63,029 nucleotides of DNA. Source: a virus. The position numbers and the translations under genes were made by a program. The notes beneath the pieces were generated by a model. It was not told where the DNA came from. It saw nothing but the letters and a program-made list of their open reading frames with translations, and did not search any database. The DNA is taken from positions 1-63,029 of IMG/VR virus record IMGVR_UViG_3300017745_000004. One strand, 5' to 3'. Positions 1 to 63,029 of the stretch are shown in pieces. Every line of letters starts with the position of its first letter. The first letter of the stretch is position 1.

Positions 1-54
1 CCCGTGCGATCAAGAGTGAGCAAATTCGCTAAAACGTTGCCGACTTTCGGGGGC
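1..54. repeat. terminal direct repeat, left copy
   Basis: These 54 bases are identical to 62976-63029. The length is typical of an assembler overlap on a circular contig, so the physical genome is probably circular or circularly permuted and 62,975 bp long. A short biological terminal repeat cannot be excluded from sequence alone. Confidence 0.9.
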
Positions 55-103
55 GGCGACTGCCCCCGGTGGGAGGGGGTGTGGCGACAGGGACCCACAC
101 CCC
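48..103. other. two adjacent GC-rich hairpins in the divergent intergenic region
   Basis: CGGGGGC (48-54) pairs with GCCCCCG (62-68) across a 7-nt loop. GGGGTGTGG (76-84) pairs with CCACACCCC (95-103) across a 10-nt loop. They lie between the leftward packaging genes and the rightward small-gene operon, with the contig junction beside them. In lambda-like phages the packaging site lies close to the small terminase gene, so this is a place to look for cos/pac. The rest of 104-370 shows no convincing gene. Confidence 0.5.
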
Positions 104-370
104 AGGGGGTGGGTCGGCGCGGCCGAGATCACGGCTTGTTACAAACGCGAGCAAGTCTCTGATATCGCGGTGTTTCTTGCTCATCACGCTCTATTACAGC
201 GCGATAGCGCGGAGCGTGGCACGCGGCTTGCTTTGCATGCGCGCATTGCATGCCTCGTAAGGCGCGACGCTGGCGCGCGTGGCATGTCGGAGCGCGCTAA
301 GCGAGCGCGCAACACGCAAGAAAGCCAACGAATACAGGCATTAGGGGCGAACTAGACGCTTGCTGTATGC

Positions 371-389
371 GTTAGGTGTGCTACCTTAC
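371..389. promoter_or_regulatory. 19-bp operator dyad, early small-gene operon
   Basis: The site is a near-perfect dyad: GTTAGGT, five bases, ACCTTAC. It is one of about 16 genome-wide copies of GTNAGGT-N5-ACCTNAC. A weak -35 (TTGCTG, 360-365) precedes it by one promoter spacing, so the operator would cover the -10 of the promoter for the operon starting at 441. Confidence 0.7.
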
Positions 390-440
390 ACACCTGCCAC
401 CGCACACGCGGGGGCGACACGCTCGAAAGGACAAACGCCA

Positions 441-698
441 ATGACCGAATTGAATTTTCGCCCAATGCCAACGCCACCGCGTCGCAAGGCCTATGACATT
501 CGCTTTCGTTGCACGCTCAATGGGTGCGATTGGATCGCCCGCCTTTGGCTACGCGACCCTAGCGAAGCTTTCGACGCAATGTATCGTCGCCTCGCCTTTT
601 CTTCGGTGCGCGGAAATGATCGCCCGCGCTACAGCCGAGACTTCTACCGCGTCGTTTCGTGCAATGTTTCCGCCGACCAATCCCGTCCGGTAGCGTGA
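441..698 (+). CDS. small hypothetical protein, 85 aa
   Basis: The product is not recognised. The start is set by a leader CGAAAGGACAAACGCCA directly before ATG; an AAAGGA-type Shine-Dalgarno inside a nearly identical leader precedes several other genes of this phage. The protein is basic and rich in Arg and aromatic residues, has two central Cys, and has no signal peptide or membrane segment. It is the first gene of the ribozyme-punctuated operon, where early host-takeover or anti-defence proteins would be expected. That role is inference only. Confidence 0.7.
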   Translation: MTELNFRPMPTPPRRKAYDIRFRCTLNGCDWIARLWLRDPSEAFDAMYRRLAFSSVRGNDRPRYSRDFYRVVSCNVSADQSRPVA

Positions 699-703
699 AC
701 ACC

Positions 704-802
704 ATGAACGCAATCAATTTCAGCACAAAACGAGTCGGCGGCTTGCGGTTTATCCGCATTGGCCGGTTTTGCTTTTCGTTCTGCATCGCGAGGGCACGCT
801 AA
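704..802 (+). CDS. very small hypothetical protein, 32 aa
   Basis: This short frame fills the gap between its neighbours. It begins 5 nt after the preceding stop, and its TAA shares bases with the next ATG (TAATG), the usual sign of translational coupling. The peptide is basic with a Phe/Cys-rich centre, which might be a short membrane-associated helix. There is no known family, and reality rests on spacing alone. Confidence 0.45.
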   Translation: MNAINFSTKRVGGLRFIRIGRFCFSFCIARAR

Positions 803-978
803 TGGTCCGCGCATACCTTGCAGCACTGCGCGACGCGGTTTGCGTCGCAGTTTCAATCGGTATCGTTATCGCCTTTGCCGCTATCGGTTGTGAAATGAAC
901 CGACGCGACTCCTACACTTCGCACAACGTGAAAGGCTTTCGCACGCCTAGCGTGTCGTATGTGTCACCTGACAAATAG
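802..978 (+). CDS. small single-pass membrane protein, 58 aa
   Basis: The start is the ATG of a TAATG overlap with the previous frame. Residues 10-30 form one hydrophobic segment (Ala/Val/Ile-rich), followed by a polar, positively charged C-terminus, so an inner-membrane protein is likely. The TAG stop is at 976-978, and its final G is also the first base of hammerhead ribozyme 1. Function is unknown. Confidence 0.6.
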   Translation: MVRAYLAALRDAVCVAVSIGIVIAFAAIGCEMNRRDSYTSHNVKGFRTPSVSYVSPDK

Positions 979-1030
979 GACGAAACCGCGCCTAGCGCGG
1001 TCTGGCCGTCACGCGGCCACTGATGAGTCC
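978..1030 (+). ncRNA. type II hammerhead self-cleaving ribozyme, copy 1
   Basis: All core elements are present. CTGATGA lies at 1020-1026. Stem II is GGAC (978-981) with GTCC (1027-1030), followed by GAAA at 982-985. Stem III is 985-990 with 996-1001 around a CCTAG loop. The cleavage triplet GTC is 1000-1002. Stem I is 1003-1008 with 1014-1019. Stems I and III are looped and stem II is open, which defines type II. Predicted cleavage lies between C1002 and T1003, inside the transcript joining the genes at 802 and 1052. The downstream mRNA would start with the stem I hairpin, and the upstream mRNA would end with the stem III hairpin. Confidence 0.96.
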
Positions 1031-1051
1031 AAGTCGAAAGGAAACAACGCC

Positions 1052-1462
1052 ATGACTACGCTTTTCCGCACTGAATCGCATGATCCAAAGACCAACGCGC
1101 AACGCAACCTTTGCGGTCGCACACATTACGTGGATGACGATAATTTGCGATTCCACAAGTCGCGCGTCATCTCCGCGCGAGTCGTCGACAACGGTTTGCT
1201 TTTCGCAATCGTCACAAGCGATGCACTCGACTTTGAGAATCGCAAGCGAGGCTTTCGCTACGTCATATTTGACGTGTTCGGAACTGTGGTTTCGCGTTGC
1301 GATCTAGAACACGCGCGCCGCACATCAGAGCAAGCCACTAAAGATATGTGGGATTGCTTGAACACGCTTGATGCTAAGGCGATCACTCGCGCGGCAATCG
1401 AGCGCGCAGAACGTAACCACGCAAACGAAATGGCCGACCTTCGCGCCAAGTTGGAAGGTTGA
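1052..1462 (+). CDS. hypothetical phage protein, 136 aa
   Basis: This is the first gene downstream of ribozyme 1, with an AAAGGA Shine-Dalgarno in the leader repeated across this operon. The product is soluble. The N-terminal half looks like a mixed alpha/beta domain with short strands around residues 40-85. The C-terminus (about 90-136) is a charged, Ala/Glu/Arg-rich helix with coiled-coil character. It is followed four bases later by the next gene. No family is recognised. Confidence 0.75.
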   Translation: MTTLFRTESHDPKTNAQRNLCGRTHYVDDDNLRFHKSRVISARVVDNGLLFAIVTSDALDFENRKRGFRYVIFDVFGTVVSRCDLEHARRTSEQATKDMWDCLNTLDAKAITRAAIERAERNHANEMADLRAKLEG

Positions 1463-1466
1463 GCCA

Positions 1467-1904
1467 ATGCCTGAATTTGTCTTGAACGATACCCCCGCGC
1501 CGCGTGCTTACGACAAGCTTTCAACGTTCGCGAAGGCATACGTAGAAGCCGTGTTTTTCACCAATGGCGACACGGGCGACGACAACGAGTCGCGGTTGAA
1601 TGATTTGGGAGTCGAGAGACTCACGCGCGAAGCAATCCGCGACATTGCGAGCGATTGCGACTCGTTTCTCGGTTTCATCATGCCGGATGGCTGTTTCGTC
1701 CGGCAATGGCTCGACCGCTTGGCCGAGTCGCATGGCTACTCCGAAGAGCAGGCGGGCCATGACTTTTGGTTTTCGCGTCAAGGCCACGGCGTTGGCTATT
1801 GGGACCGTGGTTTAGGCGACGCGGGCGACGCGCTCCACAAGGCCGCTAAGACGTTCAGCGAAGCTTACTGCGAAGTCTATCGCGGTTGGATTTACCACCG
1901 CTAA
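1467..1904 (+). CDS. conserved phage protein of unknown function, 145 aa
   Basis: The C-terminal half carries a block around GHDFWFSRQGHGVGYWDRG, a pattern I recognise from uncharacterised proteins in early regions of many tailed phages. The core of that family reads DFW-x-R-x-GHG-x(2)-WDRG. The N-terminal half is acidic (FTNGDTGDD). There is no signal peptide. It sits four bases after the previous stop, in the same ribozyme-bounded mRNA segment (1003-2211). Family membership is from memory, and no function is known to me. Confidence 0.8.
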   Translation: MPEFVLNDTPAPRAYDKLSTFAKAYVEAVFFTNGDTGDDNESRLNDLGVERLTREAIRDIASDCDSFLGFIMPDGCFVRQWLDRLAESHGYSEEQAGHDFWFSRQGHGVGYWDRGLGDAGDALHKAAKTFSEAYCEVYRGWIYHR

Positions 1905-1926
1905 CCCTAGAAAGGAAAACACGCCA

Positions 1927-2187
1927 ATGCCTGCACTCAATTGGAATCACAGCAATGTGCGCGAGGTCGCAGACCTCTTGACTCGTCTCAATCCTAGCTT
2001 CGCTTTCACTGTTGATAGAGGCGTGGAGGTAATCAAGCGTCACGTTGAAAGTAACATGACTGCTCCGGGCTATCTCTCAATCTACGGATACTGCGCAACG
2101 GTTTGGGCTGATGACGATTACAGCCTCCACGTCAAAGTGACGGTTGAACCGTACACCATAGCGAAATTCTTGGAATCGCAACGCTAG
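1927..2187 (+). CDS. small hypothetical protein, 86 aa
   Basis: The start follows AGAAAGGAAAACACGCCA, a close variant of the operon's shared leader. The product is a small soluble protein with an N-terminal helix and probable beta strands in the C-terminal half. It is the last gene before ribozyme 2, and its TAG stop (2185-2187) donates its G as the ribozyme's first base. No family is recognised. Confidence 0.7.
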   Translation: MPALNWNHSNVREVADLLTRLNPSFAFTVDRGVEVIKRHVESNMTAPGYLSIYGYCATVWADDDYSLHVKVTVEPYTIAKFLESQR

Positions 2188-2239
2188 GACGAAACCGCGC
2201 CTAGCGCGGTCTGGCCGTTACGCGGCCACTGATGAGTCC
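2187..2239 (+). ncRNA. type II hammerhead self-cleaving ribozyme, copy 2
   Basis: This copy is nearly identical to copy 1. Stem II is GGAC (2187-2190) with GTCC (2236-2239), GAAA is at 2191-2194, stem III is closed by CCTAG, and the GTC cleavage triplet is 2209-2211. Stem I is 2212-2217 with 2223-2228, and CTGATGA is at 2229-2235. The only change is one base in the stem I loop (TTACG instead of TCACG). Predicted cleavage is between C2211 and T2212. It overlaps the TAG of the preceding gene by one base and lies 20 nt upstream of the next ATG. Confidence 0.96.
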
Positions 2240-2259
2240 AACGAAAGGTACTAACGCCA

Positions 2260-2652
2260 ATGCTAACGCCAGAACAAGCCGCCGACATCCGCGCCAGGGA
2301 TGAGGCTTTGCACGCGTGGATGAAAGCACGCAAAACGAATAGCTATCATCCCTCCGAACTGCCGCCCCATATCAACCCGCCGACCAATGACGAGCGCGGC
2401 CAGGTCGAGCTATTCGAGTTTATGCGGGACATACCGGAACGGTATTTCCTCTATATCAACGCAAAGACCAATACCGCCACAACGTGGAACGGGGAAAGGC
2501 TTGGCTCCGCGTCGTTTGGTCGAGAGTACCGCGACAACTTTGGCGGAAAGCGTGTCCCGGTAACCGTTCGCGCGATCAACGGCGCAACCTATCACGGCAC
2601 ATACTTTAAGAGCGCGGGCGACTATGCGCGCGTCAAGAAAGCGAAGGGTTGA
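2260..2652 (+). CDS. hypothetical protein, 130 aa
   Basis: It is the first gene after ribozyme 2, with an AAAGG Shine-Dalgarno in the common leader. The N-terminus is a helix (EQAADIRARDEALHAW). The remainder is polar with several Tyr/Asn/Gly-rich turns, suggesting a small beta-rich domain. No catalytic motif or membrane segment is seen. The sequence between its stop and the next ATG (gagcca) repeats that at 1463-1466, which suggests gene-block duplication followed by divergence. Confidence 0.7.
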   Translation: MLTPEQAADIRARDEALHAWMKARKTNSYHPSELPPHINPPTNDERGQVELFEFMRDIPERYFLYINAKTNTATTWNGERLGSASFGREYRDNFGGKRVPVTVRAINGATYHGTYFKSAGDYARVKKAKG

Positions 2653-2656
2653 GCCA

Positions 2657-2899
2657 ATGGCAACCTTCGACACTGTCACGGGGACCGCGCCTAGCTATTG
2701 GGCGTCGTATTTCATCAATGGCGACGCTTCCGGAATGGAAGATTCCGAAATTGCACAAGCGGACAAGTTCGCCGCGTGGTTAGGCGGTTCAATCGTTAGC
2801 TGCGACGACGCGGGATTCATGCGCTGGCATGACGCGGCGCAGTTCGGCGTTCTCGCGAGCGATTGCCGAACCTATACCGCGCTAATCGAGAGGGATTGA
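2657..2899 (+). CDS. small conserved phage-type protein, 80 aa
   Basis: The central motif YWASYFINGDASGM (about residues 13-26) resembles small acidic proteins found in many phage and plasmid early regions. In those the Y-W-A-x-Y-x-I/V-N-G-D pattern recurs, but no function is assigned that I know. The protein is acidic, Trp-rich and soluble. It starts five bases after the preceding stop and ends three bases before the next ATG, so it is translated as part of one block. Confidence 0.7.
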   Translation: MATFDTVTGTAPSYWASYFINGDASGMEDSEIAQADKFAAWLGGSIVSCDDAGFMRWHDAAQFGVLASDCRTYTALIERD

Positions 2900-2902
2900 C
2901 CA

Positions 2903-3175
2903 ATGCAAAAGTATCGCGCCGACAAATCGGAACATATGCCCGATGGATCAACCGCGTGGTTTGCGGTGTGGATGGGTGGCCCCACATTGGCGAAGGTCGA
3001 GAACTGCCGACTCGATAACATGGCGGGCGACATGCGCCGCACTGTTTACGTCACGGGGGAGCCCGACACGTATTTTTCCATTCCGGCTGTCTGTAGCGTC
3101 GCGGGTTGTCGCGTTAGAGGCTATCTCACGGGCGACGACAACGGGAATTACGTTTTCCGCCATTGCTACTACTAG
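2903..3175 (+). CDS. hypothetical protein, 90 aa
   Basis: The product is a compact soluble protein with four Cys (residues 35, 64, 69 and 88) and many aromatic residues, possibly a small metal-binding or disulphide-containing beta protein. Its TAG stop (3173-3175) shares its G with ribozyme 3, exactly as the genes before ribozymes 1 and 2 do. No family is recognised. Confidence 0.65.
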   Translation: MQKYRADKSEHMPDGSTAWFAVWMGGPTLAKVENCRLDNMAGDMRRTVYVTGEPDTYFSIPAVCSVAGCRVRGYLTGDDNGNYVFRHCYY

Positions 3176-3232
3176 GACGAAACCGCGCGCCAGGTAGCGC
3201 GGTCTGGCCGTTACGCGGCCACTGATGAGTCC
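3175..3232 (+). ncRNA. type II hammerhead self-cleaving ribozyme, copy 3
   Basis: It has the same core as copies 1 and 2: GGAC (3175-3178) with GTCC (3229-3232), GAAA at 3179-3182, GTC at 3202-3204 and CTGATGA at 3222-3228. Stem III differs. It is 7 bp long (3182-3188 with 3197-3203), with an 8-nt GCCAGGTA loop in place of the short CCTAG loop. The fold is kept while loop sequence and length change, which is evidence for selection on structure. Predicted cleavage is between C3204 and T3205. Confidence 0.96.
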
Positions 3233-3253
3233 AAGTCGAAAGGTACTAACGCC

Positions 3254-3436
3254 ATGAATCCCACTGTTTACATTGATGGCCGATTGGCCGACCATATCGG
3301 CGCAATCGGTTTGCGCGAGATTGCCAATCGTGTTTCAACGCTCGCGCTACAGCCGGTTGACGTTATGACGCATGGCGAGTCGCGATATCACTCTGACAAG
3401 CGCATTACTGGCGCGGTAGAAGCGAAGAAGGCCTAA
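3254..3436 (+). CDS. small hypothetical protein, 60 aa
   Basis: The start follows the common leader (AAAGGTACTAACGCC-ATG) downstream of ribozyme 3. It is a short basic protein with a helical centre. There is no membrane segment and no recognised family. With the following micro-ORF it makes up the last, shortest mRNA that ribozyme cleavage would release. Confidence 0.6.
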   Translation: MNPTVYIDGRLADHIGAIGLREIANRVSTLALQPVDVMTHGESRYHSDKRITGAVEAKKA

Positions 3437-3440
3437 CGAG

Positions 3441-3536
3441 ATGACAAACCGCGATTTTGCTATGACGTGCTTTGCCCTCGCTTGCTTGCCATGCGCCGAT
3501 AACGGCGCGGGCGATTCGTGCGACGAACCGCCATAG
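3441..3536 (+). CDS. Cys-rich micro-ORF, 31 aa
   Basis: It begins four bases after the preceding stop, the same spacing used by other genes of this operon, and ends just before the terminator at 3542. The peptide has four Cys (residues 10, 15, 18 and 27) and an acidic C-terminus. Support comes only from position and spacing. Confidence 0.35.
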   Translation: MTNRDFAMTCFALACLPCADNGAGDSCDEPP

Positions 3537-3541
3537 CTTTG

Positions 3542-3613
3542 CCCTAGCGTTGCGACGCTAGGGTTTAAGCCGAAAACGCCGCTAGGGAGTTGATCCTTAG
3601 CGGCGTTTTTTTT
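3542..3613 (+). terminator. tandem hairpins ending the small-gene operon
   Basis: CCCTAGCG (3542-3549) pairs with CGCTAGGG (3556-3563). A second stem, AACGCCGCTA with TAGCGGCGTT (about 3575-3607), is followed by eight T residues. The second hairpin is a textbook intrinsic terminator. The AAAA run on its left flank means it could also act on leftward transcripts. Confidence 0.9.
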
Positions 3614-3920
3614 CGTCCAATTCCGCGCCGCTCATTCGCTCAACCCGCCCCAATGGTACGAAATACCGGGCGACGGATTGAGCGCATGGGCGCGCGCCTA
3701 ATGCGATCCTAGAGGCATGTTGCACTTTTATCGAAATGCCACACCGCGTTTTCGGCCGAGTGGCCGCGCATACCTCGGCGATTGTGGCTTTTGAGCACTG
3801 ACGAGATCGCACTGTCATCAATCCGCCCAACTGCGATTTTGGCGATCTCCAAAACCAACATGCTCTCGAAAAAAAATTTTTCCGCGCGTGCGTGCGCGTG
3901 CTCGCGCGAGCGGACGGGTT

Positions 3921-3989
3921 GCGACCCGCGACGGGGTATTCGACACGTCGCTCCCGCCAGCGCCGTATCTACTCATCGTCGCGGGTCGC
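3921..3989. repeat. 69-bp element closed by a 13-bp perfect inverted repeat
   Basis: GCGACCCGCGACG (3921-3933) is the exact reverse complement of 3977-3989. The 43 bases between can form smaller hairpins (CGCT/AGCG around CCCGCC). There is no T-run, so it is not a terminator. It could be a structured RNA on either strand, or a protein-binding DNA site related to the adjacent ParA-like gene. Confidence 0.6.
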
Positions 3990-4200
3990 ACAGAGCCAGG
4001 AGAGCATGACCCCCGTCTGCTCGTATCCTGGCGAGCCAATCGCTTGGCTCCACGCGCCTCAACGCGTGCTGTTTGGGTGAGCGGCATGGATCGTGAAGCG
4101 CATCGTTCATAACGGTGATGCACAGCTCGTTTGGGGTATGAGCTGATGATCCCTGTGAGCGCAGTTCTCTCGCCCTTGATCCATGCCACTCAGCTCGTTT

Positions 4201-4261
4201 CGCAGAACGTGAATTTTTGGTTTTTCGTTCTGCGAATTTTCGTTTTCTCGTTCTGAGAAAA
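4201..4261. repeat. AT-rich hairpin cluster with CGTTCTG repeats
   Basis: CGCAGAACG (4201-4209) and CGTTCTGCG (4226-4234) form one hairpin, and TTTTCTC (4243-4249) with GAGAAAA (4255-4261) forms another. CGTTCTG and its near-copy CGTTCAG recur on one strand. The low GC in a GC-rich genome suggests a melting or binding site. Confidence 0.5.
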
Positions 4262-4483
4262 GTCGTTCAGAGGGGGTATCGAATTGCACGGGGATGGCGA
4301 GGCCGCACCGACCTTCATATGGCGGGTGCCCTCACCTTGCCTGCTATTCCCCGAATAGCGCCCATCCGCGACACGGCGCTGACCTAGCGCATAGTGGATG
4401 GCCCTGAACACACGTGACGCACGCGGCCGTGGTCTACGGCAACGCCTTTATGGTCAGAGGCATGAGGGGCTCTTGTCTGTGTA

Positions 4484-5131
4484 TCAGGCCAGGTTGTTGA
4501 GCTGCGCAGCGTCGAACTGCGCGAACACGTCCTTCAACCAGCTTCGCGTGTAGCCGCGCAGCACGAAGGACGCCTGGCTTCCGATGAAGTCGTGGAACGG
4601 TTGCGCGACCGCGTCGACGGCCTTCGCCGCTTCCCCATCCAGCCGGGGAATGTTGAGCGCGCCAGCCGGTACATCGTACGCGGTGTCGTCGATATGGTTC
4701 GCGAGCACAACGTGCTTCGATCCTGCGAGCGCTGCCATCACGGGCTTGATCTCGTCGAGCGATTGCGTCGCAGGACCGACGACATGCAGCACAGTGATGC
4801 GCAGCTTGTTCTGCTTCGCCGCGTCGAAGAAGCCGACAACGTCGAGCGTCTTCAGCGTGGGCGACAACAGACCGGCGCACACGTCGACGACGGTCACCTG
4901 GGTCGATGCCAGGTCGTCGAACACCTTGACCTGATCGGTCGACTTGGTGATGTCCACGATCTGCGCGCGGCCAGGAAAGAAACGTTGCAGGCCGCCGCTC
5001 GGGGATTGCGTGTCGAACGCGCGGAAGTCGATGCCGTTGGCACCGTAGTAGCCGAGCAGTGCGCGGCTCAGCATGGTCTTGCCGACGCCACCTTTGTCAG
5101 CGCCGACGAATACCAGATGCGGGATGTTCAT
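4484..5131 (-). CDS. ParA/MinD-like P-loop ATPase, 215 aa
   Basis: The N-terminus reads GADKGGVGKTMLSRAL (about residues 10-25), the deviant Walker A of the ParA/MinD/Soj superfamily with its signature Lys. A Walker A' like stretch (TVVDVCAGL) lies near residue 80. ATPases of this family dimerise on ATP and segregate DNA or position complexes. No parB-like gene is adjacent; the neighbours are a gpZ-like tail gene and a small Cys protein. In an integrating phage, plasmid-like partition is not the obvious role. The last gene of its leftward unit, it faces the structured interval at 3614-4483, which could hold a centromere-like site (inference). Confidence 0.85.
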   Translation of the reverse strand: MNIPHLVFVGADKGGVGKTMLSRALLGYYGANGIDFRAFDTQSPSGGLQRFFPGRAQIVDITKSTDQVKVFDDLASTQVTVVDVCAGLLSPTLKTLDVVGFFDAAKQNKLRITVLHVVGPATQSLDEIKPVMAALAGSKHVVLANHIDDTAYDVPAGALNIPRLDGEAAKAVDAVAQPFHDFIGSQASFVLRGYTRSWLKDVFAQFDAAQLNNLA

Positions 5132-5143
5132 GGGGGTCTCCGG

Positions 5144-5821
5144 TTATGTGCCGCTCGCCGCTTTCGCGCGGATCACGGCTTGTTCGAGTTCGTGCATGAG
5201 CACCGGCCCCAACTGCGTCGGGATCGCCGAAGCAATGTGGTACGTGCTCGGGTTGCCGGGCCGGATCATTTCCTTCGGGATGATCGGACCCCACAATGTT
5301 CTGATCTTGCCGCTCTTGTTGTGCTTCCCGATACGCTTGACGATCTCGGTGGCACCGTTCTTGAAGCGGATAACGAACGCACCCTTGAAGCGCTGCGAGC
5401 GATTCCAAGGCTTGGCGCTCGGGTTCTTCTTGCCTGGCGTCAGCGACCGCGCGAAGTCGCTCACCTTCATCGCCTTGTCGCTCGCAACGATGCGATAGAA
5501 CAGGCGATTGGGATGCGCGCGATCTGCGTGAACCGCTTTCATCACGCGTCCGTACTTCGCACCCGTCGTTTGGACGAGGTCGCGACGAACAGCCGTGAGC
5601 AGCTTGTCGCCGAGCTTGTTGATCGCGTTGTAGAGCGCGCGGTGTTTGACCTCGTCGCCGTACACGTTGAACGCCACGGTGAGGCGCTTCATCGCGTCGG
5701 TCAAGTCGACATAGATCACGCCGCCATGTGACTGCGTGTATGCCGACGCGGGCATCGGCCCCTGTGACGCGCGGTATATCTTCGTGGGGCCGGTGTAGTT
5801 CGTTTGCGTACCGGCCATCAT
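5144..5821 (-). CDS. minor tail protein Z-like (lambda gpZ family), 225 aa
   Basis: The middle of the protein (about 55-100) has the alternating basic helix pattern RALYNAINKL...QTTGAKYGRVMKAV. The C-terminal half has GAFVIRFKNG...IVKRIGK. Both match the arrangement of lambda gpZ and the Minor_tail_Z family, which completes or caps the tail end that joins the head. It lies 40 kb from the rest of the tail genes, in an early-direction operon beside a ParA-like ATPase. That is unusual: it may be a cargo gene reusing the fold, or a displaced structural gene. The assignment is by pattern and is moderate. Confidence 0.6.
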   Translation of the reverse strand: MMAGTQTNYTGPTKIYRASQGPMPASAYTQSHGGVIYVDLTDAMKRLTVAFNVYGDEVKHRALYNAINKLGDKLLTAVRRDLVQTTGAKYGRVMKAVHADRAHPNRLFYRIVASDKAMKVSDFARSLTPGKKNPSAKPWNRSQRFKGAFVIRFKNGATEIVKRIGKHNKSGKIRTLWGPIIPKEMIRPGNPSTYHIASAIPTQLGPVLMHELEQAVIRAKAASGT

Positions 5822-5822
5822 C

Positions 5823-6008
5823 TCACCTTGAAGGCGGGCGCTTCATCAGCGTCGAGCGCCCCACGCTGCGCGCGATGTTGCGCGCGTCGAGCTGCAACGT
5901 CTTCACGAAGCGTTGCGCGTTCTGACGAGCGGCGTCGAAGTTGCCGGTGCGAACGTTCTTGATCGCCTGCGCCGTGAGATCGCGGCGCTTTCCGCAGTTG
6001 CATCCCAT
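5823..6008 (-). CDS. small Cys-motif protein, 61 aa
   Basis: It begins MGCNCGKRR, a C-x-C-G-K motif at the very N-terminus that resembles small metal-binding or capping proteins placed before tail-completion genes. The rest is a basic amphipathic helix (Ala/Arg/Gln-rich). Its stop lies one base from the start of the gpZ-like gene. Function unknown. Confidence 0.6.
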   Translation of the reverse strand: MGCNCGKRRDLTAQAIKNVRTGNFDAARQNAQRFVKTLQLDARNIARSVGRSTLMKRPPSR

Positions 6009-6032
6009 GACGGGCTCCTAGTGGAAACGCGA

Positions 6033-6060
6033 AACCCCGACGCACTGAAGCGCCGGGGTT
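6033..6060 (-). other. leader hairpin before the 6008 gene
   Basis: AACCCCGACGC and GCGCCGGGGTT can pair with one mismatch around a 6-nt loop. It lies between the promoter at 6150-6178 and the first leftward gene. It has no following T-run, so it is more likely a 5' leader structure than a terminator. Confidence 0.4.
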
Positions 6061-6149
6061 CGGAATGTCGGCCAAGGCCGGGGTCGGTTCAGACTAGGCG
6101 ATGCCGGGTAACTCTCGTTCCGGCCCCTCGCCCATTTGTCCGTATGGGG

Positions 6150-6179
6150 AAAATAGGCAGTTGACATCCCAACGTCAAC
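6150..6179 (-). promoter_or_regulatory. leftward sigma-70 promoter with overlapping dyad
   Basis: Read on the minus strand, TTGACG (6178-6173) and TATTTT (6155-6150) are 17 bp apart, a near-consensus promoter for the three genes at 6008-4484. GTTGAC (6160-6165) and GTCAAC (6174-6179) form a dyad across the -35 and spacer. This differs from the genome-wide operator, so another regulator is implied. Confidence 0.7.
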
Positions 6180-6218
6180 TTTTTCCCCTCACAAACTTCC
6201 CTCGGCCGGCTTGTCAGG

Positions 6219-6767
6219 TCACGCTGCTGACAATCCCTTTTGGATCAAGGACTTGGTCCGCAATCCGTGCATCAGCGAGGCCAGGTTCCGCTTGAGATCG
6301 GCCTGGGTGCCGTTGTTGTCGACCACGTAATCGCACATCCAGGGCTCGATTGTGAGGGACGTGCGGGGCTCGCGGTATTCGAGGCGCTCGCACGCGTCGA
6401 TCCAAATCGAGATGTCGAACACGCTGGCGTTCCGCAGGGCGTGAAACTCGCGGGCGTTCCTGTTGCCGACGTAGAGATCGTACTTCGCGAAGATCGCGCG
6501 ACCCAACTTCGTGAGATCGGCCGCATTGCTCTCGGCGATCAGATTGAACCACGTCGAGCGCTCGTTCGCGCGGTCATCGTAGCACTCTTGCGCCGAGGCA
6601 TACTTGCCGGGGTACTTCTCGCAGAAGTACGGAAACACGACACGCTCTGCCATGAACCAGCTCGACGAGACGAACGTCGCGCCATAGTGATCGCGCAGAA
6701 TTTCAGCGGCAGTGTCTTTGCCGTGTCGGCCATGACCGACCACCATCATGCGGTACGGGAAAAGCAT
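6219..6767 (-). CDS. deoxynucleoside monophosphate kinase-like protein, 182 aa
   Basis: The N-terminal P-loop GHGRHGKDTAAE (about 11-22) plus a C-terminal block (FDISIWIDACERLE, about 118-131) match phage dNMP kinase/adenylate-kinase-like proteins such as T4 gp1 relatives. These phosphorylate dNMPs for phage DNA synthesis. Length is normal for the family. The gene lies four bases downstream of the 47-aa gene at 6914, within the leftward replication arm. Confidence 0.75.
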   Translation of the reverse strand: MLFPYRMMVVGHGRHGKDTAAEILRDHYGATFVSSSWFMAERVVFPYFCEKYPGKYASAQECYDDRANERSTWFNLIAESNAADLTKLGRAIFAKYDLYVGNRNAREFHALRNASVFDISIWIDACERLEYREPRTSLTIEPWMCDYVVDNNGTQADLKRNLASLMHGLRTKSLIQKGLSAA

Positions 6768-6770
6768 GGA

Positions 6771-6914
6771 TCAGAATCCGAACATGCGGTAGAGGTCGTA
6801 TCCGCGACCCTGCTTGCAGACCTGGGTCCGCAGATAGCCTGCTCGAGTCTTGATGTTCGTGTCGACAAAGGGGATCGACATGATCGTGCAGAACAGCTCG
6901 TCGAGTGTCTTCAA
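6771..6914 (-). CDS. small hypothetical protein with TTG start, 47 aa
   Basis: In this frame the only start with a good ribosome site is TTG at 6914, preceded on the minus strand by GGAG at seven bases. The peptide is polar with a central DTN and a basic C-terminus ending GYDLYRMFGF. It is followed three bases later by the kinase-like gene. Unrecognised. Confidence 0.55.
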   Translation of the reverse strand: MKTLDELFCTIMSIPFVDTNIKTRAGYLRTQVCKQGRGYDLYRMFGF

Positions 6915-6928
6915 TGGTGGTCTCCGGG

Positions 6929-7060
6929 TTAGTGGATGAAGCAGAGGGCGAAGAGCAGGACTTGAAGAACGATCAGTCCTGCGGCGAACGCGACCGTTTT
7001 GACAAAGCGCTGCGTGGCGACCATGTCGTCGAGATCGCGGGCGTATCCAGACCAGCGCAT
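6929..7060 (-). CDS. small membrane protein, 43 aa
   Basis: Its ATG overlaps the stop of the upstream gene (TGATG), which argues for translational coupling. Residues 22-42 are one continuous hydrophobic segment ending the protein, preceded by a charged N-terminus, so a C-tail-anchored inner membrane peptide is likely. Unknown function. Confidence 0.6.
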   Translation of the reverse strand: MRWSGYARDLDDMVATQRFVKTVAFAAGLIVLQVLLFALCFIH

Positions 7061-7704
7061 CAGCGTCGGCGTCCCTTGCGGTTGGCGCGGCCTTCGTTCT
7101 TGCGTTCGCGCTCTTGCCGCAGATACAGCGCGAAGTCGGGGTTGATGTTCTCGTACACGTCGACCAGGCGATGCAGCGCGTAGCGGACCATGATGCCAGC
7201 CTGCTCGGGCGACCATCGCCATCGCTGCGCAATGGTGCCGACCGTGTGTTCGCGGATGAGCAGATCGCGGAGCAGCTCGCGTTGGACGCGGTCGAGTTGA
7301 TCGTCGACACGCTTCAGCGCGAACGCCGCGTTCAGCATGCGGTCGCTCGGGTCCTTCGGCGCTCCGCCGCAATCGCCCTTCGAGTGCATGCGTCCGCCGT
7401 TGATGCCCTCTTGGTCGAGCATGCGGCGATCCTCCGGCGAGAGAGGCACGGCCATCATCAGGTGATTGATCGTCGCCATCGTGTTCGAGCCGACCGGCGA
7501 GATCGCGAAGTAGTCGCCAGCGTAGTATTCGGCCGCCATGAACTGCGCGTCGCTGATCTTGTCCTTCACGCGATAGCGCAGATAGTCGATGGGACGGCCG
7601 TAGTCCTTGCGGGTCGCCAGGGCGACGCCCTCGGCGGTGCGGACGCGGACCAGCACGGAGTCGGGATCGGTGCCGTCGAGCACGGCGCGCATCGGATCGG
7701 TCAT
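7060..7704 (-). CDS. DUF6456-like protein, 214 aa
   Basis: The protein has an early DAQFMAAEYYAGDY block and a late helix pair (LLRDLLIREHTVGTIAQRW...AGIMVRYALHRLVDVYEN, about 145-185). I associate this arrangement with the DUF6456 domain of alphaproteobacterial regulators. The C-terminal part looks like a helix-turn-helix, and the very C-terminus is strongly basic. A DNA-binding or transcriptional role is plausible but inferred. The stop of the 7704-8039 gene abuts its start. Confidence 0.5.
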   Translation of the reverse strand: MTDPMRAVLDGTDPDSVLVRVRTAEGVALATRKDYGRPIDYLRYRVKDKISDAQFMAAEYYAGDYFAISPVGSNTMATINHLMMAVPLSPEDRRMLDQEGINGGRMHSKGDCGGAPKDPSDRMLNAAFALKRVDDQLDRVQRELLRDLLIREHTVGTIAQRWRWSPEQAGIMVRYALHRLVDVYENINPDFALYLRQERERKNEGRANRKGRRR

Positions 7705-8039
7705 CAGAGGCGATTGTCCGTGTCTGCCGGGGGCTCGGCGGCGTCCACGACCGCCTCGTACTGCTTCAGCTCTTCGGACGCGTTCGCCAGGGCGGGGCAG
7801 CGGTCGCAGTATTCCGAGTTGAGGCGCGCAACGCGTGCGTGCTCTTCGAGCGCCGCTTCGATCACGTCCGCGCTGCCGCTCACGAAGACGACCTCACGGT
7901 TCTCGAAGGTGATGGCGGTGTTCTGCCGCATCTCGCCGGTCTCGCGATCTGACCGCTCGTAGCCGACCATAGACACGATCAGCTCGGGTCGCCGGATCAC
8001 GACCGGGTTCCCTTTCGGTGTGGTGAATTGGATGGACAA
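7704..8039 (-). CDS. hypothetical protein with a Cys pair, 111 aa
   Basis: The frame continues upstream, but the promoter at 8074-8107 would start transcription near 8065. The start chosen is therefore TTG at 8039, preceded by GAGG at eight bases. The product begins SIQFTTPKG, has a beta-rich first half and a C-terminal helix with CDRC (about 85-88). GTG at 8099 is an alternative start. Unrecognised. Confidence 0.5.
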   Translation of the reverse strand: MSIQFTTPKGNPVVIRRPELIVSMVGYERSDRETGEMRQNTAITFENREVVFVSGSADVIEAALEEHARVARLNSEYCDRCPALANASEELKQYEAVVDAAEPPADTDNRL

Positions 8040-8065
8040 ACGGATTGCCTCGATGTTGGGGGTAC

Positions 8066-8107
8066 GGTAGGTCTGTAACCTCCCATTCCTCACACCGTCA
8101 ATTAAAT
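8066..8107 (-). promoter_or_regulatory. operator plus leftward promoter with ATTTAATTGAC box
   Basis: On the minus strand ATTTAATTGACG (8107-8096) supplies a -35 with its conserved upstream flank, also seen at 12675, 19798 and 37550. A TTACAG -10 lies 17 bp on. The operator dyad GGTAGGT-N5-ACCTCCC (8066-8084) covers the -10. Confidence 0.7.
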
Positions 8108-8109
8108 CT

Positions 8110-8330
8110 CCCTCCCTGGCTGAACGACTGACCGACTGAGAGGCCGAACGCCTGACCGCCTCACAGCCACCCGCTGAGAGCCTGACCGCCTGACCGGCCT
8201 CCCAGGACCACCAGCCGCCCCGGCTCAACGCCTGGCCTCGGCATCAGGGCTCCACGGCCCCACAGCAACGGAGAGCACGATCAGATCGGGGAGACCCTCC
8301 GCCGCTCAGACGGTCAGACCCTCCATCAAA
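8110..8330. repeat. CTGACCG heptamer cluster, left part of candidate origin
   Basis: Exact CTGACCG occurs at 8128, 8152, 8182 and 8190, and its complement CGGTCAG at 8311. The first four are embedded in a longer degenerate CTGACCGNCT context. No gene spans the interval. Together with the GGAAGGT cluster that follows, it forms a repeat-dense non-coding block of about 550 bp. Confidence 0.7.
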
Positions 8331-8366
8331 CCTACCCTCCGCCCTCCCCCTAAAGGGGGAAGGGCC

Positions 8367-8656
8367 GGAAGGTCGGAAGGTTTGAAGGTTTCAGATCGGA
8401 AGGTACGGAAGGTTTAAAGTCGGAAGGTCATCGACCGATTATGCTTTCAGATCAATACGTTGCCGCGATTGTAAACCTTCCGCTCGCGCCGATTTTGACC
8501 TTCCGATATCGGTAACCTTCCAAACCTTCCACCGGAAGGCCGGAAGGTCAAAGTGCTTTTTTTGTTGTTTATCAATACGTTAAACGAAATGACGACCTTC
8601 CGACCTTCCACTAAACCTTCCGGATTGGAGGGTCTAATGGAAGGTCATCGGAAGGT
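8367..8656. repeat. GGAAGGT iterons, candidate replication origin
   Basis: Exact GGAAGGT occurs eight times (8367, 8375, 8398, 8407, 8422, 8542, 8639, 8650). Its complement ACCTTCC occurs seven times (8475, 8498, 8515, 8524, 8595, 8603, 8615). One-mismatch copies such as 8383 and 8534 add to this. ATCAATACGTT occurs at 8451 and 8571, exactly 120 bp apart. A T-rich stretch (8553-8570) could melt first. Dense bidirectional iterons plus an AT-rich patch next to the primase-bearing arm are typical of phage origins; the assignment is inference. Confidence 0.75.
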
Positions 8657-8659
8657 CGT

Positions 8660-8746
8660 TCAGGCCTTGGCGAGCTGGATGAAGCACCAGATCGCGAGCG
8701 CGCCAGGGATGGCGAGGCCGAGGGCGAAGAGAGCCAGGAGCGCCAT
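8660..8746 (-). CDS. 28-aa membrane peptide
   Basis: A short frame almost entirely of hydrophobic residues (Ala/Leu-rich, then a Trp-Cys-Phe-Ile segment) with a single Lys near its end. It starts four bases after the stop of the 68-aa gene at 8750. The spacing and coherent hydrophobic composition suggest a real single-pass peptide. It abuts the iteron cluster. Confidence 0.5.
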   Translation of the reverse strand: MALLALFALGLAIPGALAIWCFIQLAKA

Positions 8747-8749
8747 CGG

Positions 8750-8956
8750 TCAGGCCTTGTCGGCGGTCAGGCGCTCGGCCCAAGCCACCTTGTGGCGCTT
8801 GCCGCTCAGCGTGACGTGGGTGGTTCGGGCGGTGGGCTTGTGGACCTGCCACCACATCCAATGACCGATCCGGTCTGTGCAGGCCTCATCGCGGTACGCG
8901 ACGACGTTGTTGCCTTCGCTGCCAGGCTCCCGGCGCAGGTAGACAGTGGTCTCCAT
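8750..8956 (-). CDS. small hypothetical protein, 68 aa
   Basis: A basic, Trp/His-rich soluble protein (central GHWMWWQVHKP) with a helical C-terminus. The start is the ATG at 8956, after GAGGACAAC on the minus strand. It lies between a multi-pass membrane protein and the 28-aa membrane peptide. Unrecognised. Confidence 0.65.
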   Translation of the reverse strand: METTVYLRREPGSEGNNVVAYRDEACTDRIGHWMWWQVHKPTARTTHVTLSGKRHKVAWAERLTADKA

Positions 8957-8967
8957 GTTGTCCTCCC

Positions 8968-9480
8968 TCAAGAGCGCGTGGCGTCGACCCACAGGGCCAC
9001 GGAGACCCGCGTGAGCACGTAGATGAGCATGGGGATCGAGAGCCCCAGGATGCAGGCCGAGGCGATCACCGGCCAGCCGGTCGCGACGCTGGCGAACGCG
9101 TAGGCGTTCATGCAGGCGGACACGATGAGGGTGCCGATGATAGTGGGGCCTGCCCACGTCATGATCGCCTTGCGGAGCGATTCGGTCGTCGTGCAGAGCT
9201 GGCCGAGTTCGAGCGCGATGAAGCCGAGGTCGATGCCGACGGCCATAGCCCAGGCGTGCGCAGGATCGCTGTGGGTGAGCGCGCCGATCCCGGCCGCAAG
9301 ATGGGAGAGCGAGAGTCCCATCAGCACCAGGGCGACGCCTGCGGTGCCATAGGACGTGTAGCGCTGGCGGGTGAGCTTGCGCTTCCAGGCGGCGCTGCGG
9401 ACGGGAGGGGTGGAAGGCGCAGGCTTGTCGGCCTTCGGCCGTCTGGCGGGCTTCGGGAGCGCGGTGACGGTGGCGTTCAT
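8968..9480 (-). CDS. four-helix membrane protein, 170 aa
   Basis: The start is the ATG at 9480 with GGGAGACACCA before it. A basic Pro/Lys-rich tail (about 1-40) is followed by four probable transmembrane segments, roughly 46-66, 76-96, 108-128 and 134-156. The topology resembles small phage or plasmid inner-membrane proteins of the DUF2637 type, but I cannot assign a family with confidence. It could affect superinfection or the host envelope. Confidence 0.65.
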   Translation of the reverse strand: MNATVTALPKPARRPKADKPAPSTPPVRSAAWKRKLTRQRYTSYGTAGVALVLMGLSLSHLAAGIGALTHSDPAHAWAMAVGIDLGFIALELGQLCTTTESLRKAIMTWAGPTIIGTLIVSACMNAYAFASVATGWPVIASACILGLSIPMLIYVLTRVSVALWVDATRS

Positions 9481-9491
9481 TGGTGTCTCCC

Positions 9492-9752
9492 TTAATCGAA
9501 GATTATCATGGAGGGGCGGCTTTCGACGCCGTCCATCTTGGCCTGAATGTCCGGATCGGTGAACTTCAGGGTTTTGATGTCGAGATGACCGAAGTCGGAG
9601 AGCACCTTTACGGGAAACTCTTCGATCTGCCACGCGTGAAGATCGGCGAGGCGCTTTCCGTTCTCCAAATAGCAGCGGGGGTGAGCGTAGTGGCGCGTCC
9701 CGTATTTAACCATCGGGCCTTTCCACTTTTCGCAGAAGCGGCATGTCGTCAT
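9492..9752 (-). CDS. small zinc-finger-like protein, 86 aa
   Basis: The start is set by the repeated leader CGAAAGGACAAACGCCA-ATG, the same as at gene 441. CRFC near the N-terminus and HYAHPRC about 20 residues on could make a Cys2-His-Cys zinc site. A single operator and promoter (9780-9815) lie directly upstream, so this gene heads the leftward unit 9752-8660. Unknown function. Confidence 0.65.
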   Translation of the reverse strand: MTTCRFCEKWKGPMVKYGTRHYAHPRCYLENGKRLADLHAWQIEEFPVKVLSDFGHLDIKTLKFTDPDIQAKMDGVESRPSMIIFD

Positions 9753-9779
9753 TGGCGTTTGTCCTTTCGGGTTGGCAAT

Positions 9780-9815
9780 GTCAGATGACATACCTTACCG
9801 CCTCACACCCGTCAA
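9780..9815 (-). promoter_or_regulatory. operator and leftward promoter for the 9752 unit
   Basis: The dyad GTCAGAT-N5-ACCTTAC spans 9780-9798. On the minus strand TTGACG (9815-9810) and TATGTC (9792-9787) are 17 bp apart, so the operator covers the -10 box. Confidence 0.65.
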
Positions 9816-9881
9816 GGGGTTACGCCTCTTGACACGTCGGGCAACTCACGGGTTCAATATCACCATCGCGAGACGCATACG

Positions 9882-9906
9882 AAAAAGCCGCCCCGAAGGG
9901 CGGCTA
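9882..9906 (-). terminator. intrinsic terminator after the 10181 gene
   Basis: Read leftward, AGCCGCCC-TTCG-GGGCGGCT is followed by TTTTT. It lies immediately after the stop of the 9912-10181 gene and closes the primase transcription unit. Confidence 0.9.
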
Positions 9907-9911
9907 TCGTT

Positions 9912-10181
9912 TTAGTATTTGTCCCAACACTCACAGTTCGCCGCGCGAGTGCCAGGCGGCCCGTTGCACTTCCAATACGGCGGACAAACCACTTCAGGCG
10001 GCGGCCGTTTGTCGTCCTTGGTGCAGAACGCTATCAAGGGCTCCGCAGTCAGAACGATGACCGCGATCACCGCGTAGAATATCCAGAACACCCGGAGGAC
10101 CGGATCGTTGAGCGCGGCGTTGAGCGAGTTGCGCGGCAGGCTGACGATATCCTGCTTCAGTCGACGTTGATATTCGTTCAC
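9912..10181 (-). CDS. membrane protein with Cys-rich tail, 89 aa
   Basis: One clear transmembrane helix (about 30-50, WIFYAVIAVIVLT) is preceded by a charged N-terminus. The tail after it has five Cys and four Pro in 30 residues (CPPYWKC...NCECWDKY). A periplasmic, disulphide-bonded tail is likely. It is the last gene of the primase unit, ending at a terminator. Unrecognised. Confidence 0.65.
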   Translation of the reverse strand: MNEYQRRLKQDIVSLPRNSLNAALNDPVLRVFWIFYAVIAVIVLTAEPLIAFCTKDDKRPPPEVVCPPYWKCNGPPGTRAANCECWDKY

Positions 10182-10190
10182 GGTGGTCTC

Positions 10191-12506
10191 CTATGATCGG
10201 GGTTTGAACACAAGCATGCTCGGCTTGCCTCGTTGCGTCACGTAATGCAGCGATCCGTTCGCCTCGGGCACGAAGCGCTTGACCTCGTCGCCGCCGAACA
10301 CACGGCGCTTGAACGCCCTGGCGTAGTTGTCCGGCCCGGCCTCGTCGTAGATGTCCTGCATCGCCTTCACTTCGAGGCGCACCATCTCGGCGTCGGCGTG
10401 GACCTCTTTGCCGACGAGCTTGCCGATCTTCTGCACGGCCTTGATGATCTTCGCGCAGAGCTTCAAGCGGCTGTTGTCGTCGGAGCGATTCACTTCGGGC
10501 GTCAACTCGTCCTTGGTTGTGGGGGCCTCTTCGTCGACGACGCCGAACGCGGAGCCCTCGGACGGCTTGTCCTCGACCTCGACCACGACCATTGATGTAA
10601 CGGGGTTGCCCCACTTGTTCTTGCCTAGCTCGACCTCTTCAAGCTTGAACTCGAAGCGGCCTGACTTCCCCGAGTCGCGCATCTTCGGCATGATGATCGC
10701 CGAGTGGCTCTTATGCTTGAGCGAGAGCCCGTGCTTCTTCTTGGCCTGGTCGGCGTTGACGATCTCAAGGTTGAAGTCGACATCGGCGAAGATCGCCGAG
10801 CTGCCGCGCGCACCGAGCGACGTGTCCTTGCCGGAGTGGTGAACGATGATGATGCAGATGTCTAACTCGACGGCCAGCTCGCGGAGCATATCGAGGATCG
10901 GCTGCATCTCGCGCGCCGAGCTTTCCTCGGCACCCGCTACGGCCTTCGCGAACGTGTCGAGGAACAACAGACCGACTGAAAGCCCCTCGCCTTCAAGCAT
11001 CGCGTTCGCTTCCTTGACGGCCTTGCGCAACGCCCTACGCGCGCCCTTCGGATCGAGCGCGAAGTTCGGAACGCCGTCGCGGAAGATGAGCGCATCGTGC
11101 TTGGGCTTGTAGCGGTTCGACCAGGCGAGCGCGCGGCGATTGATGCCGCCGTGGCCTTCGCCGACGCAGTAGAGAACGCCGCACTGTTCGACGTTGCGGC
11201 CGAACCACTCCCACCCTTCGGAGAGCTTGCCGCCCATGTGGAATGCACTGAACGTCTTACCGGCATTCGACGGAGCATGAAGCATGCCGACCATACCGCG
11301 CGTGCAGATATTCTCGACCATCCAGTTCGGATCGGCGTAGATCGCGACACCAGACATGCGGCGCAGCGTGCCCTTCGGCTTGGCGGCCTTCTCGGCTTCC
11401 TTCTCTGCGGCGACCTCGCGCTCGTACTCGGAGTCTTCGTCATCGTCGACGACAGCGCCGAACGCCTCGCCGGTCGACGCCTTGCTGAGACCCTGGTTCT
11501 TCAGCCACTCGCGAGCGGTCTGCCGGTTGTCGTATTCGCCGGAGCGCGGCTTGCTGTCGACGAACTCGCCAGCACCCTCGAAGGCCAGGAAGAACGACGC
11601 CAGGTGTTCGGGCGGCATCTGCGGCCACTCGCGCATGACGTGGCGCGCAGCCTTGAAGCGGTTGTCGGAGCAGTCGTCGCCGGGCTCGTTGTAGAGCGAC
11701 TTGAACTCGCTGTTCTCGGCTTGCAGCTTGTCGAAGTCATACTCGCCGAGCGGCGCGCACAGCTCTTCCCATTCGGGAATGTCCGCCTCGTCGATCTGCT
11801 TGATGATCTCGCGCTCTTTGGAGATGGGGATATCTTCCCCCACTTCCGCCGAGGACGTGCCGATCAGCTCGACGATGTAATCAGGGAGCGGCGGGATCGT
11901 GCCGTTGGTGTAGGCTTCGATGAACGCCTTGAGCGCGGCCTGGTCTCCGTAGCGCTTGCCGTCCTCACGGAGCGAGCCAGGCGCAACGAACTGACCGCCG
12001 CGCCCTCGCACGTCGCAGCCGTACTGCTTCTTGAGCGCGCCAGCGCTATTCGTGAAGGCGTTGTCGGGATCGCTGAAGATGTAGTGGCGGCCACCCGATT
12101 GTGTCGTGATGATCTGCGTGCCTTCGGGCACGCCGCCGTGCTCGTCGAAGAGCTTGCCGATCAGCTCGGGACCGTTGAACTTGGTGTCGGCGTCGATCAC
12201 GACCAGGCGCGCAGGCCCGCACGCTACGGACGGAACCGCATCTTGGTTCGGGTGACGCCACATGCGCTTGACGATGTCGGGATCGGTCGTCGCGCCGACG
12301 AAGACTGTGAGCTGCTTGTTCCCTTCCTCGCGTGCCTGCTCGATAGCGGCTTCGCGATCCTCGGGTTTTATCTCGGTGTCTCTGCGATTGTAGAGCTTGA
12401 CCAGCGGCACCTTTCCACTGGACGGGAACACGGGGATGCCGTTGCGCGCGAGCAACATCGCGTTGTGCTTGTTCTGTACGCGGCGCGCATCGTCCTGATT
12501 TACCAT
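10191..12506 (-). CDS. bifunctional primase-polymerase/helicase, 771 aa
   Basis: This is the replicative primase-helicase. The N-terminal third carries a Prim-Pol domain: VIDAD near residue 104, then SGGRHYIF near 137 and a VRGRGGQFVAPGS block. The C-terminal half is a RecA/AAA-type helicase domain with Walker A PSNAGKT (about 408-414) and Walker B LLFLDTFA (about 515). An ATG at 12650 would lie upstream of the predicted transcript start, so the ATG at 12506 with AAGG before it is preferred. That leaves a roughly 140-nt leader holding a strong hairpin. It should prime and unwind phage DNA for the family A polymerase. Confidence 0.88.
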   Translation of the reverse strand: MVNQDDARRVQNKHNAMLLARNGIPVFPSSGKVPLVKLYNRRDTEIKPEDREAAIEQAREEGNKQLTVFVGATTDPDIVKRMWRHPNQDAVPSVACGPARLVVIDADTKFNGPELIGKLFDEHGGVPEGTQIITTQSGGRHYIFSDPDNAFTNSAGALKKQYGCDVRGRGGQFVAPGSLREDGKRYGDQAALKAFIEAYTNGTIPPLPDYIVELIGTSSAEVGEDIPISKEREIIKQIDEADIPEWEELCAPLGEYDFDKLQAENSEFKSLYNEPGDDCSDNRFKAARHVMREWPQMPPEHLASFFLAFEGAGEFVDSKPRSGEYDNRQTAREWLKNQGLSKASTGEAFGAVVDDDEDSEYEREVAAEKEAEKAAKPKGTLRRMSGVAIYADPNWMVENICTRGMVGMLHAPSNAGKTFSAFHMGGKLSEGWEWFGRNVEQCGVLYCVGEGHGGINRRALAWSNRYKPKHDALIFRDGVPNFALDPKGARRALRKAVKEANAMLEGEGLSVGLLFLDTFAKAVAGAEESSAREMQPILDMLRELAVELDICIIIVHHSGKDTSLGARGSSAIFADVDFNLEIVNADQAKKKHGLSLKHKSHSAIIMPKMRDSGKSGRFEFKLEEVELGKNKWGNPVTSMVVVEVEDKPSEGSAFGVVDEEAPTTKDELTPEVNRSDDNSRLKLCAKIIKAVQKIGKLVGKEVHADAEMVRLEVKAMQDIYDEAGPDNYARAFKRRVFGGDEVKRFVPEANGSLHYVTQRGKPSMLVFKPRS

Positions 12507-12583
12507 TAGCCTTCCCGTGACGCGGATGTTATTGAGTCGCCGACCGCATTGCTGATTGGCGTTGGCAGCGGTCCCTTTCGGCA

Positions 12584-12623
12584 GATCGGCCGTATCTGGG
12601 TTGGTTCCTAGATACGGCCGATC
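12584..12623 (-). other. 14-bp perfect hairpin in the primase mRNA leader
   Basis: GATCGGCCGTATCT (12584-12597) is the exact reverse complement of 12610-12623, with a 12-nt loop. It lies between the promoter at 12652-12686 and the primase start. No T-run follows, so it is not a terminator. It may regulate translation or stability of the primase mRNA, or be a DNA site such as an origin element. Confidence 0.7.
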
Positions 12624-12639
12624 AGTTAGATTGGGGGTC

Positions 12640-12686
12640 GTAAGGTGCATGTCATCTCACGCGCCTTACAAGCCTGTCAATTAAAT
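12640..12686 (-). promoter_or_regulatory. operator and leftward primase promoter
   Basis: On the minus strand ATTTAATTGACA (12686-12675) gives the -35 and its conserved flank, with AGATGA as a weak -10 at 17 bp. The operator dyad is 12651-12669. An additional half site GTAAGGT is at 12640-12646. Confidence 0.7.
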
Positions 12687-12694
12687 AGCCCCGC

Positions 12695-13321
12695 TTAGAC
12701 GTGAGCCGCCGCCCGTCCCCTCTCGTTGGTCGGCTTCTCTCTATATCTTGCCACCGCTGCGAGCGCGTTGTGCTTCGCCCACAGGAACTTCGGCCTGCCC
12801 TGGCCGGTGTCGTCGACCGCATCGTGCTCCGGCAGCGCGCCGTTGGTGATCCGGTTCTCGACGACCTTGCGCGACATCGACAGCTTGGTCATGAACCATT
12901 CGAGGCCCACATATTCGACGCCGGGCAACGGGCCGCCCTTCTCGTCGTCTTTGACGAAGCGGTCGTTCGCGATCCTGTCCGCCTGTGTCTGAACGCCTGA
13001 GAGCCTATCGCTGAACGACTTGTGTTCGGCGTAACCCGTAACGAGCGCGGCGGCCGTCTTGCCGGTGAGATCGGCGAGCCGCGTCTGCAACTCCATCGCC
13101 AACGCGTCGACCCTGCGACGTTCGGCGCAACCGTTCACGTAGTTCGCTTCGATCTGCGCGAGCAACAGCGCGGCGGTGCCGAGAGTGTTGCGCATGCCGG
13201 ACGCGAGAGCGAGCAGATCGCCGACCTGCTTCTCCATGTTCTGCATGTTCTCGGTGATCGAGGCGAACATGCGGCGCGTCTTCAGGTCTTGGGTGTATTG
13301 ATCGGAAGGGTGGAGAGACAT
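12695..13321 (-). CDS. coiled-coil protein with C-terminal DNA-binding-like domain, 208 aa
   Basis: Residues 20-110 are helical with heptad character (Met/Gln/Leu-rich). The last 75 residues (YVGLEWFMTKLSMSRKVVENRI and following) look like the short winged helix of excisionase or small-terminase-type adaptors. It is the last gene of the leftward unit that starts upstream of 14493. A DNA-binding oligomer is plausible; the function is unknown. Confidence 0.6.
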   Translation of the reverse strand: MSLHPSDQYTQDLKTRRMFASITENMQNMEKQVGDLLALASGMRNTLGTAALLLAQIEANYVNGCAERRRVDALAMELQTRLADLTGKTAAALVTGYAEHKSFSDRLSGVQTQADRIANDRFVKDDEKGGPLPGVEYVGLEWFMTKLSMSRKVVENRITNGALPEHDAVDDTGQGRPKFLWAKHNALAAVARYREKPTNERGRAAAHV

Positions 13322-13330
13322 GGGATGCTT

Positions 13331-13750
13331 TCAGTTGGTGGAGTGCGGAGGTTCGTGGGTGGGTCTCGTCGACCACTGCGGGGCCTTCCACGAAACGTGA
13401 AGGTTCTGCCCGAAGCAGGTGACGCAGTGGTGGGCCAGCGACGCGGCAACGTCTTGGTCCGGCATGGGCACGTCCTGGGTGGTCCGGCCGACCGCCATAG
13501 CGAGCGCACCGGCTCCGACGACGAGACCTTCCATGACGTTGCGCAGGCCGAGCTGCTTGCGCCCTTCGAGGTACGTTTCGAGCGCGGCCTGAACGTCGAG
13601 TTGCAGCTTGACCGCGTTCGCGTAGACCAGCGGGTTCTCGTCGGGATGCGCGGCCAGGTGGTCGAGCAACTGTTGGAGGCTGAAGAACGCCTTGGGGTGG
13701 GCCGTCAGCGCCGCGAGTGCGTCGAAGGTCTTGCGGTCGATCATCATCAT
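13331..13750 (-). CDS. hypothetical protein, 139 aa
   Basis: Three consecutive Met codons (13750-13742) leave the exact start uncertain. The first overlaps the stop of the 13747-14013 gene. The product is largely helical to residue 100, with a short hydrophobic Gly/Ala stretch (about 75-86), then a Cys/His/Pro-rich tail. No family recognised. Confidence 0.6.
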   Translation of the reverse strand: MMMIDRKTFDALAALTAHPKAFFSLQQLLDHLAAHPDENPLVYANAVKLQLDVQAALETYLEGRKQLGLRNVMEGLVVGAGALAMAVGRTTQDVPMPDQDVAASLAHHCVTCFGQNLHVSWKAPQWSTRPTHEPPHSTN

Positions 13751-14013
13751 TGATCGGTCCCCAGGCGCACGTCCAACATGCCAGCGCCGTCGCGGACGGT
13801 GCGCTGTGCCGGAGGATCGAGGACGTTGATGGCGGCGATCCGCGCAGCTTGGATCAGGTGTTGCCCGAGCTGGTTGGCGGCTTTCGGGTCGAGCGTGGTC
13901 GAGTACCCGAGATCATCGTCCTTCAGGACGACGGCCTGGTTGTTGTCCGCTTCGATGCGGATGGTGATCTTGGCACCGAGATCGGTGCTCACTTCGCGTG
14001 TGTACTGGCGCAT
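13747..14013 (-). CDS. hypothetical protein, 88 aa
   Basis: A small acidic protein with beta strands in the first half (ITIRIEADNN, then VVLKDDDLGYSTTL) and a helix in the middle. It lies three bases after the stop of the basic protein gene at 14017 and overlaps the next gene by one codon. Unrecognised. Confidence 0.6.
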   Translation of the reverse strand: MRQYTREVSTDLGAKITIRIEADNNQAVVLKDDDLGYSTTLDPKAANQLGQHLIQAARIAAINVLDPPAQRTVRDGAGMLDVRLGTDQ

Positions 14014-14016
14014 GGA

Positions 14017-14493
14017 TCAGGCCGCCTTCTTCGCCGACGTGGAGGGGGCACCCTTCGCGCTGTTCTTCTTCGACGGCTTGGTGCCCCTGGTGCCGACCGC
14101 CGAGACGTGGTTGTTCTTGCGACGCTGCTTCGCCGTCTTCGAGCTGCGGCCGATCAGGTTGCGGCGCGTGTATTCGCGGCGGCGCTTGGTGCAGGCGGCG
14201 GTGTCGCGATAGTTGAAGGTCGAGCTTTCGCCGGTCGGGTCACCGTTCGCGTCGAGTGCGACCTTGACGATGGCCGTCTCTTCATTGATGCGGCGCTTGA
14301 CTTCGGTCAGCGTCACACCGAGCACCTTGCGGTTATGGCCGGGAGACCCGAGCGCATAGACCTTCTTGACCTCGTTCTTCTTCGGCGCTTCGGGCGCGAC
14401 GCGCGCTGCGATCTGCGCCTTCTGGTCGGCCTTGTCCTTGAGCATCTTGCCGACGTGGTCGACCTTCTGCTTCTTGGCGTTCTGCTTCTTCAT
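14017..14493 (-). CDS. highly basic protein, possible nucleic-acid binder, 158 aa
   Basis: Lys and Arg dominate both ends: MKKQNAKKQKVDH at the start, and a C-terminal Lys/Ser/Ala tail reminiscent of histone H1-like tails. The centre (about 40-100) is a mixed domain with YALGSPGHNRKV. It probably binds DNA or RNA electrostatically. An operator lies 16 bp upstream of its start. Confidence 0.6.
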   Translation of the reverse strand: MKKQNAKKQKVDHVGKMLKDKADQKAQIAARVAPEAPKKNEVKKVYALGSPGHNRKVLGVTLTEVKRRINEETAIVKVALDANGDPTGESSTFNYRDTAACTKRRREYTRRNLIGRSSKTAKQRRKNNHVSAVGTRGTKPSKKNSAKGAPSTSAKKAA

Positions 14494-14508
14494 GGTGATG
14501 CGATCCTT

Positions 14509-14527
14509 GTAAGGTGACGGAGGTTAC
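14509..14527. promoter_or_regulatory. operator-like site before the 14493 gene
   Basis: GTAAGGT-N5-AGGTTAC fits the 19-bp pattern, with a diverged right half. It lies between the 14582-14725 gene and the start at 14493, so it could control an internal promoter of this leftward unit. Confidence 0.5.
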
Positions 14528-14581
14528 AGCGCGGGCGCACGGGTGACGGGAGATGGGATCACCCGTGCGGTAGTTGTTGAA

Positions 14582-14725
14582 TCAGTTGGTGCTGATTACG
14601 CGAGAGATCGTCGTGGTCGTGGTGCTCGCCACCACAGTTCGGCCGACCCAGGTGATCGTCCACGCGGTCAAGAAGACCACGCTGAGGCCGATGAAGTGGG
14701 CGTCGAGGAAGTCGATGATCCCCAT
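14582..14725 (-). CDS. small membrane protein, 47 aa
   Basis: The ATG at 14725 lies immediately after the stop of the 14727-15062 gene. One hydrophobic segment (about 12-28, IGLSVVFLTAWTITWV) is followed by a Thr-rich tail. Coherent composition and tight spacing support it. Function unknown. Confidence 0.5.
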   Translation of the reverse strand: MGIIDFLDAHFIGLSVVFLTAWTITWVGRTVVASTTTTTISRVISTN

Positions 14726-14726
14726 G

Positions 14727-15062
14727 TTACGCGGCTTCGGCGGTGTCGGTGGTCTTGGCAGACTTGCCGATCTCGTTCGCGATGCCCTTGGTCGACTGCC
14801 CGATGAGCCTGAGCAACGTGCTGTCGGTCTCGTTGTCGGCGAACATAGCCAGGGCGGCGATGATGAATGCCTGGTCGAAGAGCATCGCTTTCACGATGTC
14901 GCTCTCGACATTGGCGTCACTGAGCTGTTTGACCTCGGTATCGCTCCGCGCCCCGACTGCGACGAGCGCGGCACAGAGGGGCTCGCCAGCCGCCAACAGC
15001 GTCTTCTTCAGCGCGGTCAGAATGATGGCGTTGTTTCCGAGAATGGTATTGGCTTCGAGCAT
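14727..15062 (-). CDS. hypothetical helical protein, 111 aa
   Basis: A mostly helical, Ala/Leu-rich soluble protein without charged clusters until its Lys/Thr-rich end. Several hydrophobic heptads (AIILTALKKTLLAA and KAMLFDQAFIIAALAMF) suggest an oligomeric bundle. Located downstream of the 15137-15541 gene. No family recognised. Confidence 0.6.
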   Translation of the reverse strand: MLEANTILGNNAIILTALKKTLLAAGEPLCAALVAVGARSDTEVKQLSDANVESDIVKAMLFDQAFIIAALAMFADNETDSTLLRLIGQSTKGIANEIGKSAKTTDTAEAA

Positions 15063-15136
15063 AGTAGTCCGTCCTTTTGGTGGCGTGAGGGAATGGCAGC
15101 CGTCAGAGCGCCCCGTTCTCTGACGGCCGATAGACG

Positions 15137-15541
15137 TTACGGCTGCGGCTTCGGCGGCTGCCAGGGCATGGTCGTGACGAACAACCGGCTCTGGAAGGGC
15201 TGCGCGAAGACGGTGACTGCGCGGATGGTGTCGATGTCGCTCTCCGCATCGGCCGCGTTGCCGCGACGATCTGCGCCGACGATCAGGCCTTTGCCAGCGA
15301 ACGGCTGGTGGCCTGTCGCCATGTGAAACCAGCGCTCCGCGTTCTTCATGATGCCCTCGTCGTCGACGAAGATCGCATCGCGCCCCTTGAGGACGCCCGC
15401 GTAGGCCGTGGTGAACGTGGTGACCGGCATGCTCTCATGCGACAGCACGCGGTAGTAGGTGTTGATATCGTCCCCGTCGACCTCGACGTGTTCGATCTTA
15501 CAGGCGAAGGGGTCGATCAGGATGGCTTTGACATTGGGCAT
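15137..15541 (-). CDS. conserved phage-type protein (DUF3846-like N-terminus), 134 aa
   Basis: The opening block MPNVKAILIDPFACKIEHVE recalls DUF3846-type proteins, which begin with a ILIDP-type strand and read-out tyrosine. The C-terminal half contains short strands and a Pro-rich end. It follows the DUF932 gene after a repeat-rich 80-bp spacer. The family assignment is tentative. Confidence 0.5.
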   Translation of the reverse strand: MPNVKAILIDPFACKIEHVEVDGDDINTYYRVLSHESMPVTTFTTAYAGVLKGRDAIFVDDEGIMKNAERWFHMATGHQPFAGKGLIVGADRRGNAADAESDIDTIRAVTVFAQPFQSRLFVTTMPWQPPKPQP

Positions 15542-15559
15542 CGGCGTGACTTTCGCTTT

Positions 15560-15608
15560 GTGAGTCGATTGTGAGTCCTGTGAGTCGAGTTAGGTATTTC
15601 GACTCACA
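15560..15608. repeat. GTGAGTC triple repeat with inverted copy
   Basis: GTGAGTC occurs at 15560, 15571 and 15580. GACTCAC occurs at 15601, so TGTGAGTCGA (15579-15588) and TCGACTCACA (15599-15608) form a 10-bp stem. The loop contains GTTAGGT, an operator half site. Without a T-run it is more likely a regulatory or processing element than a terminator. Confidence 0.6.
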
Positions 15609-15625
15609 AGATCAGCGTCAAGGTG

Positions 15626-16843
15626 CTAGGCGGCGAGGCCGAAAAGCTTGCCACCGAGGGTTTCGAGTTCGACGCGGTCATCAGTATTGGGAAGCTCCCG
15701 AGCGATGGCGGTGACGCCTTGGGTCACGTCCCAGATCGTGCGCGCCTTGCGGCCCTCTTCCCTCTCTACGGCTTCGAGGACGGAGCGAGCACGGCTGCGC
15801 GAGAGGCCGCGATTGTTGAGCCAGTCTACCATCTCGTCGTCGTCCTGCGCGATCTGCGCGGCCTTGGCGTTCTGTACGGTCTGTACAATCTTCGCGTCTG
15901 ACGCCTTGGCGTACTCGATCAGGGCGGGCTCGACTTGGCGAATCCATCGCTCCGGTGCGCCCTTGGTATGCGAGATGCGGACGGTTTCGATGTTGTCCGC
16001 GCCCCAGATGATGCGGTTGCAGCACACGCCACGGAAGAGGAAGGCCTTGAGCCAGAGCGACGACTTGCCGACCTCGGACTGCGAGATGATGAAGCCGCGA
16101 TACATCACGTCGTCCATGCCGTCCTTCGTCTTGCCGACGACGATGGGGCGATGCGGATCGGTGAGGAAGATGAACATGTCGCGGTCGCTCATGAAGAGCG
16201 TGGTCGTGTCCGTGGTGACCGGGTGGAAGGGGTCGTACATCATGGTCGACCATGACATCATGCCGGGCACGCGCCAGGCCGCGTCGTTCGAGACGCCGTC
16301 ACCGGCGATCTTGCCCACGGCTTCGATCACTTCGTGGTTCGGGATACGGCCATAGTCGGGGCCGGTAGCCGCTAATAACTGCTTGTCCGACGTGTAGAAC
16401 TTAGCCTCGGGATTGGAGCGGTTGTTGCGGAGGCCGTACATCACGGCGTCGGCGACGATGGGCGACGGAAGCGTGCGCAGATAGGACGGCGGAGCACCCG
16501 CGAGCTGCGAGAGCTGGCCGAACGACCAGTGCGAGAAGTTGAAGCTCTCGAAGCCATCGCCGACGTTCAAACCGACGCGGAGCTTGTTGAAGTCGTCACG
16601 AGTCTGCACTTCGGGCGTAAGCAGCTCGACGTTCTTGACCGCTACGACCTTCTCGCGGGAAACAAGGGACTGAGACCTCGCGTGCCTCCACATATCACGG
16701 AGAGACAGGAAGCGCTCGTCGGCCGGGCGACGCATCCAGTTCATGGAGGCGTCCATGATGGTGGTGCCCTTGGAAACGTCGACGCGGCCCGCGTTGATCG
16801 GCTGAGCGTCGACAGTCTGAGCGAGAGAAACAACGGTATTCAT
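15626..16843 (-). CDS. DUF932 family phage/plasmid protein, 405 aa
   Basis: The DUF932 family is common in phages and conjugative plasmids, with unknown biochemical role and a frequent link to replication genes. The matches are the YGLRNNRSNPEAKFYTS stretch, the FHPVTTDTTTLFMSDRDMFIF centre, and the block RGFIISQSEVGKSSLWL followed by FRGVCCNRIIWGA. Length is typical. The start uses the repeated leader CCGAAAGGACTAAACGCC-ATG. It is the first gene leftward from the divergent promoter region at 16900-17000. Confidence 0.82.
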   Translation of the reverse strand: MNTVVSLAQTVDAQPINAGRVDVSKGTTIMDASMNWMRRPADERFLSLRDMWRHARSQSLVSREKVVAVKNVELLTPEVQTRDDFNKLRVGLNVGDGFESFNFSHWSFGQLSQLAGAPPSYLRTLPSPIVADAVMYGLRNNRSNPEAKFYTSDKQLLAATGPDYGRIPNHEVIEAVGKIAGDGVSNDAAWRVPGMMSWSTMMYDPFHPVTTDTTTLFMSDRDMFIFLTDPHRPIVVGKTKDGMDDVMYRGFIISQSEVGKSSLWLKAFLFRGVCCNRIIWGADNIETVRISHTKGAPERWIRQVEPALIEYAKASDAKIVQTVQNAKAAQIAQDDDEMVDWLNNRGLSRSRARSVLEAVEREEGRKARTIWDVTQGVTAIARELPNTDDRVELETLGGKLFGLAA

Positions 16844-16899
16844 GGCGTTTAGTCCTTTCGGTTGCGTTGGGGCTCCCGCTGTGTGTGTGTCAGGAGCTT

Positions 16900-16918
16900 G
16901 GTAGGAGTTCTACCTGAC
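16900..16918. promoter_or_regulatory. operator in the divergent DUF932/RuvC-like promoter region
   Basis: GGTAGGA-N5-ACCTGAC fits the 19-bp pattern with a perfect right half. A second half site, GGTAGGA, lies near 16957. The region separates the leftward arm from the rightward replication arm. Confidence 0.6.
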
Positions 16919-16970
16919 GATTCTAGCAAACGCAATCCCCTCACGAAGTTATTTTTGGTAGGAGAAAAAG

Positions 16971-16999
16971 TTGACAGAACTAACACGCCGACCATATGG
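16971..16999 (+). promoter_or_regulatory. rightward sigma-70-like promoter
   Basis: TTGACA (16971-16976) is consensus. ATATGG follows at a 17-bp spacing. It lies 32 bp upstream of the RuvC-like gene and would start the whole rightward replication unit. Confidence 0.6.
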
Positions 17000-17030
17000 A
17001 TCGGTCCAATCGTCAAAGCAGTGGGGAAAT

Positions 17031-17504
17031 ATGAAAGCTTATCTTGGGCTCGACCTCGGCACGTACATGGGGTGGGCGCGCACCGACCTGTTCCCTGGGA
17101 GCGGAGGGGTCTTCTTATCAGGCGCATGGGACTTCGACATCACCCGGTTTGATGCGCCGCCCGTCCGCTACCAGAAGTTCGAAGTGAAGCTGCGCGAGCA
17201 CTGCGTGCTCGGGCTCAACATGGTCTTCTACGAAAAGATTCTGCGCCACAAGGGCACGACAGCGGCCCACGTCTACGGCGCATTCCTGAACAAGCTGCAT
17301 GAGGTCTGCGACGAATACGGCGTTCCGTACATCGGCCTCAGCGTTCAGGAGATCAAGAAGTTCGCCACCGGCAAGGGCGGCGGACCCCAGGCCACCAAGG
17401 ACAAGATGATCGAGGCCGTCAAGCGTTGGGGCCACAACCCCCAGAGCGACGACGAGGCCGATGCCATCGCGATCCTCAAATGCGGATTGGAGACTAAGCT
17501 GTGA
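17031..17504 (+). CDS. RuvC-like Holliday junction resolvase, 157 aa
   Basis: The N-terminal GLDLGTYMGWA carries the first catalytic Asp of the RuvC/RNase H fold. A Glu in FYEKIL (about 65), the TGKGGGPQATKDKM segment and the terminal DDEADAIAIL (about 143-152) complete the acidic set. It should resolve branched DNA in recombination or before packaging. The ATG at 17031, with GGGGA before it, is preferred to upstream in-frame starts that lie on the promoter. Its stop overlaps the next gene. Confidence 0.88.
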   Translation: MKAYLGLDLGTYMGWARTDLFPGSGGVFLSGAWDFDITRFDAPPVRYQKFEVKLREHCVLGLNMVFYEKILRHKGTTAAHVYGAFLNKLHEVCDEYGVPYIGLSVQEIKKFATGKGGGPQATKDKMIEAVKRWGHNPQSDDEADAIAILKCGLETKL

Positions 17505-18037
17505 CTACCGAAACCATTGTGATGACTGACCGCACGCCGGTCTCGTTCTGGAAGAAGATCAACCCGCTCTGGTGGCTGGTCGGTCCCGATGGCTGGAACG
17601 TCCCCGACGTGAACAACGGCGAGCCGTACCTGCCGGAAGTGACGAACATCTGGCTCCGCCGCTTCTACTGGTTCATCTGTCGCAACCCGCTGATGAACTT
17701 CGTCGGCTACGTCCTCGGCGTCGAGGACAACAACTACCGCGTCGAGGGCACCGCCCCCGTCCTGCTCACCACCTGGCGCGACGCTACGCCGCCGAAGACC
17801 GGCTGGAAGTGGGCGCTGCTATGGCCGCAGATTAGCTGGCCCGCGTTGCTCATGGCGATGCTGTGGATCGTGCTCACGTCCTTCCACCCCGTGTTCTACA
17901 TCCCGTGGGTGTGGGCGATGTTGAAGTTCGCAGGACCCCTGCCCTTCATCTCCTACAACGGCGCGGTCGAGTTCTACATGGGTTGGCGTCCGGCCTCGGG
18001 TGGGTTCGGCACAAAGATCGTGCTGCACAATGACTGA
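17501..18037 (+). CDS. phage membrane-associated protein, 178 aa
   Basis: It starts GTGACTACC, overlapping the previous stop by four bases. The protein is Trp-rich. Segments about 108-130 and 133-150 are hydrophobic and likely membrane-spanning, and an N-terminal NPLMNFVGYVLG stretch may lie in the membrane surface. I recall similar proteins (tail ending FG-x-KI-x-hydrophobic) in early regions of podo- and myoviruses, without known function. Confidence 0.6.
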   Translation: MTTETIVMTDRTPVSFWKKINPLWWLVGPDGWNVPDVNNGEPYLPEVTNIWLRRFYWFICRNPLMNFVGYVLGVEDNNYRVEGTAPVLLTTWRDATPPKTGWKWALLWPQISWPALLMAMLWIVLTSFHPVFYIPWVWAMLKFAGPLPFISYNGAVEFYMGWRPASGGFGTKIVLHND

Positions 18038-18416
18038 GAGCAAGCTGGTAGCCCGACCGCTGACCGAAAAGCAACGCATCGCTCTTCTCGCCGTGGCGCG
18101 CGGAGGGATACGCGTGGTCGAGCGCGTCGGTCAACACGGCGCTCAATACTACGAGATGTTGGCCCCTGGTGGTCATCAGATCGGCGGACAGTTCGCGGCG
18201 CTCAAGCGTCGCGGCTTCGTCTGTTGGAAGCGAGGCCCTGCGTTGACCATCGCCGGAGCGTTCGAGCTGTACTTCGACGTGTCACTATTGGACTGCCCGG
18301 CCGACGCCGACTGCCGCACGACTTGCTGTTGTGGCGACCTTGTCGAGCACCACGGTATGGGCAGCGGCCACAGCCCCGTGCCGATGCACGACTATTATTG
18401 CGAAGGCAGAGCGTGA
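18030..18416 (+). CDS. hypothetical protein with Cys-rich C-terminus, 128 aa
   Basis: The start is the ATG at 18030, overlapping the preceding stop. The N-terminal 60 residues (LTEKQRIALLAVARGGIRVVE...GGQFAALKRRGFVCW) look like a small winged helix that reads DNA. The C-terminal part has CPADADCRTTCCCGD and several His, consistent with metal binding. Function unknown. Confidence 0.6.
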   Translation: MTESKLVARPLTEKQRIALLAVARGGIRVVERVGQHGAQYYEMLAPGGHQIGGQFAALKRRGFVCWKRGPALTIAGAFELYFDVSLLDCPADADCRTTCCCGDLVEHHGMGSGHSPVPMHDYYCEGRA

Positions 18417-18520
18417 GCATCCGCGAGAACATTGTAGCGCTCGGCTACCTGGCGGTGCCGAGCGGGTGGATCGTGCTGCTCGCCGTCCTGGCTGTCGGGC
18501 ACTATCTCGGAAAGTGGTGA
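18413..18520 (+). CDS. 35-aa membrane peptide, GTG start
   Basis: GTG at 18413 overlaps the TGA of the previous gene, and the frame ends on the base before the helicase ATG. It encodes a short basic N-terminus and one hydrophobic segment (IVLLAVLAVGHYLG). The exact fit between neighbours supports it. Confidence 0.55.
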   Translation: MSIRENIVALGYLAVPSGWIVLLAVLAVGHYLGKW

Positions 18521-19807
18521 ATGGGTAGAGAGCTTCGTCCATACCAGATCGAGGACGGCAACTACGTGGCGGGTCGCTTCGCCACGCTGATCGGCCATGA
18601 GCCTCGCGTCGGTAAGACCAACGTCGCGATCCGTGGCGCAGACTTGGTTGAGGCCAAGCTGGTCGTTATCGTGTGTCCGGCCGCCGTGAAGGAAAGCTGG
18701 CGCGAAGCCATCTTGGAGTTTCGCAAGGCGGGGTGGTGGGCCATCATCGTCAGCTACAACAAAGCGCCGAACGTCCTGAAGGTCGTGCGCGGCAAGAAGT
18801 ACGTGCTGATCGTCGACGAATCGCACTACGCCAAGGATCGCGCGGCGCAGCGCACGAAGGCCGTCTACGGCACGCTGTGCGACAAGATCGGCGGCCTGGC
18901 CGAGTATGCGACCAACGTCTTCTGCCTGACCGGCACGCCGATGCCGAACAATCCCACTGAGCTGTGGCCGATGCTCCGCGCGCTCGCCCCGGAGCTGATC
19001 GACAACGGGCGCGGCAAGCCGCTGAGCTGGTCCGCCTTCCGCGACAAATACTGCCGCATGGTCAACACGCCGTTCGGCGTGAAGATCGCTGGCTCAAAGA
19101 ACTACAAAGAGCTGAAGCAGAAGCTTGCAGGCTTCGTGATTCGGCGCACGCGCCAGAGCGTCTTCGGCCGCGACATGCTCCCGCCTACCAAGGTGTTCGT
19201 GCGCGCAGGCCAGAAGGAAAAGAAAGAACTCGACGCGCTGATGCAGTCCGAGCAAGGGCGGCTGGTCGCCGAAGCCTTGCAGTCTGCGAACCCGCTCAAG
19301 GCGCTCGCGAAGCAGGAGAAGCACGTCGCCGGTCTGCGCCGAACGTTCGGCCTGGCGAAGGTGCCCGGCGTGATCGACCTCGTCACCGAAGAGCTGCGCG
19401 GCGATCCCAAGGCGAAGATCGTCCTGTTCGCCTACCATCACGACGTGATCGACGCGATCCGCCAGGGCTTGAAAGAGTTCGGCGTGGAGGCGTTCGACGG
19501 CCGCACCACGGACGCGCGGAAGCAACGCATCAAGCAGCGCTTCCAGACCGATCCGGAGTGCCGGGTGGTCGTCGGTCAGCTCACGGCTATGGGTGTCGGT
19601 CTCGACTTCAGCGCGGCCGACGACGTGATGTTCGTGGAGCAGTCATGGGTGGGGGACGAGAACGAGCAAGCGCGCTCGCGTATCTTCAACATGAACTCGC
19701 CCGAGCCGAAGTTCACGCGCTTCGTTGTGCTGGTGGGATCGCTCGACGAGCAGATCATCGCAGCGTGCGAACGCAAACTGTCCGATACGCGACGGCTATT
19801 TAATTGA
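18521..19807 (+). CDS. SNF2-family DEAD-like helicase, 428 aa
   Basis: It is a two-domain superfamily 2 ATPase. The N-terminus LRPYQIEDG is the SNF2 Q-like motif. Motif I is PRVGKT (about 27-32), motif II DESH (about 98-101), and motif III LTGTPMPNN (about 136-144). Domain 2 has a long helical insert and motif VI EQARSRI (about 383-389). Many phages encode such a protein next to DUF2800 and DUF2815 genes in a replication/recombination module. It probably remodels or translocates along DNA. The Arg before VGKT replaces the more usual Gly/Met, though the GKT core is intact. Confidence 0.87.
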   Translation: MGRELRPYQIEDGNYVAGRFATLIGHEPRVGKTNVAIRGADLVEAKLVVIVCPAAVKESWREAILEFRKAGWWAIIVSYNKAPNVLKVVRGKKYVLIVDESHYAKDRAAQRTKAVYGTLCDKIGGLAEYATNVFCLTGTPMPNNPTELWPMLRALAPELIDNGRGKPLSWSAFRDKYCRMVNTPFGVKIAGSKNYKELKQKLAGFVIRRTRQSVFGRDMLPPTKVFVRAGQKEKKELDALMQSEQGRLVAEALQSANPLKALAKQEKHVAGLRRTFGLAKVPGVIDLVTEELRGDPKAKIVLFAYHHDVIDAIRQGLKEFGVEAFDGRTTDARKQRIKQRFQTDPECRVVVGQLTAMGVGLDFSAADDVMFVEQSWVGDENEQARSRIFNMNSPEPKFTRFVVLVGSLDEQIIAACERKLSDTRRLFN

Positions 19808-19833
19808 CGAACTTGTAAGGTCTGTGAGATTAC
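19798..19833 (+). promoter_or_regulatory. operator and rightward promoter before the cupin gene
   Basis: ATTTAATTGACG (19798-19809) provides the -35 and its conserved flank and overlaps the helicase stop codon. The operator GTAAGGT-N5-AGATTAC spans 19815-19833 and would cover the -10 (AGATTA, 17-bp spacing). Confidence 0.72.
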
Positions 19834-19857
19834 ACAGACACCAACACGGAGACACCG

Positions 19858-20382
19858 ATGCGGCTTCCCGGTTTCATCACTGACATTCTCTGCGCCAAAG
19901 TGTGGAGCGTCATGCAGCGGCGCAAGCCCGACGTTCAGATCGGGCGCGACGAGCGCGGCATTCCCTACATGGAGCGCTGGCACGCGATCAAGCGCAACAG
20001 GTTCTTCAACGTCTACCTGCATCTCTACCACCACGACGACGACCGCATCCTGCATTCGCACCCGTGGTGGTCTGTCTCGATCCTGGTCTCCGGCGCGTTG
20101 CGCGAGTTCTACACGCGCACGTCGGAAGGTGCGAACCGTCCGGAGCTGCACAAAGCCCGGACGGTTCGCCGAGGCGGCATCGTCTGGCGCAGCGCCGACA
20201 TGTTTCACCGCCTCGAAGTAGCGGGCAACCGCACCATCACGATCTTCATCACTGGTCCGAAGTTCGCCAAGTCCTGGCACTTCGCCTGCAAGCGCGGCTT
20301 GATCCACTGGAAGCAATTCGTCTCAGTGGGTCGCGGCGGACAGGGCTGCGGTGAAGACGACGATTACCCCAAGCGCGCTTGA
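19858..20382 (+). CDS. cupin-like protein, 174 aa
   Basis: The centre has a His-rich cupin pattern: YLHLYHHDDDRILHSHPWWSVSILVSGAL (about 52-80, cut by variable residues), then RRGGIVWRSADMFHRLEV (about 102-119), matching cupin motifs 1 and 2. Cupins are small beta-barrel metal proteins with diverse roles, and phage members have no fixed function. It starts 25 bp after the operator/promoter and forms a one-gene unit before another operator at 20390. Confidence 0.65.
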   Translation: MRLPGFITDILCAKVWSVMQRRKPDVQIGRDERGIPYMERWHAIKRNRFFNVYLHLYHHDDDRILHSHPWWSVSILVSGALREFYTRTSEGANRPELHKARTVRRGGIVWRSADMFHRLEVAGNRTITIFITGPKFAKSWHFACKRGLIHWKQFVSVGRGGQGCGEDDDYPKRA

Positions 20383-20408
20383 CCTCAGTGTAAGGCGCGT
20401 CACCTATC
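20379..20408 (+). promoter_or_regulatory. operator and promoter before the 20434 gene
   Basis: TTGACC (20379-20384) overlaps the cupin stop codon. The operator GTAAGGC-N5-ACCTATC is 20390-20408, and ACCTAT lies 17 bp after the -35. Confidence 0.65.
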
Positions 20409-20433
20409 AACCCCCACAGGAGACTACGACTAC

Positions 20434-20949
20434 ATGCCGTTCCCGTTCCAGATGACCTTCGGCGGCGCTACCCCCGACGAGCTGAAAGCCAACGTCGCCG
20501 CCTGGCTCGGCACCACCAGCACCAAGGCGGTGCTGAGCGGAGCTGAGCAGGCCCGCCTCCGCAGCGACGCCGTCGTCGTTCCGCCCGCTGGCGAGAAGGA
20601 CAAGACCGAGACCAAGGCCCCGACCGCAGCCGAGAAGAAGGCCGCCGAGAAGGCCGCTGCGAAGAAGAAGGCCGAGGAAGAAGCTGCCGCGAAGGCCGCC
20701 GAGGAAGCCGCCAAGGCCGAGACCGACGAGACCGATCCGCTCGACGAAGGCAGCGACGGTGACGAAGCCGAAGCGCTCACGCACGACGACGTGAAGAAGC
20801 TGCTCGTCGAAGTGCGCGGCAAGCACCCGCAGGACGCGACCATCGTGTCGAAGCTCGTCGCCGAGCACGGCAAGGCGAAGAAGCTCAGCGATGTCGACGA
20901 GGCCCTCCTGCCCGCCATCGCCGCCGCCTGCCGCAAGCTGCTGGCCTGA
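20434..20949 (+). CDS. Ala/Lys/Glu-rich linker protein with C-terminal helical domain, 171 aa
   Basis: A short N-terminal domain (MPFPFQMTFGG onward, about 1-50) is followed by a low-complexity charged linker (about 65-110). The C-terminal helical domain begins LTHDDVKKLLVEVRGKHP (about 115-171). The last domain matches residues 50-105 of the multidomain protein at 29142, beginning LTHSEVKALLVKLRD. This looks like a small interaction domain reused in several phage proteins. No enzymatic motif. Confidence 0.65.
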   Translation: MPFPFQMTFGGATPDELKANVAAWLGTTSTKAVLSGAEQARLRSDAVVVPPAGEKDKTETKAPTAAEKKAAEKAAAKKKAEEEAAAKAAEEAAKAETDETDPLDEGSDGDEAEALTHDDVKKLLVEVRGKHPQDATIVSKLVAEHGKAKKLSDVDEALLPAIAAACRKLLA

Positions 20950-21012
20950 TCCCTTCACCATGACGCCCCGGCCCTTCTTCACAGGGCGGGGCGTCCCCTC
21001 ACCTTCACGGAG

Positions 21013-21024
21013 CCCCCCCCCCCC
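21013..21024 (+). repeat. C12 homopolymer between ribosome site and start codon
   Basis: Twelve consecutive C separate GGAG (21009-21012) from the ATG at 21025. Slippage of such a tract changes the Shine-Dalgarno spacing and could switch translation of the next gene up or down. It could also be a sequencing-length uncertainty. Confidence 0.6.
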
Positions 21025-21342
21025 ATGCGTAACGCAGATAGCTATCGCGGCGCTCGCCGCAACAACGCCCGCCGTGAAGGCTGGCTGAAGAAGTGGCGCA
21101 ACGGCATGTTTGCCGTCGCCGCCAATGACAAGGCCAAGCTCAACGAGCGCGCTGTCATGGCGAACTCGGCACGCGAGGAAGCCGCCAGGGCGCTCGTCGC
21201 CGCTGGCGTCCTGGCGCAGCCGACCGTCGCAACCGCCGCGATGCTCGACTTCTACAGCCGCGTCCCCGCGCCGCGCTCGCGCGTCGTGAACCGCATCATC
21301 CGCGATCTGCGGCGGCAGATGCCCGCCGTGCGCGCCGCCTGA
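21025..21342 (+). CDS. basic hypothetical protein, 105 aa
   Basis: Arg/Ala-rich throughout, with an N-terminus full of Arg and Asn and amphipathic helices after residue 35. It ends RIIRDLRRQMPAVRAA. Probably a nucleic-acid binding or coiled protein. Its start is preceded by a 12-C tract that may make expression variable. No family recognised. Confidence 0.6.
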   Translation: MRNADSYRGARRNNARREGWLKKWRNGMFAVAANDKAKLNERAVMANSAREEAARALVAAGVLAQPTVATAAMLDFYSRVPAPRSRVVNRIIRDLRRQMPAVRAA

Positions 21343-21368
21343 TCCCCACCACCCACGGAGCCGAGAGC

Positions 21369-21659
21369 ATGAACGCTCAAGAACTGAAGAACGAGGGCAT
21401 CAACCGCACCCTCGATAACAACGCCGCCTGGAAGGAAGGCGCGCTGTACGTCGTCAAGAACCTGCCCGCCGACTGGCGCGGCACGGGCGAGGACATCCGC
21501 GCGCTCGTCGACGAAGAGCCGAGCCACCCCAACGCGTGGGGCGGCCTGGTGAGCAAGGCGGTGAGCGAGGGCTTCATCAAGCCGACCGGCGAGTACACGG
21601 CGATGGTCTCCAAGAAGAGCCACGGCCGCAAGACCGCCGTCTACGTGAAGGCCGCCTGA
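21369..21659 (+). CDS. small winged-helix-like protein, 96 aa
   Basis: After a helix (about 1-20), the order of helices and a final beta-hairpin (GEYTAMVSKKSHGRKTAVYVK) resembles a winged-helix domain. Helix 3 would lie near AWGGLVSKAVSEGFI. Similar small proteins occur near replication genes in phages. A DNA-binding role is inference. Its stop overlaps the next start (TGATG). Confidence 0.6.
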   Translation: MNAQELKNEGINRTLDNNAAWKEGALYVVKNLPADWRGTGEDIRALVDEEPSHPNAWGGLVSKAVSEGFIKPTGEYTAMVSKKSHGRKTAVYVKAA

Positions 21660-22090
21660 TGTACGGGATCAACATGGACGACGCGATCACCACCACGCCG
21701 CAGATGCAGGCGGACAACCTGATCGCCGCCGAGATCGGCCGCCAGGACCGCATGTGGGGCGACACGAACGACCGCGCCGACATCTCGCAAGGCCAGCTCT
21801 TGCAGGCCGGTGTCGCGCAGCTCGACTTCATCTATCTGGCGACGCGCCAGGGGCATATCTGGACGCGCGAGGAAGCGCTGAAGCTCGCCGAGCAGGCCGT
21901 CTTCCCCAAGGATTGGGGCGGCTTCCGCGACTACGGATCGGACGTTGCGAACCTCGTCGTCGCGGCGGCCTACATCCGCCAGGAGATCGTCCGGCGCATC
22001 CGCAACGGCGAGAGCACGTTCCGTTCGTCTCGCAACGTGGAGACGCAGCCCTACGCCGAGAGCTGCAAGCCCAACGTCATCGAGCCGTGA
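21659..22090 (+). CDS. conserved phage-type helical protein, 143 aa
   Basis: The pattern is RQDRMWGDTNDRADI, then A-x(2)-QL, then PKDWGGFRDYGSDVANLVVAAAYIRQEIVRR. It resembles a family of small phage proteins of the ERQRQI-x-EGW type with invariant acidic helices, possibly nucleotide-pyrophosphohydrolase related. I cannot see a complete catalytic set. It is coupled to its neighbours by TGATG upstream and GTGA downstream. Confidence 0.55.
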   Translation: MYGINMDDAITTTPQMQADNLIAAEIGRQDRMWGDTNDRADISQGQLLQAGVAQLDFIYLATRQGHIWTREEALKLAEQAVFPKDWGGFRDYGSDVANLVVAAAYIRQEIVRRIRNGESTFRSSRNVETQPYAESCKPNVIEP

Positions 22091-22359
22091 GCAACGGCGT
22101 CCGACGCTTTTGGGAAGACGGCGAGTCGGGTCGCAGGGGGTTCACTGAAGGTGATCTGCCCGATGGCCCGCTCGTCGAAGAGATCACCGCACGCGAGTTC
22201 TACGAGCGCGAGGCCCAGACGCTCGCGTGCGGCTGGCCCGCACTCCACCAACCTAAGCGGCCGGAGATATGCCCCTGCGGTTTTATCTTCCCAGGCAAGT
22301 CCGACCAGCAATGGCACGACCCCGCGCTTAGCGCGGAAGACGAAGAGGCACTGAGTTGA
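22087..22359 (+). CDS. small protein with Cys pair, GTG start, 90 aa
   Basis: GTG at 22087 overlaps the previous TGA. The N-terminal half is acidic (EEITAREFYEREAQ) and the C-terminal half contains ICPCGFIFPGK, a possible metal-binding knuckle with a nearby Cys and His. Its TGA overlaps the TTG start of the next gene. Unknown function. Confidence 0.55.
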   Translation: MSNGVRRFWEDGESGRRGFTEGDLPDGPLVEEITAREFYEREAQTLACGWPALHQPKRPEICPCGFIFPGKSDQQWHDPALSAEDEEALS

Positions 22360-23651
22360 AACAGCATTCCGGCAGAGCACATAGCAAGCTCGGACCTTCC
22401 GCAGCATCCCGTTGGATGGTCTGCGTGGGCTCTGTCGGCATGTCCGAGGGCCAGGAGAACAAGAGCACGGTGTTCGCCCTCGAAGGGACGGCCGCGCATG
22501 AGTTCAACGAGTTCATCATCACCAACGGCCACGATCCGCGCGATTGGATCGGCGGCCTGGTCGACCTCCAGGCCACTGGCGACGAGCTGAAGTTCCTGCG
22601 CAGTGGGGACAACGTCGAGATCGACCGCGAGCGCTACTTCGAGATCGACGAAGAGATGGTCGAGGGCTGCGAGCTGACCATCGAGACCATTGAGAAGTAT
22701 CTGAGCCGCGTCGACGGCGACGAGCTGTTGCTGGAAACGAAGCTCGACATGAGCTGGATACACCCGAAGCTCTTCGGGACCGGCGACATCCTGATCTACA
22801 AGCGCCGAACGAAGCACCTGATCGTGCTCGACTACAAGTATGGCAGCGGTCACGTCGTCGAGGTCAAGAACAACCCGCAGGTCCGCACCTACGCGGTCGG
22901 CGCAGCGCGGATGTTCGAGAAGGAAGGCGTCGAGAAGATCACCAGCGTCATCATCCAGCCGCGCGCCTACCACAAGGACGGAGCGGTTCGCGAAGAGACG
23001 ATTGATCTGTTCGACCTCTACGAGTTCGAGTCTGAGCTGGCTGTCGCCGCCCAGGCAACGGACGACCCCAATGCCCCGCTCGTCGCGGGCGAGCACTGCA
23101 AATTCTGCCCGGCCGCTCACGGCTGCGAGGCGCTCCGCGACTTCGTTCGCGACGGCCTCGGCGTGAAGAAGCTGAAGCCTGGCGAAGAAGTCACGGAGAA
23201 GCACTTGCCCTCACTGAAAGACCTAACGTCTGCGCAGCTCGGGCGCATCGTTCGCGAAGCCAGGGTGTACGAAGGGTACATCCGTCGCGTGCTTCAGCAC
23301 GCCCACGCCGAGGCGCTCGACGGCCGCATCCCCGATGGCAACAAGCTGGTCGACAAGCGAGCGTATCGCAAGTTCACCATCGGCGACGATGAGATCATCG
23401 CGATCCTCGATCTCGAAGGGTTCACCGAAGACGACTACCTGAAGGACCCCAAACTGCTCACGCTCACGCAGCTCGAAAAGGCTGTCGGCAAGAAGAAGTT
23501 CGCCGAGCTGTTCGGCAAGGCGGACAGCCCCGACAAGTTCTGGAAGAAGGAATCGAGCGGCTACGTGCTCGCGCCCATTGAGGACGCACGCGAGCAGGCG
23601 AAGCTGAGCACAGGCGACGCGTTCGGTGCGGTGGAGGACGACGATGAGTGA
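22356..23651 (+). CDS. DUF2800 family nuclease-like protein, 431 aa
   Basis: The N-terminus HSKLGPSAASRWMVC is the usual start of DUF2800. The central VLDYKYGSGHVVEVKNNPQ (about 163-181) is the PD-(D/E)XK-type active site strand pair. HCKFCPAAHGCEAL (about 246-259) provides Cys ligands like those of Cas4/AddB-type Fe-S nucleases. It is probably a recombination exonuclease partner of the SSB-like DUF2815 protein downstream. The TTG start at 22356 keeps the full family N-terminus and overlaps the preceding stop. Confidence 0.8.
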   Translation: MKQHSGRAHSKLGPSAASRWMVCVGSVGMSEGQENKSTVFALEGTAAHEFNEFIITNGHDPRDWIGGLVDLQATGDELKFLRSGDNVEIDRERYFEIDEEMVEGCELTIETIEKYLSRVDGDELLLETKLDMSWIHPKLFGTGDILIYKRRTKHLIVLDYKYGSGHVVEVKNNPQVRTYAVGAARMFEKEGVEKITSVIIQPRAYHKDGAVREETIDLFDLYEFESELAVAAQATDDPNAPLVAGEHCKFCPAAHGCEALRDFVRDGLGVKKLKPGEEVTEKHLPSLKDLTSAQLGRIVREARVYEGYIRRVLQHAHAEALDGRIPDGNKLVDKRAYRKFTIGDDEIIAILDLEGFTEDDYLKDPKLLTLTQLEKAVGKKKFAELFGKADSPDKFWKKESSGYVLAPIEDAREQAKLSTGDAFGAVEDDDE

Positions 23652-23880
23652 GACCCTATTCGACAGTTTCCGCGCGTTGCTTGGCGTCGGGATTTATACC
23701 GACTTCCAGTTGACCGATATCGGCATCCACTTGAAGTGCTGGCGCACCGGCAACAGCCGACGTGTTGAGGTCTCTCACTGCATATTGTGGCAACAGGTAG
23801 AAGCCTCCCGACAGCCGCATAGTCTCTTCAAATACTACGCCGATCTGTCTCGCGCAAAAATTGAACGCGCCGAGGCATAG
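23644..23880 (+). CDS. small hypothetical protein, 78 aa
   Basis: The ATG overlaps the end of the DUF2800 gene by eight bases. A small soluble protein with probable beta strands (YTDFQLTDIGIHLKCW) and a C-terminal helix. It is followed by about 110 bp of non-coding sequence with an operator. Unrecognised. Confidence 0.6.
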   Translation: MSETLFDSFRALLGVGIYTDFQLTDIGIHLKCWRTGNSRRVEVSHCILWQQVEASRQPHSLFKYYADLSRAKIERAEA

Positions 23881-23944
23881 TTGAATTGGGTTTCGCCTGC
23901 ACCCGCCCCTTGAGTGGGGGAAAGCGGCGACGTTTGCGTGACGA

Positions 23945-23963
23945 GTAAGGTCTGTCACCTGAC
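23945..23963. promoter_or_regulatory. operator before the DUF2815 gene
   Basis: GTAAGGT-N5-ACCTGAC matches the consensus at both half sites. It lies 30 bp upstream of the DUF2815 start. TTTGCG, starting ten bases before the site, is the only weak -35 candidate. Confidence 0.72.
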
Positions 23964-23992
23964 GACCTGAGACCTAGGAGGGTAACCTTTCT

Positions 23993-24652
23993 ATGACTAC
24001 CGACCTGAAGAAGTGGCACTACATCGAGAGCGAAGACCGCTGGATGTCTCCGAAGGGACGCCTGGTGTTCGTGGCGCTCGCGAAGAAATTCCGTGCCCGC
24101 GATGCCAAGCCGGATGACGAAGGCCAGTTCGCCGCGTCGATGATCTTCGCGCCCCATGTGAACCACGCGCCCATCGAGAAGGTCATCCTCGACCTGGCGG
24201 TGGCCGAGAAGTTCAAGAACAAGAAGGGCAAGATCATCGAGTCGTCGGTCCTGTCCGACTTCACCAAGTGGTCCGACCACAAGCTGAACTTCCCGTTCCT
24301 CGACGCCGACATCAACCTGGCCGACATCACGTCGAAGGGTGAGCCGGTCGATCTGGAAGGCTGGAAGCTCATTCGCCCGAACGCCTATTCGAAGCGTCCG
24401 GTCGTGCGCAACAGCGCCGGTGAGGTTCTCGATCTCGACGACATCCAGACCGAGGCGTACAGCGGCCGTTGGGGTCGCCTGATGCTTCAGCCGAAGGCGT
24501 ACAACCGCGACGACAACAAGGGCGTCAAGTTCTACGTCGACGCCGTTCAGTTGCTCGGCAACGACGACTCGATCTCGAAGGGCGGCGGTTCGAAGGGCGA
24601 AGCCTTCAGCGCGGTCGACGACGAGGACGAAGACGAGGACGCGCTGGACTGA
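23993..24652 (+). CDS. DUF2815 ssDNA-binding protein, 219 aa
   Basis: DUF2815 proteins are phage single-strand DNA-binding/annealing factors. Matches include GRLVFVALAKKF near residue 23, the central KSDHKLNFPF-like segment (here WSDHKLNFPFLD), and the GRWGRLMLQPKAYN core (about 159-172). The C-terminus is a highly acidic tail (DDEDEDEDALD), as in bacterial SSB, where it recruits partner proteins. A strong AGGAGG lies nine bases before the start. It is the first gene of the SSB/GapR-like unit. Confidence 0.85.
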   Translation: MTTDLKKWHYIESEDRWMSPKGRLVFVALAKKFRARDAKPDDEGQFAASMIFAPHVNHAPIEKVILDLAVAEKFKNKKGKIIESSVLSDFTKWSDHKLNFPFLDADINLADITSKGEPVDLEGWKLIRPNAYSKRPVVRNSAGEVLDLDDIQTEAYSGRWGRLMLQPKAYNRDDNKGVKFYVDAVQLLGNDDSISKGGGSKGEAFSAVDDEDEDEDALD

Positions 24653-24882
24653 TGGCGAAGATCAAGTTCAAGAACGACCGGGGCATCCCCGATCTGCGCA
24701 CGCTGAAGTTCAAGGATGGGGGTGGCGACACCCTCATCGCTTCGGTGGACCCCGCAGTGAATGCGCGTGAGCACTACTGGCTCACGTTCAGCGTCAACGA
24801 CGGGGACGTTATCGGCATGGATCGGGACGAGGCGGTCGACTTCGCAATCGCCATCATGCGCGAGGCTACACACCGTGAGTGA
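24652..24882 (+). CDS. small hypothetical protein, 76 aa
   Basis: A TGATG overlap couples it to the SSB-like gene. It has a short basic N-terminus (MAKIKFKNDRG), a beta-rich middle and a C-terminal helix. It is acidic overall. No family recognised; position suggests an accessory to replication or recombination. Confidence 0.6.
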   Translation: MAKIKFKNDRGIPDLRTLKFKDGGGDTLIASVDPAVNAREHYWLTFSVNDGDVIGMDRDEAVDFAIAIMREATHRE

Positions 24883-25204
24883 CGAACCCAACAACGCCGA
24901 CAACGTCGACACCGATGTCATGAAGAGCTACGTCGAGCGGCTCTTCAACATCGAGCAGGGCTTCGCTGACGTGAAGGCGGAATACACCGACTCGAAGGCC
25001 GACCTGAAGACCGAGATCAAGGGTCGTTCGGACGAGACCGGCGTCGACTTCAAGCAGGTCGCCGCCCTGGTGAAAATCCGCATGAACGAAGCGGCAGCTC
25101 TCGACGAGCAGGCGGCGCACGACACCAACATGTCGCTCTATGAGCAACTGTTTGGCTTCAACACCGCGACTTCGGAGCTGGCTGAGGACGACCCCCTCGG
25201 CTAG
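24875..25204 (+). CDS. GapR/DUF2312-like DNA-binding protein, 109 aa
   Basis: The core (about 15-90) is a helical protein with VERLFNIEQGFADVKAEYTD, then GVDFKQVAALVKIRM, and then acidic residues. This is the pattern of DUF2312/GapR, an alphaproteobacterial protein that binds overtwisted DNA ahead of replication forks. The phage version carries an acidic N-terminal extension and C-terminal tail. The start is GTG at 24875, overlapping the previous gene. A replication-fork or chromatin role is inferred. Confidence 0.65.
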   Translation: MSDEPNNADNVDTDVMKSYVERLFNIEQGFADVKAEYTDSKADLKTEIKGRSDETGVDFKQVAALVKIRMNEAAALDEQAAHDTNMSLYEQLFGFNTATSELAEDDPLG

Positions 25205-25213
25205 GGAATTTAG

Positions 25214-25239
25214 TTGACGTGTAAGGTGCGTCAGCTTAC
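25214..25239 (+). promoter_or_regulatory. operator and promoter before the methylase unit
   Basis: TTGACG (25214-25219) precedes the dyad GTAAGGT-N5-AGCTTAC (25221-25239). The -35 is closer to the operator here than elsewhere, so the real promoter may be shifted. Confidence 0.6.
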
Positions 25240-25257
25240 ATTTCGACCACTGCACTA

Positions 25258-25308
25258 ATGGACAGCGATGTTCCACCAACGCAGGAGGGCCGCATGCGAA
25301 GCGCCTAA
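25258..25308 (+). CDS. possible 16-aa leader peptide
   Basis: An ATG at 25258 opens a 16-codon frame ending at TAA 25306-25308, and inside it a four-codon frame starts at 25294 right after a perfect AGGAGG. An intrinsic terminator begins ten bases after the stop. Leader frame plus terminator before a gene is the layout of transcription attenuation. Existence and role are both uncertain. Confidence 0.35.
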   Translation: MDSDVPPTQEGRMRSA

Positions 25309-25318
25309 GAAGCGCAGC

Positions 25319-25346
25319 GGGCGGGGGATAGTACCCCGCCCGTTTT
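25319..25346 (+). terminator. terminator or attenuator before the methylase
   Basis: GGGCGGGG (25319-25326) and CCCCGCCC (25334-25341) form a strong stem followed by GTTTT. It lies between the operator/promoter at 25214 and the methylase start at 25371, so rightward transcripts must pass it. Confidence 0.75.
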
Positions 25347-25370
25347 CGCATCACCGACAATGGAGACACA

Positions 25371-25958
25371 GTGAAGAATATCGGCGCAGCTATGAACGGC
25401 GGCAACGGCAAGCGCGAGAAGGGCGATGAGTTCTTTCCGACTGCGGAGGGGACGACGCGCGCCTTGATCCCCACCCTGCGCGAGATCGGCTGGCCGAACG
25501 ACGTGTGGGAGAACGCCTGCGGAGCCGGTCATATCTCGAAGCAGCTCTTGGCTGCGGGCTTCAACGTCTTCTCGTCTAACCTGACGGATCGTGGCTACGG
25601 CCGGATCGGCGTGAACTTCCTGTCGCAGGATCGCCCGCTCGCTCCGTCGATCATCACCAACCCTCCCTTCTCGCTGTCGGACGAGTTCCTCGTTCACGCG
25701 CAGACCATCCTGGGGATCGACCACATTGCGATGCTCCTGCCGAGCGGCCTGTACCACGCCAAGAACCGCGTCGAGCTGTTCGCGATGCACAAGCCCTCGT
25801 TGATCCTGCCGCTCACCTGGCGGCTCGACGTGACCGGCGAAGGCCGTCCGACCATGAACTGTAGCTGGTACATCTGGACGACGCTTCTGCCGCCGATCCG
25901 TGGCTTCCAACCGCTCACCAGCACCGAGAAACATCCGGGGCGCTACGATGCGGCATGA
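25371..25958 (+). CDS. adenine-type DNA methyltransferase, 195 aa
   Basis: NPPF at about residues 84-87 is the catalytic motif IV of N6-adenine methylases. ENACGAGHISKQLL (about 45-58) is the SAM-binding motif I, with an acidic start. FFPTAEGTTRALI near the N-terminus is typical of phage methylases that act alone. No target-recognition domain is visible beyond the core, as expected for small phage enzymes. A likely role is protection from host restriction or marking of replicated DNA. The start is GTG with a GGAG site six bases upstream; the end overlaps the polymerase gene. Confidence 0.78.
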   Translation: MKNIGAAMNGGNGKREKGDEFFPTAEGTTRALIPTLREIGWPNDVWENACGAGHISKQLLAAGFNVFSSNLTDRGYGRIGVNFLSQDRPLAPSIITNPPFSLSDEFLVHAQTILGIDHIAMLLPSGLYHAKNRVELFAMHKPSLILPLTWRLDVTGEGRPTMNCSWYIWTTLLPPIRGFQPLTSTEKHPGRYDAA

Positions 25959-28236
25959 AGCCCTAGACAAATTCGCCGATTGGGAAGTGCTCGGCTACGA
26001 CAGCGCCGCCGATATGATGCGCGAGATGGGGATCGACGTTCCCCCCTCTCTGCGCGAGCGCTTCGGCTATGGCCCCGTCACTCGTCGCACGGCGATCCAC
26101 AAGCCTGCCGAACTGCATCTCGATTGGGAAACGTACAGCGAGATCGACCTGCCCGATGTCGGCGCGCACAAGTACGCCGAGCACAAGAGCACGGAGATTC
26201 TTTGCGCCGCCTATGCGTTCGGCGACGATGAACCGCAGCTCTGGTTTCCTGACGAGCCCTGCCCCCAGGACATCGTCGACCACGTCAAGGCTGGCGGCGA
26301 AGTCCACGCCTGGAACGCCAACTTCGAACGGCTGATCTGGCTGTACGTCGCAGGCCCGAAGTACGGCTGGCCGGTCCCTGACCTGCGCCAGTACCGTTGC
26401 ATCATGGTCCGCGCGATGGCGATGAACATGCCCGCGAAGTTGGAGCACGCCGCTCCGGCTTTCGGCCTGCCGATCCGCAAGGACGATGTCGGCTCGCGCG
26501 TCATCAAGCAGCTCTGCAAGCCGCGTAAGCCGTCGAAGAAGAACCCGGAAACGCGCTTCACCCCGGAGAACGCGCCGGACAAGTTCAAGATCATCTACGA
26601 CTACTGTCTGCAAGACGTTCGCGTCGAGCAGGGCATCGGGCATCGCGTCACCAAGCTCATCTCGCGCGAGCAGGAGCTTTGGTTCCTCGATCAGATCATC
26701 AACGACCGTGGCATCATGGTCGACATGGACTTGGTCGCCAAGGCCGAGAAAATCTGCAACGAGGAAAAGGAAGCCCTTGAGTTCGAGCTGCGCCAGGTCA
26801 CCGAACTGCGCGTCTCGACGCTCGGCGCGGTCAAGCAGCTCAAAGAGTTCGTCAACGCCCGTCTGGCCGATGAGCTGTCAGACCATCAGATTGAGAACTG
26901 CTCGAAGGAAACGCTCGAAAAGCTGCTCGGCCGGGACGACCTGCCGGACGATGCGCGCCGTGCGGTCGAGATCAGGCTAGAAGCCGGTAAGGCGTCCATC
27001 GCCAAGCTGAAGGCCTTCACGGAGCGCGTCTGCAAGGACGGCAAGATCAAGGGCTCGCTGCAATACCACGGCGCGACACAGACCGGCCGATGGGCCGCGC
27101 GTGGCGTGCAGTTGCAGAACTTGCCGCGTCCCGACCCCGCGCTGAAGACCGACGTTCCGTTCGCCATCAAGTGCATCAAGGCCGGTTGGTCCCGGCAGGA
27201 CATTGCTGCGATCTTCGGGCCGCCGATCTCGGTGGTCGCCGACTCTCTGCGCGGCATGCTCATGGCCCCCGAGGGCCGGGTGCTGCGCTCGCGTGACTTG
27301 ACCGGCATCGAGGCCCGCACCCTGCCCTGGCTGGCTGGCGCGCACGAAGCTATCGCGGCGTTCTTCGAGTTCGATAAGGGTAACGGCCCCGACAACTACA
27401 AGGTCGCGGCCTCGCAGATTTACAACATCCCGGTCGCAGAGGTCAGCAAGGATCAGCGCCAGGTCGGCAAGGTCGCCGTGCTCGCGCTCGGCTTCGGCGG
27501 TGGCGCGTCGGCGTTCGCCAACATGGCGAAGGTCTACCGCGTCGACCTGGCGCTCATCTTCGACACGGTGTGGGCCGTCACGTCGCCGGACAACCGGGAT
27601 CGCGCGCTCGAAGGCTGGAAGGATCGCGGCCGGAAGTCGGGCATCAAGAAGAAGGCCTGGCTCGCGGCCGAGATGGTCAAGCTCACCTGGCGCGAGAACA
27701 ATCCGGAGATCGTGCAGTTCTGGTACGACCTCGAAGAGGCGGCGATCAACGCGGTGGAGAACCCCGGCCAGAAGTTCAAGGCGGGCGAGTTCATCACGTT
27801 CAACATGACCGGCTCGTTCCTCCGCTGCAAGCTGCCGAGTGGCCGTTCGATCTTCTATCCGTATCCGCGTGTCGAGTGGAAGCCGACCCCGTGGGGCAAG
27901 TCGAAGCGCACGCTGATCTTCAAGGCGAACGACAGCTTCACCCGCAAGTGGTCCGACCAGCACTACTACGGCGGGCTCGGCGCGGAGAACGTCACGCAGG
28001 CCGCAGCTCGCGACGTGATGGCGAACGCGATCATGAACACCGAAGCCGCAGGCTACGAGAACGTGCTGAGCGTCCACGACGAAGGCGTTGCCGAGACCGA
28101 CGAGGACTTCGGCAGCGAGGACGAGTTCCACGAAATCTTCACCACCCCGCCTGTGTGGGCTCTGCCGAAAGGCAACCGGCTCGGGCTCCCCATCGCGGCC
28201 AGCGGTTGGTCCGATGATCGCTACAAGAAGGAATGA
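25948..28236 (+). CDS. family A DNA polymerase with 3'-5' exonuclease, 762 aa
   Basis: It is the replicative polymerase. Exonuclease motifs: LDWET (about 58-62), HAWNANFERL (about 118-127) and DVRVEQG (about 224-230). Polymerase motif A SRDLTGIEART (about 447-457), motif B KVAVLALGFGGGA (about 508-520), and motif C VHDEG (about 709-713). No 5'-3' nuclease domain is present. The start is the ATG at 25948, overlapping the methylase gene; an in-frame upstream start exists but would run into that gene. It probably pairs with the primase-helicase at 10191. Confidence 0.92.
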   Translation: MRHEALDKFADWEVLGYDSAADMMREMGIDVPPSLRERFGYGPVTRRTAIHKPAELHLDWETYSEIDLPDVGAHKYAEHKSTEILCAAYAFGDDEPQLWFPDEPCPQDIVDHVKAGGEVHAWNANFERLIWLYVAGPKYGWPVPDLRQYRCIMVRAMAMNMPAKLEHAAPAFGLPIRKDDVGSRVIKQLCKPRKPSKKNPETRFTPENAPDKFKIIYDYCLQDVRVEQGIGHRVTKLISREQELWFLDQIINDRGIMVDMDLVAKAEKICNEEKEALEFELRQVTELRVSTLGAVKQLKEFVNARLADELSDHQIENCSKETLEKLLGRDDLPDDARRAVEIRLEAGKASIAKLKAFTERVCKDGKIKGSLQYHGATQTGRWAARGVQLQNLPRPDPALKTDVPFAIKCIKAGWSRQDIAAIFGPPISVVADSLRGMLMAPEGRVLRSRDLTGIEARTLPWLAGAHEAIAAFFEFDKGNGPDNYKVAASQIYNIPVAEVSKDQRQVGKVAVLALGFGGGASAFANMAKVYRVDLALIFDTVWAVTSPDNRDRALEGWKDRGRKSGIKKKAWLAAEMVKLTWRENNPEIVQFWYDLEEAAINAVENPGQKFKAGEFITFNMTGSFLRCKLPSGRSIFYPYPRVEWKPTPWGKSKRTLIFKANDSFTRKWSDQHYYGGLGAENVTQAAARDVMANAIMNTEAAGYENVLSVHDEGVAETDEDFGSEDEFHEIFTTPPVWALPKGNRLGLPIAASGWSDDRYKKE

Positions 28237-28240
28237 CGGC

Positions 28241-28738
28241 ATGGATCAATTCGAACAGGGCGTGTGGGCATCGCGGCGCTTGCTCAAGAACTACGCGCTC
28301 AAAAACATCGGCCATGCCGACGACGCGGACGATCTGGTCTCGCAGACGATGGTCAACGCGCTCGCCAACCGGAAGCGCTTCGACGGCCGCAATCTGGAAG
28401 GCTGGTTGATGACGATCCTGAAGAACCTGATCCGTGATCGGTTCAACAAGGGCTACCGCAAGCAGAAGGGCGGTGGCCCGCGCCTGCAACGGCTGACCTA
28501 TACGGGCGAGCTGGATTACGCGGACCATATCGTTGCGCCGGAGAACCCGGAGCGCGCGATGATCCTGGCCGAGGCGTGGGATGCTTTGCTCGATCTCCCC
28601 GACGCGCAGGCGGATGCCGTTGTGCTCGCAGGGATCGGCTGCACGTATCAGGAGATGCAGGAGATAACCGGCGTCGCGATGGGGACGGTCAAGTCTCGCG
28701 TCCATCGCGCCCGTGAAGCGCTCGCCGGAGCGTTGTGA
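28241..28738 (+). CDS. ECF-type RNA polymerase sigma factor, 165 aa
   Basis: Region 2 (DADDLVSQTMVNALANRKRF...EGWLMTILKNLIRDRF, about 27-72) and region 4 (LPDAQADAVVLAGIG...YQEMQEITGVAMGTVKSRVHRARE, about 112-158) match ECF sigma factors. No region 1.1, 3 or anti-sigma gene is seen. It starts four bases after the polymerase stop. In this phage it could direct host RNA polymerase to middle or late promoters, for example the late leftward operon, whose start lacks an obvious sigma-70 promoter (inference). Confidence 0.85.
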   Translation: MDQFEQGVWASRRLLKNYALKNIGHADDADDLVSQTMVNALANRKRFDGRNLEGWLMTILKNLIRDRFNKGYRKQKGGGPRLQRLTYTGELDYADHIVAPENPERAMILAEAWDALLDLPDAQADAVVLAGIGCTYQEMQEITGVAMGTVKSRVHRAREALAGAL

Positions 28739-28759
28739 ACTTCAAACAGGAGGACCCCC

Positions 28760-28951
28760 ATGTCTACGTTCGTCTATGTGCAAGGCCTGAAAGGACCGGA
28801 GCCCCAGGTCTGGCACGAAAAGCCGTTCAGCGCCGCAGGCAGGCCGCCTGTGCCGCTGCAAGAACATGAGCTGACCGAGAAGATCGGGAAGCTCACCGTC
28901 TCCGAACTCGCGATCCTCTATCCGTACAAGGGAGCCTACGATGTCACCTGA
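28760..28951 (+). CDS. small hypothetical protein, 63 aa
   Basis: AGGAGG lies six bases before the ATG. A polar protein with a Pro-rich middle and a C-terminal helix (KIGKLTVSELAILYP). Overlaps the next gene by 11 bases. Not recognised. Confidence 0.6.
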   Translation: MSTFVYVQGLKGPEPQVWHEKPFSAAGRPPVPLQEHELTEKIGKLTVSELAILYPYKGAYDVT

Positions 28952-29126
28952 AGACAAGGCCAAAGGGCGGGCCATGCAAATCGCTCGCATGCGCTTCAAC
29001 TACATCTTTCGAGAGGCGTGGGTGTCGATAGCGCGCGAGCGCGGTTGGTTCTTCGACGCCTACCTCGGAACGTCATCACACGGGACCATCGCCCTCCGGT
29101 CCTATCTTTCTGCGTCTGGCCTGTAA
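28941..29126 (+). CDS. small hypothetical protein, 61 aa
   Basis: Start ATG at 28941 after GGGAGCCTACG, overlapping the previous gene. A basic helical N-terminus is followed by an aromatic, Gly/Ser-rich C-terminus. Its stop lies within the operator at 29123-29141. Unrecognised. Confidence 0.6.
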   Translation: MSPEDKAKGRAMQIARMRFNYIFREAWVSIARERGWFFDAYLGTSSHGTIALRSYLSASGL

Positions 29127-29141
29127 GGATTGTCACCTACC
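29123..29141. promoter_or_regulatory. operator abutting the 29142 start
   Basis: GTAAGGA-N5-ACCTACC ends on the base before the ATG. A repressor bound here would block passing RNA polymerase rather than a nearby promoter, and the site leaves little room for a Shine-Dalgarno beyond its own AAGG. Confidence 0.62.
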
Positions 29142-30932
29142 ATGACCCCCACTGTTCTGTTTCTCATCCCGAAGGACTTCGGCGGCAGCTATCGTGCGAC
29201 GCGCGAGGCTATCGAAACTGCGATGGCGGCGCAGCTCCGTGCCGATCTGATCGCCTTTGCGAAGACCGGCGCTCCGCCTGCGCCTCCCACCTTGACGCAC
29301 TCTGAGGTCAAGGCGCTCTTGGTGAAGCTGCGCGACGCGTACCCCGACAGGCTCCACGTTGTCACGGCCGTCAGGGTCCACGGAAAGGCCAACCGGCTGA
29401 CCGACGTGAAGCCGGAAGACCTCCCGGCCGTCGCGGAGTTCGCCCGCAAGAAACTGGCCGAGTTGCCGCAACGCCTCGAACCGTCCGAGGTCGCGAACGC
29501 GCTGCGCGACCGCGAGGCGTCCTTCAACGAGGACGTTCTGCCCGCAGACGCCAAGCCGCTCGCGCCGCGCGAACTGTACGGCGAACAGATGCGTCCGTCG
29601 TCGCGCGCCCTGCCCCGCATGCAGGAGCAGCGTCCGTGGATCGGCACGCCGTACATCGACCCGCGTGTCAACGAGGACGATGACCTGTTCACGGCTGGCG
29701 ACGTTCCGCCCTCGGCGTCGATGTTCGTGACGCGCGCACAGGCCGAGAAGGCGCTTGACGTGTGGAATCGGAAGAAGGGCGCGCTGAAGCTTGGCCCCGC
29801 TCGCTGCATCGAGGGTAACCGTCGTCTAACGGTCGGCAAGACGTACAACATCGTCGGCTTCCACAACGGATACGCTGTTCTCGAAAACGACGACTACAAC
29901 AAGGGCGAGAGCGGGGGATGGGACTTTCGTCGCTTCGAGCAGGGCCGTCCTGCAAGCCTGAACGCATGGGCGCAGGAAGTCCATGCGGCCAACGCGCACT
30001 GGTGGCACGATCCGGCGACCGGCGAAAAGCTCAACCGCAACATGGGCGAGATGCTCATGCTCGTCGTGTCCGAGCTGGCGGAGTGTATGGAAGGTGAGCG
30101 CAAGAACTTGATGGACGACCATCTGCCGAAGCGGAAGATGGCGGAAGTCGAGTTGGCCGACGCTGTCATTCGCATCGGGGACATCCTCGGTAGCATTCCG
30201 CTCTCGTCGTCGTTCAACTTCAAGACCCCTGTCGACGATCTCCCGGCCAACAAGGGTCAGGCGTTGCTCCGCATCAGCCGCATGGTGACGAACGTCAACC
30301 GGGCAATGTCGAATCGCGATCGCGCGTTGCGGCTGATCCACGCCATCGCGTTGATCGAAGGGTACGCGAAGCAGCACGGCTACGACCTGTGGACCGCTGT
30401 CGCCGAGAAGCGCGAGTACAACAAGCATCGCGCGGACCACAAGCCGGAAGCGCCTGGCTGCCAACGGGAAGAAGTTCTGATGGCCGCCATCGACCCGACA
30501 ACCGCGCTGCGCCTCTTCCGCGAGTTCGTCAATCAGAACACGACGCAGTGGAGGCTCGGCGCGGGCTCCCACCATCACCCCATGTGGGCTCTCGTCGCCG
30601 AGACGCTTGGCGATCAGAACTCGAAGTCGCTCAGCCCCACGGAGAACAAGTTCGTGTGGGCGGAGAATCGCAAGCCTCTCGGAAAGGAACCTATGCAGGT
30701 CCACGGCACTATCAAGGAAGCGGTCTTCTACAACGATACGGCCAGCGATCCGACGCATGCGCCTTGCGTCAAAGGCCCTGTCTACGGCGACACCAAGGGT
30801 CGCTTCATCGACGGCGAGCCGATCACCACAAGCCGCATCGAAGAGATGTTCTTCGACCAACACGGCGACGTGATCGTCAAGACCCGCTTCTCGGTCTACC
30901 GCGTCTACTTCAAACGCGTGGAGACAGACTGA
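29142..30932 (+). CDS. multidomain protein with MazG-like domain, 596 aa
   Basis: N-terminal region: the helical domain shared with the 20434 protein (about 50-105). Middle: a linker and a beta-rich domain (about 190-270). Residues about 285-420 hold a MazG-like all-alpha pyrophosphohydrolase pattern: NMGEMLMLVVSELAECMEGE, then KMAEVELADAVIRIGDI, with the E-x(3)-E and E-x(2)-D metal sites. The C-terminal ~145 residues (MAAIDPTTALRLF onward) look like a separate module. MazG-type enzymes hydrolyse NTPs/dNTPs. The fusion is unusual. ATG 29142 is chosen over a TTG four codons upstream inside the operator. Confidence 0.72.
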   Translation: MTPTVLFLIPKDFGGSYRATREAIETAMAAQLRADLIAFAKTGAPPAPPTLTHSEVKALLVKLRDAYPDRLHVVTAVRVHGKANRLTDVKPEDLPAVAEFARKKLAELPQRLEPSEVANALRDREASFNEDVLPADAKPLAPRELYGEQMRPSSRALPRMQEQRPWIGTPYIDPRVNEDDDLFTAGDVPPSASMFVTRAQAEKALDVWNRKKGALKLGPARCIEGNRRLTVGKTYNIVGFHNGYAVLENDDYNKGESGGWDFRRFEQGRPASLNAWAQEVHAANAHWWHDPATGEKLNRNMGEMLMLVVSELAECMEGERKNLMDDHLPKRKMAEVELADAVIRIGDILGSIPLSSSFNFKTPVDDLPANKGQALLRISRMVTNVNRAMSNRDRALRLIHAIALIEGYAKQHGYDLWTAVAEKREYNKHRADHKPEAPGCQREEVLMAAIDPTTALRLFREFVNQNTTQWRLGAGSHHHPMWALVAETLGDQNSKSLSPTENKFVWAENRKPLGKEPMQVHGTIKEAVFYNDTASDPTHAPCVKGPVYGDTKGRFIDGEPITTSRIEEMFFDQHGDVIVKTRFSVYRVYFKRVETD

Positions 30933-31075
30933 TGCGGAGCTTCAAGCAATGCGCCGTGGCGATCCTGAAGGGGACCGCCATTGGCATCGTAGGCGGTGTC
31001 TCCCTCGGATGCGGCCTGATGATCGCGGTCAAGATTCTCATCGTCGTCGCTAACCTTATTGGGTTTGGTCAATGA
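30932..31075 (+). CDS. small membrane protein, 47 aa
   Basis: Its ATG overlaps the preceding TGA. Two hydrophobic stretches separated by one Lys (about 16-43) suggest one long or two short membrane helices. The gene's TGA overlaps the next ATG (ATGA). Unknown function. Confidence 0.6.
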   Translation: MRSFKQCAVAILKGTAIGIVGGVSLGCGLMIAVKILIVVANLIGFGQ

Positions 31076-31332
31076 AGTCGTTTCTCTTCGAACTGCGGGA
31101 AGCCTCGAAGGCCTGTCCCGACATCCTGATCCGCAAGATGTTGAAGGACATCGCCGACGAGATCGGCGGCCTGATCGTCGAGCTGGTGAAGTGCCCGAGC
31201 ACCGAGACCATGAAGCAGCTCAACGCCGCATGGGTGCGAGGCGTCAACGTCCTGGCGAAGGCCTACCCCACCCCCGACAACAATCCGCGCAGCGGGGCCG
31301 GTACGGTCGAGCAGGAAAGGCTGGCGGCATGA
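31072..31332 (+). CDS. hypothetical helical protein, 86 aa
   Basis: Soluble, helical, with two Cys. ATGA overlap upstream and downstream shows tight coupling. The first 60 residues resemble a small helical bundle; the tail is Pro/Gly-rich. No family recognised. Confidence 0.6.
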   Translation: MKSFLFELREASKACPDILIRKMLKDIADEIGGLIVELVKCPSTETMKQLNAAWVRGVNVLAKAYPTPDNNPRSGAGTVEQERLAA

Positions 31333-31634
31333 ACTTCTACGATCAGGCTCTCATCCTGACCTACGGTAGCGTGGCCGCCCTGCTCTGCATCGTGGCCTGG
31401 GACCTTCACGCCAAGCGCCGCCTGCGCCTGGTGGCGGTGCGCCGGAAGGCTCTCGACGACGCCTACGACGCGCTGGCGAGCGCCGAGGACATCGCAGGCA
31501 GGGCGGTCGACAATATGCTGAACGAACCGCCGTCGCCCTCTCGGGACTCGCATATCGAACGGTGCAAGCAACGGGCATACTTCTACGGCCGGGCCAAGTC
31601 GTTCGTGGCGTCGATCCCTGTGGACAGACTGTAA
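31329..31634 (+). CDS. single-pass membrane protein, 101 aa
   Basis: One N-terminal membrane helix (about 7-27, ALILTYGSVAALLCIVAW) is followed by a basic Arg/Lys segment and a long soluble helix. This is type I/III-like anchoring with a cytoplasmic tail, judging by the positive-inside rule. Its stop overlaps the operator at 31631. Function unknown. Confidence 0.6.
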   Translation: MNFYDQALILTYGSVAALLCIVAWDLHAKRRLRLVAVRRKALDDAYDALASAEDIAGRAVDNMLNEPPSPSRDSHIERCKQRAYFYGRAKSFVASIPVDRL

Positions 31635-31649
31635 GGTCTGTGATATTAC
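31631..31649. promoter_or_regulatory. operator overlapping the Xis-like start codon
   Basis: GTAAGGT-N5-ATATTAC covers the GTG at 31640-31642. The AAGG in its left half also serves as that gene's ribosome site. Repressor binding here would stop transcription right at the excisionase gene. Confidence 0.68.
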
Positions 31650-31900
31650 CCGCCGACCAGATCGCCCCTCGCGGCCTGACGAAGGAACACGCGGCAGCCT
31701 ATTGCGGGTGCAGCACCGACGCCTTCGACACCTGGGTCAAGAGGGGTATTGTGCCGGGGGCGATCCCCGGCACGCAGCGGTGGGACCGCAAGGCGATTGA
31801 TTGGTATCTGGACCGGGCTTCCGGTCTGCCTACCGAAAAGACCGTCTCGGGCGATCCCCTCGCAGACTGGCAGGCTTCCAGGCGGAGGGCTGTCAGCTAG
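31640..31900 (+). CDS. excisionase-like small HTH protein, 86 aa
   Basis: Residues 12-55 (LTKEHAAAYCGCSTDAFDTWVKRGIVPGAIPGTQRWDRKAI, with breaks) form the MerR/AlpA-type winged helix seen in Xis proteins. The protein is basic, of usual Xis length, and directly precedes the integrase by ten bases. That position is typical for an excision or directionality factor. The start is GTG at 31640, preceded by AAGG; upstream in-frame starts would lie inside the previous gene. Confidence 0.7.
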   Translation: MILPADQIAPRGLTKEHAAAYCGCSTDAFDTWVKRGIVPGAIPGTQRWDRKAIDWYLDRASGLPTEKTVSGDPLADWQASRRRAVS

Positions 31901-31909
31901 GAGAGCGTG

Positions 31910-33037
31910 ATGCGCGTAGACCTGTTCGGCCTGTTCTGGTCCGACGCCAAGATCGGCGGCGGCAAGAAGCGTCGGTACTACTACGCGTGGAAGGGCGGCC
32001 CCCGCATCAAGGCGAAGTACGGCACGCCCGCATTCATCACCGAGTTCAACGAGCACATAGCGAGCAAGAAGACCGTGTCAGACGCCACGGTCTTCGCGCT
32101 CATCGTCGAGTTCAAAGCGTCGTCCGAGTACCGAGTGCTCAGCGACAAGACGAAGAAAGACTACCTCCGTTACATCGCCCTCATCGAGCAAGAGTTCGGC
32201 ACGATGCCGATTGCGGCCGTCGAACAGAAGGGCGCGCGTGGCGTCTTCAAGACCTGGCGCGATGGGTTCGCAGACAAGCCTCGCAAGGCCGACTATGCGT
32301 GGACCGTGCTCGCCCGCATCTTCTCCGTCGCCAAGGATCGCGGACGCATCAGCGTCAATCCCTGCGAGCGCGGCGGCCGTCTCTACGAGGGCGGGGATCG
32401 CCTCGACAAGATATGGTCCGAAGCGCAGCTCGGGCTCATGATCGAGAAAGCCCCGGAGCGGATCGTCGACGCGCTCATGCTCGCGATCTGGACCGGCCAG
32501 CGGGAGGGCGATCTGATCCGCCTGCGCTGGTCGGATTACGACGGAACCTACATCAGGCTCACGCAGCGCAAGACCATACGCCACGGCAAGGTCGCCAAGG
32601 CCAAGCGGGTCACCATCCCTGTCAGCCCCGTGCTCAAGACCTACCTCGACTCCATGAAGCGGGTCGGGCCGCTGGTGCTGACCAACTCTCGGGCCAAGCC
32701 GTGGACAGAGGACGGCTTCCGGTCGTCCTGGGGCGACGCCCTGATCGACGTGGGGATCAACGAGGACTTGACGTTCCACGATCTGCGCGGCTCAGCGGTG
32801 GTGCGCCTGGCGCTCGCCGAATGCACAGTGCCGGAGATCGCCACGTTCACCGGCCACAGCCTGAAGGACGTGGAGCACATTCTGGACCGGCACTACCTCG
32901 GGCGCGATCTGCGCCTGGCGGAGAGCGCGATGGCGAAGCTCGCTGGCATGTTTGCGTCAGGAGCTTGTAAGGTCGAGGGGAACGAACCGGGCTCGTTTAC
33001 GTCAAAGACTGTTCAAAGACCCGCTGACAGGTTCTAG
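31910..33037 (+). CDS. int: tyrosine-family integrase, 375 aa
   Basis: It integrates and excises the prophage at attP. The catalytic domain shows Arg in GQREGDLIRLRW (about 195-206), HDLRGS (H-x-x-R, about 287-292), TGHS (about 312-315), and the nucleophilic Tyr in DRHYLG (about 325-330). An N-terminal arm-binding region precedes a SAM-like core domain. ATG at 31910 is chosen because AGGAG lies six bases upstream. A tRNA-Lys-derived core follows 40 bp after its stop, the usual order for tRNA-targeting integrases. Confidence 0.93.
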   Translation: MRVDLFGLFWSDAKIGGGKKRRYYYAWKGGPRIKAKYGTPAFITEFNEHIASKKTVSDATVFALIVEFKASSEYRVLSDKTKKDYLRYIALIEQEFGTMPIAAVEQKGARGVFKTWRDGFADKPRKADYAWTVLARIFSVAKDRGRISVNPCERGGRLYEGGDRLDKIWSEAQLGLMIEKAPERIVDALMLAIWTGQREGDLIRLRWSDYDGTYIRLTQRKTIRHGKVAKAKRVTIPVSPVLKTYLDSMKRVGPLVLTNSRAKPWTEDGFRSSWGDALIDVGINEDLTFHDLRGSAVVRLALAECTVPEIATFTGHSLKDVEHILDRHYLGRDLRLAESAMAKLAGMFASGACKVEGNEPGSFTSKTVQRPADRF

Positions 33038-33076
33038 TTTTGATCTCGCGAAGGGCTGCCAACCTATTGATTTGAT

Positions 33077-33124
33077 TGGTGGGCGCACCAGGGCTCGAAC
33101 CTGGGACCCGCTGATTAAGAGTCC
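33077..33124 (-). other. attP core: 3' half of a tRNA-Lys(CTT) gene
   Basis: Read on the minus strand, 33124-33077 gives an anticodon arm with loop CTCTTAA (anticodon CTT), a T-arm (CCAGG-TTCGAGC-CCTGG) and an acceptor 3' strand ending in CCA. The 5' half of the tRNA is missing, so it is not a gene here. It is the classic attP of a phage that inserts into the 3' end of a host tRNA-Lys gene and restores it on integration. The exact core boundaries need the host sequence. Confidence 0.88.
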
Positions 33125-33235
33125 GAAGCTTATTCAATGTTTTCAATGGGGTTGGTCTCAAAGACCCCGAGGACCCCACCACAATTCCACCAATGGCTTA
33201 GGATCGGAAATCAAAGAAAACGCTTTGCTCGGCCT

Positions 33236-33254
33236 GTAAGGTATGATAGGTGAC
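33236..33254. promoter_or_regulatory. operator before the 33307 gene
   Basis: GTAAGGT-N5-AGGTGAC, with a diverged right half. It lies 53 bp upstream of the 33307 start. The rest of 33125-33306 has no gene. Confidence 0.55.
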
Positions 33255-33306
33255 GAGCGTCTACCGGCCGCTGAGCGGCATATAGCTGAGTCGAGGGGAA
33301 TGACAG

Positions 33307-33783
33307 ATGGAACGACCGAAAGTAGATGCGAATATTGCTACCGGGCTGGACCTCGACCAGTGGGCCTTGCACGTCGGCACGATGCCGCGCAGGCCCGGCG
33401 AGACCGATGAGACCTTGCGCAAGCGTGTCCTGCACGCCGCCGCATACCGTTGGCCCGGCGACGGCAAGACTGAGGCGGAACGTAGCTCAGACCCCGCGCT
33501 GCGCGCCGTTGCGGTCGAGATCGTCGAGCGTTGGAAGCAAGAGCGCGGTATGCCCTACCTGTCGGCCAACGCCTGCCTGTCGCTCGCCGGGAAGATCGAG
33601 GCGGCCCTGGGTGCCGTCGACTACAAGACGCTCCTGTGGAAGTACCTGAACCACGTAGGGGTCGAAGAGAGCGTGACGTACGTTGCGCGGCCGAGCGCCA
33701 AGCACCGCTTCACTGAGCGCGAGCTGGCGGCCCTATACGAGATCGAGGATATGCCGAGGCCGGAGGGGCCGGAGTGGAAGTGA
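33307..33783 (+). CDS. hypothetical protein, 158 aa
   Basis: A soluble, Arg/Glu-rich protein, helical for most of its length with two Trp-containing loops. A Shine-Dalgarno-like AGGGGA lies upstream. Its TGA overlaps the next GTG. Location between attP and the repressor is typical for lysogeny or accessory (moron) genes. No family recognised. Confidence 0.65.
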   Translation: MERPKVDANIATGLDLDQWALHVGTMPRRPGETDETLRKRVLHAAAYRWPGDGKTEAERSSDPALRAVAVEIVERWKQERGMPYLSANACLSLAGKIEAALGAVDYKTLLWKYLNHVGVEESVTYVARPSAKHRFTERELAALYEIEDMPRPEGPEWK

Positions 33784-33953
33784 CCAACCCCGTGATCCGG
33801 AAGCTCGAAGAGCTGGAAGCCTACGAGCGCGCCGGGCGTGAAGCCAAGCAGCGCATCTACGAGGCGTTCGCCGAGCTGGCGCTGCGGCAGATCATGGACA
33901 TACGCGAGATGTCCTACGAGGAATGGTTGGAGCGCTACGGGGGTGGACGATGA
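33780..33953 (+). CDS. 57-aa helical protein, GTG start
   Basis: GTG at 33780 overlaps the previous TGA. The product is almost entirely one charged helix (Glu/Arg/Ala-rich) with coiled-coil spacing. Its TGA overlaps the next ATG. Unknown. Confidence 0.5.
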   Translation: MTNPVIRKLEELEAYERAGREAKQRIYEAFAELALRQIMDIREMSYEEWLERYGGGR

Positions 33954-34153
33954 AAATGGTCGAGAACATCACGCAGGCCATCCTGTCGCCTTCGAGCGAG
34001 CCTCGCTGGCCTTGCCCTGGCAGCTCTAGGGACAGATGCCAGCACTGCGGCGGCTGGATCAGCCTGGGGCACGCACGCGGGTCATCTTGCAGGGAAGAAG
34101 CCGATGCTGCACTTCGTGCGCTTCAAGGACGACCGATATCTGAACGCCGTTAA
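33950..34153 (+). CDS. small CxxC protein, 67 aa
   Basis: ATG in ATGA overlap with the preceding gene. The centre contains CQHCGGW and a nearby second Cys, suggesting a zinc ribbon fragment. The last 50 bases overlap the next frame, unusual for this genome, so either the C-terminus or the frame may be wrong. Confidence 0.35.
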   Translation: MKMVENITQAILSPSSEPRWPCPGSSRDRCQHCGGWISLGHARGSSCREEADAALRALQGRPISERR

Positions 34154-34301
34154 GACGTTCGGCCGACCGGACTTCGTCCATCGGTTCTGGGATCACCGTG
34201 CCGTCGCGGAGGTCATGCCGGGCGACACGGTCGTATTCGCTGAAGGCGATGAGCATCAAGCCGTGGTGACCCACAGCTACGACGACAGCGCGTTCTTTTA
34301 G
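34104..34301 (+). CDS. small beta-rich protein, 65 aa
   Basis: GGAAG six bases upstream of the ATG. The product (HFVRFKDDRY, then MPGDTVVFAEGDEHQAVVTH) is a small acidic beta protein. It ends convergently with the leftward gene at 34298. Unrecognised. Confidence 0.55.
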   Translation: MLHFVRFKDDRYLNAVKTFGRPDFVHRFWDHRAVAEVMPGDTVVFAEGDEHQAVVTHSYDDSAFF

Positions 34302-34681
34302 ATGTCTCGGGCGTCGGTCTTGGGAGGGATGGAGCAGGTAAAGGTGCAGGCGTGCGGGAACCGATAGCTTAGTTCCGTCGCTATGGCTTTGTCGCCATAT
34401 ATCAGCCTGTGGATCGGCGCGGGCGGGTCGATAACCCACCCGATCAAGAACGCGGCGATGGCTGCCAGAAGAAGCTTCGCGCCTCTTCGTCGGGAGCTGT
34501 TCTTGGTGAGTGCGATGGCCTGATCCGCAATTACGCACTTCGCGTCGTTCAGTTCATGTTCTAATTCAAGGATGATCTCGCGTGCTTTGGAAGATTCCGC
34601 GAGCAAAGAGGGTGGGTCGATCAGCGAAGGATCGACGTTGGGATCATTGGCGTTGAGAGGGAAAAGAACTACTTCGGCCAT
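34298..34681 (-). CDS. single-pass membrane protein, 127 aa
   Basis: Acidic N-terminal domain with a long helix (AREIILELEHELNDAKCVIADQ), then a positively charged stop and one membrane segment (about 75-93, AKLLLAAIAAFLIGWVI), then a short periplasmic tail with two Cys. The ATG at 34681 is preferred; a GTG five codons upstream is possible. It resembles single-helix superinfection-exclusion proteins in general shape only. Confidence 0.6.
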   Translation of the reverse strand: MAEVVLFPLNANDPNVDPSLIDPPSLLAESSKAREIILELEHELNDAKCVIADQAIALTKNSSRRRGAKLLLAAIAAFLIGWVIDPPAPIHRLIYGDKAIATELSYRFPHACTFTCSIPPKTDARDI

Positions 34682-34812
34682 CACTCTGTTTTCCACACTA
34701 GGATTCTTGTTTTTGGAACTCCGGTCGGTGCATTTGCGCGCCTCCTAAAGTGACGAAATGTAAATCAGCTTGTCGGATGTTTCGCAACACAGAACAATTA
34801 CGGGTAGTTAAC

Positions 34813-34843
34813 AGGAAAAAGAAACGGCGGCTCAAAGCCGCCG
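34813..34843 (-). terminator. terminator of the repressor unit
   Basis: On the minus strand a CGGCGGCT/AGCCGCCG stem is followed by TTTCTTTTT. It lies just beyond the 35-aa peptide gene and ends leftward transcription from the repressor promoter. Confidence 0.9.
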
Positions 34844-34874
34844 CGTGTTGCCGTCGTGCATCAATCAATGGGCG

Positions 34875-34982
34875 CTACGATCCAAACAACCACCCGCTAA
34901 GCCATCCCGCAGCCGCAACAACGTTCATCCCCACGAACGCCGTGAGCAGCACAACCCCCATCAATATTAGAATACCCTTCAC
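34875..34982 (-). CDS. 35-aa membrane peptide coupled to the repressor
   Basis: GTG at 34982 overlaps the TGA of the repressor gene. The peptide is hydrophobic nearly throughout (ILILMGVVLLTAFVG and VVAAAGWLSGW). Co-transcription with the repressor means it is made in the lysogen. A role in exclusion of other phages is possible but unproven. Confidence 0.5.
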   Translation of the reverse strand: MKGILILMGVVLLTAFVGMNVVAAAGWLSGWLFGS

Positions 34983-35404
34983 GACGCAGAGCGCTTCGTC
35001 GACGACTGTTGTTGCGCTTTGCGTACGAGCTGAAGGATTTGCAACCCCGTCTCGGCGTCGACCTCGGCGTCGACAACGATGCGCGTCTTCCCGTCGAGCG
35101 TGCTGGTAGCCTGCGCGAACTGCGGGACCGATCCGCCCTCACCAGGCGCAGGGGCGATCAGCTCTTCAGGCTTCACGCCGAGCGCCTTGGCGATCAGCAT
35201 CAGGTTGCGTTGGGTCGGCTCGTTCTCACCACGGATATAGGCCGTGGGAATATGCCTGCCGATGGTCACGCCCTTCGGGGCATGCCGCTCCATCTCGCGC
35301 GCCAGGTCAGCGCCGCTCCACCCCTTGCCCAACATCAGCCGTTCGACCTTCTTGCCGAACTGCGCTATCCGCTCTTTGTCTGCGGCCGTCATACCTCTAC
35401 GCAC
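34979..35404 (-). CDS. XRE-family repressor, short form, 141 aa
   Basis: An N-terminal HTH (about 15-70, SGADLAREMERHAP...GRHIPTAYIRGENEPTQRNLMLIAKALGV) is the XRE/Cro-CI fold. The C-terminal 65 residues lack the LexA/CI protease domain, so induction cannot go by RecA-stimulated self-cleavage of this protein. The start is GTG at 35404 with AGGAG seven bases before it; the next ATG has no usable site. Paired operator half sites lie upstream (35495-35524). It is the best candidate to bind the 19-bp operators across the genome. Confidence 0.8.
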   Translation of the reverse strand: MRRGMTAADKERIAQFGKKVERLMLGKGWSGADLAREMERHAPKGVTIGRHIPTAYIRGENEPTQRNLMLIAKALGVKPEELIAPAPGEGGSVPQFAQATSTLDGKTRIVVDAEVDAETGLQILQLVRKAQQQSSTKRSAS

Positions 35405-35494
35405 AATACGTCTCCTGTCTCTTCGCCTAAATGCGGCGCTTTGTTTATTCTCGAAATGCAAGTTCTCACAGGGGCCGTAATACTACGGAGGCCT

Positions 35495-35524
35495 GTTAGG
35501 TGTCAAACACGACCGAAACCTAAC
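35495..35524. promoter_or_regulatory. operator half sites before the repressor
   Basis: GTTAGGT (35495-35501) and ACCTAAC (35518-35524) are an inverted pair with a 16-bp spacing instead of the usual 5. They may form two weak sites or one spread autoregulatory site 90 bp before the repressor start. Confidence 0.6.
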
Positions 35525-35561
35525 ACGGTTTCCGAGCTAGGCGGGAGTAGAACAAATACGG

Positions 35562-35593
35562 AAAAAGGCCCTCCCGACTGCTCGGGAGGGCCT
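35562..35593 (-). terminator. terminator ending the leftward late arm
   Basis: AGGCCCTCCCGA pairs perfectly with TCGGGAGGGCCT around CTGC, followed on the minus strand by TTTTT. It lies after the secreted hydrolase gene and separates the late arm from the repressor region. Confidence 0.93.
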
Positions 35594-35633
35594 AATAGAC
35601 TTTTGGGTTACCGCCTGGGAGCCGTTGAGGCTG

Positions 35634-36149
35634 TCAGTCTGGAACCACGTACATTGCGATGCGTCTTGCCGGGTAGACCGTCTCGCGGACCCTGCCCTGG
35701 TTGTTCCCAGAGACGAGGATCGGGTTGCCTGCCTGGTCTACGCCCGAGACGATCCCAACGTGGCCGCCACCCCTACGGGCCATCACGGCGATTGCGCCGG
35801 GTTGCGGCCCAGATACGCGGCGGCCGTAGCGTGCGAACGAGAACGCCAGGTCGGAGTTCGTGCCGGTGTGGCCGGTGGCCCTCAGCACGTAGTTGACGAA
35901 GCGAGCGCACCAGAGATTGGCCCGGCCGTAGATCGCGCCGTTGCCTACCTGGCTGCGAGCTTCAGCAACGAGCGAACTGCCGCCGTGACCAAATAGACTG
36001 AAAATGGAATCGGTTGAACGGGCGACACGTACGTCGTGGCGAGCAACGGTATGATGTCGAGCATGATGGCTCCTGTGATGGGGTCGCGCTTCGGCGGAAG
36101 TCGCGAAGAGGCACAGCGCGGCAAGCGCCGCGCCGATCAGCTTGCGCAT
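35634..36149 (-). CDS. secreted peptidoglycan hydrolase (TIGR02594/CHAP-like), 171 aa
   Basis: A cleavable signal peptide (MRKLIGAALAALCLFATSAEA) is followed by a His/Arg-rich linker (about 23-45) and an NlpC/CHAP-type domain. The catalytic pair is Cys81 in LWCARFV and His130 in GGGHVGIV, with Asn149 a possible third residue. It probably cuts peptide bonds in the murein from the periplasm. It is outside the lysis cassette, beyond a terminator, and co-transcribed with the HTH-metallophosphoesterase. It might act in lysogens or early infection rather than in lysis (inference). Confidence 0.78.
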   Translation of the reverse strand: MRKLIGAALAALCLFATSAEARPHHRSHHARHHTVARHDVRVARSTDSIFSLFGHGGSSLVAEARSQVGNGAIYGRANLWCARFVNYVLRATGHTGTNSDLAFSFARYGRRVSGPQPGAIAVMARRGGGHVGIVSGVDQAGNPILVSGNNQGRVRETVYPARRIAMYVVPD

Positions 36150-36162
36150 AACGTCTCCTGGG

Positions 36163-37488
36163 TCAGAGATCAGGCGACGGAAGGATCAGGCCGCCTGTGG
36201 GTGAGTAGATCGAGCCCTCTTCGGGCCGACCCACGATGATGGGCTGTTCACGGAGCAGCCCGAGGCGCTCATGCAGAACGACGAAGTTCTGAGACGCTGG
36301 CTCCGCGTCGGCGCGAATGCTCTTGGCGAACTCGCTGAAGCCGATCAGCGATCCGTTCGCAAAGCCCCACGGCGTAACGAGCCGCGTGTGGAAGTGTCCG
36401 CTGAAGATGAACTTGACCGGCCTGCGCTGTTGCGCCTCGGTCAGCATCACCTTCTTGTGGCCCTTCACGATGTTCGCTGCGGGGCCGATGAAGCCGGTGC
36501 CCCCGCCTGCGCTCATGCGGTCGCCGTGCGTGAGCAGCGTCGGCCACCCGACGATGTCGAAGTACGCGTCGAACGCCCTGGTCGAATAGAACTTGAAGTT
36601 CGGATAGTTCTTCAGCGACATCTCGACGAAGTCGAAGACGAGCGTGTCATACGACTGAAGGGCTGCGAGCTTTGCGCGCGGCTTGCCAGGCGTCGAGCGG
36701 CCGTGATTGCCGGGCACGCCGATGACGATGATCTCGACATCGTGGCCCCAATGCTCTTTCAGTTCGAGCGACCAACGGAGCGCGCCGCTCGCGATGTTCT
36801 GCGAGGCCGCTTTGCACTGTTCGTACGCGGTGCCGTAGTCGGTCTCCGCCAGCTCGGGATGCAGACCGTGGCCGCTGATGAGATCGCCGCCGAGCAACAG
36901 ATAGATTCTGAAAGGCGCTCCGTCTGAGCGCGGCCAGGATGAGGTCGTCAGGATCGAGGCCGTCTCGAACAACCGGCCGAAGCGCTTCCGCGCGATGTCA
37001 CGGTCGAACATGTTGACGCCCATCATCTCTTCGAGGTTCACGACCTCGCCGTCATGGGTGTCGGACAGATGCAGGATGGCAGCCTGTCGGCCACGCTCGC
37101 CTTGCTGGAAGACCCAGGGCTTGCATATCGGCTCGACCGGCTCGAACGATAAGCCGAGGATCGAGGCGCGGTGATCCTCAGCGGCGACCAGACGGGCAGT
37201 CAGGTCTTTGAGCTGGCGCTTCAGGGCCTTCTCGTTCTGCTCGAAACGGTGCTTCTCCGCCAGGTCGAGCCGGACGGGCTCGGGCGCAGGCGGGGGCGTG
37301 AGCGGCAGCAAGGAGTCGACAGGGACAGCCTCGGCGGCTGACACGGCCTTGGTGACGACGCCTGCGGCCTTGAGCATCTTGCGGACGTGATCGCGCGTCA
37401 GACCCATCGCGTCGGCTGTTGCCTGCAAGTCCTTCAGCTCGACGTACTTGGCGAAAATCTCGTTCCGCCGTTTCAGGTTAACGGTCAA
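36163..37488 (-). CDS. metallophosphoesterase with N-terminal HTH, 441 aa
   Basis: C-terminal two-thirds: calcineurin-like phosphoesterase with SDTH (about 142-145), GGDLISGH (about 204), GNHGR (about 262), THGD (about 330) and SGHFHT (about 380). All the metal-binding motifs are present. N-terminal 45 residues form an HTH (DLQATADAMGLTRDHVRKML), followed by a coiled coil (about 75-105). Such proteins may be nucleases or phosphatases. The HTH suggests sequence-specific DNA binding. It has its own promoter and operator (37517-37561), unlike the structural genes. Confidence 0.82.
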   Translation of the reverse strand: MTVNLKRRNEIFAKYVELKDLQATADAMGLTRDHVRKMLKAAGVVTKAVSAAEAVPVDSLLPLTPPPAPEPVRLDLAEKHRFEQNEKALKRQLKDLTARLVAAEDHRASILGLSFEPVEPICKPWVFQQGERGRQAAILHLSDTHDGEVVNLEEMMGVNMFDRDIARKRFGRLFETASILTTSSWPRSDGAPFRIYLLLGGDLISGHGLHPELAETDYGTAYEQCKAASQNIASGALRWSLELKEHWGHDVEIIVIGVPGNHGRSTPGKPRAKLAALQSYDTLVFDFVEMSLKNYPNFKFYSTRAFDAYFDIVGWPTLLTHGDRMSAGGGTGFIGPAANIVKGHKKVMLTEAQQRRPVKFIFSGHFHTRLVTPWGFANGSLIGFSEFAKSIRADAEPASQNFVVLHERLGLLREQPIIVGRPEEGSIYSPTGGLILPSPDL

Positions 37489-37516
37489 AGGGGGTGGTCC
37501 TCATGGGTTCGGGACT

Positions 37517-37561
37517 GTAAGGTCTGCTATCTCACAGACCTATCGGTTCCGTCAATTAAAT
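37517..37561 (-). promoter_or_regulatory. double operator and leftward promoter
   Basis: Two overlapping dyads, GTAAGGT-N5-ATCTCAC (37517-37535) and GCTATCT-N5-ACCTATC (37526-37544), lie downstream of ATTTAATTGACG (37561-37550 on the minus strand). The second dyad covers the -10. It controls the metallophosphoesterase/hydrolase pair. Confidence 0.75.
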
Positions 37562-37573
37562 GGCAGTCCACAC

Positions 37574-37608
37574 GAAAAGAGGCCCGCAGCCGGTCAGGAC
37601 TGCGGGCC
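37574..37608 (-). terminator. terminator of the lysis cassette
   Basis: GGCCCGCAG (37581-37589) pairs with CTGCGGGCC (37600-37608); on the minus strand it is followed by TCTTTT. It lies after Rz1 and separates late transcription from the promoter at 37550. Confidence 0.85.
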
Positions 37609-37646
37609 GCCTCGGGGTCTCCGGCAGGTATCCCGTCTGCGCCGGA

Positions 37647-37970
37647 TCACTTCGACTGATAGGCGTTACGCTGATCGGCGAAGCACTCACGGGCCGCAGC
37701 GTTGTATTCGTGCTGCTCGACCATCGCGGCTTGAGTTCGCCTCAGAACGACGCGCCTCATGATCGGCTTGCCGTGTGCGTCGACGACACCAGGGATCGGA
37801 ACGTCAACGATCAATCGTTCGCATTCGGAGGGCAGGTCGACTGCCTGCTTTGGACTTAGCGTCCTTGTGTCGCTCGATGTCACGCAGCCACCGAGCGTCA
37901 GAGTCGTCAGTGTACTCAGGAGGACAGGCAGGCTTGCCCGTCGCGGCCTGTAGAAGCTGTTGGTCCTCAT
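37647..37970 (-). CDS. Rz1: Rz1-like outer membrane spanin, 107 aa
   Basis: The N-terminal signal sequence ends in LTLGGC, a lipobox, so the mature protein is an outer-membrane lipoprotein. The gene starts inside the Rz gene in another frame and extends beyond it, the standard Rz/Rz1 arrangement. It pairs with the inner-membrane spanin to fuse the membranes in the last step of lysis. Confidence 0.82.
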   Translation of the reverse strand: MRTNSFYRPRRASLPVLLSTLTTLTLGGCVTSSDTRTLSPKQAVDLPSECERLIVDVPIPGVVDAHGKPIMRRVVLRRTQAAMVEQHEYNAAARECFADQRNAYQSK

Positions 37971-38310
37971 AGTCCTTGACCATCTGTTCGAGTTGATCTT
38001 TGCGGGAGCTGACCTCGGACAAGCTCTTGTCGGCTTTCGCCTGCATGTCAGCTTGGATGAGCGCGTCGCGCTTCTGGCGATCCAGCTCAGCTTGCTTCTC
38101 GGCGTCGTCCCACTTCCTTTGCCACGCGGCGTCCTTCGCCTTCACGGCCTCGACGAGATTGCCGTGTTCATGCCAGACGCCGATCCAGAACAGGCAGAAC
38201 CCGGCGACGAGCGCCGCGCCTACTGGCGTGGAGATGAAGTCGCAGAAGCCCTTCCAGAGCTTACCGCCGATCAGGCTGATGGCTTGCCAGGTCAGCCAGG
38301 CCGGGATCAT
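37804..38310 (-). CDS. Rz: Rz-like inner membrane spanin, 168 aa
   Basis: One membrane helix (about 28-46, PVGAALVAGFCLFWIGVW) is followed by a long periplasmic coiled coil rich in Lys/Glu/Gln (about 50-120). It overlaps the endolysin gene by four bases and carries the Rz1 start inside it. The N-terminus is longer than in lambda Rz. Confidence 0.82.
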   Translation of the reverse strand: MIPAWLTWQAISLIGGKLWKGFCDFISTPVGAALVAGFCLFWIGVWHEHGNLVEAVKAKDAAWQRKWDDAEKQAELDRQKRDALIQADMQAKADKSLSEVSSRKDQLEQMVKDYEDQQLLQAATGKPACPPEYTDDSDARWLRDIERHKDAKSKAGSRPALRMRTIDR

Positions 38311-38831
38311 TCGATCCTCCCGGCCTTCGCTGCGGGAATGCCGTCACTGCACAGCGCGATCTCGTCGATGCGCCGGTTGAGCAGGCCTTGACGGAAGCGG
38401 CCCCCAGAGAGGGTGTACTTACGCATGCCTTCGCAGGCAGCCTCGTACTCGCGCTTGTTCAGAAGCTCGACGGTGCTCGAATGGCAGAACCGATATTCGC
38501 CGACGTTGTAGTTGAAGTCGATGAACGAGGCGAGCATCTTGGCCGAGATCGGCACGTAGATGCACGACACGGCGCTATTGGCATAGCGGACGAGCTTCTT
38601 CGAGAGCATCTGCGTACACTCTCGCGGAGTGAAACGCTGCCCCACTTTCACGGGGCCTTCAGTCTCGCCGTAGCACCAGGTGACCGGCTTGCCCGTTCCG
38701 ATCTGGTCGATCTTCGCGGTGTACCAGACGCCTTCGTGCTTCTGCACGCTCGGGATGGCGATGGGGATAGCGGCGGCGATCAGTGCGGCGACCGACATGC
38801 CCCCGACGAGTTGGCGCTTTGTGGGTGCCAT
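38307..38831 (-). CDS. SAR-type endolysin, GH24 lysozyme, 174 aa
   Basis: Cleaves the murein glycan. The N-terminal Ala/Gly-rich weakly hydrophobic segment (about 10-28) is a signal-anchor-release type helix, as in phage 21 R. The catalytic set is E33 in KHEGVWY, D42, and T51 before WCYGET. Several Cys could serve in activation by disulphide exchange. It lies between the holin and the spanins. Confidence 0.85.
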   Translation of the reverse strand: MAPTKRQLVGGMSVAALIAAAIPIAIPSVQKHEGVWYTAKIDQIGTGKPVTWCYGETEGPVKVGQRFTPRECTQMLSKKLVRYANSAVSCIYVPISAKMLASFIDFNYNVGEYRFCHSSTVELLNKREYEAACEGMRKYTLSGGRFRQGLLNRRIDEIALCSDGIPAAKAGRIE

Positions 38832-38832
38832 G

Positions 38833-39057
38833 TCAGTCTTCCTTTTCTTGGGCGATGAATCTCGATGCGAGTGCGCCCACCGTGCAGACGAGCGTGAGCA
38901 CCGAGAAAAGGTTGTAGTTGAAGAAGGTCTCGTATCTCGGCAGCACTGCGTTCGCGCCTTCGAACAGACACGACAGGCCGAGGAAGCGCACAGACCAAGA
39001 GCGCTTCACCACCCATCGCCAGTCGGCGACGAGCCGAGCTTCTATTTGCTTGAACAT
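38833..39057 (-). CDS. holin-like protein (DUF7940-type), 74 aa
   Basis: A basic N-terminal half (DWRWVVKRSWSVRFLGLS) and a C-terminal membrane helix (about 48-66, NLFSVLTLVCTVGALASRFIAQ) match small phage proteins found beside endolysins and now grouped as holin-like. It starts the lysis cassette right after a hairpin at 39073. The SAR endolysin next to it would fit a pinholin, though only one to two helices are visible. Confidence 0.65.
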   Translation of the reverse strand: MFKQIEARLVADWRWVVKRSWSVRFLGLSCLFEGANAVLPRYETFFNYNLFSVLTLVCTVGALASRFIAQEKED

Positions 39058-39072
39058 GGGTGATCCTTGAAT

Positions 39073-39107
39073 GCAGAACGGCCGCCCCGAGGGACGGCCG
39101 TTTCTGC
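39073..39107 (-). terminator. hairpin between tail fibre and lysis genes
   Basis: GCAGAACGGCCG and CGGCCGTTTCTGC flank CCCCGAGGGA. The same CGGCCGCCCCGAGGGACGGCCG core recurs at 56271-56292. With a short T-run it could be a partial terminator that lets some late transcripts through. Confidence 0.65.
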
Positions 39108-39129
39108 GACTGATAGAGCTGAGAGGCTG

Positions 39130-39639
39130 TTAGTGCAGCGCCCCTGCGGCCCGGAAGAACGCGTCGATATCCAGCGGCGTCATGTTCTGTGACGTGCAGA
39201 AAATCTTCACCATCGGATGATTGCGCTCCACGGTCTGTCCGCCGAGCAGGTGCATGCGGGCATCGAACGCGTCGTTCGCCGACATCGCCGCAACCACCGT
39301 CTCGATCTTCGCGGGCAGCGTGCGCCGGTTGTCATAGACCGCGAGCGCTTCGTCCTGCGTGATGATCCCCGCGATGGCGAGCTGTTGGAAGAACTGACGG
39401 AGCGAGATGTCGCCGCAGGGCCAGCCGTACGGGACGAGCTGCGCGCGGATCGTGTCCTCCGTCTGGTTGGCCGCGCCGTTACCCGGCCAGGGCGACGGCA
39501 CCAGCCCCATCGACTGCCACGCCTGGAAGGCGGCGTCGCTCGCCGCGACGAGTGACATCGTAGCGGTGCTGTAGATGCGACCGTCTTCCGACAGGAAGTA
39601 CCAGTTCATCGGGTTGAAAGGGGTAGAAAACAAGGTCAT
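39130..39639 (-). CDS. tail fibre-associated protein, 169 aa
   Basis: The start is the ATG at 39639, in ATGA overlap with the fibre gene before it. The opening NPMNWYFLSEDGRIYSTA and the following acidic region resemble proteins placed after phage fibre genes that assemble or cap the fibre. The function is inferred from position and this opening. Confidence 0.55.
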   Translation of the reverse strand: MTLFSTPFNPMNWYFLSEDGRIYSTATMSLVAASDAAFQAWQSMGLVPSPWPGNGAANQTEDTIRAQLVPYGWPCGDISLRQFFQQLAIAGIITQDEALAVYDNRRTLPAKIETVVAAMSANDAFDARMHLLGGQTVERNHPMVKIFCTSQNMTPLDIDAFFRAAGALH

Positions 39640-40712
39640 GAGAAGGTAGCTCCTGAAGCGAGAACGCCAGCGGTGCTGCCGGGGATTGTCTTGCCGCCCG
39701 TGAGGAACGCACCGCTCTGATAACCGTAGTAGGCAGGGCCGGTCGCCGTTCCGCTGAAGCCGCCGACCAGATAGACCGAGCCAACCGCTCCGGCGTATAT
39801 GGTGCCGACCGAGAACGCCGGGGTGCCGACCAACGTCACCGTGCAACTTGTCTGCACCGAAACGCTTCCGCCAACCTGCGCCGAGAGCGCCGAGGCACTG
39901 TTGCCCTGAATGTTGACGTTGCCGTTGATATTGACCGAGCCGCCGCTGACGCCGTTGATATGATAGTTCGGCGAGGTAGCACCGAACTGCGCCGTCACGT
40001 TGCTCATCGAGATCGTGCCGGTGTACGCAGCCTGGATCAACTGCATGTCGGTGCGCGTGGTATAGACGGTGAGACCACGCAAGTTCAGAGCAGCACCACC
40101 CGCGTAAACGAGCGCGGAGTAGCCGGTGAGCGTCGGCGGGGCCTGGATGACGTAGGCCGACTGGTTCGCCGGATCACCAACGATGTTGACGCCGGTCATC
40201 GGGGCGACGACGGTGACAAACCCGACATACGTTCCGGGGTTGCCGAGCTGAATATTCAGGATTTTGCCGCCGAGCGACCAGATGTTCTGCGCGTAATTGA
40301 GCGCGGCCTGGATCGTAGCGAACGCCTTGGCGGACGTATTCGCGGAGCCGTCAGCCGTTGCGTCGTTGCCGTCCGTCCGAACGTAAAGCGTCGGGTTGCC
40401 ATACGGCACCGTGCCAACAGTCGGCGTGCCGCCTCCACCGCCGCCCATGTTCGCTTGGATCATGGACAGCACGGCCTGATAGACCATCGTGTCCGTGGCG
40501 TCGTCGAGCGTGACGCCTGCTTGGCGCACAAGGTAGCGGAGGTTGCCGATGAAGACGTTGAAGAAGTCGGCCGTCGCGAACGTGCCGTCCTTCGCGCCAG
40601 CGGCCGAACAGTTCTTGAACCACGTATCAGTGCCCGCACTGGCCTTCGGGTCGGCAGGCGGGCGCGCGGTCGAATAGTTCGGGCCTTGCGGCCCAAACGC
40701 TGTACCAGTCAT
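39636..40712 (-). CDS. tail fibre/tailspike with beta-helix, 358 aa
   Basis: The N-terminal ~65 residues (FGPQGPNYSTA...DFFNVFIGNLRYLVRQAG) match the N-terminus of the next fibre gene, so both probably attach to the same baseplate point. After a poly-Gly linker (about 90-95), YVRTDGNDATADGS...AFATIQAALNYA is a pectin-lyase-like beta-helix opening, and Gly/Thr/Val repeats follow. Likely binds or degrades a surface glycan. The gene order (after gp48-like) is that of tail fibres in Mu-like tails. Confidence 0.8.
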   Translation of the reverse strand: MTGTAFGPQGPNYSTARPPADPKASAGTDTWFKNCSAAGAKDGTFATADFFNVFIGNLRYLVRQAGVTLDDATDTMVYQAVLSMIQANMGGGGGGTPTVGTVPYGNPTLYVRTDGNDATADGSANTSAKAFATIQAALNYAQNIWSLGGKILNIQLGNPGTYVGFVTVVAPMTGVNIVGDPANQSAYVIQAPPTLTGYSALVYAGGAALNLRGLTVYTTRTDMQLIQAAYTGTISMSNVTAQFGATSPNYHINGVSGGSVNINGNVNIQGNSASALSAQVGGSVSVQTSCTVTLVGTPAFSVGTIYAGAVGSVYLVGGFSGTATGPAYYGYQSGAFLTGGKTIPGSTAGVLASGATFS

Positions 40713-40754
40713 GTGATGGTGTCTCCTGGGGAATTGTTTTGGGGAGGCGCGGTC

Positions 40755-42233
40755 TTAATGAACCGAGCCCGCTACCCAAACGTTGTAGGCGAACGCCGAG
40801 CCCGAGCTGACCGAACCCGCTGGCGTGACGTAGTGGTATCCTTCCGTGAACGGACTCAGCGCTACGCGCGTCGAAAGAGGCAGCACACGGCCGCTGCCGT
40901 CTGTGTTAGCCGTTGACGCGTAGCCGGTCTGCGAGTTGTCGAGAAACACAAGCAGCGAAGCGATCAAACCAGCGGTCGACGAGTAGTAGCCCCCCGATAC
41001 GCTGAAATCTCCGCCCTCATCTGCCCACGCCAAAAACTCACAGCGCGACGGCCCAGCCAGCTCTTGCGGCGTAGCGTTGAGCCCCACACTGCTGCCTGTC
41101 TGCGCCCCCGTCATCCGCAGCGGCGGTCGATTGAACCACGACCGAACAAAACGTTGGGAGCTAGTGTCCGTCCACGCAGGACCAGCGATGGGGCGGGCCA
41201 TGCCGACAAGGGTCTTCGTGTTGTCGCCGGTCATGATCTCAACGCCCTCGTTACCGGCTGTGGTGTCGGTAGAGTGTCCGTTCGTCGACGCTACGAGAGC
41301 GTTGACTGTGCCGCCGCTTTGCGTGGCGTAGATGTAGTAAAGCGTTCCAGCGGTCAGCCCGGTCGCCGCGAGCGTGACACCCGCTGACGGAATGATGCAG
41401 GGTGTGCCCGCTACCGTCAGATACTTGCCTCGAAAACGGTTGAGCGAGAGATTGCCGCCGTTGAGCGAGAGACGGCACTGCCCGAGCACCGGCTGCACGA
41501 CTCCCGCCACGCTGATGTTGGTGAGCTGCGAACCGTCGACAGCGGGCAGCTTACCAGTCGTGGCGTCGAGCTGAACGACGTTGCCAGCCGCCACGCCTAC
41601 GTTCTTCGTCGCAGCCGTTCCGAGCCCCGAGACTTGCGTCGATGCGATGCCAGTCAGCTTAGACCCGTCGATAGCAGGGAGTTTGCTATCCGAGCCAAGC
41701 TGCACGATCTGGTTGGCACCAGTACCGACATTCAGGAACGCGGCCGAACCCAACGCTGGCTTGCCGTTCAGGTCGGCATAGTTGCCAGTGAACGCCACGT
41801 TCATCAGCTTTACGTTCTGCTGGAACTGCAAAACCTGCGAGGGAGACAACGTCTGATTCTTGTCGAACCGGACGCAAGCATTGATCTGGCCGGTAAGCGT
41901 CGTCCACACCTGGGGATCGTCGTTGATGGCAGCCGCGAGCTGCGCGACCGTCTGAAGGTTTCCTGGCGCACCCTCCCCGATTACGCCGAGAATGCCTTGG
42001 TGCAGGGCGTTCACGCTGCCAGGAGGCAAGCCCGCTGCGCCACCCTGGGATACGACGTACTCAAGATTGGAGATGATGCGGTTGTAGAAAGCCGCATCGA
42101 GCACCGTACCGTCTGACATACCGGGCGCTGACGCGTCCTTCACATACGTCTGTTGCGCGCCGTAGCGCTGGCGCTGCGTGCCATCAGGCAATGCAGTCGC
42201 AGCGTTGGCGTTCTGAGGTCCGAAAAGACTCAT
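40755..42233 (-). CDS. long tail fibre protein, 492 aa
   Basis: N-terminus shares the attachment domain of the 39636 protein (FGPQNANAATALPDGT...AAFYNRIISNLEYVVSQGG). The middle holds repeats of the type GSKLTG/GSQLTN and LGTAATKNVG (about 175-265), common in fibre shafts; the C-terminal ~200 residues form a distinct tip. The start is the ATG at 42233, overlapping the previous stop; upstream codons belong to the gp48-like gene. Confidence 0.82.
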   Translation of the reverse strand: MSLFGPQNANAATALPDGTQRQRYGAQQTYVKDASAPGMSDGTVLDAAFYNRIISNLEYVVSQGGAAGLPPGSVNALHQGILGVIGEGAPGNLQTVAQLAAAINDDPQVWTTLTGQINACVRFDKNQTLSPSQVLQFQQNVKLMNVAFTGNYADLNGKPALGSAAFLNVGTGANQIVQLGSDSKLPAIDGSKLTGIASTQVSGLGTAATKNVGVAAGNVVQLDATTGKLPAVDGSQLTNISVAGVVQPVLGQCRLSLNGGNLSLNRFRGKYLTVAGTPCIIPSAGVTLAATGLTAGTLYYIYATQSGGTVNALVASTNGHSTDTTAGNEGVEIMTGDNTKTLVGMARPIAGPAWTDTSSQRFVRSWFNRPPLRMTGAQTGSSVGLNATPQELAGPSRCEFLAWADEGGDFSVSGGYYSSTAGLIASLLVFLDNSQTGYASTANTDGSGRVLPLSTRVALSPFTEGYHYVTPAGSVSSGSAFAYNVWVAGSVH

Positions 42234-43330
42234 GGCTGAAGAATTTCCACGTTCAACACGGTGTGTGCGGGCTTGATGCGGTTGAGAAAGCACAGCACGA
42301 ACGTCGGCGTGTCGCCGACCGTGTTATCGTTGCAGATGGGTGTTCCGCCGATCTCACCATCGGCATTCGGGAAGGTGATGTTGCCCGCCATCAGACAACC
42401 GGCCTGACTGCCCGGATCGGTGTTCGGCGCTGCGGCTGCTTGCGCGGCTTGCGCCGCTTGCGAGGCCGCCAGGTCGACAGTCACCGTCCACACGAACGCG
42501 TGCCCCCACTCACTGTAGTTTCCGTTGTCGTCATACGCGCCAGCGGTGTGCAGCTTGGGTGTGATGACGCCATCGGACGGAACGTCGGTGCGCGGGCACT
42601 CGAAGTCGAAGCGCAGCGCCTCGTCCTGGCAGTACGTGCTGGACGGTGCGACGTTGTCGGGCGGGTTGAAATCGTAGTAGCCGCAGATGAAGCAACACGA
42701 CTCGTCAGTGTCCGGCCCCTGGCCGAGATTGCTACCAGGCACCAGGCACGACGCCCCGTTGGTGTAGCCGTTCTCCCACTTATCCGGATCGGGATGGTGG
42801 ACGACTTCGCCGTAATCGCAGGGCTGCCGCTGACCGTATCCGATCATGCTGCCATAACCGGCATACGTCGGCGTGGGACCGAGAGGCGTGCATCCGACCT
42901 CGAAGCATCCGGCGATGGGCTCGGGGATATCCGTCGTGTCTTCGCAGGTGATCGACCAGCCCGAGAGCTGCGCCATCTGCACGAAATAATCGCACGTAGC
43001 GCCGCCTTGCGCCGCGACCTTGATGCACAGGTTATGGCCGTACGGATCGCACTCGTCGTCTAACCCGTACTCTGCGATCCACTGATCGAGCGACTCGTTG
43101 ACCGTCTTGCAGAAGAACTCGTCGACGTACTTGCAGAGCCGTTGGTAGGTGTAGGAGAGCACGTTAGCGTATGCTCTCCAATAGGAGTTCTGGACCGTAC
43201 CCTCAACCGCCGCGCCATCCCAGGCCGGACCAGGCGGCATGAGACCAAGCACGGCGGGCAAGGCGTCGTCGGTGTTCTGCGGACACCAATGCGGGTCCTG
43301 TGGCCCCTGCGGGCATGAAAGCACAGGCAT
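42230..43330 (-). CDS. gp48-like (DUF2313) baseplate protein with Cys-rich extension, 366 aa
   Basis: Residues 20-125 (LPAVLGLMPPGPAWDGAAVEGT...NESLDQWIAEYGL) are the DUF2313/Mu gp48 domain that joins baseplate to fibres. The normal length is about 190 aa. Here the C-terminal half is extended, Tyr/Pro/Gly-rich, and the whole protein has about 20 Cys, very unusual for a virion protein. The extension may mediate fibre docking or be stabilised by metals or disulphides. Confidence 0.75.
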   Translation of the reverse strand: MPVLSCPQGPQDPHWCPQNTDDALPAVLGLMPPGPAWDGAAVEGTVQNSYWRAYANVLSYTYQRLCKYVDEFFCKTVNESLDQWIAEYGLDDECDPYGHNLCIKVAAQGGATCDYFVQMAQLSGWSITCEDTTDIPEPIAGCFEVGCTPLGPTPTYAGYGSMIGYGQRQPCDYGEVVHHPDPDKWENGYTNGASCLVPGSNLGQGPDTDESCCFICGYYDFNPPDNVAPSSTYCQDEALRFDFECPRTDVPSDGVITPKLHTAGAYDDNGNYSEWGHAFVWTVTVDLAASQAAQAAQAAAAPNTDPGSQAGCLMAGNITFPNADGEIGGTPICNDNTVGDTPTFVLCFLNRIKPAHTVLNVEILQP

Positions 43331-43338
43331 GGTGTATC

Positions 43339-44433
43339 CTAGCTGCTAGTGTTGCTGCTCTTGGTGAAGGTCACGCTCCGCAGGCACGGCATGATGCCGG
43401 GGCCGAACGTGATGTCAGTCGACGGGGCGAACACCGTGTTGCTACGCTCGCCGGTCGCATTGCTGACCGCCTGTTCGATCCACGACCGCGAGAGCGTGAA
43501 GAGATCGCCAGGGATGCTCGGCACCGTCTCGCGCCGGAACATCGTTTGTAGTTCGGCGGCCACCGCTTCGCGAACGGCCTGCGTGTCGGGCTTCAGGTCT
43601 TGGATGACGATGTCGATGCAGTCCGCGACCGGCGCTTGAACGATAGGGATCGCCGTGGTCGGCTTCAGCCCGTCGATATGCGCCTGCACGGCCGCAACGT
43701 CCGCCGCCTGCGGAATGCCAGCAACGTACGTGTCGTCCATCAAGAACCAAATGCCGACCGTGCCACGGCCGAAGGCATTGGCCTTCACGAACGCCCGCGT
43801 AACGCCTGGCAGTTCCTTCGCCCACGCGATGTAATCGAAGTCGGCCCCACCATGCGGAGGGTATCGCTTGCGCGCCAGGATGCGCTCGCGGAGCTGATCG
43901 TCCGTCTCCTGATCCGCGCCCTGGCCGAGACCGACATCGTCAACGTTGACGGCCGTGAGATGCGCGATGTTCGTCGAGAGCGGTGCGCCGTAAGTTGTGT
44001 TGCCTGACTTACCTGCCACGTTGCACACGACTGGAATGGTCGCGCTCAGCGAATATTTTCCGATGTCTTTCGCGAGCGTCGACGTGAACTGAACGCCATC
44101 GCTGCGCGTGAAGACTGTCCCCTGTGCGACTGTCAGCGGCCAGGTGTCAGCCACCACGACCACATTGCCCTGCGAGTACGATGCGGGCTTGCGTGAGATG
44201 CCATAATCGGCACCATGACGTTCCAGCTCGTCGCCCGTGGCGGTCATGGCGAACCGTTGCCGGTCCATCCATTTGAGGCGGCCGAACACTTCCCACACCG
44301 CGCCGCCGATTACCTTGGCGCTGACGTAGATGTTGTTCGGCCAGATGAAGGCGTCAGTGCCGGGCGTCTCCGCCCTGAACGCGTTGCGAGCGCGCACCAC
44401 CATCGCCTTGATGTCGGGCATGTAGAATGCCAT
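43339..44433 (-). CDS. baseplate J-like wedge protein, 364 aa
   Basis: Matches the Mu gp47/P2 gpJ family: an N-terminal ANNIYVSAKVIG region, central RSDGVQFTS and acidic GQGADQETDDQLRERI, and PPHGGADFDYIAWA. It is the wedge of the contractile baseplate. Its stop is 8 bp from the gp48-like gene, and the start overlaps the gp46-like stop. Confidence 0.88.
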   Translation of the reverse strand: MAFYMPDIKAMVVRARNAFRAETPGTDAFIWPNNIYVSAKVIGGAVWEVFGRLKWMDRQRFAMTATGDELERHGADYGISRKPASYSQGNVVVVADTWPLTVAQGTVFTRSDGVQFTSTLAKDIGKYSLSATIPVVCNVAGKSGNTTYGAPLSTNIAHLTAVNVDDVGLGQGADQETDDQLRERILARKRYPPHGGADFDYIAWAKELPGVTRAFVKANAFGRGTVGIWFLMDDTYVAGIPQAADVAAVQAHIDGLKPTTAIPIVQAPVADCIDIVIQDLKPDTQAVREAVAAELQTMFRRETVPSIPGDLFTLSRSWIEQAVSNATGERSNTVFAPSTDITFGPGIMPCLRSVTFTKSSNTSS

Positions 44434-44972
44434 TACGGAAACTCCTGCCGCCAGATGCGGTCGAACTTCTGGTCGTAGATGAGCTGGCCGCTTTGGCTGT
44501 AGGCTTTCACGTCCAAGACGAGATGGCCGGGCACGACATCGACAGTCGCGCTACAGACGAACTTCGCAACAGCCCCTTGGTCGATCAGCGGTTGCAACGC
44601 TTCGTAAGCGTAGTCCTCTGCCTTCCTGGCCGTTTCGGTGTTGAGCGGCGAGCGGTACAGCAACCAGAGGCGCGAACCGAGCTTCGTTTCGTTCTCGTCG
44701 AGATCAATGTTGTCGCCCCACCAGCCCTTCGGATCGGTGCCCGAGGGGAGCTGGTCGTAGACTTCGGCTCGACGCCAGGTGAAAAGGGAAATCAGGATCG
44801 CCGTGTTGAGCGCATGATCGGCAGCCAGCCCGTAGGCATTGAGCGGGGCGTTCGGCCCTGCCAGCTTCCAGTCCGCGTACCACGTACTGAGATCGTCTGA
44901 GTTCCAATAGGTGTCCCACAGAAGGAACGGCTGATCGCCGTAGCCCTCTGTTTCTCTCATGCGGATGTCCAT
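44433..44972 (-). CDS. gp46-like baseplate protein, 179 aa
   Basis: NTAILISLFTWRRAEVYDQLPSG (about 50-72, with PKGWWGDNI after it) is the signature of the Mu gp46 / phage GP46 family, an LysM-less W/gp25-type baseplate component. Order with gp45 upstream and gp47-like downstream is that of Mu. Confidence 0.87.
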   Translation of the reverse strand: MDIRMRETEGYGDQPFLLWDTYWNSDDLSTWYADWKLAGPNAPLNAYGLAADHALNTAILISLFTWRRAEVYDQLPSGTDPKGWWGDNIDLDENETKLGSRLWLLYRSPLNTETARKAEDYAYEALQPLIDQGAVAKFVCSATVDVVPGHLVLDVKAYSQSGQLIYDQKFDRIWRQEFP

Positions 44973-44979
44973 GTGTGGC

Positions 44980-45480
44980 CTATCCGATCTTGGCGTACAC
45001 GTTGATCGACGGGCCGCTCTCGGTCATGACCTTTGCGTACGAGCCATCCGAGCCGTCGCCGCCGAGGAAGACCTTCTGGCCGTCACCAGGCTTGACCGTG
45101 ATCTTGTTGTCCTGGGAGCGAATCTCCACCGTGCCGGTCTTCGCATTGACGGACAGACCGTCCTTGCCCTTCGACCAGACTACGTTGCCCTTGTCGTCGT
45201 AGAGGACCGCGTTGCCTGTCGGCAGTTTGCGCGGCCGGTACTTCGGGTGCTCGCCGCCCAACGCAACAAGAAGATCGCGCCGACCACCAAGGCCAAGAGC
45301 GAGCATGTGAGATTCTTCAGGCGAGTTCGAGCTGAAGCCATGTGGATACACCCGCATGATCTTGGTGTGCTGTTCGTCGGCCAGGCCATCCGCGTCGATG
45401 AGCTGAATGTCGCCCTCGTCGTCGACCTTCCGGATCAGATACCGATGACCGGAGTTGCGGTGAGTGTAGTAGTCTTCCAT
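44980..45480 (-). CDS. gp45-like baseplate spike protein, 166 aa
   Basis: The central GLGGRRDLLVALGGEHPKYRP and the C-terminal repeats (ITVKPGDGQKVFLGGDG) match the Mu gp45 spike family, a membrane-piercing trimer at the tail tip. The ATG at 45480 is used; the stop of the gp44-like gene is two bases away. Confidence 0.87.
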   Translation of the reverse strand: MEDYYTHRNSGHRYLIRKVDDEGDIQLIDADGLADEQHTKIMRVYPHGFSSNSPEESHMLALGLGGRRDLLVALGGEHPKYRPRKLPTGNAVLYDDKGNVVWSKGKDGLSVNAKTGTVEIRSQDNKITVKPGDGQKVFLGGDGSDGSYAKVMTESGPSINVYAKIG

Positions 45481-45481
45481 G

Positions 45482-46564
45482 TCAGAGGTCCGTAGGTTGC
45501 GCGAAGTCTTTCCACGGGGATTGCGCGCCGGAGCCTGCGCCGCCTCCGCCCATGCCGGTGCCCTCGCCGTCGAACGCCTGCGGCAGAACGAGCGAGAGGG
45601 TCGCGAACGATCCGCTCTCATCTTGCGTGAGCGAGACGCTCTTGATGAGCATCTGTTGGCTGAGCTTCAGGACGCGTGACTGAACGTAGACAAGGCCGTT
45701 TGCCTTCCAGAGTTGACCGCCGAGATCGAACCACGACTGCGACTTGATCTGCGCCGTGACGCTCTCGCCTTGCTGGCGGTTCTTGTGATGGCGGGCGCGA
45801 TCCTTCGCGGTCTGCTCGTCGATGTCAGACTCTTGGTGAATGTGCTTGGGGAGATGGCGCTTGACAGACGGGTCCTTCTCCGTGGCAACGATCTGAAGCG
45901 ACTTCTTGTCGGTCCCGTAGACGCGCTGCCCCTTGACCTTGTATTCGCTGTGCTGGTCGCCATCGTCGAATGCGGCGCTGCCAGCCAGGATGTTGATGCC
46001 CTCCATCAGCGGAGAGTTCGATCCGGCCGAGCCGCCCTTCGTCATCTTGATCGAGCCGTCCGGCATGCCTTGAAGAAGCATCGGCTGGCGGCGCGTCATG
46101 CGCTCTACGGCCTCGAAGACCGTTTCGTTCGGGTGCAAGCGCGCATACTCGAAGGGCTTCTGTTGGATATCGGAAGTGAACCCCACTCCCTGCTTATCCA
46201 GCTCTTGCGCGATCTGAAGCGGCGTCTTGTTGCGCCACTCGCCTTTATCGTGCTCGGCCGCGCTCTTGACGCTGTCGCGGCCCTTGGACGTGCCCGAAAT
46301 CTCGACGGTGTGGTTGTTCGCGTCGAAGCTCGGCACCATCCGGTTGATGTAGCCAGTCACTAGGAGCTGACCGTTGGCGAGCACGGTTACGGGCGTGCCC
46401 GGCATGAAATTCCACTGCTCGTCCATCGCGTCCGTGGCGTCGGTCACCGTGAAGGCGAAGGCGCGCACGGCCTGGTTGGCGGAGTAGGACACGGCTGCCC
46501 GCGTGAACGCGGAGTAGCGCGCCCCGCCCGCAATGAGCGTGACTGTCGTTTTCTCGTCGGACAT
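45482..46564 (-). CDS. gp44/gpP-like baseplate hub, 360 aa
   Basis: Matches the Mu gp44 / late control D family: FAFTVTD, the GYINRMVPSFDANNHTVEISG core (about 70-90), and RNKTPLQIAQELDKQ. It forms the hub around the tube end. A gene in standard Mu order between gpN and gp45. Confidence 0.86.
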   Translation of the reverse strand: MSDEKTTVTLIAGGARYSAFTRAAVSYSANQAVRAFAFTVTDATDAMDEQWNFMPGTPVTVLANGQLLVTGYINRMVPSFDANNHTVEISGTSKGRDSVKSAAEHDKGEWRNKTPLQIAQELDKQGVGFTSDIQQKPFEYARLHPNETVFEAVERMTRRQPMLLQGMPDGSIKMTKGGSAGSNSPLMEGINILAGSAAFDDGDQHSEYKVKGQRVYGTDKKSLQIVATEKDPSVKRHLPKHIHQESDIDEQTAKDRARHHKNRQQGESVTAQIKSQSWFDLGGQLWKANGLVYVQSRVLKLSQQMLIKSVSLTQDESGSFATLSLVLPQAFDGEGTGMGGGGAGSGAQSPWKDFAQPTDL

Positions 46565-46600
46565 GTACGGGCTGATCCTCTGGCGAGGACGCCCGCACGG

Positions 46601-47959
46601 TTACCGCGCGAGCGCCTCGAATGTGCCAGGCATGAAGGCTGGTGACGCGACCTCGTTACGGTCGGCCAGCTCTTCGGCTCGGTAGACATCTTCGTAGAGA
46701 CGCGCCGCCCAATAGAGCGACGGCCGGGACTGCGGGGCCGTGATCGTGATGACCGGCACGATGGTCGCCATCTTCTGCGTAATCGACCGCACGGCGTAGT
46801 CGCGAGCGGTGAGCATGATGTTGACGATCTCGTCTTCCGCGAACTGCTCGATCTGCGCGTTGAACAGCTCGACGACGGTGGCGCGTGCCTGGATGGCTTC
46901 CTTCCGCGTCAAGAACGTCTTGGCGCAGATCGCCTGCGCGAGCTTCATCAAGGCGAACGACCGGACCACACCACAGAACACGGTGCTATTGACGGCGTCG
47001 GCCGTGTCAGACGCGCTGATCGGCGCGGCGGTCGGCGTATCTAACGCGTCGACCTGCGCCTGCAAGTCTGCCAGGCTGACCTCGTTGACGCTCCACGTCG
47101 CGAAGCTCGTCAAGGTCGGAATGACCACGTCGCTCGTCAGTGCGTTCCCGATGCCGTTGATCGTGTAGGCGATCATTGGAACGATGGCAGCCGCGCCGGT
47201 CTGGATCGTGACGCCGCTGTCGCCGATCTTCGTAACGCCCGTATCGTTCGCTATGGCCGCGATGGTCTGCGCAGGTATCGTCTGTTGAGCGAGCACAGCA
47301 CCACTATCAGTGCCGGGCTGCGCATAGGTCGCGGCGTTCTGGAAGATGCTGACACCCGCCTGGACCACGTCGGTAGCCAGCGTCGGGTTGTTCGTCGGCA
47401 TGCCCTCGATAGCCGAGACCACGTCGGAGCTGTACTGCGAGATGCGATCCGTCATGTTCTCGGACACGAAGTTCAGCGTGTTGCGCGGAACGTACGTGTT
47501 GTCGAAGAACGTCGTGAACGTCGGGATCGCAGCGCTGAAGATGCTGCCGATCAGGCTCTCGAACTCGGCTGCTATAGCGCCAGGCGCGGAGAAGCTCGCG
47601 ACGACGAACTGGAACTTCAGAGCGTAGTAGCCGCACTCGTCTTTCGTGCGCGAGACCGACAGGTTTTGGCACGCAACCATCGTGGCTCCCTCGGTCGGGA
47701 GCTGTAGGATCGCCGGGCCGCGCGCAGTGCAGGCGGCAACGATTGCGTCCTTCTTCGACACCCAATCGTCGCCGAACAGGTAGCCGTTGACGGTGAACTT
47801 GCGCGCCTTCTCCCCGAGGTCTTCGAAGTACGGGTTGTCGCGGTTCGGGTACTCATGGACCGGGCCGCGCCGCCCGTATTCGCCCTGGTCGGACGCCACG
47901 AAGAAACCTACGCCCCGAAACGAGGCGGGGCGCAGGTCGTCAATGCAGAGACAGGTCAT
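46601..47959 (-). CDS. DNA circularisation protein N-like (Mu gpN), 452 aa
   Basis: N-terminal FRGVGFFVASDQGEYGRRGPVHEYPNRD (in two parts, about 14-42) and EDLGEKARKFTVNGYLFGDDW (about 46-66) match DNA_circ_N, the Mu gpN family. In tails this is a hub or distal-tail type protein despite the family's name. It abuts the tape measure gene. Confidence 0.86.
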   Translation of the reverse strand: MTCLCIDDLRPASFRGVGFFVASDQGEYGRRGPVHEYPNRDNPYFEDLGEKARKFTVNGYLFGDDWVSKKDAIVAACTARGPAILQLPTEGATMVACQNLSVSRTKDECGYYALKFQFVVASFSAPGAIAAEFESLIGSIFSAAIPTFTTFFDNTYVPRNTLNFVSENMTDRISQYSSDVVSAIEGMPTNNPTLATDVVQAGVSIFQNAATYAQPGTDSGAVLAQQTIPAQTIAAIANDTGVTKIGDSGVTIQTGAAAIVPMIAYTINGIGNALTSDVVIPTLTSFATWSVNEVSLADLQAQVDALDTPTAAPISASDTADAVNSTVFCGVVRSFALMKLAQAICAKTFLTRKEAIQARATVVELFNAQIEQFAEDEIVNIMLTARDYAVRSITQKMATIVPVITITAPQSRPSLYWAARLYEDVYRAEELADRNEVASPAFMPGTFEALAR

Positions 47960-50257
47960 TTACTTCGTCCCGGTAAGAGCGTTTGCCGCTGCGGGTTTGG
48001 TGCCGTTGTCGCCGGGGCCTTGCATGCTGGTACCGAGCGATCCGTTGAGCGACATCGTCGCTACGCTCTCGGCTCGCTTGATGAGGCCCTCGAAGTATTG
48101 CGACGGCCTTACTTCGATCTGCATCATGTTGTGCAGCTCGGCCGCGCCGGTCACGGTGCCCTGGACGTTGACATCCTTGAAGCCATCAGACTTCGGCACG
48201 GCGTGGATCGAATCCGTCCACCCGGCCCCATCACCGCGACCTCGGCCGCCGTACTGGTTCGGCTGGTTGCCGCCGCTGCGCAGGAAGTCCTCTGTGCCGT
48301 CCTTGCGACGCCAGAGCGCCAGGTCGTCGAGGTATTCGTTGCCGCCGTACGCGCTGGCCCCGAATCCATCGGTGATCGAGATCGGGCCTCGGTCGCCGAG
48401 GCGACTTCCGATCCGACCCATATTCACGATGTTCGGCGACGGGTTCTTGGTCTGCGCGTCGACGTTCTTCTGGTTGTTCTCGGTCAACCATTGGAGATAG
48501 CTGTAGGCCGCCTCGCCGACGATGGGCGCGTAGGTCAGGAACTTGAACGCCTTCGACGCCTTGTCGCCCGGTGCGCCCGGTGCTCCCGGTGCGCCGGGCA
48601 AGCCCTGCACGCCGTTCTTGGCCGCTATGGCGTTGAGCGTCGATTGCGCCAACTGGAACGCCCTCACGACGCCAGCGGTCGCGCCGACGAGCGTGATGAA
48701 GCCCGCTTCCAGCGTGAGGCGCTGCTTCTTGCCCTCTTCAAGGCTATCGAGGAACTGAAGTATCTTCGAGCCGCCGTTTGCTGCGGCTGCCAGCCATCCT
48801 TCGTTCGCCTTGACGAAACTGTTGGAGGTCTGCTCGAACGATGCTTTCAGCTTGTCGACGGCGAAGGCCAGGCCTTCCATACGCTGTTTGGCGACTTCTT
48901 CGGCGCGGCCGACTTCGACGCCGTGCTCGACGGCCTTCTTGTTCTCTTCGTACGTGTTGATGTCGCCCGTCAGCACCATGCCGCGAGCGCCCTGCTTCAC
49001 GCCAAGATATTGCAGAAGACCGAGCAAGCCACTCTTCTTGATGAGCGCATCGACCAACGCGTCGCCGTTGACGCCCTCGCGCTTGTACTGCCAGTAGTCA
49101 CCGGCAGCCTTCGCCAGACGTTCGCGGTCGCGAGGCTTCGTGATGTCCATCTCTTTTTCGAGCTTGTTCGTGATGAACTCGACGAACTTGCCCTTGTTGC
49201 CCGCGATGTCGCTGTCCTCGTTGGTCAGCTCATCGTTGATCGCCTTCTGCGTCGCACCCTTGATGGTCTTGCCGAACCGTTCGCGCACCAGGCCGCTCAG
49301 GCCCTCGGCGTCGAGATGGCCGTGCGTGCTGAACGAGTCGATGTCGATACCGTTCGCGATAGCCGACTGGCGGCCTTCTCGCGTCGGCGACAGAACACGC
49401 GACGCCAACTGCCGAACCATCGTACCGGACTCTTGGCCCGGCATGTTCGCGCGTTTCAACGCCATACCGATGGCGGCGACCGTGGTGTCCGAGATGCCTG
49501 CCGCGCTCGCGCCCGAGTAGGCATACTTGCCGAACTGCGTGATGTCCTCGGCAGTCATCGCGCCGGACTTAGACATGACGGCGGCGATGTCGGCATACCG
49601 CTTGGCGATGGCTTTGGCCTTCGACGGATCGCCCTCTAATTCGTGCGAGTGACCCTTCGCGAAGATCGAGCCTTCGAGGATCACCGCCGCGTCTTTGACC
49701 GACGTGCCGAGCGCCTTCGACAGGATGAGCGCTTGGTCGGTCATGATCTGCGAGGTACGCGCCGAGATTTGCCGCTGCGCGAACGCCATCTGCGCGTGAG
49801 CTACGTCAATCGGGCTTTCGCCGTAATCGAACGCGCCGCGCCGCTGTTGCGCGAGCAGGCCAGCCATCTCAGACTGGCTATACCCGTAGCCGCTGATCTT
49901 CCCGTTCTCGTCGCGCTGGACGCCGACCGCTCGCATGTAGCGATTCTCGCGTTCGAGCGGGATGTAATTCTTGACGGCGTCCGCCGCCTTGTGCAGCGCG
50001 TAGCTCGACGCGACCCCCGCAACGATGCCGCCGACCTCACGCCACGCCGCCTTGATGGAGTGGAGATGCGAAAGGTGCTGCCTCGCCTGGGAGTTCGCGT
50101 CGACTAGTCCGCGATTGTACTGGTTCAGGCCGGAAGCGTCGAGCTTCATCAGCTCTATTTGCTTCGCGGCCTGCTTCGCCTGGTTGGATAACTGCTTCAG
50201 AGGCCCCGACATATTGTCGATCAGGCCGACCACGGCGGCGGTCTGGAAAGTCTGCAT
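47960..50257 (-). CDS. tape measure protein, 765 aa
   Basis: Sets tail length and fills the tube lumen. Long helical protein with coiled N-terminus (about 15-60), a membrane-like helix (about 590-610) and a short collagen-like Gly-Ala-Pro run (about 555-565, GAPGAPGAPGD). Its size predicts a tail of roughly 110-120 nm by the usual 1.5 Å per residue rule. It follows the chaperone frameshift region as in all Mu/P2-type phages. Confidence 0.86.
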   Translation of the reverse strand: MQTFQTAAVVGLIDNMSGPLKQLSNQAKQAAKQIELMKLDASGLNQYNRGLVDANSQARQHLSHLHSIKAAWREVGGIVAGVASSYALHKAADAVKNYIPLERENRYMRAVGVQRDENGKISGYGYSQSEMAGLLAQQRRGAFDYGESPIDVAHAQMAFAQRQISARTSQIMTDQALILSKALGTSVKDAAVILEGSIFAKGHSHELEGDPSKAKAIAKRYADIAAVMSKSGAMTAEDITQFGKYAYSGASAAGISDTTVAAIGMALKRANMPGQESGTMVRQLASRVLSPTREGRQSAIANGIDIDSFSTHGHLDAEGLSGLVRERFGKTIKGATQKAINDELTNEDSDIAGNKGKFVEFITNKLEKEMDITKPRDRERLAKAAGDYWQYKREGVNGDALVDALIKKSGLLGLLQYLGVKQGARGMVLTGDINTYEENKKAVEHGVEVGRAEEVAKQRMEGLAFAVDKLKASFEQTSNSFVKANEGWLAAAANGGSKILQFLDSLEEGKKQRLTLEAGFITLVGATAGVVRAFQLAQSTLNAIAAKNGVQGLPGAPGAPGAPGDKASKAFKFLTYAPIVGEAAYSYLQWLTENNQKNVDAQTKNPSPNIVNMGRIGSRLGDRGPISITDGFGASAYGGNEYLDDLALWRRKDGTEDFLRSGGNQPNQYGGRGRGDGAGWTDSIHAVPKSDGFKDVNVQGTVTGAAELHNMMQIEVRPSQYFEGLIKRAESVATMSLNGSLGTSMQGPGDNGTKPAAANALTGTK

Positions 50258-50263
50258 GTCGGC

Positions 50264-50406
50264 TTACCTCGTTTCAGCCATCAACTTCTCGTTCCGCTTC
50301 GTTATGTCGTACCAATAGCGGAGTTCTGCGGGGGTCATGGTCATGATGTTCGTCGGAGTATCGACGCGCATCACGACCAGATAGTTGGCACGACCGGCTA
50401 TTCCCC
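50264..50406 (-). CDS. -1 frameshift extension of the tail assembly chaperone
   Basis: After GGG at 50406-50404, a -1 shift gives an open frame ending at TAA 50266-50264, encoding about 46 residues including TPAELRYWYDITKRNEK. It overlaps the zero-frame stop at 50398-50400. The shift site is CTG-GGGG-GAA (five G), a slippery string. This is the fused G-GT form of tail chaperones in lambda, P2 and Mu. A separate start (ATG or GTG near 50365) is a less likely alternative. Confidence 0.7.
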
Positions 50407-50694
50407 CAGGCCGTTCCAGACCTCGCCGACGACGTTGCAGGCGCTCTGGAAATCGGTGCCGGACAGATCACCGAGGATGAGATCGTCGACGCCGGAAAGC
50501 AGCGACAGATACGCCATCATTTTGTCGTAGCGAATTTCCAGCTCGACGGTGCCGTCGTCTTTGCGCTGAATGACCTTGTATGGAGACTCGCGCATCGTTG
50601 CGATGTCGCGAGCGGTGAGATCACGAAGCTTCAACTCCATGACTTCGCCGTCGTGGGTCTTCAGCGGCTTGCTGAGCTTGATGTTGCGGGCCAT
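50398..50694 (-). CDS. tail assembly chaperone (gp41-like), 98 aa
   Basis: The zero-frame chaperone (KLRDLTARDIATMRE...LSLLSGVDDLILGDLSG) matches the Mu gp41/tail-assembly chaperone family. It coats the tape measure during assembly. Its last codons carry the slippery GGGGG, so a fraction of ribosomes should make the longer fused form. Confidence 0.82.
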   Translation of the reverse strand: MARNIKLSKPLKTHDGEVMELKLRDLTARDIATMRESPYKVIQRKDDGTVELEIRYDKMMAYLSLLSGVDDLILGDLSGTDFQSACNVVGEVWNGLGE

Positions 50695-50704
50695 CGGTCA
50701 GTCC

Positions 50705-51082
50705 TCAGAACTTGGTCTGTGTCACGTTGCCGGACGTGATGGTCAGGCCGGAGATCGCGCCGGTCTCGGTGTCGATCTTCGGTCGCCCCACAACGACGGC
50801 TTTGGTGAACATGTAGCGGCGTCGAACCTGGGTCAGTTCGATGGTGACATCGAGCGGGCACGACATGACCGCGTCGAGGTCCATGTCGCAGCTATCCGAC
50901 AGCACGATCTCCGCGCTCGCGGGCACGGGCTTCGTGGTCGTATAGATGGTGCCATCCTGATTGGATGCGACCGTGCGCTCGAAGTTGGTCGGCTCGACAG
51001 TGACCGACGACCGCGCCGACCATTGCGCGCCGTTGGCGGTGATGCGGACGAGACCGCCCGCCGCGTAGCAGCAATCAACCAT
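50705..51082 (-). CDS. tail tube protein (Mu gpM-like), 125 aa
   Basis: Length and the pattern VRITANGAQWSAR...PTNFERTVASNQDG...SDSCDMDLDAVM match the Phage_tail_tube family. The inner tube through which DNA leaves. The start is the ATG at 51082, with GGAACCACACT before it; an upstream start would place basic residues outside the family. It lies between the sheath and chaperone genes, as in Mu. Confidence 0.84.
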   Translation of the reverse strand: MVDCCYAAGGLVRITANGAQWSARSSVTVEPTNFERTVASNQDGTIYTTTKPVPASAEIVLSDSCDMDLDAVMSCPLDVTIELTQVRRRYMFTKAVVVGRPKIDTETGAISGLTITSGNVTQTKF

Positions 51083-51104
51083 AGTGTGGTTCCTTTGACG
51101 CAAA

Positions 51105-51137
51105 GCGAAACGCCGCCCCGAAGGACGGCGTTTTCGC
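51105..51137 (-). terminator. hairpin between sheath and tube genes
   Basis: GCGAAACGCCGCCCC and GGACGGCGTTTTCGC flank GAAG, giving a long stem with a short T-run. It lies between two genes that need very different doses and may adjust expression rather than end it. Confidence 0.65.
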
Positions 51138-51173
51138 GGATTGCGATGAGTGTGAGCTTACAGACCTGACCGC

Positions 51174-52652
51174 TTAGGCAGTCGGGAACTGCGGGTACGA
51201 CGTGGCGTTCACCGCCAGGACGCGCAACTGGTTGACGTGATCCAGCGGCAGGAACGTGTCCACGCGATCCGGATTGTCGGCGTTGCGCTCGACGATGAGC
51301 AACTGCGCGAACAGGTCCGAGTTCTCGAACACACCGTCGTCTTCGAGCAGCTTGTACGCATGGATGAACGCGTTCTTCAGGTCGTCCGCCGTGGCGAAGC
51401 CCTGAAGGTTGTTCGGGTTCTTGTCGACCAGCGCCGCACGCGGATACGTCTGCGTCATGTAGGCCATGATGTAGCGCAGGCCGTACGTGAGCTGAGCGAT
51501 GGTGTTGACGTTGAGCCACGACTGGTCGGGCGAACCCCAGGCGTTGCGCTGGTAGGTGGTGATGAGCCGGTCGATCTGGACCGCACCGTCCTGCACGCGA
51601 TAACCCGACGCGCCGCTGAAGTAGAAGCTCTGGCGCTGCAACGTGCTCCACTGATCGCCGATGGACTTCGGCGGGAGGATGCCGATGAGTTCGACGGTCT
51701 GAAGCGGACGCGACAGCTCGGGCGGAGCCTGGAAGTGCTGCGCGGTCTGCGCACCCACAGCGGCGGCCCACAGATAGGTCGGCTGCGGCGCATTGTAGAC
51801 CGGCATGATCGACGTGTGCCAGGAGTTGCGCGCCGACGTGAACGTCTGCACGGTGCCAGCGGTGCCGGACATCGACGTGATCTGGTGACCGTACATCTGC
51901 GACATCGGACCCCAACGCGCATCCAGCCAGGCCTCCATCTGCGTCAGCGTCGCGCCGATGCAGTAGGGCATCACGATCCAATCCCACTGCTCGTCGCCCA
52001 TGTTGGCGATAGCGTTGGTGATATCGGGATCGCCGTTGCCGCCCGTGAGCTGGACAATCGTGGTCAGAACGTCAGCGGCGTTGCCGTCGCCAGCATTCAG
52101 ATTGGTCTCGATGCGAATGCCGTTGCCGAGACTGCCCTTGTTCAGAGCGGTGATGTTCACCTTCGACGCGGTGGTGCCGTCGACCGCAGCGGACACGACG
52201 ATACCGGGGCACGCGTTGATCGCCGCAGCGATTGCGGTGGCACAGTTCGCCGAGGTCATCAGCGCGTTGACCGGCACGGAGATGCGGTAACCGCCGATGT
52301 AGAGCACGATGCTGACCGAAGAAGTCGGGGCGGTCGAGACCGTCACGCTACCAGTCGCGGCGGTCGCGCCGCCCGTGGCGTCTGCCAGCGGGATCGCCCA
52401 AATCTCCTGAAGCGGAGCATTCGCGCGGGCGATCTTATACATCGCCGCCAGCATCGAGCCGGTACCGAAGAACGCGTCTTCGTTCTGGGTGACGAGCAGC
52501 GGTTCGTCGGCGACGGCGGAGCCCGCAGCGGTCTTCTGACCGATCAGCACAAGGCGCTGGATCGAAGAGTACGGAGCCTGCCCCGCGTTCACTTCGAAGC
52601 GAACGAAGGGGACCCGGATGTTGCCGGGGATTTGGTTGAACTGGATAGGCAT
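51174..52652 (-). CDS. contractile tail sheath protein (Mu gpL-like), 492 aa
   Basis: The opening PIQFNQIPGNIRVPFVRFEVN, the GGNGDPDITNAIANMGDEQWDWIVMPY region (about 195-225, shown in part) and RVLAVNATSYPQF at the end match Mu gpL-type sheath proteins. The presence of a sheath shows a contractile (myovirus) tail. The order is DUF2635, sheath, tube, chaperone, tape measure. Confidence 0.9.
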   Translation of the reverse strand: MPIQFNQIPGNIRVPFVRFEVNAGQAPYSSIQRLVLIGQKTAAGSAVADEPLLVTQNEDAFFGTGSMLAAMYKIARANAPLQEIWAIPLADATGGATAATGSVTVSTAPTSSVSIVLYIGGYRISVPVNALMTSANCATAIAAAINACPGIVVSAAVDGTTASKVNITALNKGSLGNGIRIETNLNAGDGNAADVLTTIVQLTGGNGDPDITNAIANMGDEQWDWIVMPYCIGATLTQMEAWLDARWGPMSQMYGHQITSMSGTAGTVQTFTSARNSWHTSIMPVYNAPQPTYLWAAAVGAQTAQHFQAPPELSRPLQTVELIGILPPKSIGDQWSTLQRQSFYFSGASGYRVQDGAVQIDRLITTYQRNAWGSPDQSWLNVNTIAQLTYGLRYIMAYMTQTYPRAALVDKNPNNLQGFATADDLKNAFIHAYKLLEDDGVFENSDLFAQLLIVERNADNPDRVDTFLPLDHVNQLRVLAVNATSYPQFPTA

Positions 52653-52674
52653 CTAGCCCCTCAATTAGTTCGGT

Positions 52675-52863
52675 TTAAACGGCGGGGACCGGCGTCGCGG
52701 CCGGAGCATCCGGCACGACTTCGAGATCGCCCTGCTTGATTGCACGCGCATAGAACGCGTTGCGCTCGACCAGCACGCCCTCAGCGGGCACGGGCTGGAA
52801 ATCCCTTTCGGGCATCAAGATCAAACGCCCCTGAACGGGGCGCACAGTCACAGCTTGCGTCAT
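52675..52863 (-). CDS. DUF2635 protein (Mu gpK-like), 62 aa
   Basis: The small protein VTVRPVQGRLILMPERDFQPVPAEG matches DUF2635, which immediately precedes the sheath in Mu-type tails. The start is the ATG at 52863, overlapping the preceding stop. Role in tail assembly unknown. Confidence 0.78.
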   Translation of the reverse strand: MTQAVTVRPVQGRLILMPERDFQPVPAEGVLVERNAFYARAIKQGDLEVVPDAPAATPVPAV

Positions 52864-53705
52864 GGAAGCTCCAATGTGTTGTCGACCTCGATGCGCCCAT
52901 CGGGGCCATGCTTCTTGCCCTGCGCAGCCAGAAGATTCGGGTCTGCTTCGGGGCCAATGGCGTCGACCTTGATCCCGATCTGGCGGAGCAGCGGGAGGTA
53001 GACAGTCGGGTTCTTGTTGCCACCGAGCACGTTGAGCACGTTCTGCATGCTCGGCGAGCTGCACATGGCTTGCAGCATCGGCACGATCCACGGTGCCGGG
53101 AATTTCGAGAGATCGTCACAGAACGGGATCAGCTCGGGGATTTTCTCGTTCGGCATCAGCCCGTAGGCTGTTGGCGGGCAGTCGTCCGGTATCTCGCACT
53201 TGAAGTGGATACGGCGCGACGCGAACTTGTTGTTGGCCTCATCGCGCGTTGCGTGCGATTGGATGCTCTCGATGCGAACCACGAAGGCTCGCAGAGCATC
53301 CGAGTAGGATCGCCCCGGCAGTTGCCACAGCGCCCACTTCACCTGCGCCTCGAAGAGGTCCAACTGCGCTTCGAGTTCGGCATCGGTCATCGGCGTGTCG
53401 AAGACAACGTTCTGGACGTTGTCGATGATCTCCGTGTCGAAGCTACCGATCACGATCTCGACGCGCAGATCGACCCATCGCCGGTAGGGTCCGGAGCCGC
53501 TGCCTCGATTGATGAGATCGCCCGTGTCGTCGTCCGTGTAGACGATGATGCCGGGCATCGGCTTGCTGTAGTCCTTGAAGACGAACGGGTCGATCCGGCT
53601 GTCGAACACACGGTCTTCTGCCATCGTCGGCGCGACGGCGTCGCTCGGTTGCTTCTGCAAGGCGACGCACGCCAGGGCGCGCAGCATCAAGCGCGACAGG
53701 CTCAT
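52860..53705 (-). CDS. probable tail terminator/completion protein, 281 aa
   Basis: Position between the head-closure gene and DUF2635 and an alpha/beta first half (RRWVDLRVEIVIGSFD, then VVFDTPMTDAELEAQLDL) resemble phage tail terminators, which stop tube growth and join head to tail. It is longer than usual (about 150-190), with an added Pro-rich C-terminal part. Function is inferred from context. Confidence 0.55.
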   Translation of the reverse strand: MSLSRLMLRALACVALQKQPSDAVAPTMAEDRVFDSRIDPFVFKDYSKPMPGIIVYTDDDTGDLINRGSGSGPYRRWVDLRVEIVIGSFDTEIIDNVQNVVFDTPMTDAELEAQLDLFEAQVKWALWQLPGRSYSDALRAFVVRIESIQSHATRDEANNKFASRRIHFKCEIPDDCPPTAYGLMPNEKIPELIPFCDDLSKFPAPWIVPMLQAMCSSPSMQNVLNVLGGNKNPTVYLPLLRQIGIKVDAIGPEADPNLLAAQGKKHGPDGRIEVDNTLELP

Positions 53706-54094
53706 AGCTTTGCTCTCCCTAGTTGGACGACGTGAATCTCGACGCCGCTCAGCCCATCCGGCTTTACGTCGGTGACCTCGAACAGCTCACCATTGAGAGC
53801 GCGGAGCACTCGATCACCTTGGACGAGGCCCGGCACGTCGCAGACAAGCGCCGTAAGACACGGCGAGCGCGTGGAGACCTTCACTTCCTCCATGCCGAGG
53901 CTGACCTCTCGCGGGGTCTGCTCAAAGACCGCCATGAAGTCGTAACCCTGGCGCGAGAGGTCGATCACGCGCGGGAAGTTCACGCCGCCCGATTTGTACG
54001 GTTGCAGCGTGAACTTCTCTCCGTGCTCTTCGATGATGCCCCTGGTGCTTTCCGCTTCGTCGTCGAAGAAACTAACCGCTGGCCACGACGACAT
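53702..54094 (-). CDS. head closure / head-tail connector protein, 130 aa
   Basis: A compact beta-rich protein (KVSTRSPCLTALVCDVPGLVQGDRVL...LFEVTDVKPDGLSGVEIHVVQLG) of the size and place of head-closure proteins (lambda gpFII, SPP1 gp16-like). Start ATG at 54094, overlapping the previous stop by 23 bases. Connects the portal-gpW stack to the tail terminator. Confidence 0.6.
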   Translation of the reverse strand: MSSWPAVSFFDDEAESTRGIIEEHGEKFTLQPYKSGGVNFPRVIDLSRQGYDFMAVFEQTPREVSLGMEEVKVSTRSPCLTALVCDVPGLVQGDRVLRALNGELFEVTDVKPDGLSGVEIHVVQLGRAKL

Positions 54095-54509
54095 GGATGC
54101 GCCGTACGATGGTGCGTGCAGGGATGGCGACATCGGCCGCGCTCGCAGCCACGACGGCCGCAACGGTCGCGGTCACGTCGAGCCAGTAAGCGTCGCCGAC
54201 CTTGGCATTGTCGGCGGCCTTCAAAACGACGACCGTCTTACCGGCCGGGCTGAAGGATTGGCCTGTGATGCTCGGCGTCGACGGGCTGTTCGACGCCGCT
54301 GCAAAGTTCGCCGCGTTGAGCTGCGCGTTGCCGTTGGCCTGAAGCCACTGCGAGAAGTCGACCTTGTAGTCGATGGTGTCGCGGAGCCGGAGCTGGAAAC
54401 AGGCGAGCGCCGGAATGTCGGCACCCTGCTCCGCATTTACGTCCGGCTCGCAGGCCGGAACGACCACAGACCGGCAATCCGGCTGTACCTGTGTAGAATA
54501 GACGAGCAT
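54072..54509 (-). CDS. Ig-like structural protein (fibre/tail adaptor-like), 145 aa
   Basis: DTIDYKVDFSQWLQANGNAQLN (in part), then a beta-rich region ending RRIHVVVASG. It resembles small phage structural proteins with a D-Y-x-V-D-F/W-S-x-WL opening, seen near neck or fibre genes. A virion or connector component is likely. Family recognition is moderate. Confidence 0.5.
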   Translation of the reverse strand: MLVYSTQVQPDCRSVVVPACEPDVNAEQGADIPALACFQLRLRDTIDYKVDFSQWLQANGNAQLNAANFAAASNSPSTPSITGQSFSPAGKTVVVLKAADNAKVGDAYWLDVTATVAAVVAASAADVAIPARTIVRRIHVVVASG

Positions 54510-54512
54510 GGC

Positions 54513-54776
54513 TTACTTCCCGAACTTGATGGACCCGAGGCCAACCAGCGTTGCCGCGAGCCCCATGACGGCGAGCACAACAGCCGTTCCGACTTTGTTG
54601 ACCGAGCTTTCCCACATGGAATGAACCCGACGCAGGAAGTCGAAATCGCTCTGCGTCTTCACGCGTTGCTCGGCAGTTGTCGCCAGAATACCGACTGCGC
54701 TCAGTTCTTCGCGAATGACATCGCGAAGGGTCGTCTTGAGATCGTCAACCGTCATTGATGCAATCGTGTTAGACAT
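54513..54776 (-). CDS. membrane-anchored coiled-coil protein, 87 aa
   Basis: A long charged helix (about 8-55) followed by one membrane segment (about 62-82, VGTAVVLAVMGLAATLVGLGS) recalls XhlA-like holin partners or phage membrane anchors. It is unexpected in the middle of the head genes. It may be a tethering or second lysis factor. Confidence 0.55.
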   Translation of the reverse strand: MSNTIASMTVDDLKTTLRDVIREELSAVGILATTAEQRVKTQSDFDFLRRVHSMWESSVNKVGTAVVLAVMGLAATLVGLGSIKFGK

Positions 54777-54816
54777 GGTGTCCTACCGAGCTAGACGGGG
54801 ACCGAAGCCCCGCGCG

Positions 54817-55101
54817 TTAAGCGAGGGGGTCGGCCTGTGCCTGGGTCTCGGTCTGCTTGATCGGATCGACCACGTCATCGAGAGCGACATCCGGCACGCG
54901 TGCCAGTTTGCGCGCGATCAGATCGGCGGCAAATTCCTTGTCGACCTCGATCACCGTGCCAGCCAAGTGACGTTGGTGGTCGACAAGCGGAGCTTCGATC
55001 TCACGCTTGTTGTACTTGAGCTTGGTCATCTGCGGCTTGCCCTTAGCGTCAAGCACAGGGGTCGTGAAGGTCACGCTCTTGGTGGTGACAACCTTAACCA
55101 T
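54817..55101 (-). CDS. hypothetical protein in head module, 94 aa
   Basis: A small basic-to-acidic protein: beta-rich first half (VTFTTPVLDAKGK...LKYNKREIEAPLV) and an acidic C-terminal tail. Position after the capsid gene fits a head completion or neck protein. No family recognised. Confidence 0.6.
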   Translation of the reverse strand: MVKVVTTKSVTFTTPVLDAKGKPQMTKLKYNKREIEAPLVDHQRHLAGTVIEVDKEFAADLIARKLARVPDVALDDVVDPIKQTETQAQADPLA

Positions 55102-55123
55102 CGGAGTTCTCCTAGCGGGGGAT

Positions 55124-55160
55124 AAAAGGAACGCCTCGCCCTCAAACGAGAGCGAGGCGT
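55124..55160 (-). terminator. terminator after the major capsid gene
   Basis: ACGCCTCGC and GCGAGGCGT pair around a CTC/GAG-closed loop; on the minus strand the stem is followed by TCCTTTT. It may reduce read-through from the abundant capsid message into tail genes. Confidence 0.78.
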
Positions 55161-55182
55161 AAGGCGAGTGAGCTGCCTGACC

Positions 55183-56238
55183 TTACTTGACGGTCAGCAC
55201 GAACATCGCGTTGGGACGCCGAGGCGCGAGCAGCGGACCCGACTGCGTGACCAGTTCGAGACCGGACGGGTTGAACAGCACCTTCGACTTGCTGAAGGAC
55301 CGACGCGCCTGAATCTCGGCGTCGAGATCGAGGATCGCGCCGTAATACTGCGTGCCTTCCAGCGCGCCGGTCGCGATGCCGATCACGGTGTTCGCCGGGA
55401 TGTAGGGCTGCGAAGCGCCGTTGTCGTCGAGGTAGTACGAGTCGTACACCCACATGTCGATCCGGCCCTGAAGCGTGCCGACGTAAACCGGCTCGTTCAG
55501 GTTCGTGCGCGGGCCACCGTCGATGGAGGTAGCGCCGTTCAGGTCGCGCCGGAAGCGGATGTCGATCAGGTCGGTGATCTCCTGATTGCGCTTCAGAAGA
55601 TTCCACGCGGAGCCGCTCATGACCAGATCGGTCACGATTGCGCCCTTGCTGATCTGGCGAACGTTCAGCGACGCGTTCTCGATGTCTTCGAGCGGGGCCG
55701 AGGTCGACTGGTCCCAGGTTGCCCCACCCGTGAGGGTGACGTGCAGCGACGGATCGCGGCCGAAATCGACGGTGACGGTCGGATACGACTCGCCCGAGAT
55801 GGTGATCGCGCCGTTGACGAGAGTCTGCGCGGCCATCCACTCCAAGCGGTTGTCGATCATGTCCTCATGCAGCGCGAGGTACTCCGCGACGATCTTGTCG
55901 AAACGCTGCTTCGGCGTCATCACGCCGCCGTAAGCGCCCTCGCCCGGCAGGCGGGTGAACGCTTCGCCGGGACGAACCAGCGCAGTCGGCTTGATGTAGG
56001 CCGGGGTGAGCGTGCGGGTCCGGTAGCCCTCGCGGACCATCGGCTTGCCCGCAACGGTGGGCGCGACGAACGGAGCCATGCGGCGACCGCGATCAACGAT
56101 GTCGAACTCGATCTGCTTGGTGTCGAAGAACTTCGAACGGCCGAAGAACGTGCGGAGCAGCCACGGATTGGGGCGCTCCAACTGCTCGACCATTGCGTCG
56201 AGTTCCCACGTTTCGTAGCGCGAGAGTTGGATAGTCAT
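55183..56238 (-). CDS. major capsid protein (lambda gpE family), 351 aa
   Basis: The opening RYETWELDAMVEQLERPNPWLLRTFF (about 6-31, in part) and the middle ALHEDMIDNRLEWMAAQTLVNGAI (about 120-143) match lambda gpE. The C-terminal NAMFVLTVK ends the HK97-like fold. ATG 56238 with AAAGGGA before it is preferred to upstream starts. Located after gpD, flanked by hairpins on both sides. Confidence 0.9.
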   Translation of the reverse strand: MTIQLSRYETWELDAMVEQLERPNPWLLRTFFGRSKFFDTKQIEFDIVDRGRRMAPFVAPTVAGKPMVREGYRTRTLTPAYIKPTALVRPGEAFTRLPGEGAYGGVMTPKQRFDKIVAEYLALHEDMIDNRLEWMAAQTLVNGAITISGESYPTVTVDFGRDPSLHVTLTGGATWDQSTSAPLEDIENASLNVRQISKGAIVTDLVMSGSAWNLLKRNQEITDLIDIRFRRDLNGATSIDGGPRTNLNEPVYVGTLQGRIDMWVYDSYYLDDNGASQPYIPANTVIGIATGALEGTQYYGAILDLDAEIQARRSFSKSKVLFNPSGLELVTQSGPLLAPRRPNAMFVLTVK

Positions 56239-56264
56239 GTGGTAGTCCCTTTGGGAGCTGGAAA

Positions 56265-56293
56265 GCAAAACGGCCGCCCCGAGGGACGGCCGC
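56265..56293 (-). terminator. hairpin before the major capsid gene
   Basis: CGGCCGCCCC and GGACGGCCG flank GAG, and on the minus strand TTTT follows. The same core occurs at 39073. Between gpD and gpE it may act as a processing or partial termination site that sets their ratio. Confidence 0.65.
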
Positions 56294-56323
56294 GTCTGCT
56301 TAGGATGACGAACGAAAAGGCGA

Positions 56324-56731
56324 TTAGCCGGAGAAGCCCGGCGTCCGGAACGCGAAGCCGCGACCGTTCAGCGCGGCTTGCGCGACGGCGAGAGTGGTGC
56401 CCACACCGAGAACGAGCGCGTTCGGGTTCAGGACAGCTCCGCTCACCATCACGTCGAACGTGACATCGCCCGCCGTGGCGTCGACATCGGTGTTCAGGAC
56501 GGCGATGGGGTTCTGCGATCCGTCGCCAGCCGCAGCGGCCGCAAGCTTGAGCTTGCTGTTCGCCGCCACCTGGCCGAGCACGGAGCCCTTGGCGTAGACC
56601 TGACCAGCGGTCAGGGTGAAGTTCTGAAACTTCGGACGCGAGCCCGGCATTTCAAGGTTGACGTGCGTCGCGACGCTGTCAGCGTCGCCCGTCCGCACGG
56701 GATACGGAAGATTCCAGTTGTCGACAGCCAT
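56324..56731 (-). CDS. head decoration protein (lambda gpD-like), 135 aa
   Basis: NFTLTAGQVYAKGSVLGQV, then the central Ala-rich loop and DVMVSGAVLNPNAL, match the lambda gpD/phage 21 SHP trimer, which stabilises expanded heads. Starts with a good AGGA site and lies between the protease/scaffold and capsid genes. Confidence 0.88.
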   Translation of the reverse strand: MAVDNWNLPYPVRTGDADSVATHVNLEMPGSRPKFQNFTLTAGQVYAKGSVLGQVAANSKLKLAAAAAGDGSQNPIAVLNTDVDATAGDVTFDVMVSGAVLNPNALVLGVGTTLAVAQAALNGRGFAFRTPGFSG

Positions 56732-56759
56732 GCTGTCCTCCTATCGGTGAAGGGGTTGG

Positions 56760-57215
56760 TTACTTGGCCTTGAAGCCGCGCGAGGCGTTGAACGCCTTCA
56801 TCGAGCCGCTGATCTCGGCCAAGCGCGCGGCCTTCGGATCGGCGTTCGCTTCGCTGTCACCGTCGTCCGACACGTTCGGCGCATGACGCTGCATCAGCCG
56901 GTCAGCGTCGACCTGCGTGGCCGTCTTCGTCTCGGCAGCCGGAGCCGCCTTCGGCGCTTCGATCTTCGCGGCGAACTTCGAGGCGGTCGCCGGGGCGACG
57001 CCGTCGTTCAGCGCTTCGACGAACACCGCGACCTTCGGGCTGTCGCCAGCGACCTCGGCGAATGCCGCGAGCAGCGCCTTGCGTTCGTTGGCGGCGTCGG
57101 CGAGCTGCTTCTGAAGGGACTCGATAGCGGAAGCGCTCTCGGCCTTGCCGGTCGCAACACCTGCCGCCTGCGCGCGATCAAGCGCGGCCTGATCGTAGAT
57201 CAGTTCTTTGGACAT
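56760..57215 (-). CDS. internal scaffold protein (Nu3-like), 151 aa
   Basis: In-frame ATG at 57215 is preceded on the minus strand by GGAG at five bases, a better ribosome site than most internal Met codons. The product begins MSKELIYDQAALDRAQ and consists of the coiled scaffold domain and Ala/Pro/Lys-rich tail. The nesting copies lambda C/Nu3. Confidence 0.65.
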   Translation of the reverse strand: MSKELIYDQAALDRAQAAGVATGKAESASAIESLQKQLADAANERKALLAAFAEVAGDSPKVAVFVEALNDGVAPATASKFAAKIEAPKAAPAAETKTATQVDADRLMQRHAPNVSDDGDSEANADPKAARLAEISGSMKAFNASRGFKAK

Positions 57216-58103
57216 GGAATCTCCATGAGGGGTGTAGCCCACTGAGGGGCGGTTAAGGTGATCGGTGAAAGCAGCTAGAACACTGCCCAAGCCACCAACA
57301 CCGTCGACAAGTCCAAGCTCGTAGGCTTCCTCGGGTCCGTAGACCCTCGCCTGCGTCGCTCGAACCGCTTTCTCGTCTAGGTCGCGATTGCTCGCCACGG
57401 CGCTGACGAACTCGCCGTAAAGTCTGTCCACGCTCGTTTGGATCGAAGCGCGTACCTCGTCGGACAACGCCGCGAACGGGTTGCCGTCAATCTTGTGGTC
57501 GCCTGCATAGATGAACGAGACGACGACGCCTTTCTTCTCCACCTGCTTCGACACGTCGACGTGTTGCACGTAGACGCCTACTGAGCCGATCCGCGATGCG
57601 GTCGGCGCAGCGAAGAGGCGATCCGTAGCGGAGGCAAGCCAGTATGCCGCGCTGCCCGCCGTGGTGTTCGCGATGCCCCACACTGGCTTGCCAGCTTGCT
57701 TCGAGGCTTTCGGCAGCCAGCTCACCAGCTCGGATAGACCGGCCGCTTCACCGCCGCCGCTGTCGATGTCGAGCAGGATGCCGCGAACCTTGTCGTCCTC
57801 GAAGAGCGTTTCGAGCTGGTTGTGCAAGCGCGTGTACGACATCATGTCGCCGCCGCTGCTCGATGCCTCCATGTCGCCGCGATGGATGAGCCCACCCACC
57901 ACGGGGAACGTCACGATGCCGGAGCGTCGGTTCATCACCGCCCGGCTCTTGGGCCGCACGTAACTCTGCACGACCTCGTCGGCAGCGAACGGCACCACGC
58001 CGACGCGATCCGACAGCACGCTCGTCACGACGCTGGCGTACTCAGGGGTGAGCAGTAGCGGCGTGTTGAACAGGCGCGTCGCGATATGCGCGAGATGCGT
58101 CAC
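56760..58103 (-). CDS. capsid maturation protease (S49, lambda gpC-like) with scaffold, 447 aa
   Basis: Serine protease of the SppA/S49 type. DSGGGEAAGL (about 113-122) and NTTAGSAAYWLAS (about 144-156; catalytic Ser in AGSA) mark the active site. The C-terminal third (about 300-390) is a coiled scaffold domain. It starts on the last base of the portal stop. It cleaves the portal, capsid or scaffold during prohead maturation. A second start inside the gene would make scaffold alone. Confidence 0.87.
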   Translation of the reverse strand: MTHLAHIATRLFNTPLLLTPEYASVVTSVLSDRVGVVPFAADEVVQSYVRPKSRAVMNRRSGIVTFPVVGGLIHRGDMEASSSGGDMMSYTRLHNQLETLFEDDKVRGILLDIDSGGGEAAGLSELVSWLPKASKQAGKPVWGIANTTAGSAAYWLASATDRLFAAPTASRIGSVGVYVQHVDVSKQVEKKGVVVSFIYAGDHKIDGNPFAALSDEVRASIQTSVDRLYGEFVSAVASNRDLDEKAVRATQARVYGPEEAYELGLVDGVGGLGSVLAAFTDHLNRPSVGYTPHGDSMSKELIYDQAALDRAQAAGVATGKAESASAIESLQKQLADAANERKALLAAFAEVAGDSPKVAVFVEALNDGVAPATASKFAAKIEAPKAAPAAETKTATQVDADRLMQRHAPNVSDDGDSEANADPKAARLAEISGSMKAFNASRGFKAK

Positions 58104-59716
58104 TATGCTTCTCCTGTTCCTCCGCCTTCTTGACCTGCGTTTTCGCCCTTTGCGGCGTTCGCTTTGATCTTGTTGGCGTTCAGTTCGGGGTTGATGTCTT
58201 CGGGCTTCAGCCCGAGCTTGTTCAGAAGTGCCTTCTCTGCGGCGCGCTGCACCAGCACCTTGCGGTAGTCACGGCCATCGGCCGCGCAGATGCTCTTGAG
58301 ATCGAGCGCGCCCATGTCGTAGAGCACCTGATCCGCCTGGTTTTCCTTCAGCGGGTCAAGGCGCGGCTTCGACCACGTCTCGAACGTGCAACGGCAGATC
58401 GCGTCACGCACTTCGTAGAACGACTTCTTGCCGAGCATCGGGATCGTGCCGCGAAGCGCGATCTGCTCTTCCAGCCAGGCCCCGAAGAACGGCACCGGGA
58501 CGGCGTCGATGAACGCCGAGCGCCGCACTTCGTAGGACCGCCACACGTCGAACAACGCCGCGCGAGCGCCGCTGTAGTTCGTCGATGAGAAGTCCTTCGT
58601 CAGCGTTGCGTAGTCGACACCGAGCGCCGAAGCGAGCGTGTAGAGGTTGACGGAGTTGAAGTCCTTCAGCGCCGAGACCGACTGATTACCCTGCACCATG
58701 TGCAGTTTCTCATTCGGTAGCAGGTGAGCGACTTTGCTCTTGCCGAACTTGAACTCCTGGCCTTTGTAGAAGTCGGCCTTGTCCGCCATCATGCGGAGCG
58801 TGAAGTCGAGGACGGGGTTTTCCTCGATAGCCTTCCGGTGCTCGGCACCGATGACCTTCATCGCGTCTTCGTACTTCAGATCGCTTTCAATCACCGCCGC
58901 ATAGGTCGCGCGGATCGCCGCGCTTTCCAGTTCGGTGATGTTGTAGTCCTGAAGCAGCCGCATCGGCAGCAACGCGGTCGTGAACGAGGTCATGCCTCGC
59001 GTCATGTCCGGCGCGTCGTGCTCGAAGAAGTGGATGACGTTCAGCCGTCCCCACGGCGTGTAGCGAGGCACCTTGCGCCAGGCGAACTGTGAGCCCGCAG
59101 GCCCCCAGATCGCCACGTCGCTTATCGTGCATTCGCGGATGTTGTAGGCTGTCGGCGCACCGTGCTTGTCGCGGTCGACGCCCATCCGGCGCTTGCCGGT
59201 GTAGTCGATAGCGCCTCGCGGGTCAGACAGCCGTTGCGGGTCGAGCAGATGCAGACAGGTGCGGTCGCCGTTGAACGCCTCTTTCCACTCTATGGTGGCA
59301 AGCACTTCGCCGTCGATGTAGTAGCCAGCGTAGGCCGTCCGCATCAGGCCGGAGAAGGTCTGCATGCGCTGCGCGTCGAGATGGAACAGCGATGAGTTGG
59401 CCGCTACATCCCACATGTTCTCGACCATGTCGGCGTATTCGAGGGCCTCTTCCTCGCTCACGCCGAGCAGCTCGGCGTTCGGCATGTACTGAAGCTTGAA
59501 ATTCAGACCGACGACGCTGTCGACGGTCGCCCGCTTTGCGCTCGCGCCATACGGGTTAGTACGCGACGCATCGCGCGCTGCGGCAGCCGTTCGGTCTTTG
59601 CTGCGCCAGGCGACCACGTCGGCCGAAGTGAGGCTCGGCGAGTAGCTGAAGCCGAAGCCGGGGCGCAGATGTTCGTGGTCTAGGCGACCACCGTCTTCTA
59701 GCACCAGTTCTACCAT
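58103..59716 (-). CDS. portal protein (lambda gpB-like), 537 aa
   Basis: Portal features: ARDASRTNPYGASAKRATVDSVVG (about 45-68, in part), WDVAANSSLFHLDAQRMQTFSGLMR, CLHLLDPQRLSDPR, VIHFFEHDAPDMTRG, and STNYSGARAALFDVW. The lambda portal family sequence runs throughout. A twelve-fold ring for DNA entry. ATG 59716 with GGGGAC before it is used; upstream codons run into the gpW-like gene. Confidence 0.9.
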   Translation of the reverse strand: MVELVLEDGGRLDHEHLRPGFGFSYSPSLTSADVVAWRSKDRTAAAARDASRTNPYGASAKRATVDSVVGLNFKLQYMPNAELLGVSEEEALEYADMVENMWDVAANSSLFHLDAQRMQTFSGLMRTAYAGYYIDGEVLATIEWKEAFNGDRTCLHLLDPQRLSDPRGAIDYTGKRRMGVDRDKHGAPTAYNIRECTISDVAIWGPAGSQFAWRKVPRYTPWGRLNVIHFFEHDAPDMTRGMTSFTTALLPMRLLQDYNITELESAAIRATYAAVIESDLKYEDAMKVIGAEHRKAIEENPVLDFTLRMMADKADFYKGQEFKFGKSKVAHLLPNEKLHMVQGNQSVSALKDFNSVNLYTLASALGVDYATLTKDFSSTNYSGARAALFDVWRSYEVRRSAFIDAVPVPFFGAWLEEQIALRGTIPMLGKKSFYEVRDAICRCTFETWSKPRLDPLKENQADQVLYDMGALDLKSICAADGRDYRKVLVQRAAEKALLNKLGLKPEDINPELNANKIKANAAKGENAGQEGGGTGEA

Positions 59717-60021
59717 CGGATATGTCCCCTCGCCGGTCGTCCGCGCTGAACTCGAAGGTTCGGGTTGAGGTCCGGCAGCCCGGCTGCTTGCGCGCCAGGG
59801 CATTGTGCGTAGAGTGTCTGATAGAGCATGAGCAGCGCAGGCGCGTCGGGCCTTGCGTACTCAGTCCATCGGTCGTTGAAGCGCACGACGACGCGGCTCT
59901 TTCCGGCCACGACAGCGACGTACGCCTGATAGATCGCGGAGACCTGCGCCACGCAGTCGGGTAGGTCCGCGTTGAAGCTCTGCGCCTGCCCCGGAGGGCA
60001 GGCACCCGGTGTGTTAGCCAT
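59710..60021 (-). CDS. gpW-like head-tail joining protein, 103 aa
   Basis: Small protein between TerL and portal, exactly where lambda W sits. It begins MANTPGACPPGQ and has a helical core (VAQVSAIYQAYVAVVAGKSRV) and a basic C-terminus. It is longer than lambda gpW (68 aa). Stabilises packaged heads and prepares the portal for tails. Identity is mostly positional. Confidence 0.68.
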   Translation of the reverse strand: MANTPGACPPGQAQSFNADLPDCVAQVSAIYQAYVAVVAGKSRVVVRFNDRWTEYARPDAPALLMLYQTLYAQCPGAQAAGLPDLNPNLRVQRGRPARGHIRW

Positions 60022-60039
60022 GTCTGCCCTCCGAGGGAG

Positions 60040-61902
60040 CTATTTGAACAGCTTGCCGATGTCGGCAGCGTTGAGCTGCTTCGGCTGTTGTTCTTTGGGG
60101 GTGTTGAGCCGCTTGATCCAATGATCCATGTCGATGTTCACCGAACACCGAACCGCGTAGTTGTAGACCATGAGATCGAGCATCTCGTTTCGACGATGCC
60201 GAGGCTTCGTCCACGTTCGAACGGGGAAACCATCTTTGTAGTCCGTCTCCGCGCGCTCAGCGGTCATCTGGTCGATCTTGTCGTCCGAGATGCCCTCATG
60301 GATATGCACGTAGCCAGGCCCCACCTTCGCGTTTGCGTATCGCGTGTAGATGGTCGCCTTCGCGTCGTAGGTGCCGACGAGAAACAGCTTCGTCTTGTCC
60401 TTGAAGCGCTGCTCCGACTTAATCCAGACTGGCTTCTTGTCGCCGGGCACGCCCTTGTGCGCGTACCAGCGTCGTCCGACCAACAGCCATTTGTTGCTGA
60501 AGTCGTAGACCTTCTGCGTGTGCGCGCCCGAGCCCGAGTCGATAGTGGCGGAGAAGATGCCGAGCGTCTCCCCTGCCGCGCCTTCGTGCTTGAAGCCGCT
60601 TTCGAGGAACTTCGCGAGTTCGTCCCACGCTTCGTCCGTGTTCGGGCCGAGCTGGATGACGTGATGCTTCAGAAGCCAGCACTCATCGCCCTTGCCCCAG
60701 GCCACGACCAGCACTTCGAGGCGGTCGTCCTGCACGTCGACGGCCGCTGTGAGCAGCGCCGCGCGCTTCGGCACGATCTCAGGATCATACTTCTCACGCC
60801 TCGACTTCAAGTTCTCAGGGTCCGCGAAGCTCGAAATGTCGCCGCGATACGGAAGACCGAGACGCGTGTTGTAGAAGGTCTGTTCTTTCTCGGGGTTGCC
60901 CTCCGAGTCTGACCAGGCCTTCGCGATCTCTCGCATCGAGACCCACGGCGAATACAGCTCGTTGATCCAGAAACCGATCTTCTCGCGCGCAGGCGTCACG
61001 CCAGCGTCTACCTTGAAGCATTTGAACGGGGTCGCCAGTCGGATCGGCGTGCCATCCTTCTGCGTGCCGATCACGGTGCCGACTTGATGCCATTCGCCCT
61101 CGCGAACGAGACGGCGCTTTGTCATCTCGGTCCACAGCGCACCGCAGTCGTCGCAGTGATAGAGCGCGTCTTCCTCCTGCCCCTTCTTGTAGACGATGTT
61201 GTCCCACTTCAGCACTTGCTTGGCGGAGCAATCGGGGCAGGTAACGAGGAAGTAGTGTTGCCGCGTCTCTTTGAAGAGCTGGACGATGACGCTGGTGTCT
61301 TCGTGAACCGGCGTCGACACCCACAGGCCTTTGCGGTTGTGGTATGTCGTGCGTCGCTTCTTGGCGAGTTCGACCGGCGAACCTTCCTTCGACGAGCTGA
61401 GGGGCCATCGGTCGATCTCGTCGCCCGTAACGACACGGATGGGCCGCATCGCGAGCTTGTTCGGCGTGTTCGCGCCGACGAAATTGATCTGGCCGCCCTT
61501 ATATTCGGTGCTGCCAGTCATCGCCGCTCTCCACTTCGGCGAATCTCTCACCGTGGTATCGAACGACTCTTCTTGGTACTTGTCGGCCAGGTCTTGCGTA
61601 GGCCACGCCGAGAGCTGCGCGCACGGCTCCGCCTCGCAGTAGTAGCCTTGCGCCGCGACAAGGATGGTCGTCTTGCCGACCTGGGACGACGTGATGAAGA
61701 CGATGTCCTCATTGTCGGGATCGGTGATCGCGTCCATCATGCCGCGTTGGAAGACCGCGTCGCCGATGCGATATGGGCCGGGGCTCGCGGATCGTTCAGG
61801 CGGCAGCACTAGGTTCGCTTCCGCCCACTCAGACAGCTTCAGCCGAGGCTTCGGCTTCAATCCTTCGGCCAGCCCTGCGAATAATGGGTCAGCCAGCATC
61901 AT
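60040..61902 (-). CDS. terL: terminase large subunit (lambda gpA family), 620 aa
   Basis: ATPase Walker A SSQVGKTT (about 70-77). A zinc-ribbon with CPDC (about 222-225) and YHCDDCGALW (about 246-255) is typical of GpA family terminases. The nuclease domain begins AAVDVQDDRLEVLVVAWGKGDE (about 383-404, in part). Packages DNA into proheads. Lambda gpA-type enzymes cut at cos, so cohesive ends are expected. Overlaps TerS by 14 bases. Confidence 0.92.
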   Translation of the reverse strand: MMLADPLFAGLAEGLKPKPRLKLSEWAEANLVLPPERSASPGPYRIGDAVFQRGMMDAITDPDNEDIVFITSSQVGKTTILVAAQGYYCEAEPCAQLSAWPTQDLADKYQEESFDTTVRDSPKWRAAMTGSTEYKGGQINFVGANTPNKLAMRPIRVVTGDEIDRWPLSSSKEGSPVELAKKRRTTYHNRKGLWVSTPVHEDTSVIVQLFKETRQHYFLVTCPDCSAKQVLKWDNIVYKKGQEEDALYHCDDCGALWTEMTKRRLVREGEWHQVGTVIGTQKDGTPIRLATPFKCFKVDAGVTPAREKIGFWINELYSPWVSMREIAKAWSDSEGNPEKEQTFYNTRLGLPYRGDISSFADPENLKSRREKYDPEIVPKRAALLTAAVDVQDDRLEVLVVAWGKGDECWLLKHHVIQLGPNTDEAWDELAKFLESGFKHEGAAGETLGIFSATIDSGSGAHTQKVYDFSNKWLLVGRRWYAHKGVPGDKKPVWIKSEQRFKDKTKLFLVGTYDAKATIYTRYANAKVGPGYVHIHEGISDDKIDQMTAERAETDYKDGFPVRTWTKPRHRRNEMLDLMVYNYAVRCSVNIDMDHWIKRLNTPKEQQPKQLNAADIGKLFK

Positions 61903-62530
61903 CTTCTCCGTAGTCGCGCATTGACGTGTAGAGCGTGTGCTGCGCCTGATCGACGCGCGTTTGCACCTTCAGCCGGACCTCGGCTTTCTTGTCGGGGTCC
62001 GCAAAGATCGAAGCGATCTCGGCAGGCAAGTTCTGAAGGATCGCCGCGATCCGCGCTCCGGCCTCAATGAACGACGATTGCACCTTCGCTCTTTCGACCA
62101 GCTCGCCCCGTTCTCTCTTGGCCCGCGTCTCGATACGCTCGATCTCGGCCTTGATCTTCTGCTCGCGCAGCTCCGTGATGCGGCTTGCCGCCACGAAGTG
62201 ACTGTTTGGCGACGGCGCGATCTGCTCATTGGGCTCGATACCGAGTGCCTCGCGATCCTCGGGGGAGAGAACCACGTCGGCATTCATCGGCGTCACCTTC
62301 GGCGGCGCGATCTTGCCGGTGCCGTTGCCGTATGTTTGTGCGACGACGCGTACGCCGTGCTCGCTCATCTGGAAACCGCGCAACTGCTTGGCCTCTTGCA
62401 CGTCGTAGAGGTTCGCGCTGTCGGGGTTTAGCTTCCCTTTGCGCTTGAGCTGCGAGATTCGTTGTTCACTCACACCAAACAGTATCGCGAGCTGCTTTGC
62501 GGGGAGCTTTCGCGGGTACTGTTCAGCCAT
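61889..62530 (-). CDS. terS: terminase small subunit (Nu1-like), 213 aa
   Basis: N-terminal winged helix (LPAKQLAILFGVSEQRISQLKRKG, in part) recognises cos. The central and C-terminal helices (EQKIKAEIERIETRAKRERGELV) give oligomerisation. It has the lambda Nu1 order before TerL. The overlap with the metallopeptidase gene is seven bases. Confidence 0.85.
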   Translation of the reverse strand: MAEQYPRKLPAKQLAILFGVSEQRISQLKRKGKLNPDSANLYDVQEAKQLRGFQMSEHGVRVVAQTYGNGTGKIAPPKVTPMNADVVLSPEDREALGIEPNEQIAPSPNSHFVAASRITELREQKIKAEIERIETRAKRERGELVERAKVQSSFIEAGARIAAILQNLPAEIASIFADPDKKAEVRLKVQTRVDQAQHTLYTSMRDYGEDDAG

Positions 62531-62906
62531 GAAGCCACCGCCTCATCCAGACGAGCAGCTTCGGATTGTCGCGGAACAGCGAGACCAGGCCCGCCTCGAA
62601 GCCGAGAACGATCTGCTCTTCACGATCCTCTTTATCCCGCTTCAGTCTGCCGAGCCCGTGGTTGTCGAATATGACGTGCAGGCATTCATGCAGCACTATT
62701 CCGACGCCGTGACCGGGGCTCGTTAGGTTTCTCGGCCAGATGTTGATCTGGCTGTACTCGAAATCGGCTTGACCGTACTTGTCGTCCGCTCCATCTCGGA
62801 TGCAGATCGTCCAATCGTAGGCACCGATCTTGATGGTCTTCGGTAGTTCGTTGACGCAAGCGTCAACACCGCCCCGGCGACGAGGCGAATGCGACGTGTT
62901 TGCCAT
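62523..62906 (-). CDS. zinc metallopeptidase-like protein, 127 aa
   Basis: HECLH in VLHECLHVIFDNHG (about 70-83) is an HExxH-type site, with a further Glu (E95-E96) as possible third ligand. Related small peptidases are frequently found next to phage terminases, with no known substrate; ImmA-like repressor cleavage is one idea. Start ATG 62906 with TTTGGAG before it. It is the first gene of the leftward late arm, 23 bp from an operator. Confidence 0.72.
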   Translation of the reverse strand: MANTSHSPRRRGGVDACVNELPKTIKIGAYDWTICIRDGADDKYGQADFEYSQINIWPRNLTSPGHGVGIVLHECLHVIFDNHGLGRLKRDKEDREEQIVLGFEAGLVSLFRDNPKLLVWMRRWLHG

Positions 62907-62928
62907 GTTCGGGGGCTCCAAAGGGGGT

Positions 62929-62947
62929 GTTAGGTGACGTTTCTCAC
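62929..62947. promoter_or_regulatory. operator before the packaging/late arm
   Basis: GTTAGGT-N5-TTCTCAC, with a perfect left half and a diverged right half. It lies directly upstream of the leftward metallopeptidase-terminase start, so the repressor may also shut the late arm at its head. No clear -35/-10 pair is visible. Confidence 0.58.
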
Positions 62948-62975
62948 GCGTGAGGCGCATAGCTCGCGGGGGCGA

Positions 62976-63029
62976 CCCGTGCGATCAAGAGTGAGCAAAT
63001 TCGCTAAAACGTTGCCGACTTTCGGGGGC
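62976..63029. repeat. terminal direct repeat, right copy
   Basis: Identical to positions 1-54. Joining the ends makes one continuous intergenic region of about 560 bp between the leftward gene at 62906 and the rightward gene at 441. Confidence 0.9.

Follow-up and report, generated by a model that had tools for sequence, protein, structure and literature searches.

Three hammerhead-like elements lie within a single run of small phage genes in the viral record IMGVR_UViG_3300017745_000004, and the question they raise is whether they are genuine self-cleaving ribozymes and, if so, what their cleavage would do to the transcript that carries them. We analysed the 63,029-nucleotide stretch (henceforth the window), which also encodes a terminase, portal, sheath, tape measure and integrase. 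The genes around the elements are tightly packed on the same strand and lead to a single predicted terminator; they may form one operon with three ribozymes (Table 1). The second terminator hairpin (3572-3610) runs into eight T. Defining an array as at least two hammerheads on one strand with flanking genes of one phage unit, we found here an array of three copies set among consecutive ORFs. A promoter scan returned one weak match against 2.1 expected, and position 441, which an earlier note on this DNA had taken as the transcript start, is the first ATG and not where the transcript begins. Nothing found here points to an early mRNA, as that note had called it. Among annotated phages we found distant homologues of g5 (in Rhodobacter and other phages), and no relatives of g7 or of the ribozyme region. 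Duplication of ribozyme-bearing gene blocks was rejected, given that g4/g7, g5/g8 and g6/g9 are not convincingly related.

Table 1. Features of the ribozyme-bearing operon (window coordinates).
Feature	Position	Strand	Details
Gene block 1	441-978	+	g1 441-698, g2 704-802, g3 802-978; no family match
g3	802-978	+	short, membrane/lipoprotein-like protein; TAG stop 976-978
Ribozyme 1, type II hammerhead	978-1030	+	pattern, fold, model R1 65.5 bits
Ribozyme 1, stem II; GAAA; stem III	978-981/1027-1030; 982-985; 985-1001	+	
Ribozyme 1, stem I; CUGAUGA	1003-1019; 1020-1026	+	expected cleavage after C1002
g4 ribosome-binding site AAAGG	1037-1041	+	ATG at 1052; both on expected downstream cleavage product
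Gene block 2	1052-2187	+	g4 1052-1462, g5 1467-1904, g6 1927-2187
g5	1467-1904	+	phrog_1915, function unknown
Ribozyme 2, type II hammerhead	2187-2239	+	anatomy as ribozyme 1; model R1 65.8 bits; expected cleavage after C2211; overlaps TAG 2185-2187
Gene block 3	2260-3175	+	g7 2260-2652, g8 2657-2899, g9 2903-3175
g8	2657-2899	+	weak DUF6926 match
Ribozyme 3, type II hammerhead	3175-3232	+	larger loop III; model R1 63.6 bits; expected cleavage after C3204; overlaps TAG 3173-3175
Gene block 4	3254-3536	+	g10 3254-3436, g11 3441-3536
Predicted operon terminator	3541-3613	+	two consecutive strong hairpins, -17.2 and -28.5 kcal/mol

The strict pattern GACGAAAC...GTC...CTGATGAGTC matched exactly 3 times in the window and 0 times in 100 dinucleotide shuffles. 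In all three cases the full three-way hammerhead is the minimum free energy structure as well as the centroid fold, with energies of -27.4, -27.4 and -29.6 kcal/mol (z of -3.7, -3.0 and -3.2) for ribozymes 1-3. Each copy combines an open 4-bp stem II (GGAC/GUCC) with loop-closed 7-bp stems I and III, the geometry of type II, and each carries CUGAUGA and GAAA, the A15.1-U16.1 and G10.1-C11.1 pairs and a GUC cleavage triplet, in agreement with the type II core (CUGANGA, GAAA, A15.1-U16.1, NUH triplet). The pattern, the folds and a covariance model (R1, trained on 25 viral hammerheads, none of them from the window) thus bear out the three full-core hammerheads of the earlier note, and the folds and R1 scores bear out its type II permutation with stem II open. 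Its placement of all three between genes on the coding strand is likewise correct, save that the first base of each element is shared with the preceding TAG stop codon.

R1 gave the window copies 63.6 to 65.8 bits (E about 1e-16), with the next-best match at 13.9 bits (E 0.12), which places them as homologues of other type II hammerheads. Scores with the Rfam model RF02276 (Hammerhead_II) were 27.5, 30.1 and 28.8 bits, under the gathering cut-off of 37, with E-values that are nonetheless significant (0.0017-0.0083 in a 2.4-kb search). Sub-threshold scores for all three had been proposed as grounds for dismissal; they did occur, but given the R1 result they do not count as a refutation. In six other viral arrays only 3 of 21 RF02276 matches reached the cut-off and 18 fell short, and for this reason we do not take the cut-off as defining the ribozyme class and conclude that it misses a subgroup without a pseudoknot. 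We consider the window elements almost certainly real and catalytically competent.

Viral type II hammerheads split into two groups, pseudoknotted and non-pseudoknotted, according to whether at least 4 pairs can link loop I with the tail that follows stem II. The non-pseudoknotted group has a 4-bp stem II, a loop I that starts with U and an A before stem II that is conserved in 154 of 154 members. The window copies are genuine type II hammerheads of this group: their longest possible loop I-tail helix is 2-3 bp, so that a pseudoknot in them was rejected, and in the GGAC subgroup overall loop I-tail pairing is at chance level (2.34 for own vs. 2.35 for swapped partners). They share with RF02276, which describes the pseudoknotted form (the main type II form; PMC3088659), the closed stems I and III, the open stem II, CUGANGA/GAAA and the GUC triplet; they differ from it in their 4-bp rather than very short stem II, in a compact 5-nt loop I beginning with U and in lacking the loop I-tail pseudoknot. 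We also considered whether stem II has been kept constant to let half-ribozymes from separate copies pair, and rejected this, as the pattern of the first scan had itself imposed GUC in stem II and a second scan shows stem II variation.

A search for further relatives of g3 yielded only phage L124 (IMGVR_UViG_3300044691_000538), whose g3 homologue (66-67% at the amino-acid level) is followed by a hammerhead after the same TAG. This hammerhead has the stem II (GGAC/GUCC) and the tail (CCAAGUC) of the window copies, whereas its stems I and III are altered in concert. Stem I carries two double substitutions that compensate for each other; in stem III a base pair is missing from both strands, or changes equally concerted have taken place. 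No pair is broken, and the core differs only at the free positions N7 (here C) and H17 (C17 to A). Homology with the window goes no further than the ribozyme's 3' boundary, and the gene downstream is unrelated. The earlier note had proposed looking for the array in related phages; the 4.4-kb L124 fragment shows a single copy. The exact stem I of the window copies is absent elsewhere in viral contigs.

To place the array in context we assembled a sample of 291 viral type II hammerheads. At least two copies were present in 58 of the 168 loci sampled, some records held 7-11 copies (eleven being the maximum), and copies on both strands were found in 0 of 64 multi-copy loci. The elements occupy the gap between stop and start: the upstream stop lies within -8 to +1 of stem II in 198/285 cases and abuts or overlaps it (offsets -3 and -2) in 110/285, a start codon follows in 267/291 at a median of 24 nt past stem II, and a Shine-Dalgarno-like sequence is present in 210 of those 267. 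Same-strand placement between genes is thus general. Viral relatives with the window geometry showed 124 double-sided changes over 16 pairs and a covariation of 0.853 (vs. 0.171 for shuffled and no more than 0.117 for slid controls), in a set of sequences that had been chosen with a pairing filter.

The earlier note had called three hammerheads in one operon uncommon, a view overtaken both by the 7-11-copy records and by Perreault et al. (2011), who described multiple hammerheads flanking prophage genes (PMC3088659). In that study a triple array flanking ardA in an Agrobacterium tumefaciens prophage cut in vitro and in E. coli, further arrays were found in Clostridium scindens and Azorhizobium caulinodans, mRNA processing was suggested as the role of prophage arrays, and some hammerhead-like RNAs proved inactive when assayed (PMC3088659). 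Cleavage is demonstrated for the published arrays, whereas the window array is a prediction from sequence; it also differs in that its flanking genes are unknown small ORFs and its units are near-identical type II hammerheads overlapping stop codons. Multi-hammerhead arrays in phages being already known, most of the novelty of the array falls. New as computed patterns are the filling of the stop-to-start gap, the two structural groups and the likeness of copies within a phage. Our search of the open-access literature found no report of stop-codon fusion or of the non-pseudoknotted subgroup, which is weak evidence of novelty.

We put at roughly 65% the probability that genuine ribozymes cut the operon transcript into end-protected gene blocks. 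The analysis shows the sequence, structure, conservation and position of the elements; cleavage inside the cell, and the use made of it, are inferred. The cut site and end groups of a hammerhead are set by established chemistry, from which the transcript is expected to split at 1002/1003, 2211/2212 and 3204/3205, each ribozyme sitting exactly between the preceding stop codon and the following ribosome-binding site. The upstream product would keep its stop codon and have the stem III hairpin as its 3' end, with a terminal 2',3'-cyclic phosphate. The downstream product would carry a 5'-OH, open directly with the 7-bp stem I hairpin and retain the ribosome-binding site behind it intact. One long transcript would in this way yield separate blocks of g1-g3, g4-g6, g7-g9 and g10-g11. 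Hairpins at both ends, earlier ascribed to all four fragments, are predicted for the two middle ones only, as stem I is missing from the 5' end of the first and the 3' end of the last is formed by the terminator. The block ends may resist exonucleases, and the decay and expression of the blocks would be uncoupled with no need for a host RNase; such segmentation and end protection is, in our judgement, the probable use of cleavage. Where the host has RNase J, a 5'-OH end can favour decay over protection (cf. glmS), which counts against end protection. Simple unmasking of the ribosome-binding site was rejected because its predicted unpaired probability barely changes on cleavage.

Other readings concern either the nature of the elements or the use of the cut. 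That they are ordinary attenuator or terminator hairpins resembling hammerheads would fit the GC-richness of intergenic hairpins, but we regard it as having a negligible chance: the coding strand has no U-run after either hairpin, the unpaired core is invariant across 25 diverse sequences whose stems vary, and a sequence-reversed control of the viral hammerhead scan gave 1 match vs. 327. Cleavage might instead down-regulate or time the downstream genes, with 5'-OH mRNA decaying faster, a ribosome at the fused stop delaying folding, and cleavage reporting upstream translation. The shared stop-codon base and the frequent stop-stem II contact among viruses speak for this, as does the inference that a terminating ribosome would cover GGACGAAA. 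We nevertheless find it unlikely, since the downstream product would start flush with a hairpin and keep a good ribosome-binding site of unchanged accessibility, and the conserved A before stem II would alone favour an adjacent UAA or UAG.

The elements could also be relics or passengers, i.e., a stop-ribozyme-ribosome-binding-site repeat spread between genes by recombination and cleaving without benefit. The window does have three nearly identical units, each spanning stop codon to ATG, between genes that are unrelated, stem I likeness is 0.547 within viral loci vs. 0.364 between them (0/300 permutations), and the L124 homology ends at the ribozyme. Yet core and pairing are retained across diverged phages with concerted changes, placement from stop to start is exact and on a single strand, and a functional element could also spread by copying; we judge this reading quite improbable. 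A final proposal, that the hammerhead or a ligase of the host joins the ends of each excised block (1003-2211 and 2212-3204) to give circular mRNAs, draws on the hammerhead halves with identical stem II strands at both ends of each block, and on end groups that by established chemistry are those RtcB uses. Against it, the phage has no RtcB, the sequence of stem II varies within arrays, and, while the lengths of the two window blocks are divisible by 3, this holds for only 32% of 139 adjacent viral pairs, as by chance. Spliced or circular products were sought in 2011 and none was detected (PMC3088659). We therefore rejected a circular translated RNA as very improbable.

Beyond segmentation of this operon, we tentatively raise the possibility, with odds well below even, that 'stop codon - type II hammerhead - ribosome-binding site' is a general phage module for making RNA ends, copied between gene boundaries up to 11 times and existing in two structural versions (pseudoknotted, and non-pseudoknotted with a 4-bp stem II, a preceding A and a UNANG loop I). 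Through the bases that ribozyme and stop codon have in common, cutting would then be tied to the termination of translation. The placement relative to stop and ribosome-binding site, the restriction to one strand, arrays that reach eleven copies, duplication within genomes and the two structural versions provide rules for testing. The non-pseudoknotted version is structurally distinct, widespread and easy to test, and the present Rfam model picks it up poorly. The array and the 291-member sample bear on what bacterial and phage hammerheads are used for, a question standing since 2011; if cleavage sets phage mRNA ends, it would be an RNase-independent means of dividing operons that current annotation undercounts.

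Each of the three elements (see table) reads, in RNA order, GGAC-GAA-[stem III hairpin]-C-[stem I hairpin]-CUGAUGA-GUCC and is thus a hammerhead in the type II permutation. Structure prediction gave the three-helix fold as both the minimum-energy and the centroid structure in all three copies, and a strict hammerhead pattern matched the window three times but none of 100 shuffles. The earlier note had suggested checking the elements with the Rfam Hammerhead_II model (RF02276), against which all three fell below the cut-off of 37 bits (27.5-30.1 bits). At six other viral loci with arrays of clear hammerheads, only 3 of 21 matches reached that cut-off; given this under-scoring, we trained a covariance model, R1, on 25 viral hammerheads that share one geometry, none of them taken from the window. 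With filters off, R1 found all three copies (65.8, 65.5 and 63.6 bits; E about 1e-16), while the fourth-ranked window match had an E-value of 0.12. Because the training sequences had been pre-selected by a pairing filter, their 100% pairing is partly a matter of choice; their covariation (0.853 vs. 0.171 when shuffled and at most 0.117 when slid) nonetheless far exceeds what the filter explains. An exhaustive search of all loci recovered 327 such elements on real sequence versus one on reversed sequence (among the matches listed). Strict pattern, predicted folds and R1 scores thus bear out the identification of three type II hammerheads.

Type II hammerhead ribozymes in the window and their expected cleavage sites
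Element	Position	Strand	Expected cut
Ribozyme 1	978-1030	+	after C1002
Ribozyme 2	2187-2239	+	after C2211
Ribozyme 3	3175-3232	+	after C3204

A search with the window terminase retrieved a related phage whose terminase is 73% identical, represented by the 4.4-kb fragment L124. There, the orthologue of g3, the ORF upstream of ribozyme 1, has 66-67% identity and ends in TAG, with a hammerhead directly after it (57.2 bits, E 3e-14). Between L124 and the window, stem I carries two compensatory double changes, and stem III has either lost one base pair on both sides or, if ungapped, undergone five concerted changes. None of these differences breaks a pair, and just two core positions vary, N7 (U to C) and H17 (C to A), each within the permitted range. 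DNA homology stops at the ribozyme 3' end, and the next gene in L124 is unrelated. The g3 product (window 802-978; L124 681-854, minus strand) is a short protein with a hydrophobic N-terminus, a lipobox-like IGC and strong conservation around RDSYTSHNV; family searches returned no family match for it. Another locus, L128, shares g5 with the window phage (70%). Its weaker candidate hammerhead, at 7787-7855, follows a TGA stop 1.3 kb past the end of g5, scores 31.5 bits (E 8e-7) and has an additional U separating the core from stem II.

Each window ribozyme overlaps the TAG of the upstream gene by one base (976-978, 2185-2187, 3173-3175); AAAGG comes next, and then an ATG 20-22 nt past stem II. 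This placement is widespread among the matches listed: the stop of an ORF of at least 40 codons starts at -8 to +1 relative to stem II in 198 of 285 viral cases (110 of them at -3 or -2), and a start codon follows 267 of 291 elements at a median distance of 24 nt, with a Shine-Dalgarno-like sequence in 210 of those 267. Since the elements sit between stop codon and ribosome-binding site, cleavage would never strip either. The A preceding stem II is invariant in elements with a 4-bp GGAC/GUCC stem II (the GGAC subgroup; 154/154 among the matches listed), and, being readily provided by UAA or UAG, it may partly explain the tight 5' fit. Upstream of g4, its frame stays open across ribozyme 1 as far back as an ATG at 959 (959-1462); a longer g4 protein is possible in principle, although the open frame is probably due to chance.

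The sequence, fold, conservation and placement of the three elements are thus established by observation; for their role, we infer segmentation of the transcript. By hammerhead chemistry, a cut after H17 would give the upstream product a 2',3'-cyclic phosphate following stem III and the downstream product a 5'-OH preceding stem I. The message would then probably be divided into blocks g1-g3, g4-g6, g7-g9 and g10-g11 with ends shielded by hairpins. Two hairpins with a U-run close the operon, and no promoter stood out. We prefer segmentation with hairpin-protected ends over three other readings. Cleavage might unmask ribosome-binding sites, but their predicted accessibility was unchanged. It might instead yield circular mRNAs, against which stand the lack of a frame preference in block lengths (among the matches listed) and of RtcB in the phage; a 2011 study likewise found no circular products (PMC3088659). 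Finally, the elements could be passengers conferring no benefit, a reading opposed by the concerted stem changes between the window and L124. A further possibility is that the terminating ribosome controls cleavage.

The earlier note regarded three hammerheads in one operon as uncommon, which is contradicted by published prophage arrays and by our sample. According to Perreault et al. (2011), prophage genes, singly or in short blocks, are often flanked by several hammerheads; among the three tandem arrangements they assayed, the triple array of A. tumefaciens cleaved in E. coli too (PMC3088659). In viral loci drawn by two pattern scans, 58 of 168 carried at least two hammerheads, neighbouring copies had a median spacing of 516 nt and no multi-copy locus had copies on opposite strands (all among the matches listed). 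Whole records contained up to 11 copies (G006, IMGVR_UViG_3300036832_000364, 14.4-19.2 kb, and G014), with 9 in G004 and G015, 8 in G007 and 7 in G003; the eleven of G006 (14426-19244) and of G014 (2574-7559) form single-strand runs of about 5 kb. The three window units are about 90% alike over 83-88 bp, from stop codon through start codon, despite unrelated genes between them. Stems are free to vary across viral hammerheads, and stem I similarity was 0.547 within loci vs. 0.364 between them (0/300 permutations; among the matches listed). This within-locus likeness and the matching units indicate that, inside a given genome, hammerhead units are copied or homogenised.

Among 291 viral type II hammerheads listed (loci L004-L253), a longer stem II and a pseudoknot between loop I and the tail were mutually exclusive (Fisher p = 6e-28; p = 5e-15 with one element per locus). 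In the group with a stem II of at most 3 bp, loops measured 9-12 nt and the longest helix between loop I and its own tail averaged 4.28 vs. 3.02 for swapped tails (0/200; among the matches listed). In the GGAC subgroup, which includes the window copies, such pairing did not exceed chance (2.34 own vs. 2.35 swapped tails), and loop I is compact, mostly U-N-A-N-G (U 70/71, A 55/71, G 48/71; all among the matches listed). Pseudoknot use has been estimated at about 40% of hammerheads, and others may use other contacts (Perreault et al., PMC3088659); we found no description of a non-pseudoknotted GGAC group in the open-access literature. A different tertiary contact presumably replaces the pseudoknot here.

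Given its 54-bp direct terminal repeat (1-54 and 62976-63029), the record is most likely circular and complete, at 62,975 bp. It encodes terminase, portal, tape measure, tail sheath protein, primase-helicase, DNA polymerase, lysozyme and a tyrosine integrase; this gene content points to a contractile-tailed, possibly temperate phage. The phage that carries this integrase (31907-33034) also supplies a primase-helicase and a DNA polymerase of its own. Three unrelated public assemblies (L131, L132, L140) contain this phage too, at 99.6-100% identity across the stretches compared: those of Phycicoccus jejuensis NRRL B-24460, Streptomyces iakyrus NRRL ISP-5482 (in a contig of 63,072 bases) and a roe deer Eggerthellaceae MAG. 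This suggests a contaminant phage in sequencing material. A further locus, L125, is 99.65% identical to the window phage.

The triple array is a true observation of an already published kind, and a good candidate for experiment. It is outweighed in interest by the fusion to the stop codon, the second structural group, the arrays of eleven and the copying within genomes.
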